A stretch of DNA of 64,000 nt, taken from Tetrapyrgos nigripes (Eukaryota; Basidiomycota; Agaricomycetes; Agaricales; Campanellaceae). The translations under genes and the position numbers were made by a program. The stretch lies in contig JAACJM010000365.1 in NCBI GenBank assembly GCA_013368315.1, positions 1 through 64,000 on the forward strand. Direction: 5' to 3'. This document shows, piece by piece, positions 1-64,000 of this stretch (its first letter is position 1; every line of letters begins with the position of its first letter). Below the pieces are notes generated by a model. It worked only from the letters and a program-made list of their open reading frames with translations, made no database searches and was not told where the DNA came from.

Positions 1-1
1 G

Positions 2-929
2 AAGGATGTCTGTGAAGAGAAGCTTGCACCCATTTTTTTCCCTGATCAAATCATCAACCCACATACACTTTTCCTCAACGAGTTCCAGCCCGTGTAAGTA
101 TTGTGATCATATTCTATTTGTATTCGGCTTAACCCTTATTTTGCAGATCATTCGCGTTATGCTTTTTGGTCCCGCATCCATCAAGAACCCAGATGACAAA
201 GTGGGAGGCAATTTGGCTGGCTATCTGTGGGGAGTACATGGTGTCAATGCATCTTGCATTGCTCTTTCTGCAATCATGGTATGTGCATGTTATCTATTTT
301 AATCAGGTATGGTAATACTCACTACATAAAATTCTCTAAAGCTTCGCTTCATCATCTCACCTGATAAAGAGTTTTCCGAACTTGGCACTGTGTCACATAT
401 TTCTTATCAGCGAACATTTCCAACAGTACCGCAAGATGATTGTATTGGCCAAGTCAAAAGGTACATCCTGGGCCAAATCTCTATACGACTTCTACAACCG
501 ACGAGTATTTGCTGGTGTCACTGGCATTACATTTGCTCCCATGGATCCTAGCACTTCTGGTGGTACTGAAATTGATGAGCTTGATGCGCTGATGCAGCAA
601 CTCATGTACCATCAGCTCCGAACGTTGCCCATCAGGTTCCACATGCCTCATCTGATCCTTCCTCTGACACTCTTCCCTCTGTCATCATCACACAGGCCAA
701 CACTCCGAGTTCATCAGACATTGATGCTGCTCACACAGGTGTCAATGATCTTGGTGTAGGGGTACCTGATCCATCAAATCAACCTCGTGGTCGTAGAGGT
801 GGAACTGGGCATAGGCGAGGAAGGGCTACCAGAGCTGCTCCCTCTAGCACTCCCCTCGGAGCCGAGTCTGATGAGCCGGAACATAGTACGTGCCCCAAGC
901 GGAGTACTCAGAGAAATGAGTACCACTAA
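2..929 (+). pseudogene. DUF6698-like gene, 3' part, frameshifted
   Basis: This looks like the C-terminal part of an Agaricomycete DUF6698-like hypothetical protein; the family is recognised from memory only. The first visible exon ends near 91 (reading ...NEFQP). A second runs from about 147, encodes an MLFGPASI motif and ends at 278, followed by a GTATGT donor. The next exon begins near 342 and encodes SPDKEFSELG, then QQYRKMI and YNRRVF. Reading is in one frame up to about 420, shifts by one base to about 600, then returns to the first frame until TAA at 927-929. That last part is a Ser/Pro/Arg-rich tail containing RGRRGGTGHRRGR. Two compensating frame shifts suggest decay, although a mis-modelled intron cannot be excluded. 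The gene starts outside the window. No function is known to me. Confidence 0.5.
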
Positions 930-2081
930 TACTACTCATTGCAGTTTGTCTGAATTGTACATACATACATCTAGGTCCTAAATACATTGGTTGTAGCTTC
1001 AGAGTAGATTTTGAGAGGTTATATGAATGTCAAGTCACTATGTCGCCCACATCGGTTGCACAGTGCGCAGTATATGGGCCACAAATCGTACCTCGAATAG
1101 AGCTTGATCCCTGGTACTAATACAGGTCATTGGCCTAACTGTCTATCACGTCTCAATGTGTTCATTTAAACGCTCAGCGATCGCAAGGGCTCAATTCTTG
1201 AGTTGGGCATTCAAAATTACATGGGCATTAATGTGAAGAACGTCACTTAAGGGTTCATTTTTTGATGTGACCGTCCCATTGGCAGGAAGCTGGGTATCCA
1301 AAGTCTGGAGAGAGAGAAGGGTATACTATCGGGGTATACTGGCAACGGGTAAGGGAAACCTACAAAGAATCCAGGATCATGATTACGAGGCCCCTTTAGG
1401 ACCAAGTCGTGTCCCCGTGACTTTTTTGAGCTTTTCCACGGGTTCTCTGTCGCACGCCACTCGTACACTGGCTGCGAGGGCCTGGGCCAGTGGAGTTATC
1501 TCAGGTTGCAAGAGAGAGATTAAAATTTCCTGGCCCGAAATGGTGGTTAGATAAGTGCCTGCCAAATAACACATGGCAGGACGCATGTCTGTGCTCTCCC
1601 CAAGTTTGCATGTGAGTTGTCCTTCTGTGAATCAAAAACTAGCAGACACGCTGGACTTGGATATGGAATATGAGGGCCTTGTAACTTGCCATGTGAAGCA
1701 ATGGCCCCTTTCCCCAGTAAACTAAATATACAATCCTAGCCAGAATGAAATCCCGCTGAAACTGTCATTGGGATGTCTGCTGTATGCCTGGCACCACTTT
1801 GTTGGTCATCGTCAGCAATGAGCACAGAGTTGGGTCAGCAAGAATGTAACAAGTATCAAGCAAGAATCAAGCAAACTGGCATTGCTGTTACCATAGTATT
1901 TGGCCATGTTAGCTACTGGCCAGTGTTAAGCAAGCCTCCCACAGAGCGAGTGGATTTGCTACAGCAAATCAAGACAATGTGGTGAATTGTGCAGTTACTG
2001 GTACTGAAAATTGCAAGGCTTTTATTCAGTTTGAAGACCTGCTTGTAACACGCTACTTGTACTGTTACATACTACTTATGT
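930..2081. other. No recognisable gene
   Basis: The ORFs here are short, overlap on both strands and show no family-like motif. I see no LTR, inverted repeat or RNA gene. It separates the DUF6698-like relic from the truncated end of Copia-1. Confidence 0.5.
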
Positions 2082-2921
2082 TCAAGACACCCACCCACAA
2101 CCCTGTTCTAGCAAAAATTTTATCATGAAAGCCGGTCCTCCATTCCAAACAACTAGTGTTTTTGATCTACAAGTCTTGTAGATCAAAAACACCACAAAGC
2201 TGATAAATATGAGCACTAGTATTGGTGTGTCTTGGTCTGGGTTTGGATTGGAAGGAGGAGGAGGAGGAGATTCAGGTACGATGTATACCCAATTGTGATT
2301 GGGTTTGCATTCTAGGTTTAGAACCTGAGGGTATGGGCTCAGATTCAGATTCAGACTTGTTGGGGTAACTTGTTGTGGATCATCGCTACTTTTATATGCG
2401 TGATTGTATTCTGGATACTGAGGGTAATGATACGAGCTTTGCACTGGTTGTGAGGTTCTGGATGTGGATGTCAGTGTGGATGGAACTACTGAGCTCGAGG
2501 AAGGTGTCGTTGTCACAGGATGAACAACAGTGGGATGTCCTCATCCTCATCCAGAACCCCTGCCTCAAGCAGCTGACATGTAATTGAGCTGGGATTGCAA
2601 CAATAAAGGAGTCTGATCGTGAGGATATGCACATGTAGTAGACACACTGGGACATGAGACAGTGGAAGACATTGACATTGGACTGGAATGTGAGGATGAA
2701 GCAGAGGCCAAAGTTGAAGCAGTTAACATTGAAGTTGGCCATGCCCCTGGGATCACAGTCTGGAAAGACATCAGTGTTTTCACACAAAACTGGTCACTGG
2801 TCAGCTGGTGCACAATGAAAATAAAGATTGCACATACATATGATGGTTCCTCTGGTGTATACATAGTCCCTAAGTTCAATGGTGAGTCCCAGTGAAAATT
2901 GACACTGACTATTTCCAGCAA
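2082..2921 (-). pseudogene. Copia-1 post-integrase linker remnant
   Basis: Two overlapping minus frames (2921-2565 and 2516-2082) encode Ser/Thr/Pro-rich sequence (TTTPSSSSVVPSTLTSTSRTS; YHYPQYPEYNHAY). This resembles the low-complexity linker between integrase and RT in Copia elements. The end of the second frame (IFISFVVFLIYKTCRS) crosses the perfect hairpin at 2156-2192 and looks like foreign sequence. The attribution to Copia-1 is inferred from position. Confidence 0.4.
2156..2192. repeat. Perfect 18-bp inverted repeat, 1-nt centre
   Basis: The left arm at 2156-2173 begins gtgtttttgatc and is exactly complementary to the right arm at 2175-2192, with a single t at 2174 between them. It would form a very tight hairpin or cruciform. 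It lies near the truncated end of Copia-1. Confidence 0.9.
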
Positions 2922-2938
2922 ATCTGCAGAAATCTGAG

Positions 2939-4787
2939 CTATGCCAGGTATATCTGATCAACTGGGAACGATTTCTTCGATGTTGTCATCATCCAGATGC
3001 AAATTTGTGTATTCAGGTTCATCAGAGTTAAGGTCTGTGCCTGGCTCATCAACAACTTCATCGTCAGTGAGCTCCAGCAACTCCTCTCTCTCCCCTTCAT
3101 CCTGAAGACCCTCAAAGATATCAGTTTTTGCAAAAACCAAAGACCACTTGACTGTCACAGTGTGTTTATCTTTCCAGTAAACCCTATGACCTTTGCTTTG
3201 AACAGGGTCTTCTGTATCCTCATTGAAGCCTATCCAGGAACTGACTCAAACATGGCCAAGGAGCTTTGGGTTATCGTCTGTGTGGATGTAAACCTTCATT
3301 CCCCATTCAGGAAGCATGGCAAGATTCAGCTTTCAACTGTAGGCGACTTCATATGGTGTCTTGTTTCCAAGGACCCAAGTGGAAGTTTGGTTTTTCAACC
3401 AAACTGCATGCCTCAGTGCTTCTCCCCAAAGAAATGTCAGCAAACCACTTGTGTGAAGCATAGTGTGAATGCGCTCGAGAAGGGTTCAGTTTAGGTGTTC
3501 AGCAATGCCATTCTGTTAGGGCATATTGTGCACAGTGAGAAGATGTTTGGTACCTTTCCCCACAAGGTAAGCTCCAAACTCTCCATTGATATATTTGCCG
3601 CCAATGTCTGATTGAAGTATTTTAATCAGAGCCCATGCCTTGTAACCTTATACTTCTGGAAAATGTTGTTCTTCTTTGCCATTAGGGACATGCTGGTGAG
3701 TCTGGAATGGTCATCTGTAAATGTTACAAAGTAACACTTTGCTTTCCTTGACTGGACAGATGCTGGACCCCACACATCTGAGTAGACTTGATCACCAAAG
3801 GCCTTCTCCTGCTCCCCTTGACGTACCTGAGGTATGCTGTCAGCCGTCATTCTCCCATACAGACATGACACACATTGGGTGTCATCATCAACATCCTCCA
3901 ACTCTATTCCTTCTATGAACCTGTTCTTAACAAGATCGCGAGCTGAGGATTTGGCAATATGTCCCATTTTGCAATGGAATTCATCCAACATGAGTCTTTC
4001 AAGTACTGTGTATGATTCCTGGTTAACTCTTGTTTTGCTAATGATCTGATATAGACCATTAGATTTTGGGATAGAACCACAGATTTTGCCATCAGGCCCA
4101 CATATAACAGCTTGGCCCCCACCAAACATTACAATATAGCTGGCATCATCGAGTTCTCCAATGAAAATGAGCATATTTGTGAGTTCAGGGATGTATAGGA
4201 TATTGTTGATGGGTATGGAACCATTCTCAGTGTGTATGATTGCCTTGGCTTGGGATGGTGTGTTAAATGTTCCTTTGTTAGCTGAGTGAAACATTTTACA
4301 CAGGCACAACTCTGGAGTTGAAGTGAAGAAGGAAGGATCTGGCGACATATGGTGAGTGCATCCACTATCAAGAATGATGGACTCTCTAGTCATAGGCCTG
4401 TTGCTGACTGTGAAGACACTTGCTGTAGGAGACATGGGATCCATCTGCATGATGACTGATTCTGTTGGACTATCAATGCTAATACCCTCATTTGGTATAA
4501 ATGTTGTCATCCATCACAAGCTCTGGACATCCATCCAGCTTGAACTTGGACTCAGAACCATTGCTCCTTTCTCCATCATCTTCATCCAACCACACTTTGT
4601 AGTTGTACTTCTCAGCCAACCACTCTGATGCATGCATTGCGACTAGTGTGGCATTTGTTTGCCACACCAGCTGTAACTTGGCATCACTGACAGCACTACC
4701 CAAATTGGCAAGGGTAGTTTTGATGTCTTGGAGTTCCTTGGAGGTGAGTAACTCTTCCTCCATGTCAGACTCAATGTTTGCTGACAT
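2939..4787 (-). pseudogene. pol: Copia-1 protease-integrase part of pol
   Basis: Read minus from 4787. A Gag-Pol linker is followed near 4380 by the aspartic protease motif DSGCTHHMS. After that come the GAG-pre-integrase region with HCKMGHI and CVSCLYGRM (H..H..C..C-like), and the integrase core start GDQVYSDVWGP and TFTDDHSR. The main ORF ends at 3626. Below it, homology continues in broken frames: QNGIAEHLN, preceded by a TAA that interrupts the usual PQQNG motif, then WGEALRHAVWLKNQTST and a linker EEIVPS ending near 2958. Reverse transcriptase should follow but is absent. Confidence 0.8.
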
Positions 4788-4850
4788 GTGTTCTCAGGGA
4801 ACATGAGACAAAAGTACGAGGATTTCATCATCCTCATCATCCTTGTCTGA

Positions 4851-6596
4851 CTAGTCATTGTCTGACAATGGCTCAGCCATGTAGATGTAATCAACTTGCT
4901 CTACCATGCTGGCTTGGCCAGTAGCTTTCAAAGAACCGGTGCTCAAAGTGGAATGAGATTGGGATTGGGAAGGAGTTGAAACAGGGGTAGTATTAGTGTT
5001 CACATTGGTGGTGTTACCAGTCGCTGGGGTGTTTTCGATGTTTGAGGCATTTCCTTGTCCTTTCCCTTTTCCTTTCCACCTCCTTGACTTCTTTCCATTC
5101 CCATCGACATTCTCCCTCAGTTGTCTTGGAGTAGGACACTCACAAGACATATGTCCATACCTTTTGCAGTTGTAACACTGCACATCCATCAAAACCAATT
5201 TCTTTCCTTCAGTAGATGAGCCTGGGGTGCTCAATGACATAGCCTGAAGAGCAACATTCTTCGGGTCTTTCAAAAGATCAACTGGCTTCATGGAGGGTTG
5301 GAGTTTCTTGGTACTTTCAATAGTGGTCCAAGAAGGGAGTTCAGGATGTAGAAAGAGGTAGTGAAACCTAAGAAGATTGACAATTTCCTGGGTCGAGAGC
5401 TGGCAGGTACCATTATAATTAATCTTGAGAGTGTTGTTCATCCCACCAATGTACGTCTTGTAGGATAGTGGAATGGATGAAAGGATATGTGTTTGTCTCT
5501 CTTGGCATCTCTGATTCTTCAAATGATATTGTCATCCTCCTCCAGCCACTTGCACAGATTAACTTTCAAGTTATCCACAACCTATTCATCCAGATCTTGA
5601 CCAGCAAAGCCGAATCAAGTGCACTAGCAATCTGGAAATGGCTAATAAGTCACATCCAGATATCCAGACAGCAGTGAGCTTTGTGAAATGCCCATTGCAT
5701 GATATCACTTGGCAATTTACCAGCGAGTAGAGACCTAGTCTGGTTTTGAGCATCTGATACATCCTGTATGCATGCATACTAGCATCATAGTCAGGATCAG
5801 TCTGCAACAGTTCCCTAGAACAGTAATTCACATATTGCAGATTCAAAACACCTGAAACACCACTTGCTGCAGCAGCAATTTCAACCCTTTGCCTGAACTT
5901 AGCAAAATTGGATTCTCCCTTCAGCATGGGCACTGAGGTCCAAAAGTCTGCCTTCTGTCCTAGTCCAAATGATTGGTCTGGCAAGTGAGGGGGTATGAAG
6001 CCATTAAGGGGTCTCACATGCTGTGCAACGATGTTCCAGGGGTGAACGCTGATTAAGTAGTTCAGATCAGGAATGGAGACAACAGGTGGCACAGGAATAG
6101 GTTGAAACATTGGGATAAACATGTTTGGGGGTGGTGGCAGAAAGCAGGGAACTTGTCTGCTATTCCACTGCTGCTGAGTGGGTGGATGCTGTGGCAAGGG
6201 CACAGCCATTGGTGGCAGAATGGACTGGGGCTGCATCTGCTGAAATGATTGGAAGTTAGGGGTAGGAGAGACATGGGGGTGACCTCCTGGGGATGGAAGT
6301 TGAGAGGGGTATCCCAGTGGAGCTGTTTGCTGGTGTATGTTGTGTACAGTGGGGGTCATAGAGCCAGATCCAGCATTTCCATCACTACCAGTATTACCTG
6401 TTCCATTCTCTCCTCCATTCTCTCCATTGCTACCGTTCAGATCAGACTCAGGGGAGGCCACACACGATACATTGGGATTGGGGTGAGGATAGAAAATGTT
6501 TCCTAAACCTCCAAACAAACTGGGGGTATATGTCATTGGGGGATGACATTCAGTACCAGTATCATCAGTAGGAGGGATTTCAGGGGAAGTAGACAT
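4851..6596 (-). pseudogene. gag: Copia-1 gag
   Basis: The structural Gag polyprotein of Copia-1 starts at the ATG at 6596 and reads minus. The N-terminal 200 residues are Pro/Gly/Asn-rich. They are followed by a capsid-like stretch containing FWTSVPMLKGESNFAKFRQ. The first ORF stops at 5586. The reading resumes in another frame at 5522-4851 and includes a zinc knuckle CYNCKRYGHMSCEC (CX2CX4HX4C), then a basic KGKGKGQGN segment and a Ser/Thr-rich tail. At least one frame change plus stops between 5520 and 5600 break the gene. The zinc knuckle makes the Gag call firm. Confidence 0.8.
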
Positions 6597-6631
6597 TTGT
6601 GTTTGAGCAGTATCACACTAGGGTAACTGGG

Positions 6632-6646
6632 CGGGGCCCAATAACC
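6632..6646 (-). other. Copia-1 primer-binding site (iMet half-tRNA type)
   Basis: On the minus strand the sequence directly after the LTR end (...tctaca) is GGTTATTGGGCCCCG. It matches, with one extra T, the complement of the anticodon stem-loop of initiator tRNA-Met, as used by Drosophila copia. It fixes the inner edge of the 5' LTR at 6647. Copia-2 has the same motif at 51691. Confidence 0.7.
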
Positions 6647-6664
6647 TGTAGAATATATCCTTCA

Positions 6665-6811
6665 CTATTATCAAAGAGACTTGAACTCAGCAAGTGAAGA
6701 TAAACTGAATGTATTAAGTACCTATTATCAAAGAGACTTGAACTACAATGATATCAGTAAGGATACTATGAAAGGAAATAAAGATACCAACCTCAGCAAG
6801 TGAAGATAAAC
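6665..6811. repeat. Interspersed direct duplications inside the Copia-1 5' LTR
   Basis: The motif ctattatcaaagagacttga occurs at 6665 and 6722, and ctcagcaagtgaagataaac at 6686 and 6792. This is an imperfect tandem arrangement within the LTR-like region, possibly repeated enhancer-like units. Confidence 0.8.
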
Positions 6812-7205
6812 CACTGAGTATACAAGATTACATTATGCATTATATACTAAATGGAGATGAAACAAAAGGGAGTAAACGATCAAGAAGATTTGAAATGTAT
6901 CAGACGAGTCTGTCTTGCCTATGTACAGCCACAAAATCCAACACAACAATGCAGGCGCAGGCGCAGTCCAAATGACCTCGAATCCTTCAAGTTCTACAAG
7001 CACCTCCGCTCCTCATGATCAATACGAGGAAAATCGCAAATATGTCATCTTCGAAGAACTATCCAAGTCCAAGTTTGTGGGTTCCAACAATGTACTCCAT
7101 ACTGGGGGTGGTCATCTCCCCATGCAAGGATTCAACAGACTTAACCACATAACTTTCGACGAGGGCTTCAAACTTGATGCTACAGGAGAGGGACCTAATA
7201 GACCG

Positions 7206-8860
7206 CTAATAGGTGGTTTTTGTAATTAAGTGCTAGGAACTACACCCAAACACAAAACTGTATACAAATGTAAATGAGACGAGTGTTCCAAGTAGTCAGA
7301 GTACTCAAACTCCCAGTTCACTTGTACTATAAGTACTTTTGATCGGGGTTTTTCAATGAAGTTAGTGCTTAGCGTGTGACACAATAAACACAAGTTTAAC
7401 ACCAAGGGGATCAATGAGTCCCAAATCAAACACTTGTAGGCCACAGTTGCCTTAAAATCAAACACTTAATAGTCCACAAGGTCAACACAAAGATCACAGT
7501 TATAACCACAAAATGTTCAATTTTAAACTCTATTATCTCCAACACAATGTTTATACTCTTAGAGAGTGCAGTTAAGTTTGTTTAGAAGCTTTAGTCTGTG
7601 TTTCATGTCCTCTACTATTGCTAGTGAGATCCGGTACTCTACAGTACATGGCTTGGGTAGCTACTCATAATATCTGGTCCTTTTATACTACTAGCAGCTA
7701 CAACTATACAGTTACTTATTTCTTTTTGATGTCCGCTAAAAGATATGCAGAGAAAATACAAAACAAATCGAAAAATTTGTTAGTGAGTTCTACCTATTTC
7801 CTTGTAAGTAAAGACTTGCTTATTAGGGTATACAGAAACTGTCCAATATTATCTAAATATTTGTAGGAACTTTCTTCAGTCCTCTTTGTAAGCCATCTAG
7901 TGTTTCGTGTACTGTCCTGGTTAGCGAGCATCACATCTATGACTCAGAACGCTCCACTTATGACTGCTAGGCCCTTCATACACATCCTTATGCTAGGGGC
8001 ATAGGGTTTTCTTGTAGTTTCTTTATTCCATTCAGTTTTCCTTTCCTTTTTCTCTGATCTTGCTTTATACATGCTTTATGCATTGCCAACAGTCTAATAC
8101 TTAGTCCTACATACAAGTCCAGCTCTTCTGCAGTCCTGTTCGCATACTTATTCACCCTTCAGCGCTTTCAATGCCTAGCTAGACGCTTACTGACGGATTT
8201 ATCCTCATCCAGAAATACCGTTACCCATTTGGGTTGTATTCCAATCATTCAGATGTACTGCAACTTAGCGCTTCTGTTCCTTATATCTCTGTGTAGAGAT
8301 GTCTGTTCACTATCCCCTCTGTACTCTGGGATCCTGTACATATATACTTTGTCCTACTTTTATCCACATGTACCTTTTACAGATACTTAAGATTCCCTTG
8401 AAGCCATCTTAGTACTACAGGATTTACCAATACATAGATCTAGACCTAGCGTGCTTGTCTGCATGTCTGATCTTAGCGCTGTCTTCTCTGATCGACCTTT
8501 CAGCTGAGGATTGTGCTGCTTATGTGTTCCTATGCCTGTACTTCACTGTCCCTTTGGATCACACTAGCAGTACTAGTAGTTATAATAGGATTTGAAAGCC
8601 TTTGTAGGCTATCTTTATTATTTGGTGGGTCTGCTATCATAACTCCAACTCATACATATCTATCATAGTACTTAGAATGAGTTGTTTCTCCATCCATAAG
8701 CACTTAATATTATTGTACTGTTGTTTTCTAGTCCCGCTAGGTATTAACTAGCAGTTCAGGGCTCACCCTAGTCCTCTTATTCCCTTAAAAGAATGCCAAA
8801 ACTGATATTATGGACCAAAATCTAAGTATGTATATGGTGATTTTGTATGGTGTATCACTG
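7206..8860. mobile_element. Unclassified 1.65 kb insertion in copy A
   Basis: Copy B reads continuously across this point (...gatagaccg then tcctcgaaacc), while copy A is split between gaccg (7201-7205) and tcctcg (8861). The sequence is AT-rich and lacks a convincing ORF. No terminal inverted repeat or TG..CA LTR ends could be found. The flanks accg/actg might be a mutated short target duplication. A solo LTR or decayed non-autonomous element is possible. Confidence 0.6.
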
Positions 8861-9295
8861 TCCTCGAAACCTGGTGCCAGAATGAAATATTTTGGTCAAT
8901 CAACTGATTTGAAATTCAATAAGGTGGACCTGCAATTTCTTAGGGATGATTTCTACAAGTTCGAGGGGGGGAAGCTGGTCCTGATGCCTACTACTACTAG
9001 TACTTCTCAGTGGAGTGTAGTGCCACAAACCCAGACCTATGACAGTAACGCACATAATCAACCTCTCAACATGCATATGCACCCAGTCCTCCAAGCTCAA
9101 GAGAACAGTTGGAGCCAGGTTCGGGGTGGTGAGTAGCATATTTGATTCCATGCCATCGATATTGCATCTCAAAGACAACATCTGAACACAGCTCCATTGG
9201 CGCCTCAAACGATATCCGACTTGGAGTCATATAACTTGAATCAGTCAGGGAACGGTCAAAGATCTGGGCAAGATAGGAGCCAGGGCCCTTGGAGT

Positions 9296-9840
9296 TAGGG
9301 CTCCTGGTGGATCAGATTCGACTCAGATGCGGATCCATCTGGTCGGATTTGGTCAGTCAAACATCCTAATCCGCATCTGCAGATGGTAGCCACCTGTGTT
9401 GTGTTGTAACACTGAGCCTGTTTCTACATTTTTTTGATTCTTTTTGTGTAATTTTGTCTATTACTATGTGTTGATGTACAGTACTTACTATGGTAATTAC
9501 TAAATTTCTCAAGTACAAAGTTTTTTTGGCTTCTAAACGAGAGGTTCTTACGCTGACCAGACCATTGTTTTTAGTCCATATCCTGTTGTTCGAAGGCACA
9601 CGTTGCTTTCGGAGATACAAAAGCCGAGAATGATATATATAGTACCTCGGGCAAGCCCGAGACTGACCCAACAACCATTGGACAACGCCTTCCCACGCCA
9701 TTAATCCATCCGCAGATAATCCTCGGATTGGTCGGATGGTATCCGTCGGATATTGAGCTCTCAGAGAGGCCATCCGCTATCCGAATCCGAGTGGCTATCG
9801 CTCGGATGCTCGGATGCCATCCGATCCGCCAGGAGCCCTA
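9296..9840. mobile_element. hAT-like MITE (545 bp) with 8-bp TSD
   Basis: The element is bounded by imperfect terminal inverted repeats starting TAGGGCTCCTGG, with 17 of the first 18 bases matching. It is flanked by the direct repeat CTTGGAGT at 9288-9295 and 9841-9848. Taking out the element plus one repeat recreates the exon/donor sequence of the paralogue at 20941-20970. The subterminal regions are full of CGGAT/ATCCG motifs. The 8-bp duplication and TAGGG end fit the hAT superfamily. No transposase ORF is present. Confidence 0.88.
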
Positions 9841-10098
9841 CTTGGAGTGGTGAGTAGCATATTTGATTCCAAGTCATCGATGTTACATCTCAAAGACAAC
9901 GTCAATACAGCTCAAGTACCAATGGAATGGACGAGGACCGGTTCGCATTCCGCATCTTATGGTCGTGCACGACCTAACCGGCACAACATGGTACGACAGT
10001 CTCCATATTACTCCTGGGCCCGGGCCCCTCGAGACCAGCAGTAGGCATACGTCGCCGAGCCAGAGATGAGATCTGAGACCTCCTGCTGGACCAGTGTA

Positions 10099-10363
10099 CT
10101 GTCCCATTTCGTTCAATTCGCGAGGGCATCGTGACCGTGACATGCCCTCGCAAATTTTTTGGCCGCGAAAACTGTGGCGTGAGCCGTGACTCGAGCTTTT
10201 TTTCACGAAGATTTGCGAAATTTGATGGAGGAATTGCTGTTTTTGGAAGGTATCTTGGCAGGGATTTCGCGATTCGGTTTTTGTGATGCGTGATGGCCGA
10301 TTTTTTTCGCGAATTTTGGGGAGTGCGTGACGCGTGACTCGCGAATTGAACGAAATGGGACAG
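10099..10363. mobile_element. Mariner-type MITE (265 bp), TA target duplication
   Basis: Perfect 26-bp terminal inverted repeats (left starts CTGTCCCATTTCGTTCAATT) enclose a non-coding, GCG/TTTTT-rich core. TA is present on both sides (10097-10098, 10364-10365). The paralogous site near 21200 lacks the element. It sits just 3' of the copy A stop codon, so in the presumed 3' UTR. Confidence 0.9.
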
Positions 10364-10731
10364 TATGGGAATCCTCCTCCTCACACCTATAATAGTCGTC
10401 CCCTCCTCCTACCACTAATTATCCGTGGAATCATCACCGACCTGATCCAGAGTTTCGATAGGCAGCGCCGCGACTTGTAACTGGCCTTATGGGTTTAGGT
10501 GTTGATATCATTTTGTTGTCATGACTCGTAGTTGTACAAGACGGACTCATAGCTAGTTAAAGGTCTACACTGTAACTTCCGTTTGGTTTATATACTCTAC
10601 AGTAGCAGCTTTAACTTCTTAGCGCCCTTAGCATTAACTCTTATTCTCGAGGCTGAGGCTGAGCCCGGTCTATCTTTCTGGTATTATATTCAACTACATT
10701 AGGACCTTAGTACATCAGTAAGTAGACATCG

Positions 10732-10762
10732 GTATATGGAGCATATCATATGCTCCATATAC
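10732..10762. repeat. Perfect 14-bp inverted repeat at the Plavaka left end
   Basis: The arms gtatatggagcata (10732-10745) and its complement (10749-10762) are separated by tca. It lies 20 bp inside the left terminus and could be a transposase-binding site or a hairpin. Confidence 0.85.
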
Positions 10763-11152
10763 ACATTTTTCGTGGTATAAGAGAAGGAACATGTATACGT
10801 GTATATAGGCATTTTTGTGTCGGTTAGACAGACATATACTATATACACATATGCATATCATCCCCTCGACATCTCTTTGAGAATGTATATGGTATACTTG
10901 TATATCTAGCTGAGGTGCTATATGGATTATTCCCGGCCCAGCAACAGCGTTATAACATCGTAAAAAGAGCATTTATTACGGTACTGTAGCACTGTGTAAG
11001 ATATCTCTAGTTACTACGTCCATTATAGCCCATAAAAACCGACGCATCCCGACAGATCTGGCCCCCAGATGCAGTCAAAGACCCCTGTATCCGAGAGAGA
11101 AATCATTAACATGCATTCGCCCGACGCCCATTAAGTACTACTTCAAGTCAAA

Positions 11153-13682
11153 TCATACGTCGATATCCGCCGCTGTGAATTGGAGAGGGTTGGTTGTACT
11201 GCCTGCAGTAGACGACTCCGGCGCGAATTGCTTGCGATGACCTGGCTTGGCCTCAAGATACTCTTCGCAAGCAAAGAATATCTCGTTCCACTGATCGCTT
11301 GTCAACTTTTTTGCTGGGTTGTAAAAGGTTTTGACTTGAGACGTCCAGTTTGCGGAGGAAAAGCTTTCCTTGGTGTTTCTGCCAGACGACTTGGCAGGCT
11401 TGAGGTTGGTTCCGGACTTCCAGTACAGCAACGCGCGTAATACCTGCGTAGAACTGAGGAGAAAGGTTAAGGGGAGACAGATAGTAGAACTCACAGAGGT
11501 GCAGCAAAGCGCCAAAGCTCCTGTGGGATCTCCATAAGTACCTCCATGTGAAGCAGACGTCGGTCCAGCAATAATGTTGACGTGATAAGCAAATACAGTG
11601 ATGACGAGACGGCCTAGGAATGTGGAACGGGCTCCTTTCTGGTATACAGAGACAACTCGTCAGTTCATGATGAAAATAAACATAGATAGAAGCACGTACC
11701 GGAGCGTCAGGCTCCCCATACAAGAAGCGAAGGCCGTCGAGCTCATCATTGACCCATTCAGCCCGAGAGTCAACCGAGTCGTACTCCTTCATATCCTCTT
11801 CCTTCCACAACTCCTCCATTGCTGTCATTCCGGCCTCTCCAACTCCTGTACGCCATGTCCGCACTCCAGAAAGGGCCTACATCAAGCAAAGGTCAGTGCA
11901 AGTACTAAATAAACAACTAGACTTACCAAGGGCATGATAGCTGGATGACAAGCGCGCTGGATGGGCTTGCCGTCCATATTGACCGTATCTGGAAGGCTGG
12001 AAAAGACTTGTGTCCACTCATTTTTGACAATGCTTTGTAAACGGTTGTCCGCGGGGCTGGCGTCGAAAGGGTTCTCTAAGGTTGCAACGAAGTCGATAAC
12101 ACGGGGGACGAGGATGGTCTGGAAGCGTTGTGTGTTGGTTTTGAAGGTAGTGTCTGGGAACGGGAGTTGGCCTTGCTTGACGACGTGGCGAGCCTTCTTG
12201 TTCCCACGTCCGGATTCCTTCTTGTCAATTTCATCGACGTCGGCGTCAACGAGTTTGATTTCTGCTGCCTGCAACAGAGGACACGTCAGTTATGGGCAAG
12301 AATGGGTGGAAGATACTTGCCTCTCGCTTTTGAGTGACTGCCGCTTCTCGCGAAACAGACACCGCCTCAACGTTTTCGAGCTGTCCCCCAGAGTCGAAGT
12401 CTTTACTGTGGTCACTGGAAGCTAGCGAAGATGAGGCCGACTGGTTGTACACTTTGCTGGACCAGTTCTTTGCAAGGCCGCCAATAGAATCTTTCAGACG
12501 TTTGGGCGGATTAACACTAGAAAGAGGTGAGTGGTAAATGAACTAGGGTGCAGCGCAATACTCACCTTTCCTTCTCTTTCTCATCTGCTTTTCGCTTTCC
12601 GGTGACCTTGGACTTTGCAGGAGCAATTGGAGCCGAAGGTCCCACTTGACGGGCTACATCTACAGAGGCTCGGAGCCCTTTGCGCTTTTCCTGCGAGCGA
12701 TGTATCAGAGAACATCAATTTGTGTGAGTGATCAACGACTTACCTTCTGCTCCTTCGTCTTCTCTGCCCGTTTCTTTTTGGCTTCTTCTTTCTTTCTCTC
12801 AGCTTCTCGGTGCTGCTGGAACTCCATGAAAGCTGCCCAATCTTCATTACTAACCTCCATCTCTTCAGGAGCACTCGCTTTACTCTTTGCTCTGGACGTT
12901 TTTGCTGGAAGTTGGACTGCTTCCCCTTCATCTTCATCAACATACTCATCACTGGATGTCACATCATCCATAGATGGGTCCCCTCCTTCCATCTCCACTT
13001 CTGCATCCGCACAATCCTCAACGTCCTGAGCCATGTCATCATCAAGAGACATCTCGGAGCCGTTGGACAAAAACCCCTCCGAGTCGGTCTCAGGCGGATG
13101 GACAGGCATGGCGATGTCGGAGAACTCGGCTTCAGGATCAAGACCTAGTTCACGTAAGGCCTCATCGTCAAGAGGAGATGGTGCACAAGAGTCAAAAGGA
13201 GACCCGAGAGGTGACATTGGTCGCTCTTGGTTGGGTTCCAGGTCTGCCACGTCACTCGCCATGCCAGGTCGAATACTGGGCTCAGGAGACATGTCTTTCT
13301 CCTGCTGCAGTCCAGAAGTCATGTCAGCACCATGAGCAGTGACCTGTGGGTGGGTGGGACGAGGACGAGGACGAGGACGAGGAAGGGGCTTGGGAATGGG
13401 CAAGGTAGGCATGTCAATGTCAGGCCGCAAGGAGAGTCGCTGACTGGTTTCCTTAGCTTCTTGGTCCTCTATTGCAGCAATCTTTTTCTTCGCTGCTGCA
13501 AGCTTTGCATCCCGATCCGCCTTCAATGCTGCCTGCTTTGCCGCCTTCTCTTTTTTCTCCTTTTCTTTTGCAGCCTTTCTCTCCGCTGCCTGCGCCTGGA
13601 CTTCTTCTTTGGTCCGAATCCGAACGTCTACACCAAGCGTTTTTCCACGAGTTTGCATACGAGAGGAAGGATCTGTGGACAT
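11153..13682 (-). CDS. Plavaka-element accessory protein, unknown function (7 exons)
   Basis: The exons I can assign read minus: 13682-12744, 12690-12566, 12516-12321, 12268-11927, 11876-11700, 11638-11495 and 11443-11153. Phases agree throughout, giving 737 aa. The third intron uses a GCAAGT donor (GC-AG type). Residues 25-80 are Ala/Lys/Glu-rich and probably a coiled coil. A (PR)n stretch follows near residue 100 and an acidic, Ser-rich region near 150-260. The C-terminal 300 residues look globular (QRFQTILVPRVIDF, RACHPAIMPLALSGVRTW, GDPTGALALCC). It lies inside the TIR-bounded element and is transcribed away from the transposase, which suggests a transposition or regulatory helper. I do not recognise the family. 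Confidence 0.75.
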
Positions 13683-13837
13683 GGTAAAGTGAAAAGTGGG
13701 CAGTGACGGCGGTAGACAGTAGACAAGGTGAGTCGGAGTTTTTTTGTGATTATTGAGCTAATTTTCGGCTACCACATTCTTGTTTCATTCCAAACGCGGT
13801 TACAAGCATCTTCCACACTCGCATCCACTATCTTCCT
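13683..13837. promoter_or_regulatory. Bidirectional promoter interval of the Plavaka element
   Basis: Only 155 bp separate the start codons of the two divergent element genes, so both promoters must lie here or overlap the coding starts. No clear TATA box is visible. The side near the minus gene has purine-rich, the other side T-rich, tracts. Confidence 0.55.
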
Positions 13838-16800
13838 ATGCCACGCCGTCGTCTCCAGGTCAACCAGGCTTATCCATGCCCTTTTCCAAGGTGTGGTCGG
13901 TCTTTTGCTGATACCAGTGCACGGAATCGACATGTATCTACGGGTCACCGTCAAATGCCAACGTCTGGAGATGGAACGCCAGCACCAGTCAATCCAGAAG
14001 AGACTGCGGAGTCACCAGATGACTTTCTAACACATCATGATGATGTTTCCCCTCCTCCACAACCATCACCTCCCACCTCAAAAAATTATCACCCGTACTT
14101 AACTGGTAGGCTACTCTCTCTGCTCATTATTCTGCCATGGCTCATTTCTGCGTATGAACAGGTATACCATGCGACAAGGATGGCAACAACATTGACCCCA
14201 ACACACCGCCAACACCAGCTACCGCTTCCGAAAATCCCTGGGAACCATTTGAAGATGAAGTCCAGTTCCGCCTCGCCGACTTTCTCTTCCAGAAAGTTGA
14301 GATGTCGCAGGGTGATATCGACTACCTGATGGAGTTGTGGGCGATGTCAATGGCAGAACGAGGAGCCCCGTTTGTCAATCACCAAGACATGTATCGCGCA
14401 ATTGACAACATCCAATTAGGAAGCGCTCCATGGCGTTGCTTCAAGGTGCCTCCTAGTTGGTATTCTACCAACGGCGTGGATGATAGTACGGTACCAGAGT
14501 GGAAGAAGCAAGAGTACCAGGTCTGGTACCGGGACCCTGAGGTGGTCATCGCGCATATTCTCTCAAACCCCGATTACAAGAATGATTTCAATACAACACC
14601 ATACGTTGAGATAGGACGGGATGGCAAGCGTCGATGGAGTGACTTTATGTCAGCGAACATGGCTTGGCGACATGCGGTGTGTATCTATCTACTGTTCTTT
14701 ATCTCTTGTTTGCTGACTTCACTCTCGCAGACCCAAATTTACCAAGATGACCCTGATACATACGGGTCCATGCTGCTTCCCATCATACTCGGTAGCGACA
14801 AGACCACGGTATCTGTTGCAACTGGAAACGTGGAATATCACCCTGTCTATCTCTCCATTGGGAACCTTACCAACCAAGCACGCCGAGCCCATCGGAACGG
14901 TGTGGTACCAATTGCCTTTCTTGCAATACCCCATGGTATGCCCTCGATTCCTCCACCAGATCTTCCAGTCTTCTTAACAGATATCTCAGCTGACCGCCAA
15001 TATGATAATGACGCTGAGTTTCGCAACTTCAAACGGCAGCTTTATCACTCCTCCCTCAATTCAATACTCCGGCCTCTCAAGCAAGGAATGGCGAAACCCG
15101 TGATACGTCGCTGTCCTGATGGACATTTTCGTCGAGTGATATACGACCTTGCCTCCTATATCGCAGACTATCCTGAGCAAGTTCTGCTTTCGGGAATTGT
15201 GTCTGGTTGGTGTGCTAAGTAAGCATCTTCGTTTCCTTTCGCTGTTATCTTTCTTCTGACCTCAGCGCTCTGGTAGATGTACAGCTTTATCATCCAATCT
15301 CGACGGGAGCAATGCATCTCGTCGATGTCGTCAACATACTGCAGCTATCTTTCAAGAACTCAAGGATCTCAATCTCAACGACTTCAACAGTCTGCTCTGG
15401 GATAATTGGGGGATAGATGCCTCACTCATAGTGCGTTGACTGATATTCTGAGTACTGCTGAGGCTTACAGTTTCCATCTCCTTCTGTTCACTAAGCCATT
15501 TACTCAAGGTTTTCCACGTGCTGACATCCATGAGATGATAACGTCCGACTTGTTGCATCAAGTTATCAAAGGCTCCTTCAAAGACCACTTGGTGGAATGG
15601 GTCCAAGAGTATCTGAACGCAACTTGCCACAGTGCTGCTGAAGCTCGACAGATCATGGATGACATTGACCGAAGGTAAGGCTTGAGCTTCTTATCACCTT
15701 CAAATATCTTGTGTTAATATTCCTTGTCTGTCACTTATCATCCAGAATTGCAGCGGTGCCTCCATTTCCAGGATTACGTCGCTTTCCCCAAGGACGACGC
15801 TTCAAGCAGTGGACGGGAGACGATTCCAAAGCATTGATGAAGGTAAATTGTTTACGCTAGAAGTACATCACAGTGTTTCTGATTTGTGTAAAGGTTTACC
15901 TTGCTGCCATCGCAGAATATCTCCCAGATGAGATGGTGAAGTGCTTTGCAGCTTTCCTCGATTTCTGCTACCTCGTACGTCGTGTGGATTTCAGCGAAAC
16001 AACACTAGCAGAGGTTCAGGAGACCCTTAATCGGTTTCATCACTACCGTGTCGTGTTCCTCCAGACTGGTGTTAGGGATGATTTTAACTTACCACGACAA
16101 CATGCTATGATGCATTATGTCCAGCATATCATGGAGTTTGGTGCACCCAATGGCCTTTGCACCTCTATCACAGAGTCTCGACATATCACAGCGGTCAAGA
16201 AACCTTGGCGGCGCTCAAATAGGTATAATGCTTTGAGTCAGATGCTGCTTACGATCCAGCAGCTTGACAAGTTATGTGCACTACGGTCAGATCTGGTGGC
16301 GAAACATCTCCTTCCTCTGATTCACACCACTCCGGAGCCTTTTGATCAAGACGACGACGAGGATGAAGGTGCGGTTGATGATAAGGCTACTGCACATGTG
16401 TTCCTTGCAAGTACTCGAGGTGGGCTTCTATCTTTGTTTCTTCTTCTGCATCTAACATCAGTTGTCCCTCTCAGAACGTAAATATCCTCGAGATATTGAT
16501 GCACTGTCACATCAAGTGGGCCACCCAGGTCTGGCAGAACTCACGCGCCGGTTCCTCCATGAGCAGCTTTCTGCTTGTCCTGCCGATGATGTCGACGTGG
16601 ATGATCTGCCTCTCATCTCATCAAAAGTCTACATCCATCACTCCGCAATAGCATACTTTTCTGCTCCGAGTGATGTGTCTGGAATACGTGGTATGCGGCG
16701 TGAAAGGATCCGTTGTACGCCATCATGGTATGGCTACCCTAGACGAGACTGCGCATTCGTTGCACAGGATCAGACTTTGCCTGGATTTTACGGACTTGCG

Positions 16801-17127
16801 GTTGTTCGATGTCTTCTTTTCTTCTCGTTCACTTATGAGGACGTAGAGTATCCGTGCGCGCTTGTGCATTGGTTCAATCGTCATGGTTCTCGCCCTGATC
16901 CTAACACCGGGATGTGGGTGGTAAAGCCAGATAACCGAGGGCGTCTGGAGGAACCATTTATCAGTGTTCTTCATATTGATACCTTTGTTCGTTGCTGCCA
17001 TCTGCTACCAAAGTACGGAGATAATCCTGTTCCAGACACTTTCCATTTTTCGTACTCCTTAGATGCATTCACTGCCTTCTATGTCAATAAGTACATAGAC
17101 CATCATGCAAATGAAATAGCTTTCTAA
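13838..17127 (+). CDS. Plavaka-type transposase (8 exons)
   Basis: The exons 13838-14105, 14162-14676, 14731-15218, 15277-15430, 15496-15674, 15746-15842, 15894-16419 and 16475-17127 give a continuous 959-aa protein with consistent phases. The N-terminus has a C2H2 zinc finger (C14, C19, H32, H37; YPCPFPRCGRSF). It is followed by the Plavaka hallmarks YHPYLTGIPCDKDG, then PWEPFEDEVQFRLADFLF, HQDMYRAID, WRHATQIYQD and FPRADIHEMITSDLLHQ, then HAMMHYVQHIMEFGAPNG and ITESRHITAVKKPWRRSN. Plavaka transposases are DDE/RNase H-fold enzymes related to the CACTA group and common in Agaricomycetes (known). The absence of stops or frameshifts suggests it is functional (inferred). Confidence 0.9.
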
Positions 17128-17354
17128 CCTCTGCCACTGCTGTAGCTTGGAGTGAGTGTGTATATTTCGTATATCACAAACACCAAGTAGAGCATATGGT
17201 ATAATGGTATATACAGCTCGGATCCTGTGTATAAATGTATCTACGTATAATCTCAAGTGTGCACCAAATCTGCATATACACCAGATACCTTATATACTCA
17301 ATATAAGGATGTGAAAGTACTGATGTATTCCATAGATCACATTAGTCAATCGTG

Positions 17355-17610
17355 CTAATGACTTCTGAAAGCGTCAAGTATGTCAAGGTCTTTACGAGCG
17401 CGTTTCATATCTAGCAAATTTGACCTAATTGGCCTGTTCCCGAACCACGAAATCTCAACGCCTCGAAAGTGAAAACTTACCGGCGTGCACGAAGAGCAAT
17501 AGCTTCACATGACATGCGATGTGCTAAATCTCGTGCTGCATGGCCCAGTAGCCGTTAACGAACTGGTTTCGGGACAGGATGAAAGACGACAAGCCAGCAA
17601 CTTGAATTTA
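17355..17610 (-). pseudogene. Copy A flank: 3' end of an unknown minus-strand gene
   Basis: Paralogous to 21449-21690. It encodes FILSRNQFVNGYW, then a frame break, then an intron with a perfect GTAAGT donor, then a last exon ending LDILDAFRSH and stop at 17355-17357. A 14-bp insertion relative to copy B brings a stop into frame after YWAMQHEI, so copy A is broken. Identity of the protein is unknown. This block resumes the duplicated segment after the Plavaka insertion. Confidence 0.5.
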
Positions 17611-17769
17611 AATATATACGTACCTGCTCCTCTGCGTACATACTACGTAGTACTGGTACTGGTCAGTCAAGAGATTTTTGTACTTACTACTTGCTTACTA
17701 CTTACTCTACGCTACCAACTATAATCCACGTTTTACTGTCCCTGTCTCTCTCTCAATCTACTTAATAAC

Positions 17770-19180
17770 CTTAAACTTCCACAACTTCAACCCCCCACCC
17801 ACCTACACCTCAACAACGATCGCCCAATCCTTCGTAATCAACACCCTCGGGTCTTTGATCACCAACTCACTCGCTACACCGCCATCCTTATCCTTTTTAT
17901 TATCGCTTGATGCAGTTCCTTCCTTGAACTCCCAAATCAACTCTTTCTCCTCATTGGCATTATCGCCACCACCGACGACCTTGACACTCGTCGGCTTCCC
18001 ACCAAGCCAAGCACCACCACCTTCTCCACCCTAACATCTTGAATACTCTTCGGAAAGGCGTTGTCAGAGGCATATGGGGTCAACGTGGTGGTGGTGGTGG
18101 TAGTCGACATCAAATCCCTAACTTCATGCGGATCAACAACCTCACCCCCCCCCCACTTTCCCCAAATCCCTACTCTCAATCTTCACCACAGTCTTTTTCT
18201 TCCCCTTCTTAGTAGCATCCACAGCCGCAACAAACTCCCTCCAAACGTACTCCCCACCAAGCGCATGTCTATAACTAACCCCATCGTCTAAATACCTCTC
18301 CCCTTGCACTACCCTCTTTATTTAACGCGATGGTTAGGGTAAATGGATCGTGTGCCATTAGAGGGGAGGCACGACGAGGGCGTTCTCGAGCTGGGAGGAT
18401 GGATCCGCCACGGATGAAGAGGGGGATATGGGAGAGGGTAGTGGGGAGGGTGAGGATTTTGCCTTTGCCTCGGTTGGAGGAGAAGGGGTGGTGTGATGAA
18501 ACAGTCGTAGTAGACCTGGAAGGCGAAGGGGGGGAGGGGGGACGACGTGTTAAGTTAAGAAAGACAGAGATAAAAAGAAAGCAAATAAAAACCGTACCTC
18601 ATCTTCAGCAGGAAGATACACAGAAACTTCACTAGCCCCTTTTTCTGTCACGGGTTTGACCAAAATCCAGAAGAACCAATAAAGAATTGATCACCCAAAT
18701 CGAACCCATTGGGGTCTTGAGGCAATTCGACGTAGTGGGGCCTGAAGCAAAACACAAAAAGTAACACAACTATCAGTTTAGTTTCCCAAAAAAAAAAAGA
18801 CAGAACGACGAGGTGTCAAAATATCCACCCACCTAACAACCGGTTTACCCCCAACACATCTTCCTAAACGCCGTGTACCAAATCGGTAACATCCGATACC
18901 TCAACCTCAACGCCTCTTTAACTATACCCTTATACGGCTCATCCAAAAGATACACGGCGTTTAGTATCGATATGCGCATCATGAGCACGTAAAAAGGGTG
19001 AAAATATCCCTACTTGATACAAACGAACGAGCATCTCGGGTTCGGGGTTGCCGAAGACACGTATTCGATGTCTAGCCAGAAGACGTCTACAGGGATGTCG
19101 TTTTCGGGGAGGTCAAAGTTGTTGGACGGAATGGACGTCGGATGTGGAGACGTAGTTCCAGCGACATTGGACGTCTGAGG
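17770..19180 (-). pseudogene. GH31 glucosidase II alpha-type relic
   Basis: Minus-strand fragments in order match the C-terminal half of the ER glucosidase II alpha subunit, which trims glucose from N-glycans: [13 protein letters not shown] (near 19080), then [20 protein letters not shown] and LPIWYTAF (near 18900), RPHYVELPQDPNGFDLGDQF (near 18720), VTEKGASEVSVYLPAEDEV (near 18630), IPLFIRGGSILPARERPRRA (near 18420), a C-terminal sheet domain, and VLITKDWAIVVEV near 17830. The catalytic block with the WNDMNEP-type motif is missing, and several frames are needed. This is a non-functional remnant. An intact copy presumably exists elsewhere in the genome. Confidence 0.75.
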
Positions 19181-19339
19181 TGGGTTTGGACTTTTGGGAT
19201 TCAGAGATCCATATCCTTCTTCGCCTTTTTCTTGTAAGTAGTCCTGTAGCCGCGTCGCTTTTGGCGGCGTGGCAGGCTATTAGTAATCAATGCCCGAAAT
19301 GGATCGCGTCAACGCGTCCTGAGCCACACCACCATCTCC

Positions 19340-19669
19340 TATGCCTCCCGCCCTTTCGTTTCGCTCTCGCGAATGCCAGCAAGCCCTCAAAGCGATATTA
19401 ACCAAGCTTATACCTCAATGGCCCACTGGCCCACTGGATTACGCGATTTTCAAGCCGAATCCATCTCGCTCATCCCAAGCTCATCCTTGACATTGGACAA
19501 TCAGGATTTATTCGTAATTATGGCCACTGGTAGCTACAATGTCTCGTTACAATGTTCCTTCATATGTCCCTCGACACGTCCCGCGAATATGCCCCACGAT
19601 CTTGAGTTCCCGGACGCTCTCCACTCCTTCCTTACCTCAACCAGCGCTGAAAAACTATCATTCATATGA
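19340..19669 (+). pseudogene. Possible helicase-like fragment
   Basis: Two adjacent frames read FRSRECQQALKAILTKLIPQ and LRDFQAESISLI...DLFVIMATGS. The second resembles the Q-motif/Walker A region of RecQ or DEAD-type helicase fragments that are frequent as debris in Agaricomycete genomes, but the Walker Lys is not preserved (ATGSYN). Weak call. Confidence 0.25.
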
Positions 19670-19850
19670 AAACTACTGAACTAGGCTATCGTGTCTTCCT
19701 TTGTCTTTTCAAGAACGTGCTCAAGACATACAATCGACGTATAATGCCTTGGTTCCAAACAATTACAATCAGCGGATGCGGACTATCGACTTTCTTAAGA
19801 TAGATAGATGATACACTGTCGAGTCACCATCCCGGCTTACTACTATGATA

Positions 19851-20207
19851 CTATGGCAACACGAAAAAGAACAATAGAGCAGCTTTGATATAAGCAATCG
19901 CTACCGTCTTCCAAACCACTTTCCCTACCTCGCATCCCAAGAGTGAGGAACCTTCCTTATACTTTTGCGTCAAACTCTTATCGTTCTCACTACAGAGAAG
20001 GCTCTGAAAAACTATGGCCAGGAACAATAATAGCGGTCGCTTCAACTTCCTTTCCAGGTTCGTACATTTCAGCTCACTATCATCGCCATCTTCTGTACTA
20101 GCCAATCTGACTCGACATTGAAGGAGGAGGGGGGCAGTGAGAGGGTACCCAAACCATCGTGCCAATACATCTTCGAATGCTTCCAGGTCTTCGACAAGGG
20201 GGAACAA
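19851..20207 (-). CDS. Hypothetical ORF, 118 aa
   Basis: An uninterrupted minus ORF starting MFPLVEDLEAFEDVLARWFG. It has a hydrophobic segment near residues 80-90 (LLLFLAIVFQSLL) and a hydrophobic C-terminus. No family is recognised. It lies directly upstream of copy B on the opposite strand and may be a chance ORF or a relic. Confidence 0.2.
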   Translation of the reverse strand: MFPLVEDLEAFEDVLARWFGYPLTAPLLLQCRVRLASTEDGDDSELKCTNLERKLKRPLLLFLAIVFQSLLCSENDKSLTQKYKEGSSLLGCEVGKVVWKTVAIAYIKAALLFFFVLP

Positions 20208-20280
20208 CCAGGCAATGCCAGGTACACAACAGAAACATTAGTTTGAATATGGCAATCTCACATCAATCCGTTTAATGACA

Positions 20281-21156
20281 CAGGCCCAGGTCAAACGACC
20301 TCAAATCCTTCAAGTTCTACAAGCACCTCTGCTCCTAGGGAAAATCGCAGAAATGTCATCTTCGAAGATGTATCCAAGACCAAGTTTGTGGGTTCCAACA
20401 AAATACTCCATACTGGGGATGGTCAACTCCCCATGGAAGGATTCAACGGGCTTAGCCATGTAACTTTCGGCAAGGGCTTCGAACTTACCGCTACGGGAGA
20501 GGGGCCTGATAGACCGTCCTCGAAACCTGGCGTCGAAATGAAATATTATTGTCAAGTAAAGGATGCGGAATTCGAAGGGGTGAACCTGCAATTTATTGGG
20601 GGTAAGGTCGTCAAGGCAGAAGAGCGAGTCCTGGCACCTACTACTAGTAGTCCTCAGTGGAGTGTAGCGCCGCGAACCCAGACCTATGGCGGTAACGCGC
20701 ATAATCAACCTCCCAACATGCATATGCACCCCCAAGCTCAAGGGAGCGGTTGGGACCAGGTTTGGGGTGGTGAGTAACATATTTGGTTTCATGCCATCGA
20801 TATATTGCATCTCAAGGAAGACGTCAATACAGGTCCGTCAGCGCCTCAAATGATATTGTATCATGATAATCAGGCTGTCAGCATGCATATGTACCCAGTC
20901 CCCCAAGCTCAAGGGAACGGACAAATATACGGGCAAGATTGGGGTCAGGTCCCTTGGGGTGGTGAGTAATATATTTGATTCCAAGTCATCGATGTTGTAT
21001 CTCAAAGACGACGTCAATACAGGTCCGCAGGCGCCTCAAGTACCAATGGCATGGATACAGGCCGGTACGACTTCCGCATATTATGGACCTGCACCACCTG
21101 GCAGCATGGTACAACAGTCTCCACATTACTCCTGGCCCCCCCAATACCAGCAGTAG
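20281..21156 (+). CDS. Copy B of the duplicated unknown gene
   Basis: An unrecognised protein that reads cleanly through three exons. One runs from about 20283 to 20769 after an acceptor tgacacag and encodes SSSTSTSAPRENRRNVIFED...SKPGVEMKYYCQ. The others are 20833-20961 and 21023-21156. Upstream exon(s) and the start codon were not identified. The C-terminal part is Gln/Pro/His/Met-rich (NMHMHPQAQG, MHMYPVPQAQGNG, YSWPPQYQQ). The two introns (20770-20832 and 20962-21022) are near-copies of each other and each exon starts GPxAPQ, so an exon-plus-intron unit was duplicated in tandem. Copy A at 6930-10044 is the same gene with insertions. Confidence 0.6.
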
Positions 21157-21448
21157 GCATACGTCGCCGAGTCGGCCATGAGACTCCCTGCTGGGCCAGT
21201 GTGTGGGAACCCTCCTCACACCTATAATAGTCGTCCCCCACTACACCCTACCGCGATACTCGTATCGTTTACTTGTTTCTATGCATTTTACTTAAGCTTT
21301 CGTTTGCCAGTTTATATACTCTACAGTAGCAGCTTTAACTTCTCAGCTTTCACTCTTATTCTCGCTGAGCCTGGTCTACCTTTCTAGTATTACATTCTAC
21401 ATTAGGACTTTAGTACTCCATATATCATATTAATCATGCTAATTCATG

Positions 21449-21690
21449 CTAATGACTTCTGAAAGCGTCAAGTATGTCAAGATCTTCACGAGTGCGTTCC
21501 ATATCTAGCAAAATATTGACCTAATTGGCCTGTTCCCGAACCATGAAACCTCAACGCCTCAAAAGTGAAAACTTGCTGGCATGCACGAAGAGCAATAGCT
21601 TCACATGACAGGCGATGTGCCAAATCCCAGTAGCTGTTAACGAACTGGTTTCGGGACATGATGAAAGACGACAAGCCGGCAACTTGAATC
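21449..21690 (-). pseudogene. Copy B flank: 3' end of an unknown minus-strand gene
   Basis: Reads FIMSRNQFVNSYWDLAHRLS and CEAIALRACQ, an intron, then ERTREDLDILDAFRSH and stop at 21449-21451. Where copy A has a GTAAGT donor, copy B has GCAAGT, so the intron would be GC-AG. Only the last two exons are present before similarity to copy A ends. Family unknown. Confidence 0.4.
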
Positions 21691-22498
21691 TAAATACGGG
21701 TTCAGTAGGTATCAATCGGGGTAATAGAGAAAAAATGACTTACAACGGCCAAAGGTCTCCTTTTATCTTCAAACACCTGATTGTCTTTGCGGCGTCGACA
21801 GTGTACTACCCCGCGATGGCTTCATTCCCATACGCCATATAATCCACCTTCAATTGATTATACGTCGTTATCTCCGTAAACCAAGAAACTCCAGTCACTT
21901 CGATCTCCTTCAAGTCCGAATTCCTTGACCTCCTTCTGACAGTGCTTCTCCAATCCTTAGCAGACAACAAATAATGAGGCCGAATCAACATCGCCACCCC
22001 TCTCATCAACCGGTATAGCTAAATCTGCAGACACCCCGTGCAGACACCCTGCAAGGCTGCAGACACCCTTCGCATAGCATTGTAGATTACTGTATAGGAC
22101 TATATGTACCATACCATATATATATGTGACCTACAGGATGATTTTAAAGTTGTGTATTAGCTGTACACAGAGTGTAAAAATCTTCAAAAAAAGGAGTATA
22201 AGCACAGCCACAGGTTTTTTCCTGAAACATTCTTACAGAATTTCTCTATTCAAGATATCAGGAGAGTATCTATACATTCTCATGAGTGTATATCAGTGTG
22301 AATCTGTAAAGCAAGGACACTCAAGATGTCTCATAATGCTTTGAGATGCTTGCTACCTACATTTCACTACTGATCTTTGAATATCCTATTATATCAAACA
22401 ATTGGTAGTATTTGGCTCATGTCTGGGCATGTTTCTACAAGATAATACATTATAATAACTTCAAGATAATTTGTACTCATTGTAATTTTTGGGAAGGG

Positions 22499-22552
22499 TG
22501 TCTGCAGGGTGTCTGCACGTGCACAGCCACATGCAGACACCTTGCAGACACC
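22499..22552. repeat. Internal inverted repeat of two GGTGTCTGCA units
   Basis: The sequence ggtgtctgcagggtgtctgc is followed about 15 bp later by its near-perfect inverse. This splits the host element into two halves that each begin and end with the same motif, so it may be two related elements joined end to end. Confidence 0.7.
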
Positions 22553-23027
22553 TTAAGTAAAGATAGATAGTCACATCAGACACTTGCTTGTGGCAGTTAA
22601 TGACCCTGTAGTAGAAATAATACCCAGTTATTGGCGTTTTTGAAAAGTTCGCGCGCGCGTCACTTTGGTTAATTTTCGAGTTTTTGGGCTCAATTTTGTG
22701 AGAGCTGCAGCTCGCTCATTTCCCCACCTTTGCCTTCATTTTTAGCACAAAACAACATTATTTCAGCGTCTCTAGGGTATGGTGTACATAGCTAGACCTG
22801 TGATACACTTGTTGTCATACTCACTTTTCGGGCTCCCTCTACTGTATCTGAGCAAATGTGTAATATCTGTGGGGAGTACAGGCAAGCTAAGGCTGTCTAG
22901 CAAAGCCCAGGGAGTTTATGCAGGGATCTAGGAAGCAGCTAAAGTGAGAACAATGCCCTAGTCACAGATAATTGCAGCCCGCTATTCCACATGTCATCAA
23001 CTTCTGCTTTGTTCCTATACTACCATC

Positions 23028-23243
23028 ATGGTTCGCGGCCGGCCACTTTCAGACGATCTGCGACACACTCTTATTCACCTAGGACATCATCTACCTCTCT
23101 CCAAATCAGAAAGTGTCAGAGTCACAAGTCTGAGACTTAGGTATGTGCACGAATGGCCATCATTCTTGTTATTCATAGTAGGTAGAAGAAATGTGTGTAC
23201 TATACAAGAAACTAACAAGAGCAATGATTTTGACAAGGTATGA
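23028..23243 (+). pseudogene. Transposase N-terminal (HTH) fragment
   Basis: A 71-aa ORF starting MVRGRPLSDDLRHTLIHLGH. RGRPLSDDLR is typical of the start of the helix-turn-helix domain of basidiomycete Tc1/IS630-type DDE transposases. The remainder (YVHEWPSFLLF) is unrelated, so only a first-exon fragment survives in the surrounding TIR element. Assignment from memory. Confidence 0.35.
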
Positions 23244-24559
23244 GTCAGTAGTGATAAGAATCAGAGTGTCTGCAGGGTGTCTGCAGGGTGTCTGCAGGGG
23301 GTGTCTGCAGATTTCTGATACCCGCTCATCAACCAATGACATCAAAAAATATCTATCATACCCATCCCCATGGCCCAATCCACCACTGTTACCTAGTTAA
23401 ACCGTACCACACGCAGATTGGCGTTCAACCCGAGTTCTTTACAAACCTCATAAATCATCCTATCATTCCCTTTCAGACTACCCAAGCCATTCTCAGGCTG
23501 AACAGATTCATTAGTATTCTCTGGATTTGGCTGACAAGATCCACGGTTCAGAAACATGTCCGCAAAACGGCGATCTCGGATTGGATACTTATTGGTGGCT
23601 CAAGCCGAAACCGATGAGGCCTCCTTCGCGAAGGAAGGTAGAGTCGCTGATCATTCAGGAACGAGATTTTCAGATGGGGAGGTAGTTTGCGCCAGGGATA
23701 CAAGGAGGATTGATGGTGGCGTTTTCAAGGTAGAGATCGTATGTGAGAGTGATGCGATAGCCAGAGGTAACGGGTGTTACTTCGTGTTCGACGTCGCTGT
23801 AGAAGGCGACATAGCCGATGAATGGAGAAGAGGCAGAGCCGAGTTCTTTAGCAGAGTCGTACACGAATTCTTCACCGTCGTGGCGAAGAATGAGGGAACT
23901 CTTTCGTGAGCCATCGGAAAGACGATGACGAGCGAAGCGACTATTTTATTTGCGAGAGGTGTATCCTTGTGCGTTTTAAGAAAGAGCCCTTCATCTAGAA
24001 TTATAAGATGAACCCGTTGAGGATATTTCATAAAGACATCGTGGAAGAATGCACTGTACCATAGACATTAAGCTTGTACAACTCTAACCTCAAAACCTTC
24101 TCATCTTGTCTGACGAGCGGTTTCATTCAACACATTCACGGTCTCGGGTACATGTCCATTTTCGTTCAAAAACCGAAAAGAACAAGGCGTTAAGCTTTTT
24201 GGCCTTGCGATAGGACTCGTAGAGAACATCTTGTCGACCTCGTCCAAAGGTGGCCATATTGCAGACGTTGGTTAGATGTGCGAGTTGTTCGGGAGTGGCG
24301 TTTGAGAAGACGATTTGAAGACGATGCGACTACAAAGAGAAAGGAGGGTAGCGTCAGCGCTGAGTTCAGGTGAAACGTTGGGTACAGAATAAATCATTGG
24401 TTCCACCGAGCTTAAGCTTATTCTCCTTACTCGTAGGAAAGAAACATACTCTCGGCAACAGGGCATACACCACTAGCAAAATAGACCTTGTCGTTCAAGG
24501 TGCCGCGGACTTCTTTGGGGGGCCTGAGTGTTGTGAGAAGGCAATTTGATCACGGTGTA

Positions 24560-25410
24560 CCATGGTAGCAGCTTCGAGGTTGAGTTGGTGTTGGTAAGGT
24601 GTGGAAGAAGAGGTTTGAGAACGATCTTCAAGTTGAAGTCGACGTGAAAGAGCATATGCTGAGTGCTCACCCTTTGTCCGAGCCACGATCGCGTTTTGCA
24701 CCCCTAATCACGTTCACGCAGGGTCGAGAAGAACCATCTCTGTCGGCTAGACCGCCTAGTATGCGATGACTCGATCTGCTAGCGCTAAAGCACACGTCAC
24801 TGTCATTGGAGATATGATAGTAAATTAGCATTGTCTCCATGGTTTTGAGGCCTGTATCTCGAAATTGGAGCATTTGAGGATAGAAAAATCAAGATTCCAA
24901 AGACTGGACAGGAGGACTCACTGGGAGTGGCATCCTTTACTAGAGTAGCTTCAACACCAAATTTGTGGAAAGACTCAGAGGAGGAAGCGTGCGAACTTTG
25001 TGAAGACGCCAGCGAATATTTAATCCTCTTTCTGATACCAATGAACTGGTCCTGAACTTGATACCGTCGAGTCCGAGTCAATGAAGAAATTAGGGCAAGG
25101 GCCAAGCCAGGTAACGAGGCAAGACGCGAACCAGCAGGCTTACTTAATACTGAGCTTGCTTTGTCCTCTTTGTCCCTTTAGCTGGTTCCAGGATGGATCC
25201 GCGCTTACGACCTTGAATCGAGTCAAAGGAAGTGCCAGCATGACTGGTGATGCCCTTCCTTTCCCATGGGCATGCTTAGGGACGCGTTTCGACGTACGTG
25301 AACGGTGATCGTGACTCAGTCCACTGAAATTTGGACGGGGACAAAGACTGTTGCAAATACGTAAAGTCGTCTAATATAAAGATCCAACAAAGACCTCCAC
25401 CAGTCTCTCA
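24560..25410. other. Spacer between the head-to-head oxygenase genes
   Basis: No convincing gene. It holds the presumed promoter regions of the two divergent oxygenase copies. A minus ORF at 24803-25105 has no recognisable motif. Confidence 0.4.
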
Positions 25411-25418
25411 AATCCACC

Positions 25419-27575
25419 ATGTCTACTCTCGACGTTACCCTCACAGATCATCCCGCTGCAGCTAAGGTCCGCGAAACGTTGAACAAGAAGCTCTACTTTT
25501 ACAGCGGTGTATGCCCTGTTCCAAGCGACAGTATGGTGTTGTATTATGGCGTAGACGAACAGGCTCGGTAAGTATCTTCATCTCCTCGACATTTCAGCCT
25601 CTGATCAACCTCTGATTCCCCTTTCTGCATTCACACAGTCGAATTGACCTGTCCAACGCTACACCCGAGCAACTCGCTCATTTGACCAACGTCTGCGAAA
25701 ATGCCACCTTTGGACGAGGCCAACAAGACGTCTTTGACCAGTCCTATAGGAAGGCGAGGAAATTGGACACGTCTTCGTTCATTTCGGGTTTGGAGAGGAA
25801 CGACCATATTCCCGAGATCGTTAACAAGCTCACTCATATTCTCATCAAACAAAACGACAAAGTCCTTCGCTCAGAACTCTACAAGCTCAATATCTATGGT
25901 ATGCATTCCTTGTGATGTCTTCATGCCCAATTCTCAGCGAGTTTTGTACTTTCAGATGAAGGCTCTTTCTTCAAAGCTCATAAGGATACCCCTCGCGCTG
26001 ATAATATGGTCGCCTCACTTGTCATCGTCTTCCCTACACTTCACGAAGGAGGCTCTCTCATCCTCCGTCACGACGGTGAAGAATTCGCGTACGATTCTGC
26101 CAAAGAGCTTGGCTCCCTTTCTACTCCGTCTATCGGCTACGTCGCATTCTACTCCGACGTCGAACACGAAGTAACACCCATCACCTCTGGCTATCGTATT
26201 ACCCTCACATACAACCTCTACCTCGAAGAAGCTCACCAAATCTTCCGGATACCCAGCTCCGCCAACCAATCCTTCCGAGACGCCCTTTCAGCCATGCTCA
26301 ACGACGACACCTTCCTTCCCAAAGGTGGGGTCATGGGCTTTGGCCTCTCTCATCAGTACCCTGTCAAAGACCGTTTTAGTGGTGACGACTAGTGAACAAA
26401 AAGTCCGGTTCAGTCCGGTTCAGCGCCAAATTTCTTGAACGCTGAACTGGACCTTGCGTCCGGTCCAGAAATTCTCTGAACTTTGGACCGGACTTCACGT
26501 CCGCTGAACTTCGGTCCGGTTCAAGTTCAAGTAAGGTCCGGACGCGTCCGAACGTTTTCTATCTCCGAGATAGCCGAATGGATTTCTCTTACCAAGATAG
26601 CAATAGTCTGGTAAACCAGACTGACGATACACACTTTACGGTGTGTATGTAGCCTGGAACAATAATATGAATAGCATTGCACCAGTAAAAAGTTATGAGG
26701 TAATCAAAAAATATTCACATCTACCTTTTTCCCAGTATTTTTGTCGCTACTTGTTACAACTCCGTAGATTTTGTTTGTCATATGGTATTCCTCAATGTAT
26801 TTACGGCTGAATACCAAAAATCGTGACCAAAAAAACATCAAAAAAATCAAGCCCTGACAACCAAATTCTGGTCAGAAATGTATTACAAGTGCAGCACGTC
26901 CGGACGCGTTCGGACGCGCCCAAACGCGTCCAGTAAATTTCAGAATTTGCTGGACCGCGGACTGAACCTACGGTCCGGTTCACAAAATTCTTGAACTTTG
27001 AACCGGACTTTCCGTCCAGTCCAGTAAAGTTCGGTTCGGACCAAAGTCCGGGACCGGACTTTTTGTTCACTAGTGACGACAAACGCTGGAGCGCCTCTCA
27101 AGCAAACGCCAAAGCCGTTCAAAAAGTTTTACACATCCTCAAAGGGAACGATAGGATGATATACGATACCTGCAAGGACCTCGGGCTCAACGCCTACTTA
27201 CGCGTCATATACGAGGATCCAGAAAAACACGCCTTGGCGATGTCCCAATACATCATCGACGCAAGTTTTAACGACACAGATCCGCTTGCAGAGGAAGACT
27301 TCTTCTTGTCAATATGTGGTGGGGATAAACCTGCTATGAGGTTGATTCAGCCTTCGAAGCAGTATAGTAAATGGGACTATGATCAATATGATGTTTCCAA
27401 GCATACAAAGGTTCATTGGATTACAGAGAAGACGACGTTTAATCGGTTGCAGGTTATGTATATGGCTTATGGGAATGAAGCTAGTCTGGGAGTTATTTAT
27501 GGGGATTTTAGTCTCATTTGTAAGATTGGACCGGTTGGGAATAGGCAGGAGGAGGATGAGGAGTTTATGGTTTGA
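25419..27575 (+). pseudogene. Fungal 2OG-Fe(II) oxygenase, split by a MITE
   Basis: Exons 25419-25567, 25639-25898 and 25956 onward have good splice sites and phases. The catalytic core is intact: HxD at H145/D147 (HKDTP), distal H207 (EHEVTP) and R217 for 2-oxoglutarate (SGYRITL). The third exon is interrupted after residue 281 (...RFSGDD) by a 683-bp hAT-like element, whose first three bases TAG act as a stop. Reading resumes in the same frame at 27081 (KRWSASQ...) and ends in EEDEEFMV at 27575. Without the insert the protein would be 445 aa. The truncated 281-aa product still holds all iron and cosubstrate ligands, so residual activity is conceivable. Dioxygenases of this group hydroxylate unknown substrates. 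Confidence 0.85.
26390..27072. mobile_element. hAT-like MITE (683 bp) with 8-bp TSD
   Basis: Terminal inverted repeats start TAGTGAACAAAAAGTCCGG. GTGACGAC is duplicated at 26382-26389 and 27073-27080. Subterminal regions are packed with GTCCGGTTC and CGGACGCG(TCCG) motifs on both strands. There is no ORF. Excision of the element with one repeat restores the oxygenase reading frame. Confidence 0.92.
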
Positions 27576-27579
27576 AGGT

Positions 27580-28130
27580 TTGTAGAATTTTATACTAGTC
27601 TGAATGTAATACTGTCGATCCTGCTCTTGTAATTTGACATCCGCCAGCGGCTTATTAGGATCTTGTGGTTTAAAACATGCTTTCAGCGGACATGTCTAAC
27701 CGCCTTTGCATTCGCAAAATGGTAATATTAGTTATATGGCAAGGTTGGGGTTACTCAGCTAGGCAGGCTATGACCCTTGTTTTTGACCATCATCGTCTAT
27801 ACCCTCGATAATCTCGTTTTTCGTGTTCAAAATCACTATATCGAACTCAAGAATTTCAGGCCAGATAGAGCTTGGTGCCAGGAATCTCAGAGTGCTCAAT
27901 TCATCAGATAAGCTAAGCGCCAGTTTGGCGCCAGTCGTCTTAGACGCCAGCTGCTGTTACGTTCTGCCTCGTTGCACCCACGTCGTTCCACTAGCTTGTC
28001 GAGCTACCCCTTCAATCTGCTCCTGGGAGCCCTTCTGAAGCTCGTCTAGCGTCGTAGGTGTCCTTTTCGCACCTGTTTGGCTGAATCTTGACTGGATGCC
28101 CCGCAGATCTCTTCATATCGATAAGAAGTG
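27580..28130. other. No recognisable gene
   Basis: Presumed 3' region of the oxygenase and 5' region of the following small gene. The ORFs are short and without motifs. Confidence 0.4.
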
Positions 28131-28132
28131 CA

Positions 28133-28705
28133 ATGCCTCCTGGGTCCTCCAATCTACCTGCCGCACCTGTAGAGGCTTCTGGGCCTTCCGGTGCTCGGCG
28201 TCGTCGTCGAGGAAGAGCAGGTATGTCTTGATCGAGTACTGTCGTACCGCTCACCATTCACTCACCCAAATGGTGTTCAGGACCTGCTAATGCCAATGTG
28301 ACGCCCGTCGAATCTACTACTCCAGCTAATCAGGCTGCCTTCAATACTGTCAGTGCTGTCAATACTACTGAGACAGTAACGCGCACGACTCAAATGTCCA
28401 TCCAGATGTTCAACCACTCACGTCACTCGGAATTCCATGACTCTTCACTGAGGAGCGTCGGTGGTGATGACAGACGTAGCAGTGTTGCCTACAACATCTC
28501 ACTTTCAAACATCACTCTTGCTGCGAACACTGAAGTAACTATCTATGCTGGTCAAGATGGAAATGTTCAACAGCATCTTCGTTATGTTGGATTGGAGACG
28601 AGAAACGTAGGCTCCCAGCCCGCTGTGCGAGTTGTGTCGAGAGGGCGTAGTGATGAAGCCCCTTCCCAAGCGCGTTCTGGTGAGTTCGTTCTAATTGGTT
28701 GTTAA
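28133..28705 (+). CDS. Small two-exon hypothetical protein, 170 aa
   Basis: The start ATG at 28133 reads MPPGSSNLPAAPVEASGPSG then ARRRRRGRAG, a GTATGT donor at 28221, an acceptor at 28280, and a second exon 28281-28705 in matching phase. The N-terminus is short and Arg-rich. The rest is Asn/Thr/Ser-rich with beta-like repeats (ISLSNITLAANTEVTIYAG). No signal peptide is visible and I recognise no family. Gypsy-1 inserted about 100 bp after its stop, probably in the 3' UTR. Confidence 0.5.
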
Positions 28706-28808
28706 GAATAGAAATCTCAATTCAAATGTTCAATTCAGTTGTAGATCTCGATGTATTCAATAATAGTGCCTTAATGTTTTTTTTTTTTAATTAAGTTCCC
28801 CCGCCTAC

Positions 28809-28999
28809 TGTAACGGCTGTTACTATTCTTAGACGATTATATCATACTTTCCCGCGGGTCCTAGATATAAGTAGCTTCGAGTAGATTCCTTCGTTAACTC
28901 TTACTCTCACCACGCCTTACCTGTCTTGTACATAGCAGCGGTAAATAAAAGCCCTGTCTTGTGTATTGAGGCCTTAGGCATTGAGATACGTGAGTTACA
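28809..28999 (+). repeat. Gypsy-1 5' LTR
   Basis: 191 bp, TGTAAC...GTTACA ends. It includes taaataaaagcc near 28950, a possible polyadenylation signal. Confidence 0.92.
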
Positions 29000-29218
29000 C
29001 ATTTTTTACACAACAGTCTTACCCCTGCTACTCTTTTCTGCTTCATCCTCGCCGTCTACCCACCACAAACCCGCTCTATTCCCCATTCGAACCCGACTCT
29101 ACCCAACACGTCTCAAAAACACACCCGCAAAACCTCACAGCAAGCTCAGAAGGCTTCCGAGGAACTCCCTTACCATCATCACTCACCTTCCCCACCTACT
29201 TCGCACACTACCCGCATC

Positions 29219-29407
29219 ATGTCCCATACCATCACCCAACATCCTAAGTCTAACGCTCAGGCGTCGTCATCATTGAAGACGACTATGCCGAGCCATATCC
29301 CCAGACCGGTAGCTAAACCTTTGAGTAGCGGCCAGTTCTCGGGAGTACATAGCACTTTTAATAACACAAATGTTAATACTTCTACTCCTCTACCAGGTCC
29401 TCTCTGA
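29219..29407 (+). CDS. Gypsy-1 short 5' ORF overlapping pol
   Basis: A 62-aa ORF (MSHTITQHPKSNAQ...STPLPGPL) begins about 220 bp after the 5' LTR and overlaps the start of the pol frame by 38 bp, in a different frame. It has no Gag features (no capsid-like sequence or zinc knuckle). It may be the stump of a deleted gag, or the leader from which pol is reached by frameshifting. Confidence 0.35.
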   Translation: MSHTITQHPKSNAQASSSLKTTMPSHIPRPVAKPLSSGQFSGVHSTFNNTNVNTSTPLPGPL

Positions 29408-32400
29408 TATTCTCGGAGGGGTACCTGAAAAACTTCCACCAATGAGAGAAGTGAATCACAGCATACCCCTAATTGATCCGAATAAACGATACCGTTATTA
29501 TATGCCACGATGTCCGGATTCTCTGAGAGGACAGTTAGCAGATAAAATCAATCGTTACCTTCGAGCGCAATGGTGGGAGCCAAGAGCCGTATCACAAGCT
29601 GCTCCGATGTTATGCATTCCCAAAAAGGACGGCAAACTTCGGACCACTGTAGACTGCCGCGAGCGAAATGCGAATACAGTCAAGGATGTAACTCCTTTGC
29701 CTGATCAGGAAAATATTCGCATGCGTGTGGCTGCAGCTCCCTTCCGCTCAAAGATTGATCTATCAGATGCTTATGAGCAAGTGAGAATTATACCTGAGGA
29801 CGTTGAGAAAACTGCTTTCGCAACACCTATGGGTACCTTCGTGAGTAACACTATGCAACAAGGTGATACTAATGCACCTTCAACTTTTCAACGACTAATG
29901 AATACAATTTTTCGAGATTACATTGGAGTTTTCATGCACGTATATCTAGACGATATTTTTGTGTTCAGTAATACAATTGAGGAACATGAATATCATCTAG
30001 GACTTGTATTCAAACGACTTCGTGAACAACAACTTTATCTAAAATGGACCAAGGTAGAACTGTACGCAGACGTACTGGACTGCCTTGGGCACAAAATTGA
30101 TGATCGAGGCCTCCATGCTGATTCGGATAAGCTTGAACGGATACGAGGATGGAGACAACCTAGGAATTATAATGATGTTCAGAAATTCCTGGGACTCGTA
30201 AATTATTTACAACACTTCCTACCTGATGTGTCCTCCTGGACTACTCCATTGTCTGAAATGAGTAGAAATGCCCAGCCATTTTTCTGGCGACCTATACATG
30301 ATGTGAGCTTCCAAAACATCAAGGATCTATGTTGCAGGGTCCCAATTCTACGTCCTGTCGATCCCAGTAAGCCCGAACCGATCTGGGTTATTTGCGATGC
30401 ATCGGTATCAGGAATTGGTGCTATGTATGGTCAGGGACCTACATGGCAGACATGCCGCCCAGCTGGGTTCATGTCTAAAAAATTCACTGATGCTCAACGC
30501 AATTACCGAGTATTCGAAACAGAGACTTTAGCAATCCTTGAGGCTTTGTTGAAATGGGAGGATAAGCTCATTGGATACCCTATCCACGTTGTAACCGATC
30601 ATCAAGCCCTTGAGTTTTTCAAAACGCAGAAAAAGCTATCCAGCCGACAAATGAGGTGGATGGAATACGTATCGCGTTTTGATTTCGACATTACATACGT
30701 AAAAGGAGTTACCAATCGGGTGGCTGACATTCTTTCGAGATATTATGAGTCTGATACTCCAAATGAAAAGCACTCACCTAATGAATATGTGAATGCAGAC
30801 GTTCGGATTGACAAACTTTGTGAAGACTTACCAATTGGACGCAAAGAAGAAGTCCTTGAAATGATTGAGCATTTCAAGGCAATCCGAGACGCTAAGGACG
30901 TAAAAGAAAGTCGAGATCTCGAAGCGGAACAGCTTGAGAAGGCCCGAGAACCTGATTTGCCTGAGTTCACGGTTCCCCCAACAGTTAATCCAATATTAAT
31001 GGATTCACGAGCCAAGGGACCTAATTTGCGCAGTAATTTTGAGTCTGATCCAACCTTCTTGAATGAAATACGTACCCAGTACGAATCTGATATTTTATTC
31101 AAGAAAATCATTGAACACCCAGAAGACCATCCGCGATTTGTATATGAGAAAAAGTCTGGGTTGATCTGGACAACGAATCTTGCGGGAGAGCGTGTTCTCT
31201 GTGTGCCGAAATCGAAATTGAGTGATAAATCTTTACGAACTATTATTCTTGAGGCTGGACATGAGATAGTTGGCCATTTTGGACCCCAACGTACAGCTGA
31301 TTACTTACGTAGGTGGTACTGGTGGCCAGGTATCTATGGACAATCAGAAAAATTCTGCCGAACTTGTGAGTTATGCCATCGTTCCAAAACGAGCAACCAA
31401 GCACCTTCAGGAAAACTCCACCCTTTACCAATTCCTACTCGTCCTTGGGAGTCGATTGGGATGGACTTTATTGGGCCTTTCCCTGAGGTTAAAGGTTTTA
31501 ATTACCTTTGGGTAATTATATGTCGTTTGACCAACATGGTACACTTGATTCCTTGCCACACTAGTAACACGGCCACTGATCTTTCATTAGTATACATGAA
31601 AGAAATGATCAGATTGCATGGCCTGCCATCTTCAATTGTTTCAGATCGTGACCCCAAATTCACATCCATCTGGTGGAAGGAAATACATCGACTATTGGGA
31701 GCTAGGCTCTTAATGTCAACATCCTTCCATCCTCAGACAGATGGCGCTACAGAACGAGCGAACCGTTCTATTGGGCAAATCTTTCGAGTATCTATTCGTG
31801 CAGATCAGAAAGATTGGCTAACTAAGGTACCTATTGTAGAATTTGCTATTAATGCAAGTGTTAGTGAATCTACGGGTTTTGCGCCATTTGAGTTGAATTA
31901 CGGATATGTCCCATCCATGTTATTTGAGCCACGTTCTGAGGAAACTTCATTGCCTGGTATTCGAGCTTATGGAATCCAAGCGATGCAGAGTCTATTCGAC
32001 GCTCATGATGCAATTATTGAGGCACGCGTCTTTCAGACTCACAAGTCCAATAAGAGACGTTCCTCTGAACCTGTACTGAAAGAGGGAGACAAGGTATACT
32101 TGTCTACAAAAAATCTAAGTCTTCCCAAAGGCCGGGCCAAGAAATTACTTCCTAAATTCGTTGGCCCATATGAGATCGTTGGAGCTGATCCTAAATCCTC
32201 AACGTATAAGCTCAATTTACCTGATGAGCTTAACAAACGGAGGATTCACGATCGTTTTCATGTTAGTTTGTTGAAGCCTTACTTTCCGAATGACGAGTTA
32301 TTATTCCCTAATCGCTCGAAAGTGGAACCTTACGATTTCGGCGCACCGGACAATGCCGAGGAATTTGTCGAGTCGATCAGGGGCCACAAATGGGACAAGA

Positions 32401-32561
32401 ACAAAGTTCTATTTGAGGTCTGGTGGTCCCTAGGAGATGTTACTTTTGAGCCTTGGAGCACAGTGAGCCGATTGAAGGCCATGGATGATTACTTTGCGTT
32501 ACATGGCGTAACACGTTGGCAGGATTTACCAAAAGGTAATTTCAAATTACCTGCCAAATAG
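29370..32561 (+). CDS. pol: Gypsy-1 pol: RT, RNase H, integrase, chromodomain
   Basis: A 1063-aa open frame. Reverse transcriptase spans about residues 60-250, with CIPKKDGKLRTTVDC and the catalytic YLDD at 192-195. RNase H follows (ICDASVSGIGAMYGQ, FETETLAILEAL, TDHQALEFF). The integrase has the HHCC finger (GHEIVGHF...CRTCELCHRSK) and the DDE core (MDFIGPFPEV; VSDRDPKF; HPQTDGATERANR). A C-terminal chromodomain-like segment ends it (FVESIRGHKWDKNKVLFEVW; FEPWSTV). No aspartic protease precedes RT. The true start codon is uncertain; homology begins near residue 18. All catalytic residues visible are intact. Confidence 0.9.
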   Translation: MLILLLLYQVLSDILGGVPEKLPPMREVNHSIPLIDPNKRYRYYMPRCPDSLRGQLADKINRYLRAQWWEPRAVSQAAPMLCIPKKDGKLRTTVDCRERNANTVKDVTPLPDQENIRMRVAAAPFRSKIDLSDAYEQVRIIPEDVEKTAFATPMGTFVSNTMQQGDTNAPSTFQRLMNTIFRDYIGVFMHVYLDDIFVFSNTIEEHEYHLGLVFKRLREQQLYLKWTKVELYADVLDCLGHKIDDRGLHADSDKLERIRGWRQPRNYNDVQKFLGLVNYLQHFLPDVSSWTTPLSEMSRNAQPFFWRPIHDVSFQNIKDLCCRVPILRPVDPSKPEPIWVICDASVSGIGAMYGQGPTWQTCRPAGFMSKKFTDAQRNYRVFETETLAILEALLKWEDKLIGYPIHVVTDHQALEFFKTQKKLSSRQMRWMEYVSRFDFDITYVKGVTNRVADILSRYYESDTPNEKHSPNEYVNADVRIDKLCEDLPIGRKEEVLEMIEHFKAIRDAKDVKESRDLEAEQLEKAREPDLPEFTVPPTVNPILMDSRAKGPNLRSNFESDPTFLNEIRTQYESDILFKKIIEHPEDHPRFVYEKKSGLIWTTNLAGERVLCVPKSKLSDKSLRTIILEAGHEIVGHFGPQRTADYLRRWYWWPGIYGQSEKFCRTCELCHRSKTSNQAPSGKLHPLPIPTRPWESIGMDFIGPFPEVKGFNYLWVIICRLTNMVHLIPCHTSNTATDLSLVYMKEMIRLHGLPSSIVSDRDPKFTSIWWKEIHRLLGARLLMSTSFHPQTDGATERANRSIGQIFRVSIRADQKDWLTKVPIVEFAINASVSESTGFAPFELNYGYVPSMLFEPRSEETSLPGIRAYGIQAMQSLFDAHDAIIEARVFQTHKSNKRRSSEPVLKEGDKVYLSTKNLSLPKGRAKKLLPKFVGPYEIVGADPKSSTYKLNLPDELNKRRIHDRFHVSLLKPYFPNDELLFPNRSKVEPYDFGAPDNAEEFVESIRGHKWDKNKVLFEVWWSLGDVTFEPWSTVSRLKAMDDYFALHGVTRWQDLPKGNFKLPAK

Positions 32562-32607
32562 AGAATTTCCAAAAATCCATGGAACATCATGGAACGTACG
32601 GCGAAGG

Positions 32608-32615
32608 TATTTAAG
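32608..32615 (+). promoter_or_regulatory. Internal TATA-like box of Gypsy-1
   Basis: TATTTAAG lies 72 bp upstream of the ATG of the 707-aa ORF and 47 bp after the pol stop. The following pyrimidine-rich leader (cttgcgtttcctgtcactc) looks like a fungal transcription start region. Suggests a separate transcript. Confidence 0.45.
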
Positions 32616-32679
32616 CTACACCCGCCGTCTTGCGTTTCCTGTCACTCAACGACTTCTCCCCTCACGCTATCACTTCAAA

Positions 32680-34803
32680 ATGAATTCGTCTTCTGGCTAC
32701 GTTAACGACGCCACAATTAATCCGCACCTTTTGCACCACAATTCAGCCACCTCTAATGAATCGGTTGGGTCGTTGGGCAACGGTACGACACAAAATAACG
32801 TTATACTTCGTTCTGAGTCTAATTCTCCTTCTTCAGAGGGGGAGAACCTTCAGCAACTTCCCTTTTTTGATCTCAACGCGATGCAGATGGATGAGCCAAC
32901 GTCTCAAGCGGCTCCCCAACTCGCAAACACTCCCTTCATGAGTCAACAAACCCCGAACAACACCAAAACCCCATCTACGACACCTCTGCATCCCTCTAAC
33001 TTGCTGGCACAGTCACTCGGCCTTGATCTTCCTCCAGGTCGCTGGGCGGCTATGCCAGACTTGGGACTGATTATTCACACGCATGACAACGGCTCCCAAT
33101 GTACCAATCCGGTCGCGCACGCTCAGTGTTTGGCCCTCGGACTTCGTAATAGAGGCTTTCTTGATGCTCGAGAGGACCTGGTAGAGGAGTATCAATCTCA
33201 GATGAAGAAGAAGTGGAAGGAGGCAGAAGGACGTAGTAAAAGGACACAAGAAGAGAATGAGAAGCTTAGAAAAGAGAGGAACGAAGCTCGAGCGGCTTTG
33301 GAGGCACTTCAGAAGCGTATAGTCGAACTTGAAGGTTCCAAGGCACCATCCACATCTTCCTCTTCGCAACGAACCACTTCAGGATCCAAACGCAAGACCA
33401 TTGATGTCGAGCCGGCGGAAACCAACCCTACTCCACCTACCAAACGCGCTGCTACTTCCAAAGGCACCGCAGACGCTAAGGTAATGATACCTAACATCGG
33501 ATTTGACACACTGGACACCGTCGCTCGCATTAGTCCATACTACGACTACATCCTCGTCGAGTACAGTCTTAATCGTGCTGGATATCCCTTCTATCAACTT
33601 CATGATCTTAACTTCAACCTTAATACCGGTGGATTCGAGATCCCTCGACACATTCATAAACTCCGCCGCGAAAATAACTTCCCTAAACCTCGTGCACTCA
33701 CAGGAACACCTGCTGGGGCCCAGACATTCCCAACGACTTCAGACGATCTTAATCAGCTTGTCGTTCAGTCCCAGGCCATAGGAGCGTTTGATGTGTTATA
33801 TCATGTCGCGTTTTTACGCTGGACAGCGACTTTACTTCATCATATCCACAACCTCTCTCCATCCACTGTTCCTGCCCTATCAGGAGTCGCCCTCGAATGT
33901 CTCTCGATGCCGATTAGTCCGGATTGGGTGTTGTTCCCATTATTCCTTGGTTATGACAGCTTCTATCGAGACGACACCGACTCACCTGATTATTGGGCAA
34001 GCAACCCTACCAACATCCCTTCCATTCATAATTCTCCAAAGGTTGATGCCCCTCGTATTGATTGGGCTGAAGCAATCTTCGTCCATTTTGATTCGAGGAA
34101 GCATCTAGGTGTACGCATGGCTATTCACGGCAGTACTGGATTGGCCTACATGCCTACCGTTGATGCCTTCATCCTTTACTTCACCCTCTCGCCTCTCGTC
34201 CCCTCTACCGACAGAGGTACAGTTCCCGAGTTCCGCACTCATCTCGTCACGCTTTTTGCGATCCCTGGATTGTATCGGGAGATCTTGACTAAGGACTCCA
34301 TTGATATCAATCCCGTCCGATCCCTGTCCCGATCCACTCGTGATGCTGCTAGGAGTACTCGAGCCCTCGCCGTTCACTTAGCCAAGACTTGCGGCATTAC
34401 CCCTGATGAGGCTGACCGATACAACGTTTGGGCATTGCAATACTGCCTTGACGTGTGTCGTAACCATACTTTTCCTGAGCCTATGCGTGTCAAGTACGCC
34501 TACATCTTTGTACACGCCCAAAATCGACTTCTATTTTATCCCCTTCCTATCCCAATCAATGACACTTACCAGATGCCTAGTCACTGGGATATGGCCAACA
34601 TCACTGAGCATCGTCGTCGCACTGCTGTTCTTAATCACTGGAAGAACGCTGGTGGACATTCTAAACTTCCAAGTCTTGACTACGAACTACCCAAGCTCAC
34701 TTTCGCGCCACGCAACCTTCCTGATGCCGCTGTAAACGATCTCGCCAACATGAACATCGATATGGGCTCGTTGAGTAATCAATCCACACAAGGGTCAACT
34801 TAG
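32680..34803 (+). CDS. Gypsy-1 3' ORF, 707 aa, unknown function
   Basis: A long uninterrupted ORF between pol and the 3' LTR, thus part of the element. The N-terminal 110 residues are Ser/Asn/Gln/Pro-rich. A coiled coil spans about residues 164-219 (KKKWKEAEGRSKRTQEENEK...). Basic stretches KRK and KR follow at about 237-256 and could be nuclear signals. The C-terminal 430 residues look globular (YYDYILVEYSLNRAGYPFYQ; IGAFDVLYHVAFLRWT; DEADRYNVWALQYCLDVCR). There is no zinc knuckle, membrane segment or protease motif. It might act as a displaced Gag-like protein, or be a captured host gene. I do not recognise it. Confidence 0.75.
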   Translation: MNSSSGYVNDATINPHLLHHNSATSNESVGSLGNGTTQNNVILRSESNSPSSEGENLQQLPFFDLNAMQMDEPTSQAAPQLANTPFMSQQTPNNTKTPSTTPLHPSNLLAQSLGLDLPPGRWAAMPDLGLIIHTHDNGSQCTNPVAHAQCLALGLRNRGFLDAREDLVEEYQSQMKKKWKEAEGRSKRTQEENEKLRKERNEARAALEALQKRIVELEGSKAPSTSSSSQRTTSGSKRKTIDVEPAETNPTPPTKRAATSKGTADAKVMIPNIGFDTLDTVARISPYYDYILVEYSLNRAGYPFYQLHDLNFNLNTGGFEIPRHIHKLRRENNFPKPRALTGTPAGAQTFPTTSDDLNQLVVQSQAIGAFDVLYHVAFLRWTATLLHHIHNLSPSTVPALSGVALECLSMPISPDWVLFPLFLGYDSFYRDDTDSPDYWASNPTNIPSIHNSPKVDAPRIDWAEAIFVHFDSRKHLGVRMAIHGSTGLAYMPTVDAFILYFTLSPLVPSTDRGTVPEFRTHLVTLFAIPGLYREILTKDSIDINPVRSLSRSTRDAARSTRALAVHLAKTCGITPDEADRYNVWALQYCLDVCRNHTFPEPMRVKYAYIFVHAQNRLLFYPLPIPINDTYQMPSHWDMANITEHRRRTAVLNHWKNAGGHSKLPSLDYELPKLTFAPRNLPDAAVNDLANMNIDMGSLSNQSTQGST

Positions 34804-35012
34804 ACTTGGGTTGGAGTATGCGGCACTGGTAGGAGAGCTGACCTTGTCACGATGGTCCCTGGGGACTGGACTAGAGGGTTAGAGTGGGTCATAGTATGTC
34901 AAAAAATTTATTTATTATTTTCCGTGATTCTTCTCTTCTAAGAACTTATATCTATTCAACTTCTATTGTTCTATATCGTTTCCTGATTAGTTTCTCGCGT
35001 ACGCTTCGTTCT

Positions 35013-35024
35013 AGAGGGGGAGGA
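35013..35024 (+). other. Gypsy-1 polypurine tract
   Basis: agagggggagga lies immediately before the TG of the 3' LTR, the expected position of the plus-strand primer. Confidence 0.8.
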
Positions 35025-35215
35025 TGTAACGGCTGTTACTATTCTTAGACGATTATATCATACTTTCCCGCGGGTCCTAGATATAAGTAGCTTCGAGTAG
35101 ATTCCTTCGTTAACTCTTACTCTCACCACGCCTTACCTGTCTTGTACATAGCAGCGGTAAATAAAAGCCCTGTCTTGTGTATTGAGGCCTTAGGCATTGA
35201 GATACGTGAGTTACA
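35025..35215 (+). repeat. Gypsy-1 3' LTR
   Basis: 191 bp, identical by eye to the 5' LTR, followed by the CCTAC target duplication. Confidence 0.92.
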
Positions 35216-35220
35216 CCTAC

Positions 35221-35986
35221 AGTCGCGGGTGTATAGGTATGTTGGCGGAAAGGCCCCAGCGATCAGTCTGCTGGGGCCAGATCACGCTGAGACGGGGCTT
35301 GATTGTGTCTCGGGGGCTTGTCTGATGAAGGAGGGGCTTAGGAATGTCTTTGGAGCTTGGATGCGACAGGGTTGGTGGGGCTGCGACAGAGTTGTATGTA
35401 GTTGTCTGTATTCATGTGATCTGTCGCGTACCGTGAATCAGACGCGCTTCAAACCAACCTTTGACTGCTTTCTCCATCATGGGCCAGCGCATCAATGCAA
35501 GAGGGATGTCAGCGTGTGTATGCCATCTAGCGGTCTCTCTTGCAGGCCTGTCAGAGCCCAACTCTCCCAATCTGACCTGTTTTGTATGTTCATGTACACG
35601 TCGACGCATCAGATCATGTGGCCCTTTGGTCTCAGACTTGTGGAGTGAGCGCTGAGTGGTATATAACCTGGGCCGGTTCTTCGAGCAGCTTCACCCCCCA
35701 TCTCTCTTCAAATACTTTTCCCTACTCTCCTCCTGCAAAGCTCTGCGCAAGGTATGTAGGAGCTGTCTTTCGTCTGGGCTGCACTGATTTGCTGCACAGC
35801 CATGGTTTCCTCAATCCACAGTCTTTTTCGTCACCTCGAATATTCACATGTGATCGTGTTGTGTTCGACACAGTTCAGATTGGCTCCTTTCTTTGCGACA
35901 CCTTGCTCTTGTCTGTGACTGTGGTGCGTGTCATACATTAATCTCTTACTTGGGGTATTAAGTACTGAAGATTATGACTAGGTTCC
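35221..35986. other. No recognisable gene; promoter-like region
   Basis: No family-like ORF. A TATATAA at 35660-35666 lies upstream of the next gene and may be its TATA box, if transcription of that gene starts near 35700 and an early intron is present. Confidence 0.35.
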
Positions 35987-37731
35987 ATGTCCGGTATTCC
36001 TCTGAACCTTCTTCTTCCACCTTGGGAGGGAAAGGGCACCCTTGTCCACCAGGCAGGAAGGCTCATGCTGGTCAATCAAGAAGAGAACTGCCGCCATGAT
36101 GAGGAACCCTACTACTCCTACAACCCTGCCCAACTCTCTCCTACGTCCCATCAGCATCTGCACAGCAACACTACCCCACCTAGCCGCATTCTCACCCCAC
36201 CTCCAAATGCACCACTGTTGAAACAATGACCACTCCCCACTCCTTCACCCTCCTCTGCAACAAGCCATCAAACGGTCCTCTCCTCTCCTATCAACACAAA
36301 GCCTAGTTGCTCTGTCAAGAATTGTGCACGCAAGGCGACATCCCGAAAATGTGACCGCTGCCCCAAGTGCTGCAAGGGACAGCGGGATGGCATGGTCTGC
36401 TCAGCTCATTCCAAAGCAACTGAGAGCCCTCTTTTGACATTGCAGCCGCCTTTGGAGGAATCAGGTGCGACGGTCGCTAAGCGTTTGTCTCCCCGCTCGC
36501 AGGAGAAGTATCACACACTTTGGGCTCAGCAGGAGAAGGTTCGGGCTATGGAAGCAGAGAAGCGACGACTGGAGAATGCAGAGAAGAGGTCCGTACTTGT
36601 GATCTTTTATTATGAGGTGAGTGTTTTTGTCTTGGAGGTCTTCAAACCATACTGACTGACCCTCTGGCAGGATGGCCAACCTCCAAGACGCCTCAATGTC
36701 AAGGATATTGGCACCTTTCCCCTTCTCAACCTTTCGCAATCCTCTACCCATTATGATAGGTCTGGAATGTCCCTCTTGGGTCAGCTGGGGTTGTCTCCGG
36801 AGGAGATCATAGAGATATGGTCGTTTGGTTCCTCTGACTGGAATGAGGACATTCCTGACACCTCAATCACTGTACAGGAGAGGAGACCAGTCATCATATA
36901 TTGCAAGGGAATTCAGAACAGGGGATGCCAGGCTTCGACAGCCTTACGAACATGTCTATTCGACAGTCACCAGAGAAGTATTTGCCGAAGAAGATTACCA
37001 AGCGGCAGGGAGATGATATTGATGCTATGTGGAGGTACTGGGACAGCGAGCGAGGAAGGACAAGGACCAGCGGCCCATCTCATCAATGCAAAACTTTACC
37101 CTCCCGACGTTCCCGTACCGTCTCAGCCTCACATGCAGACACCCAGCGCCCTCTGGCCATGGAGCACTTCCATGAAAATTCACTCCTAATCAAATCTCGG
37201 TCCCTGATTCACAACCCGTCATCCCCTATCCAATCGCCTTCTTCCCCAGTGGAGTCTGATAAGGAAGAGTTTGATGAGGGAGTCTCTGCCTTCTCTGAAC
37301 ATCTGCGAAGTTTTGAGTTTGCGCCATGGGCTTCCTCTACCCCATCCATAAAGAAGAAAGGGCCGAACGAGTTGATCTGAGAGCAGCAAGATGAGTTGTA
37401 CAAGTCGAAGAAAGTGTATACTCAGGGTAAGGATGGTGCATGGCCAAAAGGAATATTGGTTAGAGATATGGTGCAGGCGTTTAAGTTTTTGGAGGAAAAG
37501 AGAGGGAAGGGGAAGAAAGACAATGGAAAGGTTGAGGGATATTTGCGGGAAATTTTCGGATATGATGTATCAACGCGGAACTTTGACAAGCAGGTCAGAG
37601 CATGGAGGGTGATGACCGAGGCGGAGAGAGAGGATGGGAAAGGTGTTTCGGCAATGAGAAGATGGGATGTATGGAGAAAAGATACATCAGGTTGGCAGTC
37701 AACGCAAGCTCATGATAAAGGTTTGTTGTAA
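35987..37731 (+). CDS. Zinc-cluster hypothetical protein, probably decayed
   Basis: Resembles an Agaricomycete-specific hypothetical family. The first frame (MSGIPLNLLLPPWEG) continues, after an in-frame TGA at 36227-36229, into a Cys cluster CSVKNCARKATSRKCDRCPK, CCKG and CSAHSK. That is followed by a coiled-coil segment EKVRAMEAEKRRLENAEK, broken by a probable intron near 36590-36670. Later frames include the downstream pieces LSPEEIIEIWSFGS and FDEGVSAFSEHLRSFEFAPW. The final ORF 37396-37731 has the family-like ending WPKGILVRDMVQAFKFLEEK and VRAWRVMTEAEREDG. The exon structure could not be completed without frame changes. Confidence 0.45.
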
Positions 37732-38282
37732 ACAATTACTTTTGGTTCCTATTAGATTTGTAGACTACTCAATGACAGTTTGGTTTGTAGAAATGTATTC
37801 TATTATGATAAGAAATGACAATTTGTTTGTACACTAGTAATATCCAGGGTGAAATTTTTGTAGTCTAGATAAAGTTAAGATGTTTCAGCGACGAATCATC
37901 TCATCTAAAGAGAAATTGTACTTGATTATACCCATCTGTCTCACAATGGCTGCATAGCCACCCAACCATACATTATTCTGCTCCGCAATCGAAGAATTGA
38001 AATACCAGGAATTCGTCTCATCACATCTGAGAGTATCGAAATGATATGGGTTGCAGTGCCATGAACACTCTATGTCGGTCTTCTTGTGCTTCGTCTTCCA
38101 GTGAAAGACATCAACGGGTAGTCCCAGACATTGATAGAGCGAATTGTTCTGGGCACGGAGGTGACGATAAAGTCAGCAGTTATTGTTGTAGAATAAAACA
38201 TCGGGTAAAAGACCTTGAGCTTCAAACCAATGCAATGATCCCTGAAAAATGACATCAACCTTGCAAAAAATGAAGCAAGCGG

Positions 38283-38492
38283 GGCAAAGAAAAGGGGAAA
38301 AGTTAGAGGGGGTTGTAGGGGGAGACTTTCCCCTACTGTAAACAAACAAGAGAGAAGGCGTGCGGAGCACAAAAGAGGGGGTTGTAGGGGGAGACTTCCC
38401 CCTACTGTAAACAAACAAGAGAGATGGTGTGCAGAGCACAAAAGAGGGGAGACTTCCCCTACTGTAAATGAAAAGCGGCAGTGTGCAGGGCA
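38283..38492. repeat. Intronic minisatellite, about 3 copies
   Basis: Three units of about 60-70 bp share agaggggagacttcccc, tactgtaaac and gtgtgcagagcac-like segments. They lie between a GTGAGT donor (minus, near 38507) and an acceptor near 38246 of the CxC5/CxC6 gene, so they expand an intron. Confidence 0.8.
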
Positions 38493-39067
38493 GAAAAAGT
38501 TTACTCACCACTAACTGTTTAAGAGTCTCTGCTTTGTGACATGTTTCCTGACGAACGATGATCCCACATGGTCGGTGAAAAACAAGCTCAGCATGGGAAT
38601 GGAGTTGACCGAAGATTGCTTTGAGGTTTGGTCCATCTTCGTTCTTGTCAGCTGGACATCTGGCATTGGATCTTCAATGAATGTTGTAGACTGTGCTTGA
38701 GGCTGAGGACCAGTGGACTCTTCAACTTCATCATGGATGTCATTGGGATTGAGAGAGTCGGAGGGCTGAGAGCGCTGGAGAATGTGTTTGAGCTGGAAGA
38801 ATGCTTGGCGTTGTTGGCAGTGGTTGCTTTCGAGAATCTTGTGTTGAGATATGGAACAGGTCAGACCACCCTCTTGGTTGGGATGAGAGCAGCCCACCAC
38901 GGCACAGATATATTCTTGCTCTTGATGTTTGGTGCAGTAGCGAGCTTTGCCAGGAAGAGGCGGTTCTGGGCAATCTTCTGCCTGGTAAGCGCATCGCGGA
39001 CATCCTATAACAATACCATCAGCAATGAGGGCTCTGGTTTGATCTATTATAACATCAGAGGTTGATC

Positions 39068-39088
39068 AAAAAAAAAAAAAAAAAAAAG
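39068..39088. repeat. Poly(A)/poly(T) tract of about 20 bp
   Basis: A homopolymer A run on the plus strand, falling in an intron of the minus-strand CxC5/CxC6 gene. Confidence 0.9.
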
Positions 39089-40377
39089 GAACGCACACAT
39101 TTCGCCGTTGATAACTGAAATCTGTCTGCATTTGTCACAGTAATGATTGACCTCAGGGGTGCCGAATGTGGTAATGTGAATGTTCCTGGCTTGCATAGCA
39201 TCGTTGAACTGGTCCTTTTGATCGCCAGAGTGGGGTACATCGAGTAAGGCACTGGTTGCTTGAGCGTCCTTGAGGAGAGAGGTGACAATGAAAGGATCTT
39301 GAACATTCTTGTGAGTTAAGAGAGTGTTGGTGAACCAGTTTGGTGAGGCATTGTTGGGCTTGGAGAGGGAGATGTTGTACATGTTGGCGGCATTAGTATC
39401 AGATGTCCTAGAACAGAGTCAGCAGAGCCACAGAAAAAAGGAGTAAAACATGTACCATGACATGACCATTTGCCCTGCAAAGAGATCCACCAGTTCCTTC
39501 TCAACATACTGTGATTCAGTCACTTGAAGAGCACTAGGAATACCAGAGTAGTAGTAGCGACGGTTGGACTCAACAAAATAGTTGGGGTAATAGATGGTGC
39601 GACAGCCTGGTAGGCAGGTGAGTAGGGGCTAATCAAGGAAAGGGGAAGAAATGCACCATAGCAAACCATGTGAGCGGTGTAAGTAGTGATAGCACCGTCC
39701 CGCAATGTGAAGAGGAGTATCTTGGTGAGTCCATCACGTTGTCGTAATAGACTATGGTTGTCACAGCGAGAATTGAGACATGTCTGGGTAGGTGGCCATA
39801 GGTGTGAGGGGCTAGAGAGAGCGAGTCAGCATTGGGATGGAAAGAGAATGTGAAGATTACTGACATAGCTGTTGGTCATGACCGCTGTGTGAGGAATGTT
39901 TGGGGCCATGGTCACTGCTCCAGATGTATTCCCGGAGGATGTACCAGCACACCTCAATGTAGGCTTCTTGAATGCCAGTGGAGCGAGAGAGATAGTGTCG
40001 AATGTGCGGTGGAATGCACAACGGAGCCTGGGTTGGATTGTGAGAAGGGGGTTGACTGGCGAGAATGTCGTTGCGGAGAGGGTAGCAAGAGTGATGAGTT
40101 GAAGGAGGCTGTCGAAGGTGACGTTCTCGAGCAAGTTTGGAACAGTGGAGAGGGCACGTAAAAGGTGTGAGAGCAGCATGGGGGGCGGGATAAGGTGGGA
40201 GATATTCGATGTGTCAATTAAGTATGTATACAGTACAAAAGCTGGCTGTGCTACTCCTGTCTGGCTATTCTACCTGACATGTCTGGCCTGCTCCCAGATG
40301 CTCCTTAACGTTGTAGGGGCTTGTTGGCCCCATCGGCCCCGGATGTGATCAGGCCCAGTGCTTTTCTGCTATCATAC

Positions 40378-41633
40378 TTGCTCTCAGTCACAAACAACCA
40401 AAGTTGACAAACTTTTTGACCGAATTATTCCCAGGCTGACTGACCTCTCGGGTAAAGGAGAAGTGTGTTTTTGGGCTATTTACGAACATAGAAAGATATT
40501 TCAACAGGCTGATTTCCCTCTAAGTGAGTTTGAGGTTTTTGACCCCAAAAAATTGAGACAACCGCCAAAAAAATTGGGAAAAATCACGAAAATAGCGGAA
40601 AGTGCTTGTTTCACAAAAGTATGCATGATTACACAAAAAAATATGCCACTGTACTTGAAAATTTTACTGTCCAAATAAGGCAATCCAACTTGGACCCATC
40701 CTTTCATACTCGACAATGTCTTGAGGGAGATCTCTCAAACGAAAAAGGAACACAGCCGGACTCCAACAGAATCAATCAAAGGATAATGCCCCACCCCAGG
40801 AGCCCGCAGCACCATCCACCAATGCACCCACACCCAGGGAAGACTCTATAGAGCATGACTCTGCTCAAAATGACACTGTTCTGGATCAATGTTGGGTTAA
40901 GGAAGGGTCTGCTGCATTTGCTGGGTTCTTTGGATACATTGATGATGATTCTGACTTTGAGGATGTGGGGTCAGACATTGGAAGTGATGATGAAGAAGCA
41001 GCAATTGCTGCTGTTGAGGACTGGAAAGAAGACAAGTTTGACAATGATGGATTGCAGGAATGAATGTACTTCTATGGTGTGGCCATGGATGATGCTTTGA
41101 AGGATGGAGACTGGGTTCCAGATGAGTTGAGAAGAGAGGCAGAGAAGAGAAAGAAAGTAAAGACGACACCTGCAGTCCTGAAAGGTATGTTTGTGGTCTC
41201 CTTCTCGTGTCTCCTGTATAATAAACATCATAACAGAATGTGCTGCATATGCGACAGGGCCTGACGTTGTGAAAAAATCAAGAGCAAGTCAATACCGCTG
41301 GAAGGGCAAAACTAAAGGTCAAGGAAAACTCACTGCCTTTGGTTTCGCTTCTCCAAAGAAGACTGTCAATGGTTACTGCCCCTCTAAAGCCTCATCGCCT
41401 TCTTTGTCTCCCTTGGGTGGTCCCAGCGAGGGAACCGAGATGGTGGTTGTCAGAGAAGAAAGTGTCGAGAAAATTGAGACTCCTAAATGGCCCATGGGAA
41501 AAACTTCGGAAGGCCATTTTTCGACATATTTTGCCTTTCTGAGTTCAAATCTGCAAAAAAAAAAATTGGCCTAGAAAAATCAAAATCCGGTGCTAGAGAC
41601 TTTGTCGACTTTGGTTGTCCGTGACTGTAGCAA
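40378..41633 (+). mobile_element. Mariner-like TIR element relic, 1.26 kb
   Basis: Imperfect inverted repeats of about 35 bp: left TTGCTCTCAGTCACAAACAA (40378), right, read inverted, TTGCTACAGTCACGGACAAC (from 41633). Both continue CCAAAGTYGACAAA. The inside carries a broken coding region. The CAGTCAC..ACAACCAAAGT end type resembles basidiomycete Tc1/mariner elements. Target duplication is not clear. Confidence 0.65.
40740..41573 (+). pseudogene. Transposase N-terminal fragment in the mariner-like relic
   Basis: Frames between 40740 and 41573 encode AGFFGYIDDDSDFEDVGSDI with an acidic stretch, MYFYGVAMDDALKDGDWVPD, and after a probable intron KKSRASQYRWKGKTKGQGKL. This last basic piece resembles the region before the DNA-binding domain of DDE transposases in basidiomycetes. 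Stops separate the pieces and the catalytic domain is absent. Identification is tentative. Confidence 0.4.
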
Positions 41634-41869
41634 CGTCCAATGATCTAGGGCTTGGTTTGAAACTCAGGTGTAAAAAACAAAGTCATTTTTCACATGTAAT
41701 TTACATTTTTGACATGAAGGGTCCCAGATGCGGATGTAAAAAATTGTTAAAAATGCCAAGACCACTGGGAACGTCAGCTACCGTACTGCGTCGGGCTTTG
41801 GGTGCCCTGACATGTCACAATTGCCGTCCTCAAGCTCCTCAAGCCTTCCTAGCCTTCTTCAGCTTGTTG

Positions 41870-42163
41870 CAATGCTTCCAAAAGATCTTGACGACCTGCA
41901 AAACGCACGCAACGCGTTCATGGATCCTTACAATTTGGCTGAGTCTGATCGTCTCTGAGACGGCGACAAGCCTCACGTTGTCTGCTGTAGCATCAAATTT
42001 GATGTATCTGAATATGTCAGGCTCAACGGTCCCACGTTGGCAACACTTATTCAACCTTCTTCACCACAATCATTGCCCACACCTACACCAGCACCCAAAT
42101 CCAGTTGGAATGAGCCTGCTGGAAAGCCCTCAGACTGGAAAGTGGATGACTATGGGCTAGATT
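41870..42163 (+). pseudogene. Unknown coding remnant
   Basis: One frame reads LPKDLDDLQNARNAFMDPYN then, after a TGA, KPHVVCCSIKFDVSEYVRLN and a Ser/Pro-rich tail ending KVDDYGLD with a stop. The composition looks coding, but no family is recognised. The surrounding 41680-42300 is rich in TTTTTACA motifs. Confidence 0.3.
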
Positions 42164-42333
42164 GATTTTTTACAGTTTTTTACATGCTAGAAATTCGACG
42201 TTATTTACATACAGCTTGTTATTTACAGATTGTGTTTTTTACAGTATTTTACATGTCATTAATATCTGACATAGACCCCTTACATTTTTTACAGTATGTC
42301 ATGGGTAGCTCCCCAATCCTCCTAGCTCCTACG

Positions 42334-42849
42334 TGTCACGAATCGCTCCCCGCCTATTCATTTCCTTTCTATTCTTTTTCCTTTACTATCTATTTCTCAC
42401 TCTAACCCCATAAACATCAATCATTTCTCATCATCGTCTATAGTTACCATCTCTCTAGATCTATGACTCACATTCTTATCTCCTCCGATTCCTATCTCCA
42501 TGGACATTCTCACTGTCAATCACTCCACATGATCCAGTACCTTCATCTATCCATATTTGACTCATTATTCTCTCGCCCTTGACATTTCCACATGATACCG
42601 TCTATTATTACTTACTCTTTCCCATCTGTTCATATTTTACTTATATACCTGTGATCCTTGTAACCTATTCCTTAGTTCGTTCACTTCGTCTCCGCTCCGT
42701 ACTTTTACTACGCAGTGTAGAGCCTAGTCAGCTTACTTTCTCTTTCTCTCTATCTCTCTCTCCCTCTTTCAACCAATTTATTATCTTGTAACTGGCGTTC
42801 TTGTATTGTGTGACTTGGGTGGTTATTGAGTGTACCGACAACCTTGACA
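42334..42849 (+). repeat. Gypsy-2 5' LTR
   Basis: 516 bp, strongly pyrimidine-biased on the plus strand, with a CTCTCT tract near 42740-42770. Confidence 0.95.
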
Positions 42850-42998
42850 CTTGAACGAACTCCCATACACCCACCTCACAATTCCCTCATCACACACTAT
42901 CCTTCACTCTGTCTACCCCACGCCCCCGAATTCGTATCGAACCTCCTGAAACTCCTCGCGACTACAAACGAATCCCATTTCCCCTTCCTCGTTACCTC

Positions 42999-44814
42999 TT
43001 GTACTCCGAATACTCGGTCTCTCATGGAAGAAAAATACGAACGGACCCCTGGAGCCTCGACCGACACTTTGTTTGCACAAGACGTTGGGTGTGGAAACTT
43101 ACCTCAGGTGACGTAGTCCTCTCGACATTCTCATACATAACAGTGAAAGAGGACTTCGATACAGGAGAAACTGTGGTTCAGATTAAAGGACCCCTATTCC
43201 TCAAAGAACACGTTGACTACTCTCCATCATCACCTTCCCCTGAATACGGTCTAGCATCCTCCTTCATCCTAGGACCCAATTACCTTTCTTGAAGTCAGTG
43301 TATGACTAGTTGACGAACTGCATCTGCAGACCCAAACCTCCACTGTGCCGACCGACCACACGTATTCCATCCTCCATCAGTTCGAGACGCCGCTTACTTC
43401 GTCGAAGACGTCAACGACCCTTGGACTCCGTGCACCGTACAACCTTGCTTAAACAGATATAACACTCAACGACTCACCGCCGAAGAAATTCCAAGTGGGT
43501 TACACATTATAACCCAACTCCAAGAACTCGCGATCCAAAAGGCACACCCGAAACCTAAACCTGCAACAGAATCGGAACAAGGAACTTCTACACCTGCTAA
43601 CCAGCCTTCCGAATCTAACCCAGTACCAGAAACCCCTCCCAATAACCCACCAGAACCAGACAATCCCACTTCCCCACCTCCTTCGCCCACCATTCCATCC
43701 GCCGAAGGACCATCCGTAGCCCCTCGTCGTCCTCCTACACCTCCTTCCCCAGATCCATCAGACCCAAACAACTCAGTCATGGCTGACACACCTCCTATCG
43801 GGTCGAATGGTACTTCCGAACGAGGAAGAAAACCAGACGCTTTCAATGGAGAACGTAGCGAGGCAAAAACAATGGCTGGCCCTGTTCAATAACTATCTAC
43901 GCATGAATAAAGGAAAGTACCCGACCGAGGAAAGTCAGGTTTCACTATTCCTATCATTCTTCACGGGAGAAAAAGGAGGAGATTGGGCAACGCAAAGATT
44001 GATAGAACGAGACGCAGAGGATGAGAACTTGGCGAGTACACCAGGCGAATGGAGATGGATAACTTTGAAACAGATACGTGATAGATTCAAAAAGGACTTC
44101 AAAGCTCTTGCCTCGGAAGATGTGGCGAGGACGAAGATCAAGTTTGCTAGAATGAAGGGGACGGATATTAGCAGCTACAACAGCATCTTCGATACATACG
44201 GAGAAGAATCCGAGTTTGGAGACGCGGCATTGTTGGAATTCTATCAGGATGGGTTACCACCCAAACTCCGAGAAGCAGTTGGAAGAACGTATCCGAAGTG
44301 GGATGACTTCGAGGAGTATAAGGAAAGAGCTGTGGAGCTTCATTTAGAGTGGCTGAAGGAACGAGAAAGACAAGGATGCTGGAAAACTACTTCAACGTCG
44401 AAGAGTAGTCCAGGTCCGTCTCAGGGGAGAACGGTAGCAAGCGTCAATGCGCTTATGGGACCAGGTGCTAACTCGTCTTTCAATCTACCACCTAAACTGA
44501 CACCTGATGAAAGGGACCAACTTCGAAAAGCAGGAGCGTGCTTCGTGTGTAGACAAACTGGACACATGAGCAACGAATGTCCGACATTCCCGAGGACATC
44601 ATCTCAGAACACCTCCCGAACCTTCCCCTCTCGTGCTATTCGAACAGCCGAAACCGCATCCCCACCACCGGTAACAGTAGCTCAGGCATCCTCGTCCAGA
44701 AACACGATCAAGGAAATCTCCGACATGGTTAACAGGGTCAAAGGACTAGAAGGAGAAGAAAAGGAACAAGCAACCGTCTATTTAAAAGACGTCATGTCTA
44801 AATTGGATTTTTGA
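42999..44814 (+). pseudogene. gag: Gypsy-2 gag
   Basis: Gag-like reading begins near 42999 (RHFVCTRRWVWKLTSGD; GPLFLKEHVDY). It continues in the same frame through TGA codons at 43290 and 43311, then DAAYFVEDVNDPW, a long Pro/Ser-rich stretch, and PDAFNGERSEAK. At about 43868-43872 the frame shifts by one base, consistent with an extra A, and continues as WLALFNNYLRMNKGKYP with the capsid-like FTGEKGGDW and FYQDGLPPKLREAVG. The zinc knuckle CFVCRQTGHMSNEC (CX2CX4HX4C) follows, and the stop is at 44812-44814. Whether the 43290-43313 segment is a tiny intron or two nonsense codons cannot be decided from one copy. Confidence 0.8.
44806..44814 (+). promoter_or_regulatory. Candidate -1 frameshift site between gag and pol
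   Basis: Gag ends GAT TTT TGA. The pol frame is -1 relative to gag and overlaps it by 4 bases. The run of five T before the stop would allow the TTT-decoding tRNA to slip back one base onto an identical codon. Confidence 0.4.
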
Positions 44815-47800
44815 ATCACTCCTCTGCTACATCGTCAGTAGGAGTAGAACAGTACACCGGACAGTTAAAGAACAATCGATATAGTGTGTTATACCCCTCT
44901 AGTGAGCGAGTCTTTCCTTCAGATATAAGAATGTCAGCAATCACTCGTAACAGACAGATACCATCAATCACACTCAAAACTGAATTAATCGGCAAATTTA
45001 CTGGCAGAAAAATCGACGCAAACGCTCTAATAGACAGCGGTGCAGAAGGCATAATTATCAATGGCCAATTTGCACAAAAACATCAACTCACCCTTCTTCC
45101 TATCAAAAACCTGTTCCCAGTCCGAAACGTCGACGGCTCCGAAAACACCATGGGATGGGTACGAGAATACACTATCCAAAATCTTCGTATCTATTCCCGA
45201 GACGGCGTAGCGTACTACGAAGAAAAGGCCGAGTTCTACGTAACGGACATCGGAGATCACGATATAATCCTCGGTACCGACTGGTTGGAAGAACATAATC
45301 CAGATATAGACTGGTCGGGCTCACGGGTAGACATGACTAGATGCCCAGAAACATGCATCACGGCAAAACCTCCCGTTCTCCATTTGAAAACTAAATCTTT
45401 GAAACCCGCAGTCGTCGATCCAAGGACCCACCACAAGGATTACCAAGTCAGATGGTTAGAACCAGTTGGACAATTCAAACCAGTTGCCCAACCAAAGATT
45501 GCAGGACGACGCCGTCGAACTCTTATTCGATCCTTCCACCGAAGTTCGGAGGTAACGGCGATCTTTACTGAAGACGATTATGGAAGAGATACAATCCCAG
45601 AACGATGGGAACAGGACGTAATGGAGGAATTGTTGGGGAAAGAAGAAAGAATAGATGAAGAGGCACCGGGGACACCAAACCTGAACATCCGCGTGGGGTT
45701 CACAAAAGCACAAGAACTCGCAGAGGCAGCTCAGAACGTCCAGGTCGACGTACCTCTTAAAGATAAGATTCCTTCGCAATATCATCAGTTCCTACAAGTC
45801 TTTGATAAACAAACCTCAGAACGATTACCGAAACGTGGCGAATGGGATCATGCTATCGAGCTAAAACCGGACTTTGAACCACGCCCCTGCAAAACGTACC
45901 CTTTATCCCCAAACAAACAGAAGGAACTCGATGAATTCGTCAAGGAAAACTTAGAGAAAGGATATATAAGACCGTCGAAGTCTCCTATGGCAAGTCCCTT
46001 CTTCTTTGTAAAAAAGAAAGACGGAAAACTACGACCAGTACAGGACTATCGTGCCCTGAACAAAGGGACCGTCAAAAACGAATACCCCCTACCGCTTATA
46101 TCGGAACTCGTAGACAAACTAAAAGGGGCGCGTATGTTTTCCAAAATCGACCTTAGATGGGGATACAACAATGTACGTATCAAGAAGGGAGATGAATGGA
46201 AAGCAGTGTTTAAAACCAACCACGGCCTCTTCGAACCAACGGTGATGTTTTTCGGTCTTATGAACTCTCCAGCTACATTCCAAGCAATGATGAACACTCT
46301 ATTCAAGGATCTGATCGACTCTGGAAAAGTCGTCATCTATATGGACGATATTCTCATATTCACAGAATCAGTAGAAGAACATCGATACATGGTGAAACAA
46401 GTGTTGGCACGACTCCATGATAACGACTTATATGCTAAACCAGAAAAATGCACCTTCGAAACTGATTCAGTGGAGTTCCTCGGCCTTATCGTTTCGCACA
46501 ACACATTGGCGATGGACCCAGTCAAGGTCGAGGGCGTGACCAAATGGCCAATCCCACGCAACGTCAAAGACGTACAGTCATTCCTCGGCTTTGGAAACTT
46601 TTACCGTCGTTTCATACGTGATTTCTCAAAAATTGCACGACCATTGTTCGATCTCACGAAAAAGGAATACCCATGGAAATGGTCCGAGGAAGCTCAAACG
46701 GCTTTCCAAGCACTCAAAGATACGTTCACGACTTCACCAGTCCTTCTCATGCCTGATCATTCTAAACCATACCGAGTAGAAGTTGATGCATCAGATTACG
46801 CTACGGGAGGTATCCTGCAACAACAAGGACCGGACGGTAAATGGCATCCAGTAGCCTACCTGTCAAAGGCCTTATCCGAAACGGAACGGAATTACGACAT
46901 CCACGATAAAGAACTACTAGCAATCATACATGGACTTGAAGCCTGGTGACACTACCTGGAAGGCGGACCACATACCATCGAAATCTTGACCGATCATGAC
47001 AACCTTAGATACTTCACCACTGCCCAGAAACTCAGCCGACGACAAGCAAGAATGGCCTTGTTTCTGACCAGATTCGACTTTATGCTCACGCACAAACCCG
47101 AGAATTTGAACCGAAGTGACCCACTCTCTCGGAGATCAGACCATAAAGAGGGGGTCGAAAACGACAACAAAGACAGGGTCTTACTTGATCCCAGATTCTT
47201 CAGAATTCGAGCGACACGGCCAGGAATGGTAACCGCAATAGGAGATGTAGAGTTGAAAAGACGGATCAAGGAATGTCCGAAAAAGGATGCTGAAGTCATA
47301 AGTGCATTACAAACCATCTTTAACAACGGACCACGCGCTTTGGCAAAAAATCTACAGGAATGGAACTACGAAGACGGAATCGTCTTGTTCAGAGGGAAGA
47401 TCTACATCCCAAACAATCAACAACTCAGACGGGACATCGTTAAAATGCATCACGACAGCCTTACTGCAGGACACCCGGGACGATTCAAAACATACGAACT
47501 CGTCAGTAGAGAGTTCTGGTGGCCCGGTATGTCAGTATTCATTCGTAATTATGTTGAAGGATGCACTACCTGTCAGTTAACCAAGGCAAACAACCACCTG
47601 ACGCATGTACCATTAATCCCGAACGAAATACCAGAACAACCCTTTGGTACCATTACAACCGACTTCATCACGGATCTGCCAGAATGTGACAGCTTCAATG
47701 CAATTCACGTCACAGTCAACCGTTCAACAAAAACAGTTGTCATTTCCCCATGCAGAAAAGATATCGATAGCAACGGAACAATTGACCTATTGTTCGACAA

Positions 47801-48920
47801 CACTTGGCGGCGGTATGGCTTGTGGGATAAAATGATATCTGACCGCGGACCTCAATTCGCAAGCCAAGTGATGAAAGGCATTTACGCTAAGTTAGGTATC
47901 ACTTCGGCACTCAGTACAGCTTATCATCCGCAGACAGACGGCGAGACAGAAAGGTTCAATCAAGAACTTGAACAATACCTTCGAACCTTTTGTAACTATT
48001 GTCAGGACGATTGGGTTAAATACCTGCCTTACGCTGAATTCTGTCACAACACCCGAATCCACTCAGCAACCGGGAAATCACCGTTCGAACTACTCCATGG
48101 ATATTTACCCCAACTCTTCCCTTCCATCAATCCGACTTCACACGTACCAAAAGTCGAAGAACGCCTCCAGAACTTGGATACTCTTCGAGAGGAACTAAAA
48201 GCAAGTCTGGCGACAGTGGCAGAACTGATGAAAGAACAAAACAAGGACTACACAAAGGAAGGGGTGAAATTTAAAGTTGGAGACAAAGTGTTGCTAGACG
48301 GGAAGAATTTGAAGACAACGAGGCCGAAAGCTAAGTTGGCAAATCGTCGTCACGGACCATTCGAAATCACTGACGTTATCAGCGAAGTCAATTACCGACT
48401 CAAATTACCGAATGGTTGGCGCATTCATCCAGTATTCCACGCTTCACTCCTATCGCCGTACAAAGAGACCGAAGCCCACGGAGTGAACTATCCAGGAGAA
48501 CCGGCTGAGTTACTCCCCGAAGACAACGAATACAATGTGGAAGCAATTCTAGATTCAAAACCAACGAGAAACCGCCGGGGAGTACAATACCTTGTCAAAT
48601 GGTTGGATTATGCTGACTCGGAAAATTCATGGGAACCAGCGTCAGGATTGACAAAGGTGAAGGAGATGATTGAAACCTTCCATCAACAACATCCAGATGC
48701 ATATCGACCCAAGAACCTGATACGCCCTGGAACAACAGTGCGTTCACTAGGAATCGCCATGGAAGACATATGGCGAAGTACCCGTGTGCTTCAAGCGAAA
48801 GCACAACTCCGAGGAGAGACACTGTTACGGACCGTTGGTATTCTATGTCCTCCTTCGCACTCCACTCGGCAATCGAATTCGAACTTCTGTCATCATTCAT
48901 CAATCGCATTCCCTCACTAA
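44811..48920 (+). pseudogene. pol: Gypsy-2 pol: PR, RT, RNase H, integrase, chromodomain
   Basis: Two same-frame halves (44811-46949 and 46950-48920) are separated by one TGA at 46947-46949, exactly where LEAW-R-HYLEG is expected. Protease: ALIDSGAEGIIING. RT: KKDGKLRPVQDYRALN and the catalytic YMDD (VIYMDDILIFT). RNase H: EVDASDYATGG and YDIHDKELLAI. Integrase: HHCC finger (HHDSLTAGHPG...CTTCQLTK) and DDE core (TTDFITDLPE; SDRGPQFAS; DGETERFNQE). Chromodomain: YNVEAILDSKPTRNRRGVQY and LVKWLDYADSENSWEP, which in this family directs integration to modified chromatin. Apart from the nonsense codon every catalytic residue I can see is present. Confidence 0.9.
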
Positions 48921-48973
48921 CGGCGTCTACTATCAAACCCATCCCCGGATGTGCGTTCATACCGTACACCCAA

Positions 48974-48989
48974 CCAATAACTATAAAAG
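48974..48989 (+). promoter_or_regulatory. CCAAT and TATA-like boxes of the Gypsy-2 3' ORF
   Basis: CCAAT (48974-48978) is followed closely by TATAAAAG (48982-48989), 82 bp upstream of the ATG at 49071. Suggests a dedicated transcript for the small ORF. Confidence 0.5.
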
Positions 48990-49070
48990 ACCCCTTTCCA
49001 AGACAGAGAACTACAGAACAACATCCATCACTACCAGCCAAACACCACTTATCACACTCCTACTATCACA

Positions 49071-49586
49071 ATGTCGACCACTTCCTCCACCGACACTATC
49101 GTCCAAAACGCACACCCGACCAACAGAGGGCGCTGCACCTACGGGAAGCACTCAGGACGTCAATGCCAACTTTCAAAACAGCACACAGGACCTCACAACG
49201 GATGTCAACGCTGCACATGGGGGGGAGAGGATGGACCAGGGCGATGTAGATTGGGTAGAGGACATCAAGCTCGATGTGTAGTTCAGTGGACATCTCTACG
49301 AGCAGAGCACAAAGGGAACTTGGGATGGGGAGACAGCAGTATATGGGGCGCACATAGCACCGTACAGTACGATGCGACTGACAATGGAGGGGGCTGGGGT
49401 ACGGCAACCAACATGACGGAGTGGGGGAACATAGACTGGAACGATCCCAGGTGGGATGTTACAAACTACACCATTGAATGGGACAAATACTGGCCGAGTC
49501 AGGGAGATGTGGACAGGCGGCTTCGCAAACAATGGGCGAAGCACTGGAAAACGAGCCTGACGAGCTCCGGTGAAAGCTCGTCCTAA
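49071..49586 (+). CDS. Gypsy-2 3' ORF: Cys/His cluster plus WG/GW-rich protein
   Basis: A 171-aa ORF inside the element, ending just before the polypurine tract. The N-terminal part has C22, H27, C32, H38, H42, C45 and C48 (RCTYGKHSGRQCQL; KQHTGPHNGCQRCTWG), a plausible zinc-binding cluster. The remainder is Trp-rich (12 Trp), with five WG steps (TWG, GWG, IWG, GGWG, EWG) and further acidic-Trp contexts (DWN, RWD, EWDK). WG/GW-rich disordered regions are known Argonaute-binding hooks in eukaryotes and in some plant-virus silencing suppressors; a similar role here is only a hypothesis. The tail is basic (RRLRKQWAKHWK). It has no membrane segment or signal peptide. I know no named family. Confidence 0.65.
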   Translation: MSTTSSTDTIVQNAHPTNRGRCTYGKHSGRQCQLSKQHTGPHNGCQRCTWGGEDGPGRCRLGRGHQARCVVQWTSLRAEHKGNLGWGDSSIWGAHSTVQYDATDNGGGWGTATNMTEWGNIDWNDPRWDVTNYTIEWDKYWPSQGDVDRRLRKQWAKHWKTSLTSSGESSS

Positions 49587-49597
49587 AGAGGGGGTAA
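49585..49597 (+). other. Gypsy-2 polypurine tract
   Basis: aaagagggggtaa precedes the TG of the 3' LTR. Confidence 0.75.
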
Positions 49598-50113
49598 TGT
49601 CACGAATCGCTCCCCGCCTATTCATTTCCTTTCTATTCTTTTTCCTTTACTATCTATTTCTCACTCTAACCCCATAAACATCAATCATTTCTCATCATCG
49701 TCTATAGTTACCATCTCTCTAGATCTATGACTCACATTCTTATCTCCTCCGATTCCTATCTCCATGGACATTCTCACTGTCAATCACTCCACATGATCCA
49801 GTACCTTCATCTATCCATATTTGACTCATTATTCTCTCGCCCTTGACATTTCCACATGATACCGTCTATTATTACTTACTCTTTCCCATCTGTTCATATT
49901 TTACTTATATACCTGTGATCCTTGTAACCTATTCCTTAGTTCGTTCACTTCGTCTCCGCTCCGTACTTTTACTACGCAGTGTAGAGCCTAGTCAGCTTAC
50001 TTTCTCTTTCTCTCTATCTCTCTCTCCCTCTTTCAACCAATTTATTATCTTGTAACTGGCGTTCTTGTATTGTGTGACTTGGGTGGTTATTGAGTGTACC
50101 GACAACCTTGACA
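49598..50113 (+). repeat. Gypsy-2 3' LTR
   Basis: 516 bp, identical by eye to the 5' LTR, followed by the CTACG target duplication. Confidence 0.95.
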
Positions 50114-50118
50114 CTACG

Positions 50119-51292
50119 CTCCTTAGACTACTACTACTCCTTTTAGTATTCTTATAAATACTTGTATATTTCATAGTAGTTCTTTAGCCTTATCAACTCT
50201 TTTCTCTATGCCTTTATTCATGGCCTAAGGCACCTCGCTATATGAGTCTATCTACGGTTCTCGAGACTCTTAGCCTGGTCCCTTACAGTTTGATAAGGCT
50301 ACAAACTGCCTGGTGCACTATTTCCTTCTGTGCTCCCTCAGCCTTTGTCCTCTGGCTGTAAAACCTCTGAACACTCTCCTGCTCCCTGTGTGTTCTTCTA
50401 TGCGCTGTCACTCCTTCGTTCATCTCTAGTGCTTCCTTCTTCTTTCACTCCTCGGAACACTTTGCCGATTGATACACACATTCAGACTTACCCCTTTCGG
50501 ACCATTGGCACTCGTCGTTATTCCTTTCTTTCGTCACTATCACCATCTCGACGCTCTACCCTCTTGACGCTCATAACAGTTGCTGCCTGTCATTCATAAA
50601 GTTTCTCTGACTTTTATTCACCTCCCCAACACTTTCCTTGCCCTTCTCTAATTCTCTCATCACTCGGCATACTCCCCAGTCTCTGGCCATGTCAATTACC
50701 CCTATCCAACTCTTCTGCTTCGCTTTTTCATCATTTACCGCTCTCTCACTACCCTCTCTAACGATTCCAAGTTCTTCACCGATTTGATTCGAATTTAGCG
50801 TTTTTGCGTTCTCACACTGTCAACACGCTGTTTCTTCACTCTAATAATTGATATTTGACTTTCCATCGCTTCAATTGCCGCCAGCAATCCAAAAATCTTC
50901 GAATCCTTCCTTCATCCATCTCCTTCAACAACAGATTTTCCAACTTCCTGGCCCTGTCATACACTTAACCCCTATCTCCGTTCAACTCTTCACCACCTTT
51001 TCCTTGTCGGCTTCCTTTTTGATGTTCGACACGTAACCCTCTCACCTTTGAGGTATGTGAAGCGTGTTGCATCATCGCCAACTCTTCTATCCTTCTTGGA
51101 ACTTCAGCTCTCACCATTATCGGCTCTTACTCATCATCACCATCGACTCTTTCTCATTGCCAACTTCAATTGTCATTCACTCCCACCCTCTCGCTGTCAC
51201 TTGCACCCTCCCTCACTCATGATCTCAGCTCTTCATTCGCAAAACTCCAGTCTTGACACTTCATCAAATCCACTCTTAAACCGTCGTGAATT
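50119..51292. other. Pyrimidine-rich region without a recognisable gene
   Basis: Strong C/T bias on the plus strand and many short ORFs rich in Ser, Leu and Pro, as expected by chance. It was contiguous with the region left of 42333 before Gypsy-2 inserted. It may include old repeat debris. Confidence 0.4.
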
Positions 51293-51690
51293 TGTTGAAA
51301 TATATACCTTCCATGTATAGTAACTATGATTCCATATGGAGTTATTATGAAACTTCTATGTAGCTATAAGTATGCTAGTCCTTCAGGACATTCTCCAGAC
51401 ATTACTCTTATCTTCTACTATGTAGTGATATCTCTGTAGATAGCAATATGACCAATGGCAATATCCTCTTAGTCTCTAGGTATGTCCATGGACAATGTAG
51501 ATATTAGTAATTACATGCTCTTTATATAGTATAAAAGCTCTCTGTAAAGTCGTAGATACTACAGAACAATATCCAGTTCTATCTGCTCTACAAGCAACTC
51601 GTATCTAAGCTCTACTAGCTTTCTACTCAGCACTCTATTTGGTGAGCTCTATTGACTGGTCACCTACGCTGAATATTTGCTGCTTCATTA
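51293..51690 (+). repeat. Copia-2 5' LTR
   Basis: TG start, ends ...cttcatta just before the primer site. It contains TATAAAAG at 51530-51537, the likely promoter TATA box. Confidence 0.9.
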
Positions 51691-51706
51691 GGTTATGGGC
51701 CCCGAG
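51691..51706 (+). other. Copia-2 primer-binding site (iMet half-tRNA type)
   Basis: GGTTATGGGCCCCGAG begins directly after the LTR. GGTTATGGGCCC is the exact complement of the initiator tRNA-Met anticodon region GGGCCCATAACC, the primer type known for Drosophila copia. Downstream, 51710-52515 is an untranslated leader without a clear ORF. Confidence 0.8.
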
Positions 51707-52515
51707 GGCCATCGATGCTGGTCTTATCCCATACAACTACCGTTGTCAAGATGGATCGCGAGCTCATCACTGAGTAAGCTGTCGGACTCGATGATTGTGC
51801 AGTTGGTAGATCGATGTTTCGCTTTATCTCCTTCTTCCTCTATATTGCCCGGTAAAATATATAACCTGGGTTCAGTTTAGAGTCGCATTAGGCACTCTTT
51901 GCTGGTTTAGTTATAGGTCTAGATAAGTCACTTTATACCTGTAACAGTTCTTTGTGGAACCCTTATGGATCTACAGATAATTGTATGCAGAGTGACTGGC
52001 ACACTTTGCAGCCTCCACTTTAGTGTGGGACTGTTTTTCGCACTCAGGCAAAACTCCATAGTCATTCAGATGAGCCAGGGGCGTTTATAAAAGTCGCCAA
52101 TCTAGATCTATAGAAAAACAGTAGTTAGATAGTGCTCCCCTATATGCTTTAAGGCATCTCTACACCCATTAGGAAGTACTGTGCCACTATGGTCAATATT
52201 GCAACTTCTAGAGTAATCATGTGCTCTCTGTCAAGAGTATGGTCTTTGACAGTGTGAAATTGATTGAGAAGCACTGATGAAGAAGTTAATATAGGATTCC
52301 ATTATGTGCATGTACTGACAAACAGTTTTCTACTGGCATATAGTTGATTAATGCAAATGTATTATGTACATTCCTTGTCTGGGGTGTTTGCTCAGAAAGG
52401 AGAAGGAATATTGCGATCATCCTATACACTGTGGTGTATTAGACCCTTCGATGTTCCTTGGTACTTGTGACCTATTGAATGCACATCTTTACTGATTGAT
52501 GCTTCATAGATCAAT

Positions 52516-54150
52516 ATGTCTTCCAACAACGCTATCAATAACTCTAAAAGCATCTTCAACGTTCCCATCCTCAATACTACCAATTATGAGTTTTGGAACT
52601 ATGCTATCACCCGCCTCCTTGAAGCCAAAGGGCTTAGCAGGGTTGCTTCAGGTACCCAGAAGTGTTATGTGAACACAAGTCCCACTGAAACAGGTAATGC
52701 ACCTTCTTTTCCTGAAGGATTTGTACAAGTTTCTGATGAAGTTTTTAATGCTTTAACTGAATCCGAACAATCGTCTCATAACCAAATTATTGATACCTTC
52801 GCTCATGAATGGGATCAATATCAAATTTTGGTTAAAAAACACGATCAGGAATTAGTTGAAACTTATAAGCTTCATAGTTCTTGGGATGACAAAGATGAAC
52901 AGGCTTTAGGTTTTATTTCCTCCTATCTTCCAAATGATGTGGGTTTGGAAATGAGAGAGTTCACTAGAGATGAAATAGAAGAAGACCCTTGTGCCAAAGC
53001 AAAAGGAGATTATACCACAAAAATGCTTTGGGATAAAATAGACAAGAAATATAGTTCTCCTGGCCTGACATCATGGTTCTTAGACTTCAAAGAGTTCATG
53101 TCTTGGACACTTGATGAGAAGAAAGATCCTGCAAACCAGATCGCATCTCTGGGAGCAGTTCTCACACGTCTTAAAGCCTATGGATTCACAGTCGATGACA
53201 AGTTTAGAGCTCTTTTCTTGATGGATCACATTCCGCAATCCTGGGGAAACTATGCTCAATTCACACTTGCCACAATCGAACCAAAGAACCTGACTATGGC
53301 ACATGTGGAAGGACTTATTCTCGTCGAGTACAAACGACGGACTGGTCAATCTTCTGAATCATCTCTTCTTACCCGCATTACTGGAGATAGACGAAAGTTT
53401 GATTCTGCACCCAATTGGAACAACCAGAAGGCTGGATCTTCTAAACAGAAGAACCAAGACAAGGGTAAGGGTAAACAACCCAAACCTCAGGAACCTTCTA
53501 AAACTGTTACAACAGGTGATGTGAATCAAGGGGGAGATAAGAAGAAGAAAACTCATCGCAGTAAGAAGAAGGGTTCCAAAAAAGGTGCTGCTAATTTAGC
53601 TAATCCAGAAGTCGAAGCTGATTCAGATTCTGATGATGATGCTCCTTTAATGGTAACCGCTTTTATGGCAAATCCTTTTATAAATGCCACATTAGATCCT
53701 ATCGAAATCAGTGACACTGATGATCTACCGGAGACATGTGAGCAACCCTTTTATGAACTTCTTCCCTATCATAACTTTCTGATTGTTCGATCAGATTGCT
53801 TTATAGACAAGAATAATGATTCTTCTTTGAAGGAAAGAGTAAAGCGGAACTTAGCTAAACAGGTCAGACCACAAACGATTTCGGGTTACTTCATTCTTAC
53901 TCATTATGAGAGACTCATGATCAATGAACTCGCACAGGAGACAGTTGATTTTGAAAGCTTTCTCAGGGTAGAAGCTCGTCATCAAATGACCTGTAAGCTA
54001 GCCGAAATTTGGGATTATACATACAATTCTGATGGCACTCATACAGAACCTTATCTTTGAGCAAAAGAGCATCTTAATGGTGACGAAGACATGACAAACC
54101 AATGGTTTGATCATGAAGGAACTATCCATCCCATTCAGAAGCAAATCGAG
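52516..54150 (+). pseudogene. gag: Copia-2 gag
   Basis: A 514-aa ORF from ATG 52516 (MSSNNAINNSKSIFNVPILN; TTNYEFWNYAITRLLEAKGL) with the UBN2-like Gag region WDKIDKKYSSPGLTSWFLDF and a highly basic stretch (KGKGKQPKP; KKKKTHRSKKKGSKKG) in place of a zinc knuckle. It stops at TGA 54058-54060, but coding-like sequence continues in the same frame (AKEHLNGDEDMTNQWF) to about 54150. The TGA is therefore probably a mutated Arg codon. Confidence 0.8.
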
Positions 54151-54179
54151 GAAGAGGTGAGTATTTCTGCTGTTATATC

Positions 54180-56728
54180 ATGAATAAAGCTTTGTCTGAT
54201 ATACACAACCATAAATGGATTGCACAGCAGATTAAAAAACGTGAGCCAGTCCCTTCAAAGCCTCCTTCTTTGATTGAAAGAGCTTACTGGCCTACTCCTG
54301 CTCAATCTGTTATGCACACAAATGGTATTACAATCAACACTCAATTTCATGATACATTGCTATATCCTGATTTTATTCGCACTCTACCTTTTAATCATAC
54401 CAAAGCGTCATCGTTGTCTTCAAGTAGAAAGCGAAAGGCTGTTCGAGGTTCGTCTTCTTCTGAATTATCAGATTCTACATCTTCAGATCATAGCAAAGAA
54501 AGTTCCTTTAAATATATTCCTCTGAGTGTTGCATTCAAAATGTGGCAAGACAGAATGTCTCACATGTTCACAGATCCAATCCTCGAGAATATGAAAAGAG
54601 AACCTGATGAATCTGGAAACACTTTGAAGAAACCTCGCTATGATGCTCCTTTAGAAGAAGAAGCTGGTCCCTCATCTCTGGCAGATGCTATCAATGTTTC
54701 CATTTCATCTGGATATCTTGCCGATGATGACAGTGTCAGTCTTGGTTCAGAATCAGATGTGGAAATTTATATTGATGGAGACGAAACTATGGCTTTCTGG
54801 CAAGTATTTCACACCTCTAATAAAAATAGTGCACTCATACAATTGCCTCAGATCTCAATGTCGTCGGACTATTGTGAATCTCATACAGCCCTAGCGGCTA
54901 TAGACAATTGTACTATTATTACAAATGATGTGCCTGTATTTATTTGTGAACAAAGTTTTGTTGCTTGTGCACATTGCTCAACATGTGAAAAGTATCCGTT
55001 GAATAGTATTTGTAAGAGTAAGATCACTGATGAAATAACCTATTGGGTTTCAGATTCGGGTGCATTGACTCACATTACAAACAATTTAATGGATTTTGCT
55101 CAGTACCATAAGTTACCCAATCCGATTCCACTTCAGATTGCTGATAAAAGATCTGAAACTTACCTTGAAGGTGTTGGAACTGTGTTCATTGAACATATCA
55201 ATGAAGAAGGTGTCAAACATACTATAAAACTATACCCAGTGTTTTATCAACCAACTTGCACACATTGTTTGTTGTCTCGAGGATGTATTCTTCATGAAGG
55301 ATACTATGAAATCTCATGAGATGGCAAGTCCGAGTTTCAGAAAGAAGTAGATCAAAGTATTCTGATGACATTATTACCAATGCATCGGAAAGACAATTTG
55401 CATTGGCTCAAATCAAAGATAATCATTCCTGAGTCAGCAAATCTATCATCTACTCCTACTGATTATGACATCGTGCATAACCGCTATGGACATGCTGGAA
55501 AGGCAGTGGAAAGTCATATCATAAAGAATACTAAAGGCTTGAAACCTTTTAAAGTACCTAAACATAGTGTATGTCAAGGCTGTGCTTTAGGCAAGACTCC
55601 ATCAAAATCTTATCCTTTATCAGAAAGCGAGCTACAGAAGTATTAGAACTTGTGCATACAGATGTGAAACAACAACCATCTATATCATATCACAAGTACA
55701 AGTATTTCGTTGTCTTTCTTGATGACTTTAGTTCTTTCCCTGTAACCTTCCTTTTAGTTAGGAAATCTGATGTCTTTAAGTCTTTCAAGATGTATGTTGC
55801 CTGGGCAGAACAGTCTACTGGCAAAAAACTAAAGACTTTACGATCAGATTTGGGAACAGAGTTTATGAACAAAGATTTTGATAACCTTCTTGCTGAAAAA
55901 GGCATTAGACGACAAAAGTCAGCTCCATACATACATCAACAGAATGGTCGTGCTAAGAGAATAATTAGAACACTCAACGAGAAGTCAGAATCCATGCGCC
56001 ATCATGCAAATGGACCTCCTTCTTGGTGGGAATTTTCTCTTGCCACAGCTACTTTTGTAGCATGTCGCACACCAACAAAACAACTCAACTGGAAGACTCC
56101 TTTTGAATTGTGGTACAAAAAGAAACCAGATGTATCTTACTTCTGTTCTTGGGGATGCGCTGCATATGTATTCATTCCAGAAAAGAAAAGAGTAAACAAA
56201 CTCTCCCCAAAATCGGAATTAATGATCTTTGTTGGTTACGAAAAAGATTCTAAAGCCTGGTTATTCATGAGACGTGACAATTCACTCTTTGTTAGTCCAC
56301 AAGCACTCTTCATTGAGAAATGGTTTCCACGAGTCTTATCATCTGAAACAGAAGAAAGCGATAAATCCACCAAACCTATCCAACCTTCTGAATTAATGCA
56401 CAGTTTGCACAAACAGGGTACAAATAATCTCCCACCTGACCCTGTAGTACCCCTCGATTTAGATGACCTGTTCTGAGATCAATTTGATGATCAGGGTCCA
56501 CCACCCGATGAAGGTAACGATGATCATCAAATTATTGATGATGGAAATGGTTCGGATGCTAGTTCCGAAGACCATGATCCTGGTGCACACCAACCTTCTG
56601 ATCCAAATGACTCCAAAACAGAATCTATACAATCTCGTGAACCGACTCCACCACCTGCACCAGAACCACCTGCTCAAGTACCTGCTGATCCTGTACCTGT
56701 ACAAGGTCCTCAACCAGTTAATCCATGA
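54180..56728 (+). pseudogene. pol: Copia-2 protease and integrase
   Basis: The first frame (54180-55319, then past a TGA to 55646) holds the protease motif VSDSGALTHI and the GAG-pre-integrase NRYGHAGKAVE...CQGCALGK. A one-base shift near 55630 leads to the integrase frame (55571-56476) with D (LVHTDV), D (LRSDLGTEF) and QNGRAKRIIRTLN. The third catalytic residue, normally Glu in the AER motif, is Lys (55955-55957). The frame continues past a TGA at 56474 through an acidic Pro/Asp-rich linker to another TGA at 56726. Confidence 0.85.
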
Positions 56729-56836
56729 AACGTCGATTTAACTACTGGTAGATTTATAAATAGAGAACCTAATCCAAATCAAACTAGATCTTCAGATTGT
56801 CAATCTAGACCAAATTGGAGAATTACAGATCCAAAC

Positions 56837-58816
56837 ATGCAACACAGTAGAGACATACCACGAGGTGGATGGACTAGAGTAACTCGTTCTCAATCTCGTG
56901 CTACTGATTCGCAAACAGTTACAGATCCAACTCCATCAACTTCTCAAGTCAGAGAAGAGAGTGACAATGAAGATCAATCTGAAATAGAACCAGGACCTAG
57001 TGGAGAAATTGTGGAGTTTCTTGAACAAGATGTTTTAGAACAACGTGTTCAACAAGGGGGAGTATGGTTACAAAATTATCTCTTATCGCAGGCATTTGTA
57101 GATAATAAACAAGGAAGTTCCTCTGCAACACCTCTGTTTATTCACAATACTCCTATTGCTTTAGTGGATAAATATCCATATCATCATGATACCAATAGAG
57201 ATCCAGATCCAAAAAATAAAAGAGATAAAATTACAAAAGATCTGATAGACTATTGGGAGAATAAGACCTTCGTGCAGCACTGGACATCAACAAATGATTT
57301 CAGGAATGCTCCAAAGGATCTTAAAAAGCAATGGGAAGAAGCTTGTCAGTATGAGATTGATCAATTGAAAAAACGAAATGTCTTTGAATTGGTAGATCTT
57401 CCCAAAGGTCATAAACCAGTCAGATGTCGTTGGGTATTCAATATTAAATCAAACAAAACAAAATGTGCACGACTTGTTGCAAAGGGTTTTTCCCAGACAG
57501 AAGGAATTGATTATAACAATGTATTCAGTCCAGTAGTCTGCTTCGAAACGGTTAGACTGTTACTTGCCATTGCTGCTATAGAGAATTGGGAGATCAAGGC
57601 ACTAGACGTCAAAAGTGCTTTTCTCTATGGACTTCTTGACAAAGAAATCTATATGACACAGCCTGATGGCTTTGTTAGTCAGGACAGAAGCAAGGTTTGG
57701 AGGTTACGCAAGGCACTTTATGGTCTGAAACAAGCAAGCTTAGCCTGGTGGACTGAATGCACAAAATATATGCAATCTTTAGGCTTTAAGCGCTTACATT
57801 CAGATGCCGGCGTATATATCTATTGTATGAATGGCAAAACCATAATAGCCATCATATATGTAGACGATGTGTTATGGATGGGTTCAGATCTGAAATTATT
57901 AAACAGATTGATGAATCAATTCATGGCTAAATGGGAATCTCATGATCTCAGAGATGCAAAGGAATTTTTGGGCATGTGCATAGAACGTGATCGAAAGAAG
58001 AGTATTCTTACTCTCGATCAAGAAGACTATTTGAATAAAGTCATCAAACGTTTTGGTGCTGAGAATATGAAGCACACAATGACGCCTATGCCACAGTCAT
58101 ATATTCCTTTAGCACACGATGGTAATGTTGATACCAAAGTTAGAACTTTGTTCCAACAAGTGATTGGCTCGATTCTTTATCTTATGCTTGGTACTCGACC
58201 TGATATAGCTTTTGCTGTTATCAAGCTATCAACATACTCAGCAAATCCCTCGCCAGATCATCTGAAGAAAGCTATGTATATCATAAGATACTTGCTTTCT
58301 ACGAAACATTATAGACTTATCTATGATGGATCTAAATCTAGTGGTCTTATAGGTTTTTGTGATAGTGACTGGGCACAAGATCGAGATAATTGTCATTCAC
58401 AAACTGGCTTTATATTTGAGCTTGCACAGGGCTCAATTTGCTGGTCTAGTCGAAAACAAAAAACTGTTGCATTGTCCTCCACTGAAGCCGAGTACATGGC
58501 ACTTTGTGAATGTGCGAAACAGGCTCTATGGATTAAAACTCTATTAAAAGAAATCGGTTTTAAATTGAATCATGTTCCTATTGTTGGTGACAATCAAGGC
58601 TCGATCTTTATTAGTCAAAATCCTATCACTGAATCAAGATCGAAGCATATTGATATACGTTACCATTTTATAAGAGAACTGATTCAGGAGTCTAAAAAGA
58701 TCCAACTCTATTTTACTCCTGGAAACGAAAATCGTGCAGACCTTCTAATGAAGAATCTTGGACACATTAAGTTTCTTAAATTCCGAAATGAGTTAGGACT
58801 ATTCTTTGATTCTTAA
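56837..58816 (+). CDS. pol: Copia-2 reverse transcriptase and RNase H
   Basis: A 659-aa ORF in the same frame as the integrase part. The first 130 residues are a charged linker. RT_Copia signatures follow: WEEACQYEIDQLKKRNVFEL, RCRWVFNIKSNK, ARLVAKGFSQTEGIDY, DVKSAFLYGLLDKEIYM, LYGLKQA and the catalytic IYVDD. RNase H has GFCDSDWAQDRDNCHSQTG, SSRKQKTVALSSTEAEYMAL, DNQGSIFISQNP and RSKHIDIRYHF. No stop or frameshift lies within this half, so RT could still be active if translated. Confidence 0.88.
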   Translation: MQHSRDIPRGGWTRVTRSQSRATDSQTVTDPTPSTSQVREESDNEDQSEIEPGPSGEIVEFLEQDVLEQRVQQGGVWLQNYLLSQAFVDNKQGSSSATPLFIHNTPIALVDKYPYHHDTNRDPDPKNKRDKITKDLIDYWENKTFVQHWTSTNDFRNAPKDLKKQWEEACQYEIDQLKKRNVFELVDLPKGHKPVRCRWVFNIKSNKTKCARLVAKGFSQTEGIDYNNVFSPVVCFETVRLLLAIAAIENWEIKALDVKSAFLYGLLDKEIYMTQPDGFVSQDRSKVWRLRKALYGLKQASLAWWTECTKYMQSLGFKRLHSDAGVYIYCMNGKTIIAIIYVDDVLWMGSDLKLLNRLMNQFMAKWESHDLRDAKEFLGMCIERDRKKSILTLDQEDYLNKVIKRFGAENMKHTMTPMPQSYIPLAHDGNVDTKVRTLFQQVIGSILYLMLGTRPDIAFAVIKLSTYSANPSPDHLKKAMYIIRYLLSTKHYRLIYDGSKSSGLIGFCDSDWAQDRDNCHSQTGFIFELAQGSICWSSRKQKTVALSSTEAEYMALCECAKQALWIKTLLKEIGFKLNHVPIVGDNQGSIFISQNPITESRSKHIDIRYHFIRELIQESKKIQLYFTPGNENRADLLMKNLGHIKFLKFRNELGLFFDS

Positions 58817-58951
58817 ATATACTTATGGGTTGGAAACAACCGTCAAGATTTTCAGAGTGGATACTATTCGCATTTCATTATGTTTATGCTCATGCAAGAA
58901 TCATTTAATCCTTGATGTGCACTTACAATGCTGCACTTAAGTCCGCATCTA

Positions 58952-58964
58952 AAGTGAGGGGGAG
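58952..58964 (+). other. Copia-2 polypurine tract
   Basis: aagtgagggggag directly precedes the 3' LTR. Confidence 0.8.
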
Positions 58965-59364
58965 TGTTGAAATATATACCTTCCATGTATAGTAACTTTG
59001 ATTCTATATGGAGTTATTATGAAACTTCTATGTAGCTATAAGTATGCTAGTCCTCCAGGACATTCTCCAGACATTACTCTTATCTTCTACTATGTAGTGA
59101 TATCTCTGTAGATAGCAATATGGCCAATGGCAATATCCTCTTAGTCTCTAGGTATGTCCATGGACAATGTAGATATTAGTAATTACATGCTCTTTATCTA
59201 GTATAAAAAGCTCTCTGTAAAGTCGTAGATACTACAGAACAATATCCAGTTCTATCTGCTCTACAAGCAACTCGTATCCAAGCTCTACAAGCTTTCTACT
59301 CAGCCCTCTATTTGGTGAGCTCTACTGACTGGTCACCCTACACTGAATATTTGTTGCTTCATTA
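58965..59364 (+). repeat. Copia-2 3' LTR
   Basis: About 400 bp, matches the 5' LTR at about 97%, TATAAAAA-type box conserved near 59203. Confidence 0.9.
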
Positions 59365-59375
59365 GCTGCGATATC

Positions 59376-60071
59376 TTGGAGGACCATTTGCTCAAACTCC
59401 TAATCGACAAACTCACTCTTCCATCTCTGACCACCTTGGCTATCACAACTTTTCACACAGAGGTGGACAAATGGAATACCATGGAACGAATGTTCAAAGG
59501 CAACTGGCCACACCAGTCTTTTTCAGATTTTTCCCAGCGCTCGGCGTGCTCATTATCGGCGCTTCACCTTGACTATATCTCGCTATCCGACACTGACCTG
59601 TGCTCGCTGCTGAAGCTCCAGCCTTTCCTGGTAGAGCTTCGCGTCAGAGAAATTCGCCGCAAAGATTACAACTTTGCACGGTATACATTTGACGACCGCA
59701 CTGTCTTTCAATTCCAGGACCTCATCACTCCTTTACTGCTCACGACTCTTCATGCCTTTGATCGTGGTTTGGCCTCATCCTCTCCTCTAGTTCCCAAGCT
59801 AGAGAATTTACACTTTGCCGCGGACGGCGATTTATTTGACGACGTGCTATTCTGGAAGATGGTTGTGTCGAGATGGGTTCCCAACAGTGACGCTGGCAGC
59901 CGCAGAGAGAACGCGTCCGCATCGGCTACTGGGGTAAGCTGTTTGCGGTCGGTGAAGCTTTGCGTTTTGGGTAGAGCGCTTCGAGAAGATGTGGATTTGA
60001 AATTGCGACATCTGAAGAAGGCCGGACTCGATTTTGCGTTGCTGTCGAATGAGATAGAGAATGAAAGATGA
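59376..60071 (+). pseudogene. F-box/LRR-like protein, 3' fragment 1
   Basis: A 231-aa frame with Leu-rich repeats (LIDKLTLPSLTTLAI; LQPFLVELRVREI; LLLTTLHAFD; LVPKLENLHFAADGDLFDDV) and the ending ...SCLRSVKLCVLGRALREDVDL. This is the C-terminal pattern of Agaricomycete F-box/LRR proteins (ubiquitin-ligase adaptors). The F-box and N-terminus are missing. Copia-2 ends 11 bp upstream, so the insertion or later recombination removed the 5' part. It is nearly identical to 62842-63603. Confidence 0.65.
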
Positions 60072-60089
60072 GATTCGGGGCCATGGCCC

Positions 60090-62815
60090 ATGGGTAAGTA
60101 TTGACCCGTCTTTTCGTCACCTCCTTTTCTGACCCAGGGCCATAGGTCTTTTTTTCAGTTGCGACGAAGTCAGCTCATAGCACTGCAAGTTATCCCATCT
60201 TTGTATTCAATGGCTGTAGACAGCTGTAGATTCGGAGGCCTGTGACCTTACTATAGCTAAAACGATACATAACCCATGTTACGTTTCCACATGTGTTGGT
60301 TCTTCGAAGGCTATAGATTTGTTTCGCGATAAGCACAGTTCAGATAAACATGCAGAAGATTTTAACGTGCTCTTAGTCGGCATTTCCTTCCCTTGCCTTC
60401 CGTTCCTCTTTGCATAGTACCGTATGCTAAGGGAGTCAAGAAGTCAAGAAGGCTAAGAGAATGCCTACAAGCCCGGGGCCCACGACAAGGGAGCACGAGG
60501 GAAGAGGCTTACGAGTACAGATAGTCTGTATACTCTGCCTCTCACCGCCCCCGGGAATATGTAAAACGCACCTCTTCAAATGACGAGAAAGCCAGCACCG
60601 TGGATAGTAGTAGCTAATCAGAAGTTGAGGTGAAACAAGTTGAAGAAAGTTGAAGTTGTACATGTCTGACTTGTCTTGGTCTTTCGTCTCTTGAGTCTTG
60701 CCGCCTTGCCTTGCATGTCTTGAAGACCTTGACTCAAGTTAATTGACGCACCAATCAGTCCAAGCCAGTCCGAGTATATTAGTAGAGCGAAGAACAAGCC
60801 AGAAGCCGAATAGCGTGGTTGCCTGAGAGACGTTGCGAGTAGCGAGTAGCTAGTTGTTCGACGTCGCTACTTGGTCAATCGAACTTCGAAGAGTCTTGGG
60901 TCCGGAGTCTTTGAGGTCGATTTCAAGTTTGACGATTTGAAAGGAACTGATAAATGAACGAGAGAGTAGGCTACCAGCCTTCGATTTGAGTCGAAGCGTT
61001 TACTTGGAGGTCTTGACTATTGAGGTCTTGATGATTCAAAACCCAGACGAGTGCAGGCTCGGAGGTAGAGGACGAAGACCAAGACCAACTTGACTATTGT
61101 TGAAAAAACATTGTTCCAGAGCGGAAAACAGAGAATTTATGTTGAACGTTGAAGTCGCGTTGAGTGTTGCAAAGTGAATGGCATGGACCGGGATTGATGT
61201 TGACACAGGGTCGGTAGCGGCGGGTACTTCCCGGTGAGTTAGGTTGAACTTTGAAGGCTGAACGAGACCTTAGTGATGGATGACGATGAGGTTGAGAGCT
61301 TTGTGGGCGAGGTCGAAAGTGGGAGGAGGCCTGCGGTGAAATGATAGCGCGTCGCTGACGCACTGACAATAGTATGGCATGTTGGGAGGAGAAGCGAAGG
61401 AAGTAAGCAAGAAAGTGGTAGTTATAAGGCGGTGATGATACGAGAGATTGATGAACTAGACGTACCTATAACTAGAAATTTCCAAATCAAATGACAACGG
61501 CGACAAGAGTCAAGAGCGAGAACAATGGCCAGTTGAAGTCGGGTCATTGGGATAGAGAGACGTAGATGAACGATGCTGCATGGCGAAGAGAGTTAGCCTG
61601 GAGAGAAGAGTAGCGGAGAGAATTGTGGAGAGAGATGATGAAGATGGAGAGAAGAAAGAGAGATGGTCTTATTGTTCTCTCGGGTTCGCACTAGCCTTAT
61701 ATAAATCAAACGAGTCAAAGCGTAATTTCCTTTTTTGGACAGCACCTCGCTCTTTTTGGAAGTGTCGTGCAGGTAGCAAGAATAGGACAAGACTTGCTGT
61801 GCAAGAAGAAGGTCAGCGATGCTGTCGAAGAGGGTACGCCTGATGGGACGGTTCTGATGAGCCCACAATGTGGGCATTTGGTTGGGCATTCAAGGATGTC
61901 CTACTGAGAGCTATATCATAGTATATGGTTCGAGAGACTTGAACAGCTAGAATCAATTTGGAGGGTACATAGTGCACATAGATGGGCCTCGAGATGTCCG
62001 AGTCAGTATGGACGAAGCCCAGTAAATTAAATAACATTATGCGTCAGACCTAGTGCCGGCCTTCCCAATGAGCCTAGAGTCTGGTCAAGGTGTCAGTAAG
62101 CCTAGCAGACGTGGAGTCATGTCGAGGAATACTGCACTTAGTTCATCTCGAGGCTTGGAGACTAAGAAAAACGAAGGCATTCACTCCGCCGGGGTAACTT
62201 CAGAGCACAAGTCTTGAGGGCTACTACATCGTTTGAAGAATGGCCAACCCTACAAGACATATGTCAATATGAACGGTGATATAGAAAGACACAACCGATG
62301 CACGCAGCACTGGGACTCAAGAACTTGCTCTGCAATTCATCCAGTCCATTTCAGAAGCCATCCTAGTACAGAAATTTGAGGAGCCCAGTATTTGCGAGAA
62401 AATGAGCTCGATAGCTATCAAGGCCATCGTCGGTGTTCCGCAGAATCTGATTTAAGACTGAGAAGAGAGTTTTTGCCGAGCAAGATGTAGTACACACCTC
62501 TAGATGACTGATGAAGTAAAAGACCTGGAAAAGACTCGCGGACATATGATATCACAACGGTCTGCATTTGCCCTCAAATTTGCAGGGTGGAAGGCCTTAG
62601 ACGACGCCGCGATGGTATTCCATAGGGCCTGCGCGGCTTGATAGGTGCACAACCTGAGCCGATATATCAGGGTAGGATAAGATGGTGGTTGAAGAGAGCA
62701 ATCTGTGGTCGCGCCAAAGTCACATGGACTAAAATCCTCGACCACCCGGCAACAACTTGCTCCAATATCTCGCGTTACGGTACCTACGACCATGTAGAAC
62801 TAGCGTAACAAAATG
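60090..62815. other. No recognisable gene between the LRR fragments
   Basis: 2.7 kb with short ORFs only. 60660-61570 is purine-rich with repeated gaagtc/gacttgag-like words. 61600-61700 is GAGAGA-rich, and a TATATAAAT lies near 61698 (plus). It may contain old LTR debris, but no boundary could be set. Confidence 0.35.
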
Positions 62816-62841
62816 TTCACCGTTTTTCCGTTTCGCCATAT

Positions 62842-63603
62842 TTGCCGTTCTCGTGCAATGACCTCGATCACTTCCGTCTCTCCATCTCTCCACGGTGGAG
62901 TTCCAGATGTCGGTTGAACTACAGGCGCCGGGGAATCTCGCACAACCATTTTCTCAAACTCCTAATCGACAAACTCACCCTTCCATCTCTGACCACCTTG
63001 GCTATCAGAAATATGCACGTAGGGGTGGACGAACGTTTCGTGTTACGAATGTTTAAAGGCACCTGGTCACACCAGACATTTGTAGATTTTTTCCAGCGCT
63101 CAGCGTGCTCATTATCGACTCTTCGCCTTGACCATATCTCCCTACCCGACACTGACCTCTGCTCGCTGCTGAAGTTCCAGCCTTCCCTGGTAGAGCTTCG
63201 TGTCAGAGAAATTCGCCGCAAAGATTACGACTTTGCACTATTTCCATTTGAAGATGGCACTGTTTTTCAATTCCAGGACCTCATCACTCCATTACTCCTC
63301 ACGACTCTTCATGCCTTTGATCATGGTTTGGTGTCATTCTCTCCTCTAGTTCCCAAGCTAGAGAATTTACACTTTGCCGCGGACGGCGATTTATTTGACG
63401 ACGTGCTATTCTGGAAGATGGTCGTGTCGAGATGGGTTCCCGACACCGGCAAAGAGAACGCGTCGGCTACTGGGGTAAGCTGTTTGCGGTCAGTGAAGCT
63501 TTGCGTTTTGGGTAGAGGGCTTCGAGAAGATGTGGATTTGAAATTGCGACATCTGAAGAAGGCTGGACTTGATTTTGTGTTGCTGTCGAAAGATGAACAA
63601 TGA
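62842..63603 (+). pseudogene. F-box/LRR-like protein, 3' fragment 2
   Basis: A 253-aa open frame starting without an ATG (TTG at 62842). Downstream of HNHFLKLLIDKLTLPSLTTL it parallels fragment 1 to the end (LRHLKKAGLDFVLLSKDEQ, stop at 63601-63603). It has a short in-frame deletion relative to fragment 1 after WVPDTG. Upstream sequence does not supply an F-box, so this is also a 5'-truncated copy, or its first exons lie in unrecognised sequence. Similarity to fragment 1 extends into the 3' flank (ttgacccgtcttttcgtcac). Confidence 0.6.
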
Positions 63604-63770
63604 GATTTGGACTCATCAGTGAGTATTGACCCGTCTTTTCGTCACATCCTTTTCTGAGTTGTAACCCTCAGGCTTTTACAGTATCATGACGAATTTTACT
63701 CGTTGAGCAAATACTAGATCTAGAATGACTTGATAACACCATAGCTTGAGCAAGAATCTGTTGCCAATGG

Positions 63771-63799
63771 TTTTTTCTTTCTTTCTTTCTTTCTTTTTT
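63771..63799. repeat. (CTTT)n microsatellite
   Basis: About five consecutive CTTT units with flanking T runs. Confidence 0.9.
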
Positions 63800-64000
63800 G
63801 AGTCATCAGGAAACTGGTCCTCGGATAATGCGACGCTAACTTAGCTCAGATTATCAATAACATTGGTAGCTCCGATAATCGGCAGCTTTTCTCATTAATT
63901 TGATATCTCCGAGACACACTACCAAAAGTTACTTGAATTCAGTAGAAGCATAGAAAATTTATCAGTTTGTTAGCAGACATTATCTGATATTACATCTTAC

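Follow-up and report, generated by a model that had tools for sequence, protein, structure and literature searches.

A selected accessory gene with a conserved Cys/His head and WG steps in a chromodomain Gypsy lineage of Tetrapyrgos nigripes

The P1 protein of sweet potato mild mottle virus is described as a silencing suppressor with three essential WG/GW motifs, which bind AGO1 (PMC2904775). In the basidiomycete Cryptococcus, the genes linked to RNAi are reported to include GWO1, coding for a GW182-like protein, and GWC1, coding for a GW/WG protein (PMC4778953). Among transposon products, the VANC anti-silencing proteins of VANDAL elements bind sequence-specifically to the non-coding regions of their own elements (PMC10398659). 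An orchid Gypsy element contains an ORF for an AlkB m6A demethylase, proposed as an aid against host control (PMC9289625), and the extra TET/JBP ORF of fungal DNA transposons was likewise proposed to help against host control (PMC12730594). A figure legend in a survey of fungal chromodomain Gypsy elements gives an “add. ORF,” the function of which is stated there to be unknown (PMC2864245). For LTR retrotransposons, ORF3 is described as typically forming a transcriptional unit apart, expressed from spliced messages (PMC5408684). Both extra ORFs in LTR elements and transposon anti-silencing are already known. To our knowledge, the question of dedicated anti-RNA-silencing proteins of retrotransposons, comparable to those of many viruses, is largely open for fungi.

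The window analyzed here, a 64,000-nt stretch of contig JAACJM010000365.1 of the agaric Tetrapyrgos nigripes, contains a 7.8 kb Gypsy element that is complete in outline and carries an additional ORF, designated ORF3 (Table 1). The CCHC gag, the RT-RH-IN order, the C-terminal chromodomain, the LTRs, the 5-bp target-site duplication and the polypurine tract assign this element to the chromodomain Gypsy group (chromoviruses). The identity of the two LTRs suggests a recent insertion. The protease-like region of pol scores below the Pfam cut-offs. Despite the identical LTRs, the pol frame is interrupted by an in-frame TGA (46947-46949) in its RNase H part, while in several other copies the frame around the C-terminus of pol runs for 1372 aa without interruption. 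At 44795-44820, gag ends in GATTTTTGA and is overlapped over a few bases by the pol frame, which lies in another frame; the overlap at this T-run suggests frameshift or reinitiation.

Table 1. Features of the chromodomain Gypsy element and its accessory ORF3 (positions in the window).
Feature	Position	Strand	Remarks
Target-site duplication, 5' of element	42329-42333		CTACG
5' LTR	42334-42849	+	516 bp, TGTCA...TGACA ends, same sequence as 3' LTR
gag ORF	43807-44814	+	335 aa, CCHC zinc knuckle (PF00098, E 2e-5); Retrotrans_gag weak (E 0.057)
pol part 1	44811-46949	+	Protease-like region, reverse transcriptase and beginning of RNase H, up to an in-frame TGA
pol part 2	46986-48920	+	Same frame; remaining RNase H, integrase, SH3-like, chromodomain (PF17921, PF00665, PF24626, PF00385)
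Conserved non-coding block	48921-48940	+	Directly after pol stop; possible upstream promoter element
CCAAT	48974-48978	+	In 1 of 27 copies scored
TATAAAAG	48982-48989	+	Resembles a TATA box; 27 of 28 copies have TATAAA(A/G)
ACAGAAC	49013-49019	+	Probable site of transcription start, conserved; first T of TATA lies 31 nt upstream
Accessory ORF3	49071-49586	+	171 aa, ATG to TAA; at least 151 protein matches in the genome
Cys/His domain of ORF3	49134-49277	+	Residues 22-69; two C-x9/10-C-x5-H-x3-H/C units and extra C45
WG platform of ORF3	49314-49496	+	Residues 82-142, W-rich, acidic; WG at 86, 92, 109, 118
Polypurine tract	49585-49594	+	AAAGAGGGGG, adjoining ORF3 stop; present, with up to 2 mismatches, in all 46 copies with context
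3' LTR	49598-50113	+	Identical to 5' LTR over 516 bp
Target-site duplication, 3' of element	50114-50118		CTACG

The window also contains two further probable elements and a pair of paralogous ORFs. A probable second Gypsy element (28809-35216) is enclosed by 192-nt direct repeats that are 100% identical; its RT-RH-IN ORF (29370-32561) begins a short distance from the first repeat, with, downstream of it, a 707-aa ORF (32680-34803) without a Pfam match, which could represent a gag located after pol or another accessory ORF. A probable Copia-type element (51293-59337) is marked by direct repeats of 97-98% identity, about 7.67 kb apart, around ORFs that include RVT_2. Two tandem paralogous ORFs (59376-60071 and 62842-63603) are 89-95% identical in DNA over parts, and the first of them has no Pfam match.

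ORF3, originally predicted as a 171-aa ORF between pol and the 3' LTR, is intact in this place, with pol ending at 48920 and the LTR beginning at 49598. In addition to the protein matches (Table 1), a DNA search of the T. nigripes genome with ORF3 returned at least 40 matches of 80-100% identity, and further copies encode products 53-64% identical to the protein of copy L079. In 45 of the 46 distinct copies with context the C-terminus of pol lies upstream, and the polypurine tract and LTR start follow downstream in all 46. Conversely, 118 of 129 pol C-termini (81-100% identical) are followed by ORF3 within about 0.5 kb, as counted by eye among the matches listed; the 11 without a listed ORF3 may reflect under-listing. 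ORF3 is a real accessory gene, belonging to the chromodomain-Gypsy lineage in this fungus. Internal stops in the listed ORF3 copies are mostly TGA, with few TAG or TAA, the pattern that methylation-type damage, through C-to-T changes in CGA codons, would leave.

The selective regime was estimated from 33 of 51 distinct copies, the 18 others being truncated, frame-broken or stop-bearing, and their omission can lower dN slightly. The pooled dN/dS of the intact copies is 0.186 (codon bootstrap 0.143-0.237), a value drawn from one genome and from pairwise comparisons that are not independent. By residues, the ratio is 0.11 at 20-72, 0.10 at 73-94, 0.22 at 95-142 and 0.21 at 143-171. In 22 ungapped copies the true frame has a dN/dS of 0.14 vs. 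1.70 and 1.22 in the +1 and +2 frames; the reverse frames yield 1.76, 0.21 and 1.59 with many stops, and the one with 0.21 shares its third positions with the true frame. Divergence at the three codon positions is 0.09/0.10/0.28, compared to 0.26 in the spacer. Over one set of 28 copies, dN/dS is 0.093 for the integrase-chromodomain part and 0.155 for ORF3, with a Jukes-Cantor (JC) divergence of 0.32 in the spacer; ORF3 is constrained, somewhat less than the integrase. Homologues that evolve neutrally or lack the WG motifs had been named as the outcome contradicting the original prediction, and within this genome they do neither (dN/dS 0.19).

The N-terminal head of ORF3 carries a net charge of +7. 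The original prediction placed a seven-residue Cys/His cluster at residues 22-48, and all seven residues (C22, H27, C32, H38, H42, C45, and C48) are present in the window copy; H27, however, is kept in only 9% of the 33 copies, and the cluster as a unit gives way to nine conserved residues distributed over positions 22-69. These residues, C22, C32, H38, H42, C45, C48, C59, H65, and C69, are each conserved in 97-100% of the copies and occur all together in 31 of 33, while H80 is invariant. They form two similar units, C-x9-C-x5-H-x3-H and C-x10-C-x5-H-x3-C, neither of which matches the spacing of the CCHC zinc knuckle (C-x2-C-x4-H-x4-C).

The 12 Trp and five WG steps (W50, W86, W92, W109, and W118) predicted for ORF3 are present; four of the steps lie in the W-rich part, and W50 sits in the Cys/His region. 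Among the 33 intact copies, the WG pair is retained at 50 in 33, at 86 in 32, at 92 in 33, at 109 in 32, and at 118 in 31, and 29 copies have all five; taken singly, each WG residue is at least 97% conserved. The third bases of the Gly codons vary at 92, 109, and 118, and this silent variation indicates that the protein is what is kept. Of the Trp residues without a following Gly, W73, W123, W128, and W137 are conserved in 82-88% of copies, W141 in 94%, and both W155 and W159 in 100%. The sequences contain 5-9 WG and GW dipeptides vs. 2.1-3.2 expected by shuffling, with P of 0.0007-0.045 in each of 13 sequences, which were picked from 34 and are not independent. Residues 95-142 carry a net charge of −6 and six Trp, and the C-terminal tail with its two invariant Trp is basic (net +3). 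AlphaFold modeling of ORF3, the Trp-bearing region of which had been called disordered-looking in the original prediction, yielded an uninformative model from a 19-row alignment (mean pLDDT 34).

A second ORF3 subfamily occupies at least about 73 places in the T. nigripes genome, as counted by eye from a search with the protein P0001. Four of its copies were inspected; one (L088) contains a stop, and the three intact 171-aa frames were aligned. Across 159 aligned residues, their identity to the protein in the window is 43, 47, and 46%. All nine Cys/His residues and the WG steps at 86, 92, 109, and 118 are retained in all three, while large indels separate the WG steps, one extra WG is present, the WG at position 50 is replaced by W-P and H80 is not kept. 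This conservation defines the core of ORF3 as the head with its nine residues together with four WG steps, and it agrees, within this genome, with the expectation that homologues preserve both motifs: the nine Cys/His residues and the four WG steps located in the W-rich part persist at 43-47% identity. The retention of WG Trp while the intervening sequence diverges, a trait of Argonaute hooks, is seen at 86, 92, 109, and 118 in this genome.

P0001 is the T. nigripes gene model D9758_002048, the first exon of which corresponds to the C-terminal half of a second-subfamily ORF3, WG steps included. Its exons lie in order at G000:C10 with 99% identity over residues 82-194 and 93% over residues 2-92, both in the genome from which the window comes; P0001 is a paralogous copy, and its status as an independent homologue is ruled out. 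In the model (G000:C10:628819-629887), the ORF3 half is fused with an exon of a Tc1-like transposase. Compared against 5.8 billion proteins, a single ORF3 protein gave no match at E 0.01, a 19-row ORF3 profile found P0001 alone (E 4e-9), and residues 1-83 of P0001 as a query returned P0001 itself and nothing else. For the ORF3 protein of the window, Pfam gave no match even with E allowed to reach 10, and across 19 ORF3 members only InlJ_IG, in eight of them (best E 0.043); with no Pfam family for ORF3, no curated Argonaute-hook model was matched either. The PDB search gave no match. A phage source (two matches at E 9-10), a viral-contig source (39 pattern matches, none confirmed) and a prokaryotic-virus source (scattered PHROGs, best E 0.12) received no support. 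The protein, Pfam, PDB, PHROG, phage and IMG/VR searches revealed no ORF3 relatives outside the T. nigripes genome; repeats are frequently omitted from gene catalogues, and a lack of matches in protein databases therefore carries little weight.

The 150-nt spacer between pol and ORF3 was analyzed in 28 of the 33 intact copies, five having too little upstream sequence. Its best-conserved 14-nt segment (mean 0.95, P 0.001 by column shuffling) falls in the block directly following pol; a 14-nt core of this block has no other match on the + strand of 42301-50200 with up to three mismatches. CCAAT and TATAAAAG, the two promoter boxes predicted upstream of ORF3, are present together 82-97 nt before the ATG in the window copy. 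The TATA element withstands comparison between copies, while CCAAT, found in a single scored copy (the 28th copy, without TATA, was not scored), is rejected as a promoter box. The conservation of the TATA block 48982-48995 (0.93) is modestly significant when taken alone (P 0.037). The distance from TATA to an ACAGAAC-like sequence is 30-33 nt in 26 of the 28 copies and exactly 31 in 22, the ATG follows TATA by 78-99 nt across copies, and no upstream ATG occurs between 49013 and 49071. In four divergent copies, the element at −90 to −92 reads TATAAAAG in three; the remaining copy has GATAAAAA. The two most diverged window-type copies examined, L086 and L087, lack TATA[AT]A; the former keeps GGACAGAACA and the latter has TTTAAAAGG. 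Judging from this arrangement, ORF3 most likely has an internal promoter with a start near 49013, inside the interval 48990-49071 where the original prediction requires a transcript to begin.

Taken together, these features allow an explanation that we advance tentatively, with confidence well short of even. ORF3 would most likely be transcribed from its own TATA promoter in the post-pol spacer, and its transcript would end in the 3' LTR. The N-terminal head, putatively zinc-binding, would be suited to nucleic acid by its positive charge, and the acidic WG platform would most likely dock on a host protein that has pockets for tryptophan. Argonaute is the foremost candidate for this partner, so that the element may blunt or redirect the small-RNA silencing of its host. 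The genome contains 21 Piwi-domain matches on 10 contigs and 26 RdRP matches on eight contigs, the contigs being counted by eye among the matches listed, which makes such silencing a plausible pressure on the element. An element-tethered protein that captures Argonaute might be expected to look like this, with a basic Cys/His head linked to a WG platform of drifting spacing. W155 and W159, fully conserved without a following Gly, and W141, kept in 94%, count against the hook reading, as do the W-P at position 50 of the second subfamily, the missing Pfam hook match and the lack of relatives in the searches beyond this genome, and docking on Argonaute itself is possible rather than probable. Similarly doubtful, if conceivable, is the full picture of an Argonaute-hook protein with an internal promoter, tethered through its head to element RNA or DNA, that would act as a WG-type silencing suppressor in two deeply diverged subfamilies (at least about 150 and 70 places).

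Transcription activators, too, can have segments that are acidic and rich in Trp, and ORF3 could be a self-encoded regulator of transcription or chromatin, a live alternative that we rate little below docking on Argonaute. By analogy with VANC, the head would bind LTR or leader DNA, while the acidic Trp segment would recruit the transcription machinery or remove silent chromatin. The charge of the head would fit such a role, as would residues 95-142, since an acidic, Trp-rich make-up of this kind is activation-domain-like. The Gly after each platform Trp, however, is kept as strictly as the Trp itself, and an activation domain would not need it. A precedent for a regulator of this type is provided by VANC (PMC10398659).

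Less probable still is a role as an RNA or particle helper, nucleocapsid-like or involved in packaging or assembly together with Gag and element RNA, in which the WG steps would dock on Gag or another element protein. The basic Cys/His head, the basic tail with its invariant Trp and the linkage of ORF3 to one pol lineage are consistent with this role; however, Gag already has a CCHC knuckle, which the Cys/His spacing of ORF3 does not reproduce, and one would hardly expect a structural protein to have a promoter of its own. The position after pol is that of env, and LTR-element ORF3s typically arise from spliced messages (PMC5408684), yet we consider it highly improbable that ORF3 is env-like and made from a spliced transcript of the LTR: no long hydrophobic segment is visible by eye in ORF3, and the window copy offers one GTRNGT donor (43495) in the leader 42851-43806 and one CTRAY branch-like site, located 87-97 nt before the YAG at 49004 and 49014. 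For this copy a spliced origin of the ORF3 message is, on these signals, the less favored option. Finally, although TGG-GGN codons make G-runs and ORF3 adjoins the polypurine tract, a chance or non-coding frame is rejected by the dN/dS, the frame controls and the codon-position rates, and constraint on the G-runs as DNA or RNA by the variable third bases of the Gly codons.

The ORF3 family represents a small, selected and abundant gene, and its four WG Trp, nine Cys/His residues and candidate start site allow the anti-silencing question raised by the Argonaute reading to be put to a direct test. Should the partner prove to be another protein, it would still be unusual for a fungal Gypsy lineage to have a conserved accessory gene with what looks like an internal TATA promoter, because LTR-element ORF3s are described as typically coming from spliced messages (PMC5408684). 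A WG/GW protein of a fungal retrotransposon was not found in a search of open-licence papers, and PMC3411680 yielded nothing on such a protein; within that literature, the Cys/His-plus-WG accessory family of fungal Gypsy elements appears to be new.

Compared to the known systems, ORF3 combines traits found in several of them. The “add. ORF” of the fungal chromodomain Gypsy survey could be its counterpart or not, the relevant part of the survey giving no sequence or selection analysis from which homology could be told (PMC2864245). The AlkB (PMC9289625) and TET/JBP (PMC12730594) proteins are captured enzymes with known domains, whereas ORF3 has no recognized domain. Like ORF3, VANC is transposon-encoded, and it acts against host silencing; it differs in belonging to plant elements, and the two are set side by side by description (PMC10398659). 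GWO1 and GWC1 resemble ORF3 as basidiomycete GW/WG proteins linked to RNAi; they are likened to it by description and, unlike the element-borne ORF3, are host factors (PMC4778953). With P1, ORF3 shares a few WG/GW motifs in a context rich in Ala, Ser, Glu, Asn, and Asp as well as a Cys-rich N-terminal region; the motifs of P1 bind AGO1, while ORF3 is likened to it by composition (PMC2904775).
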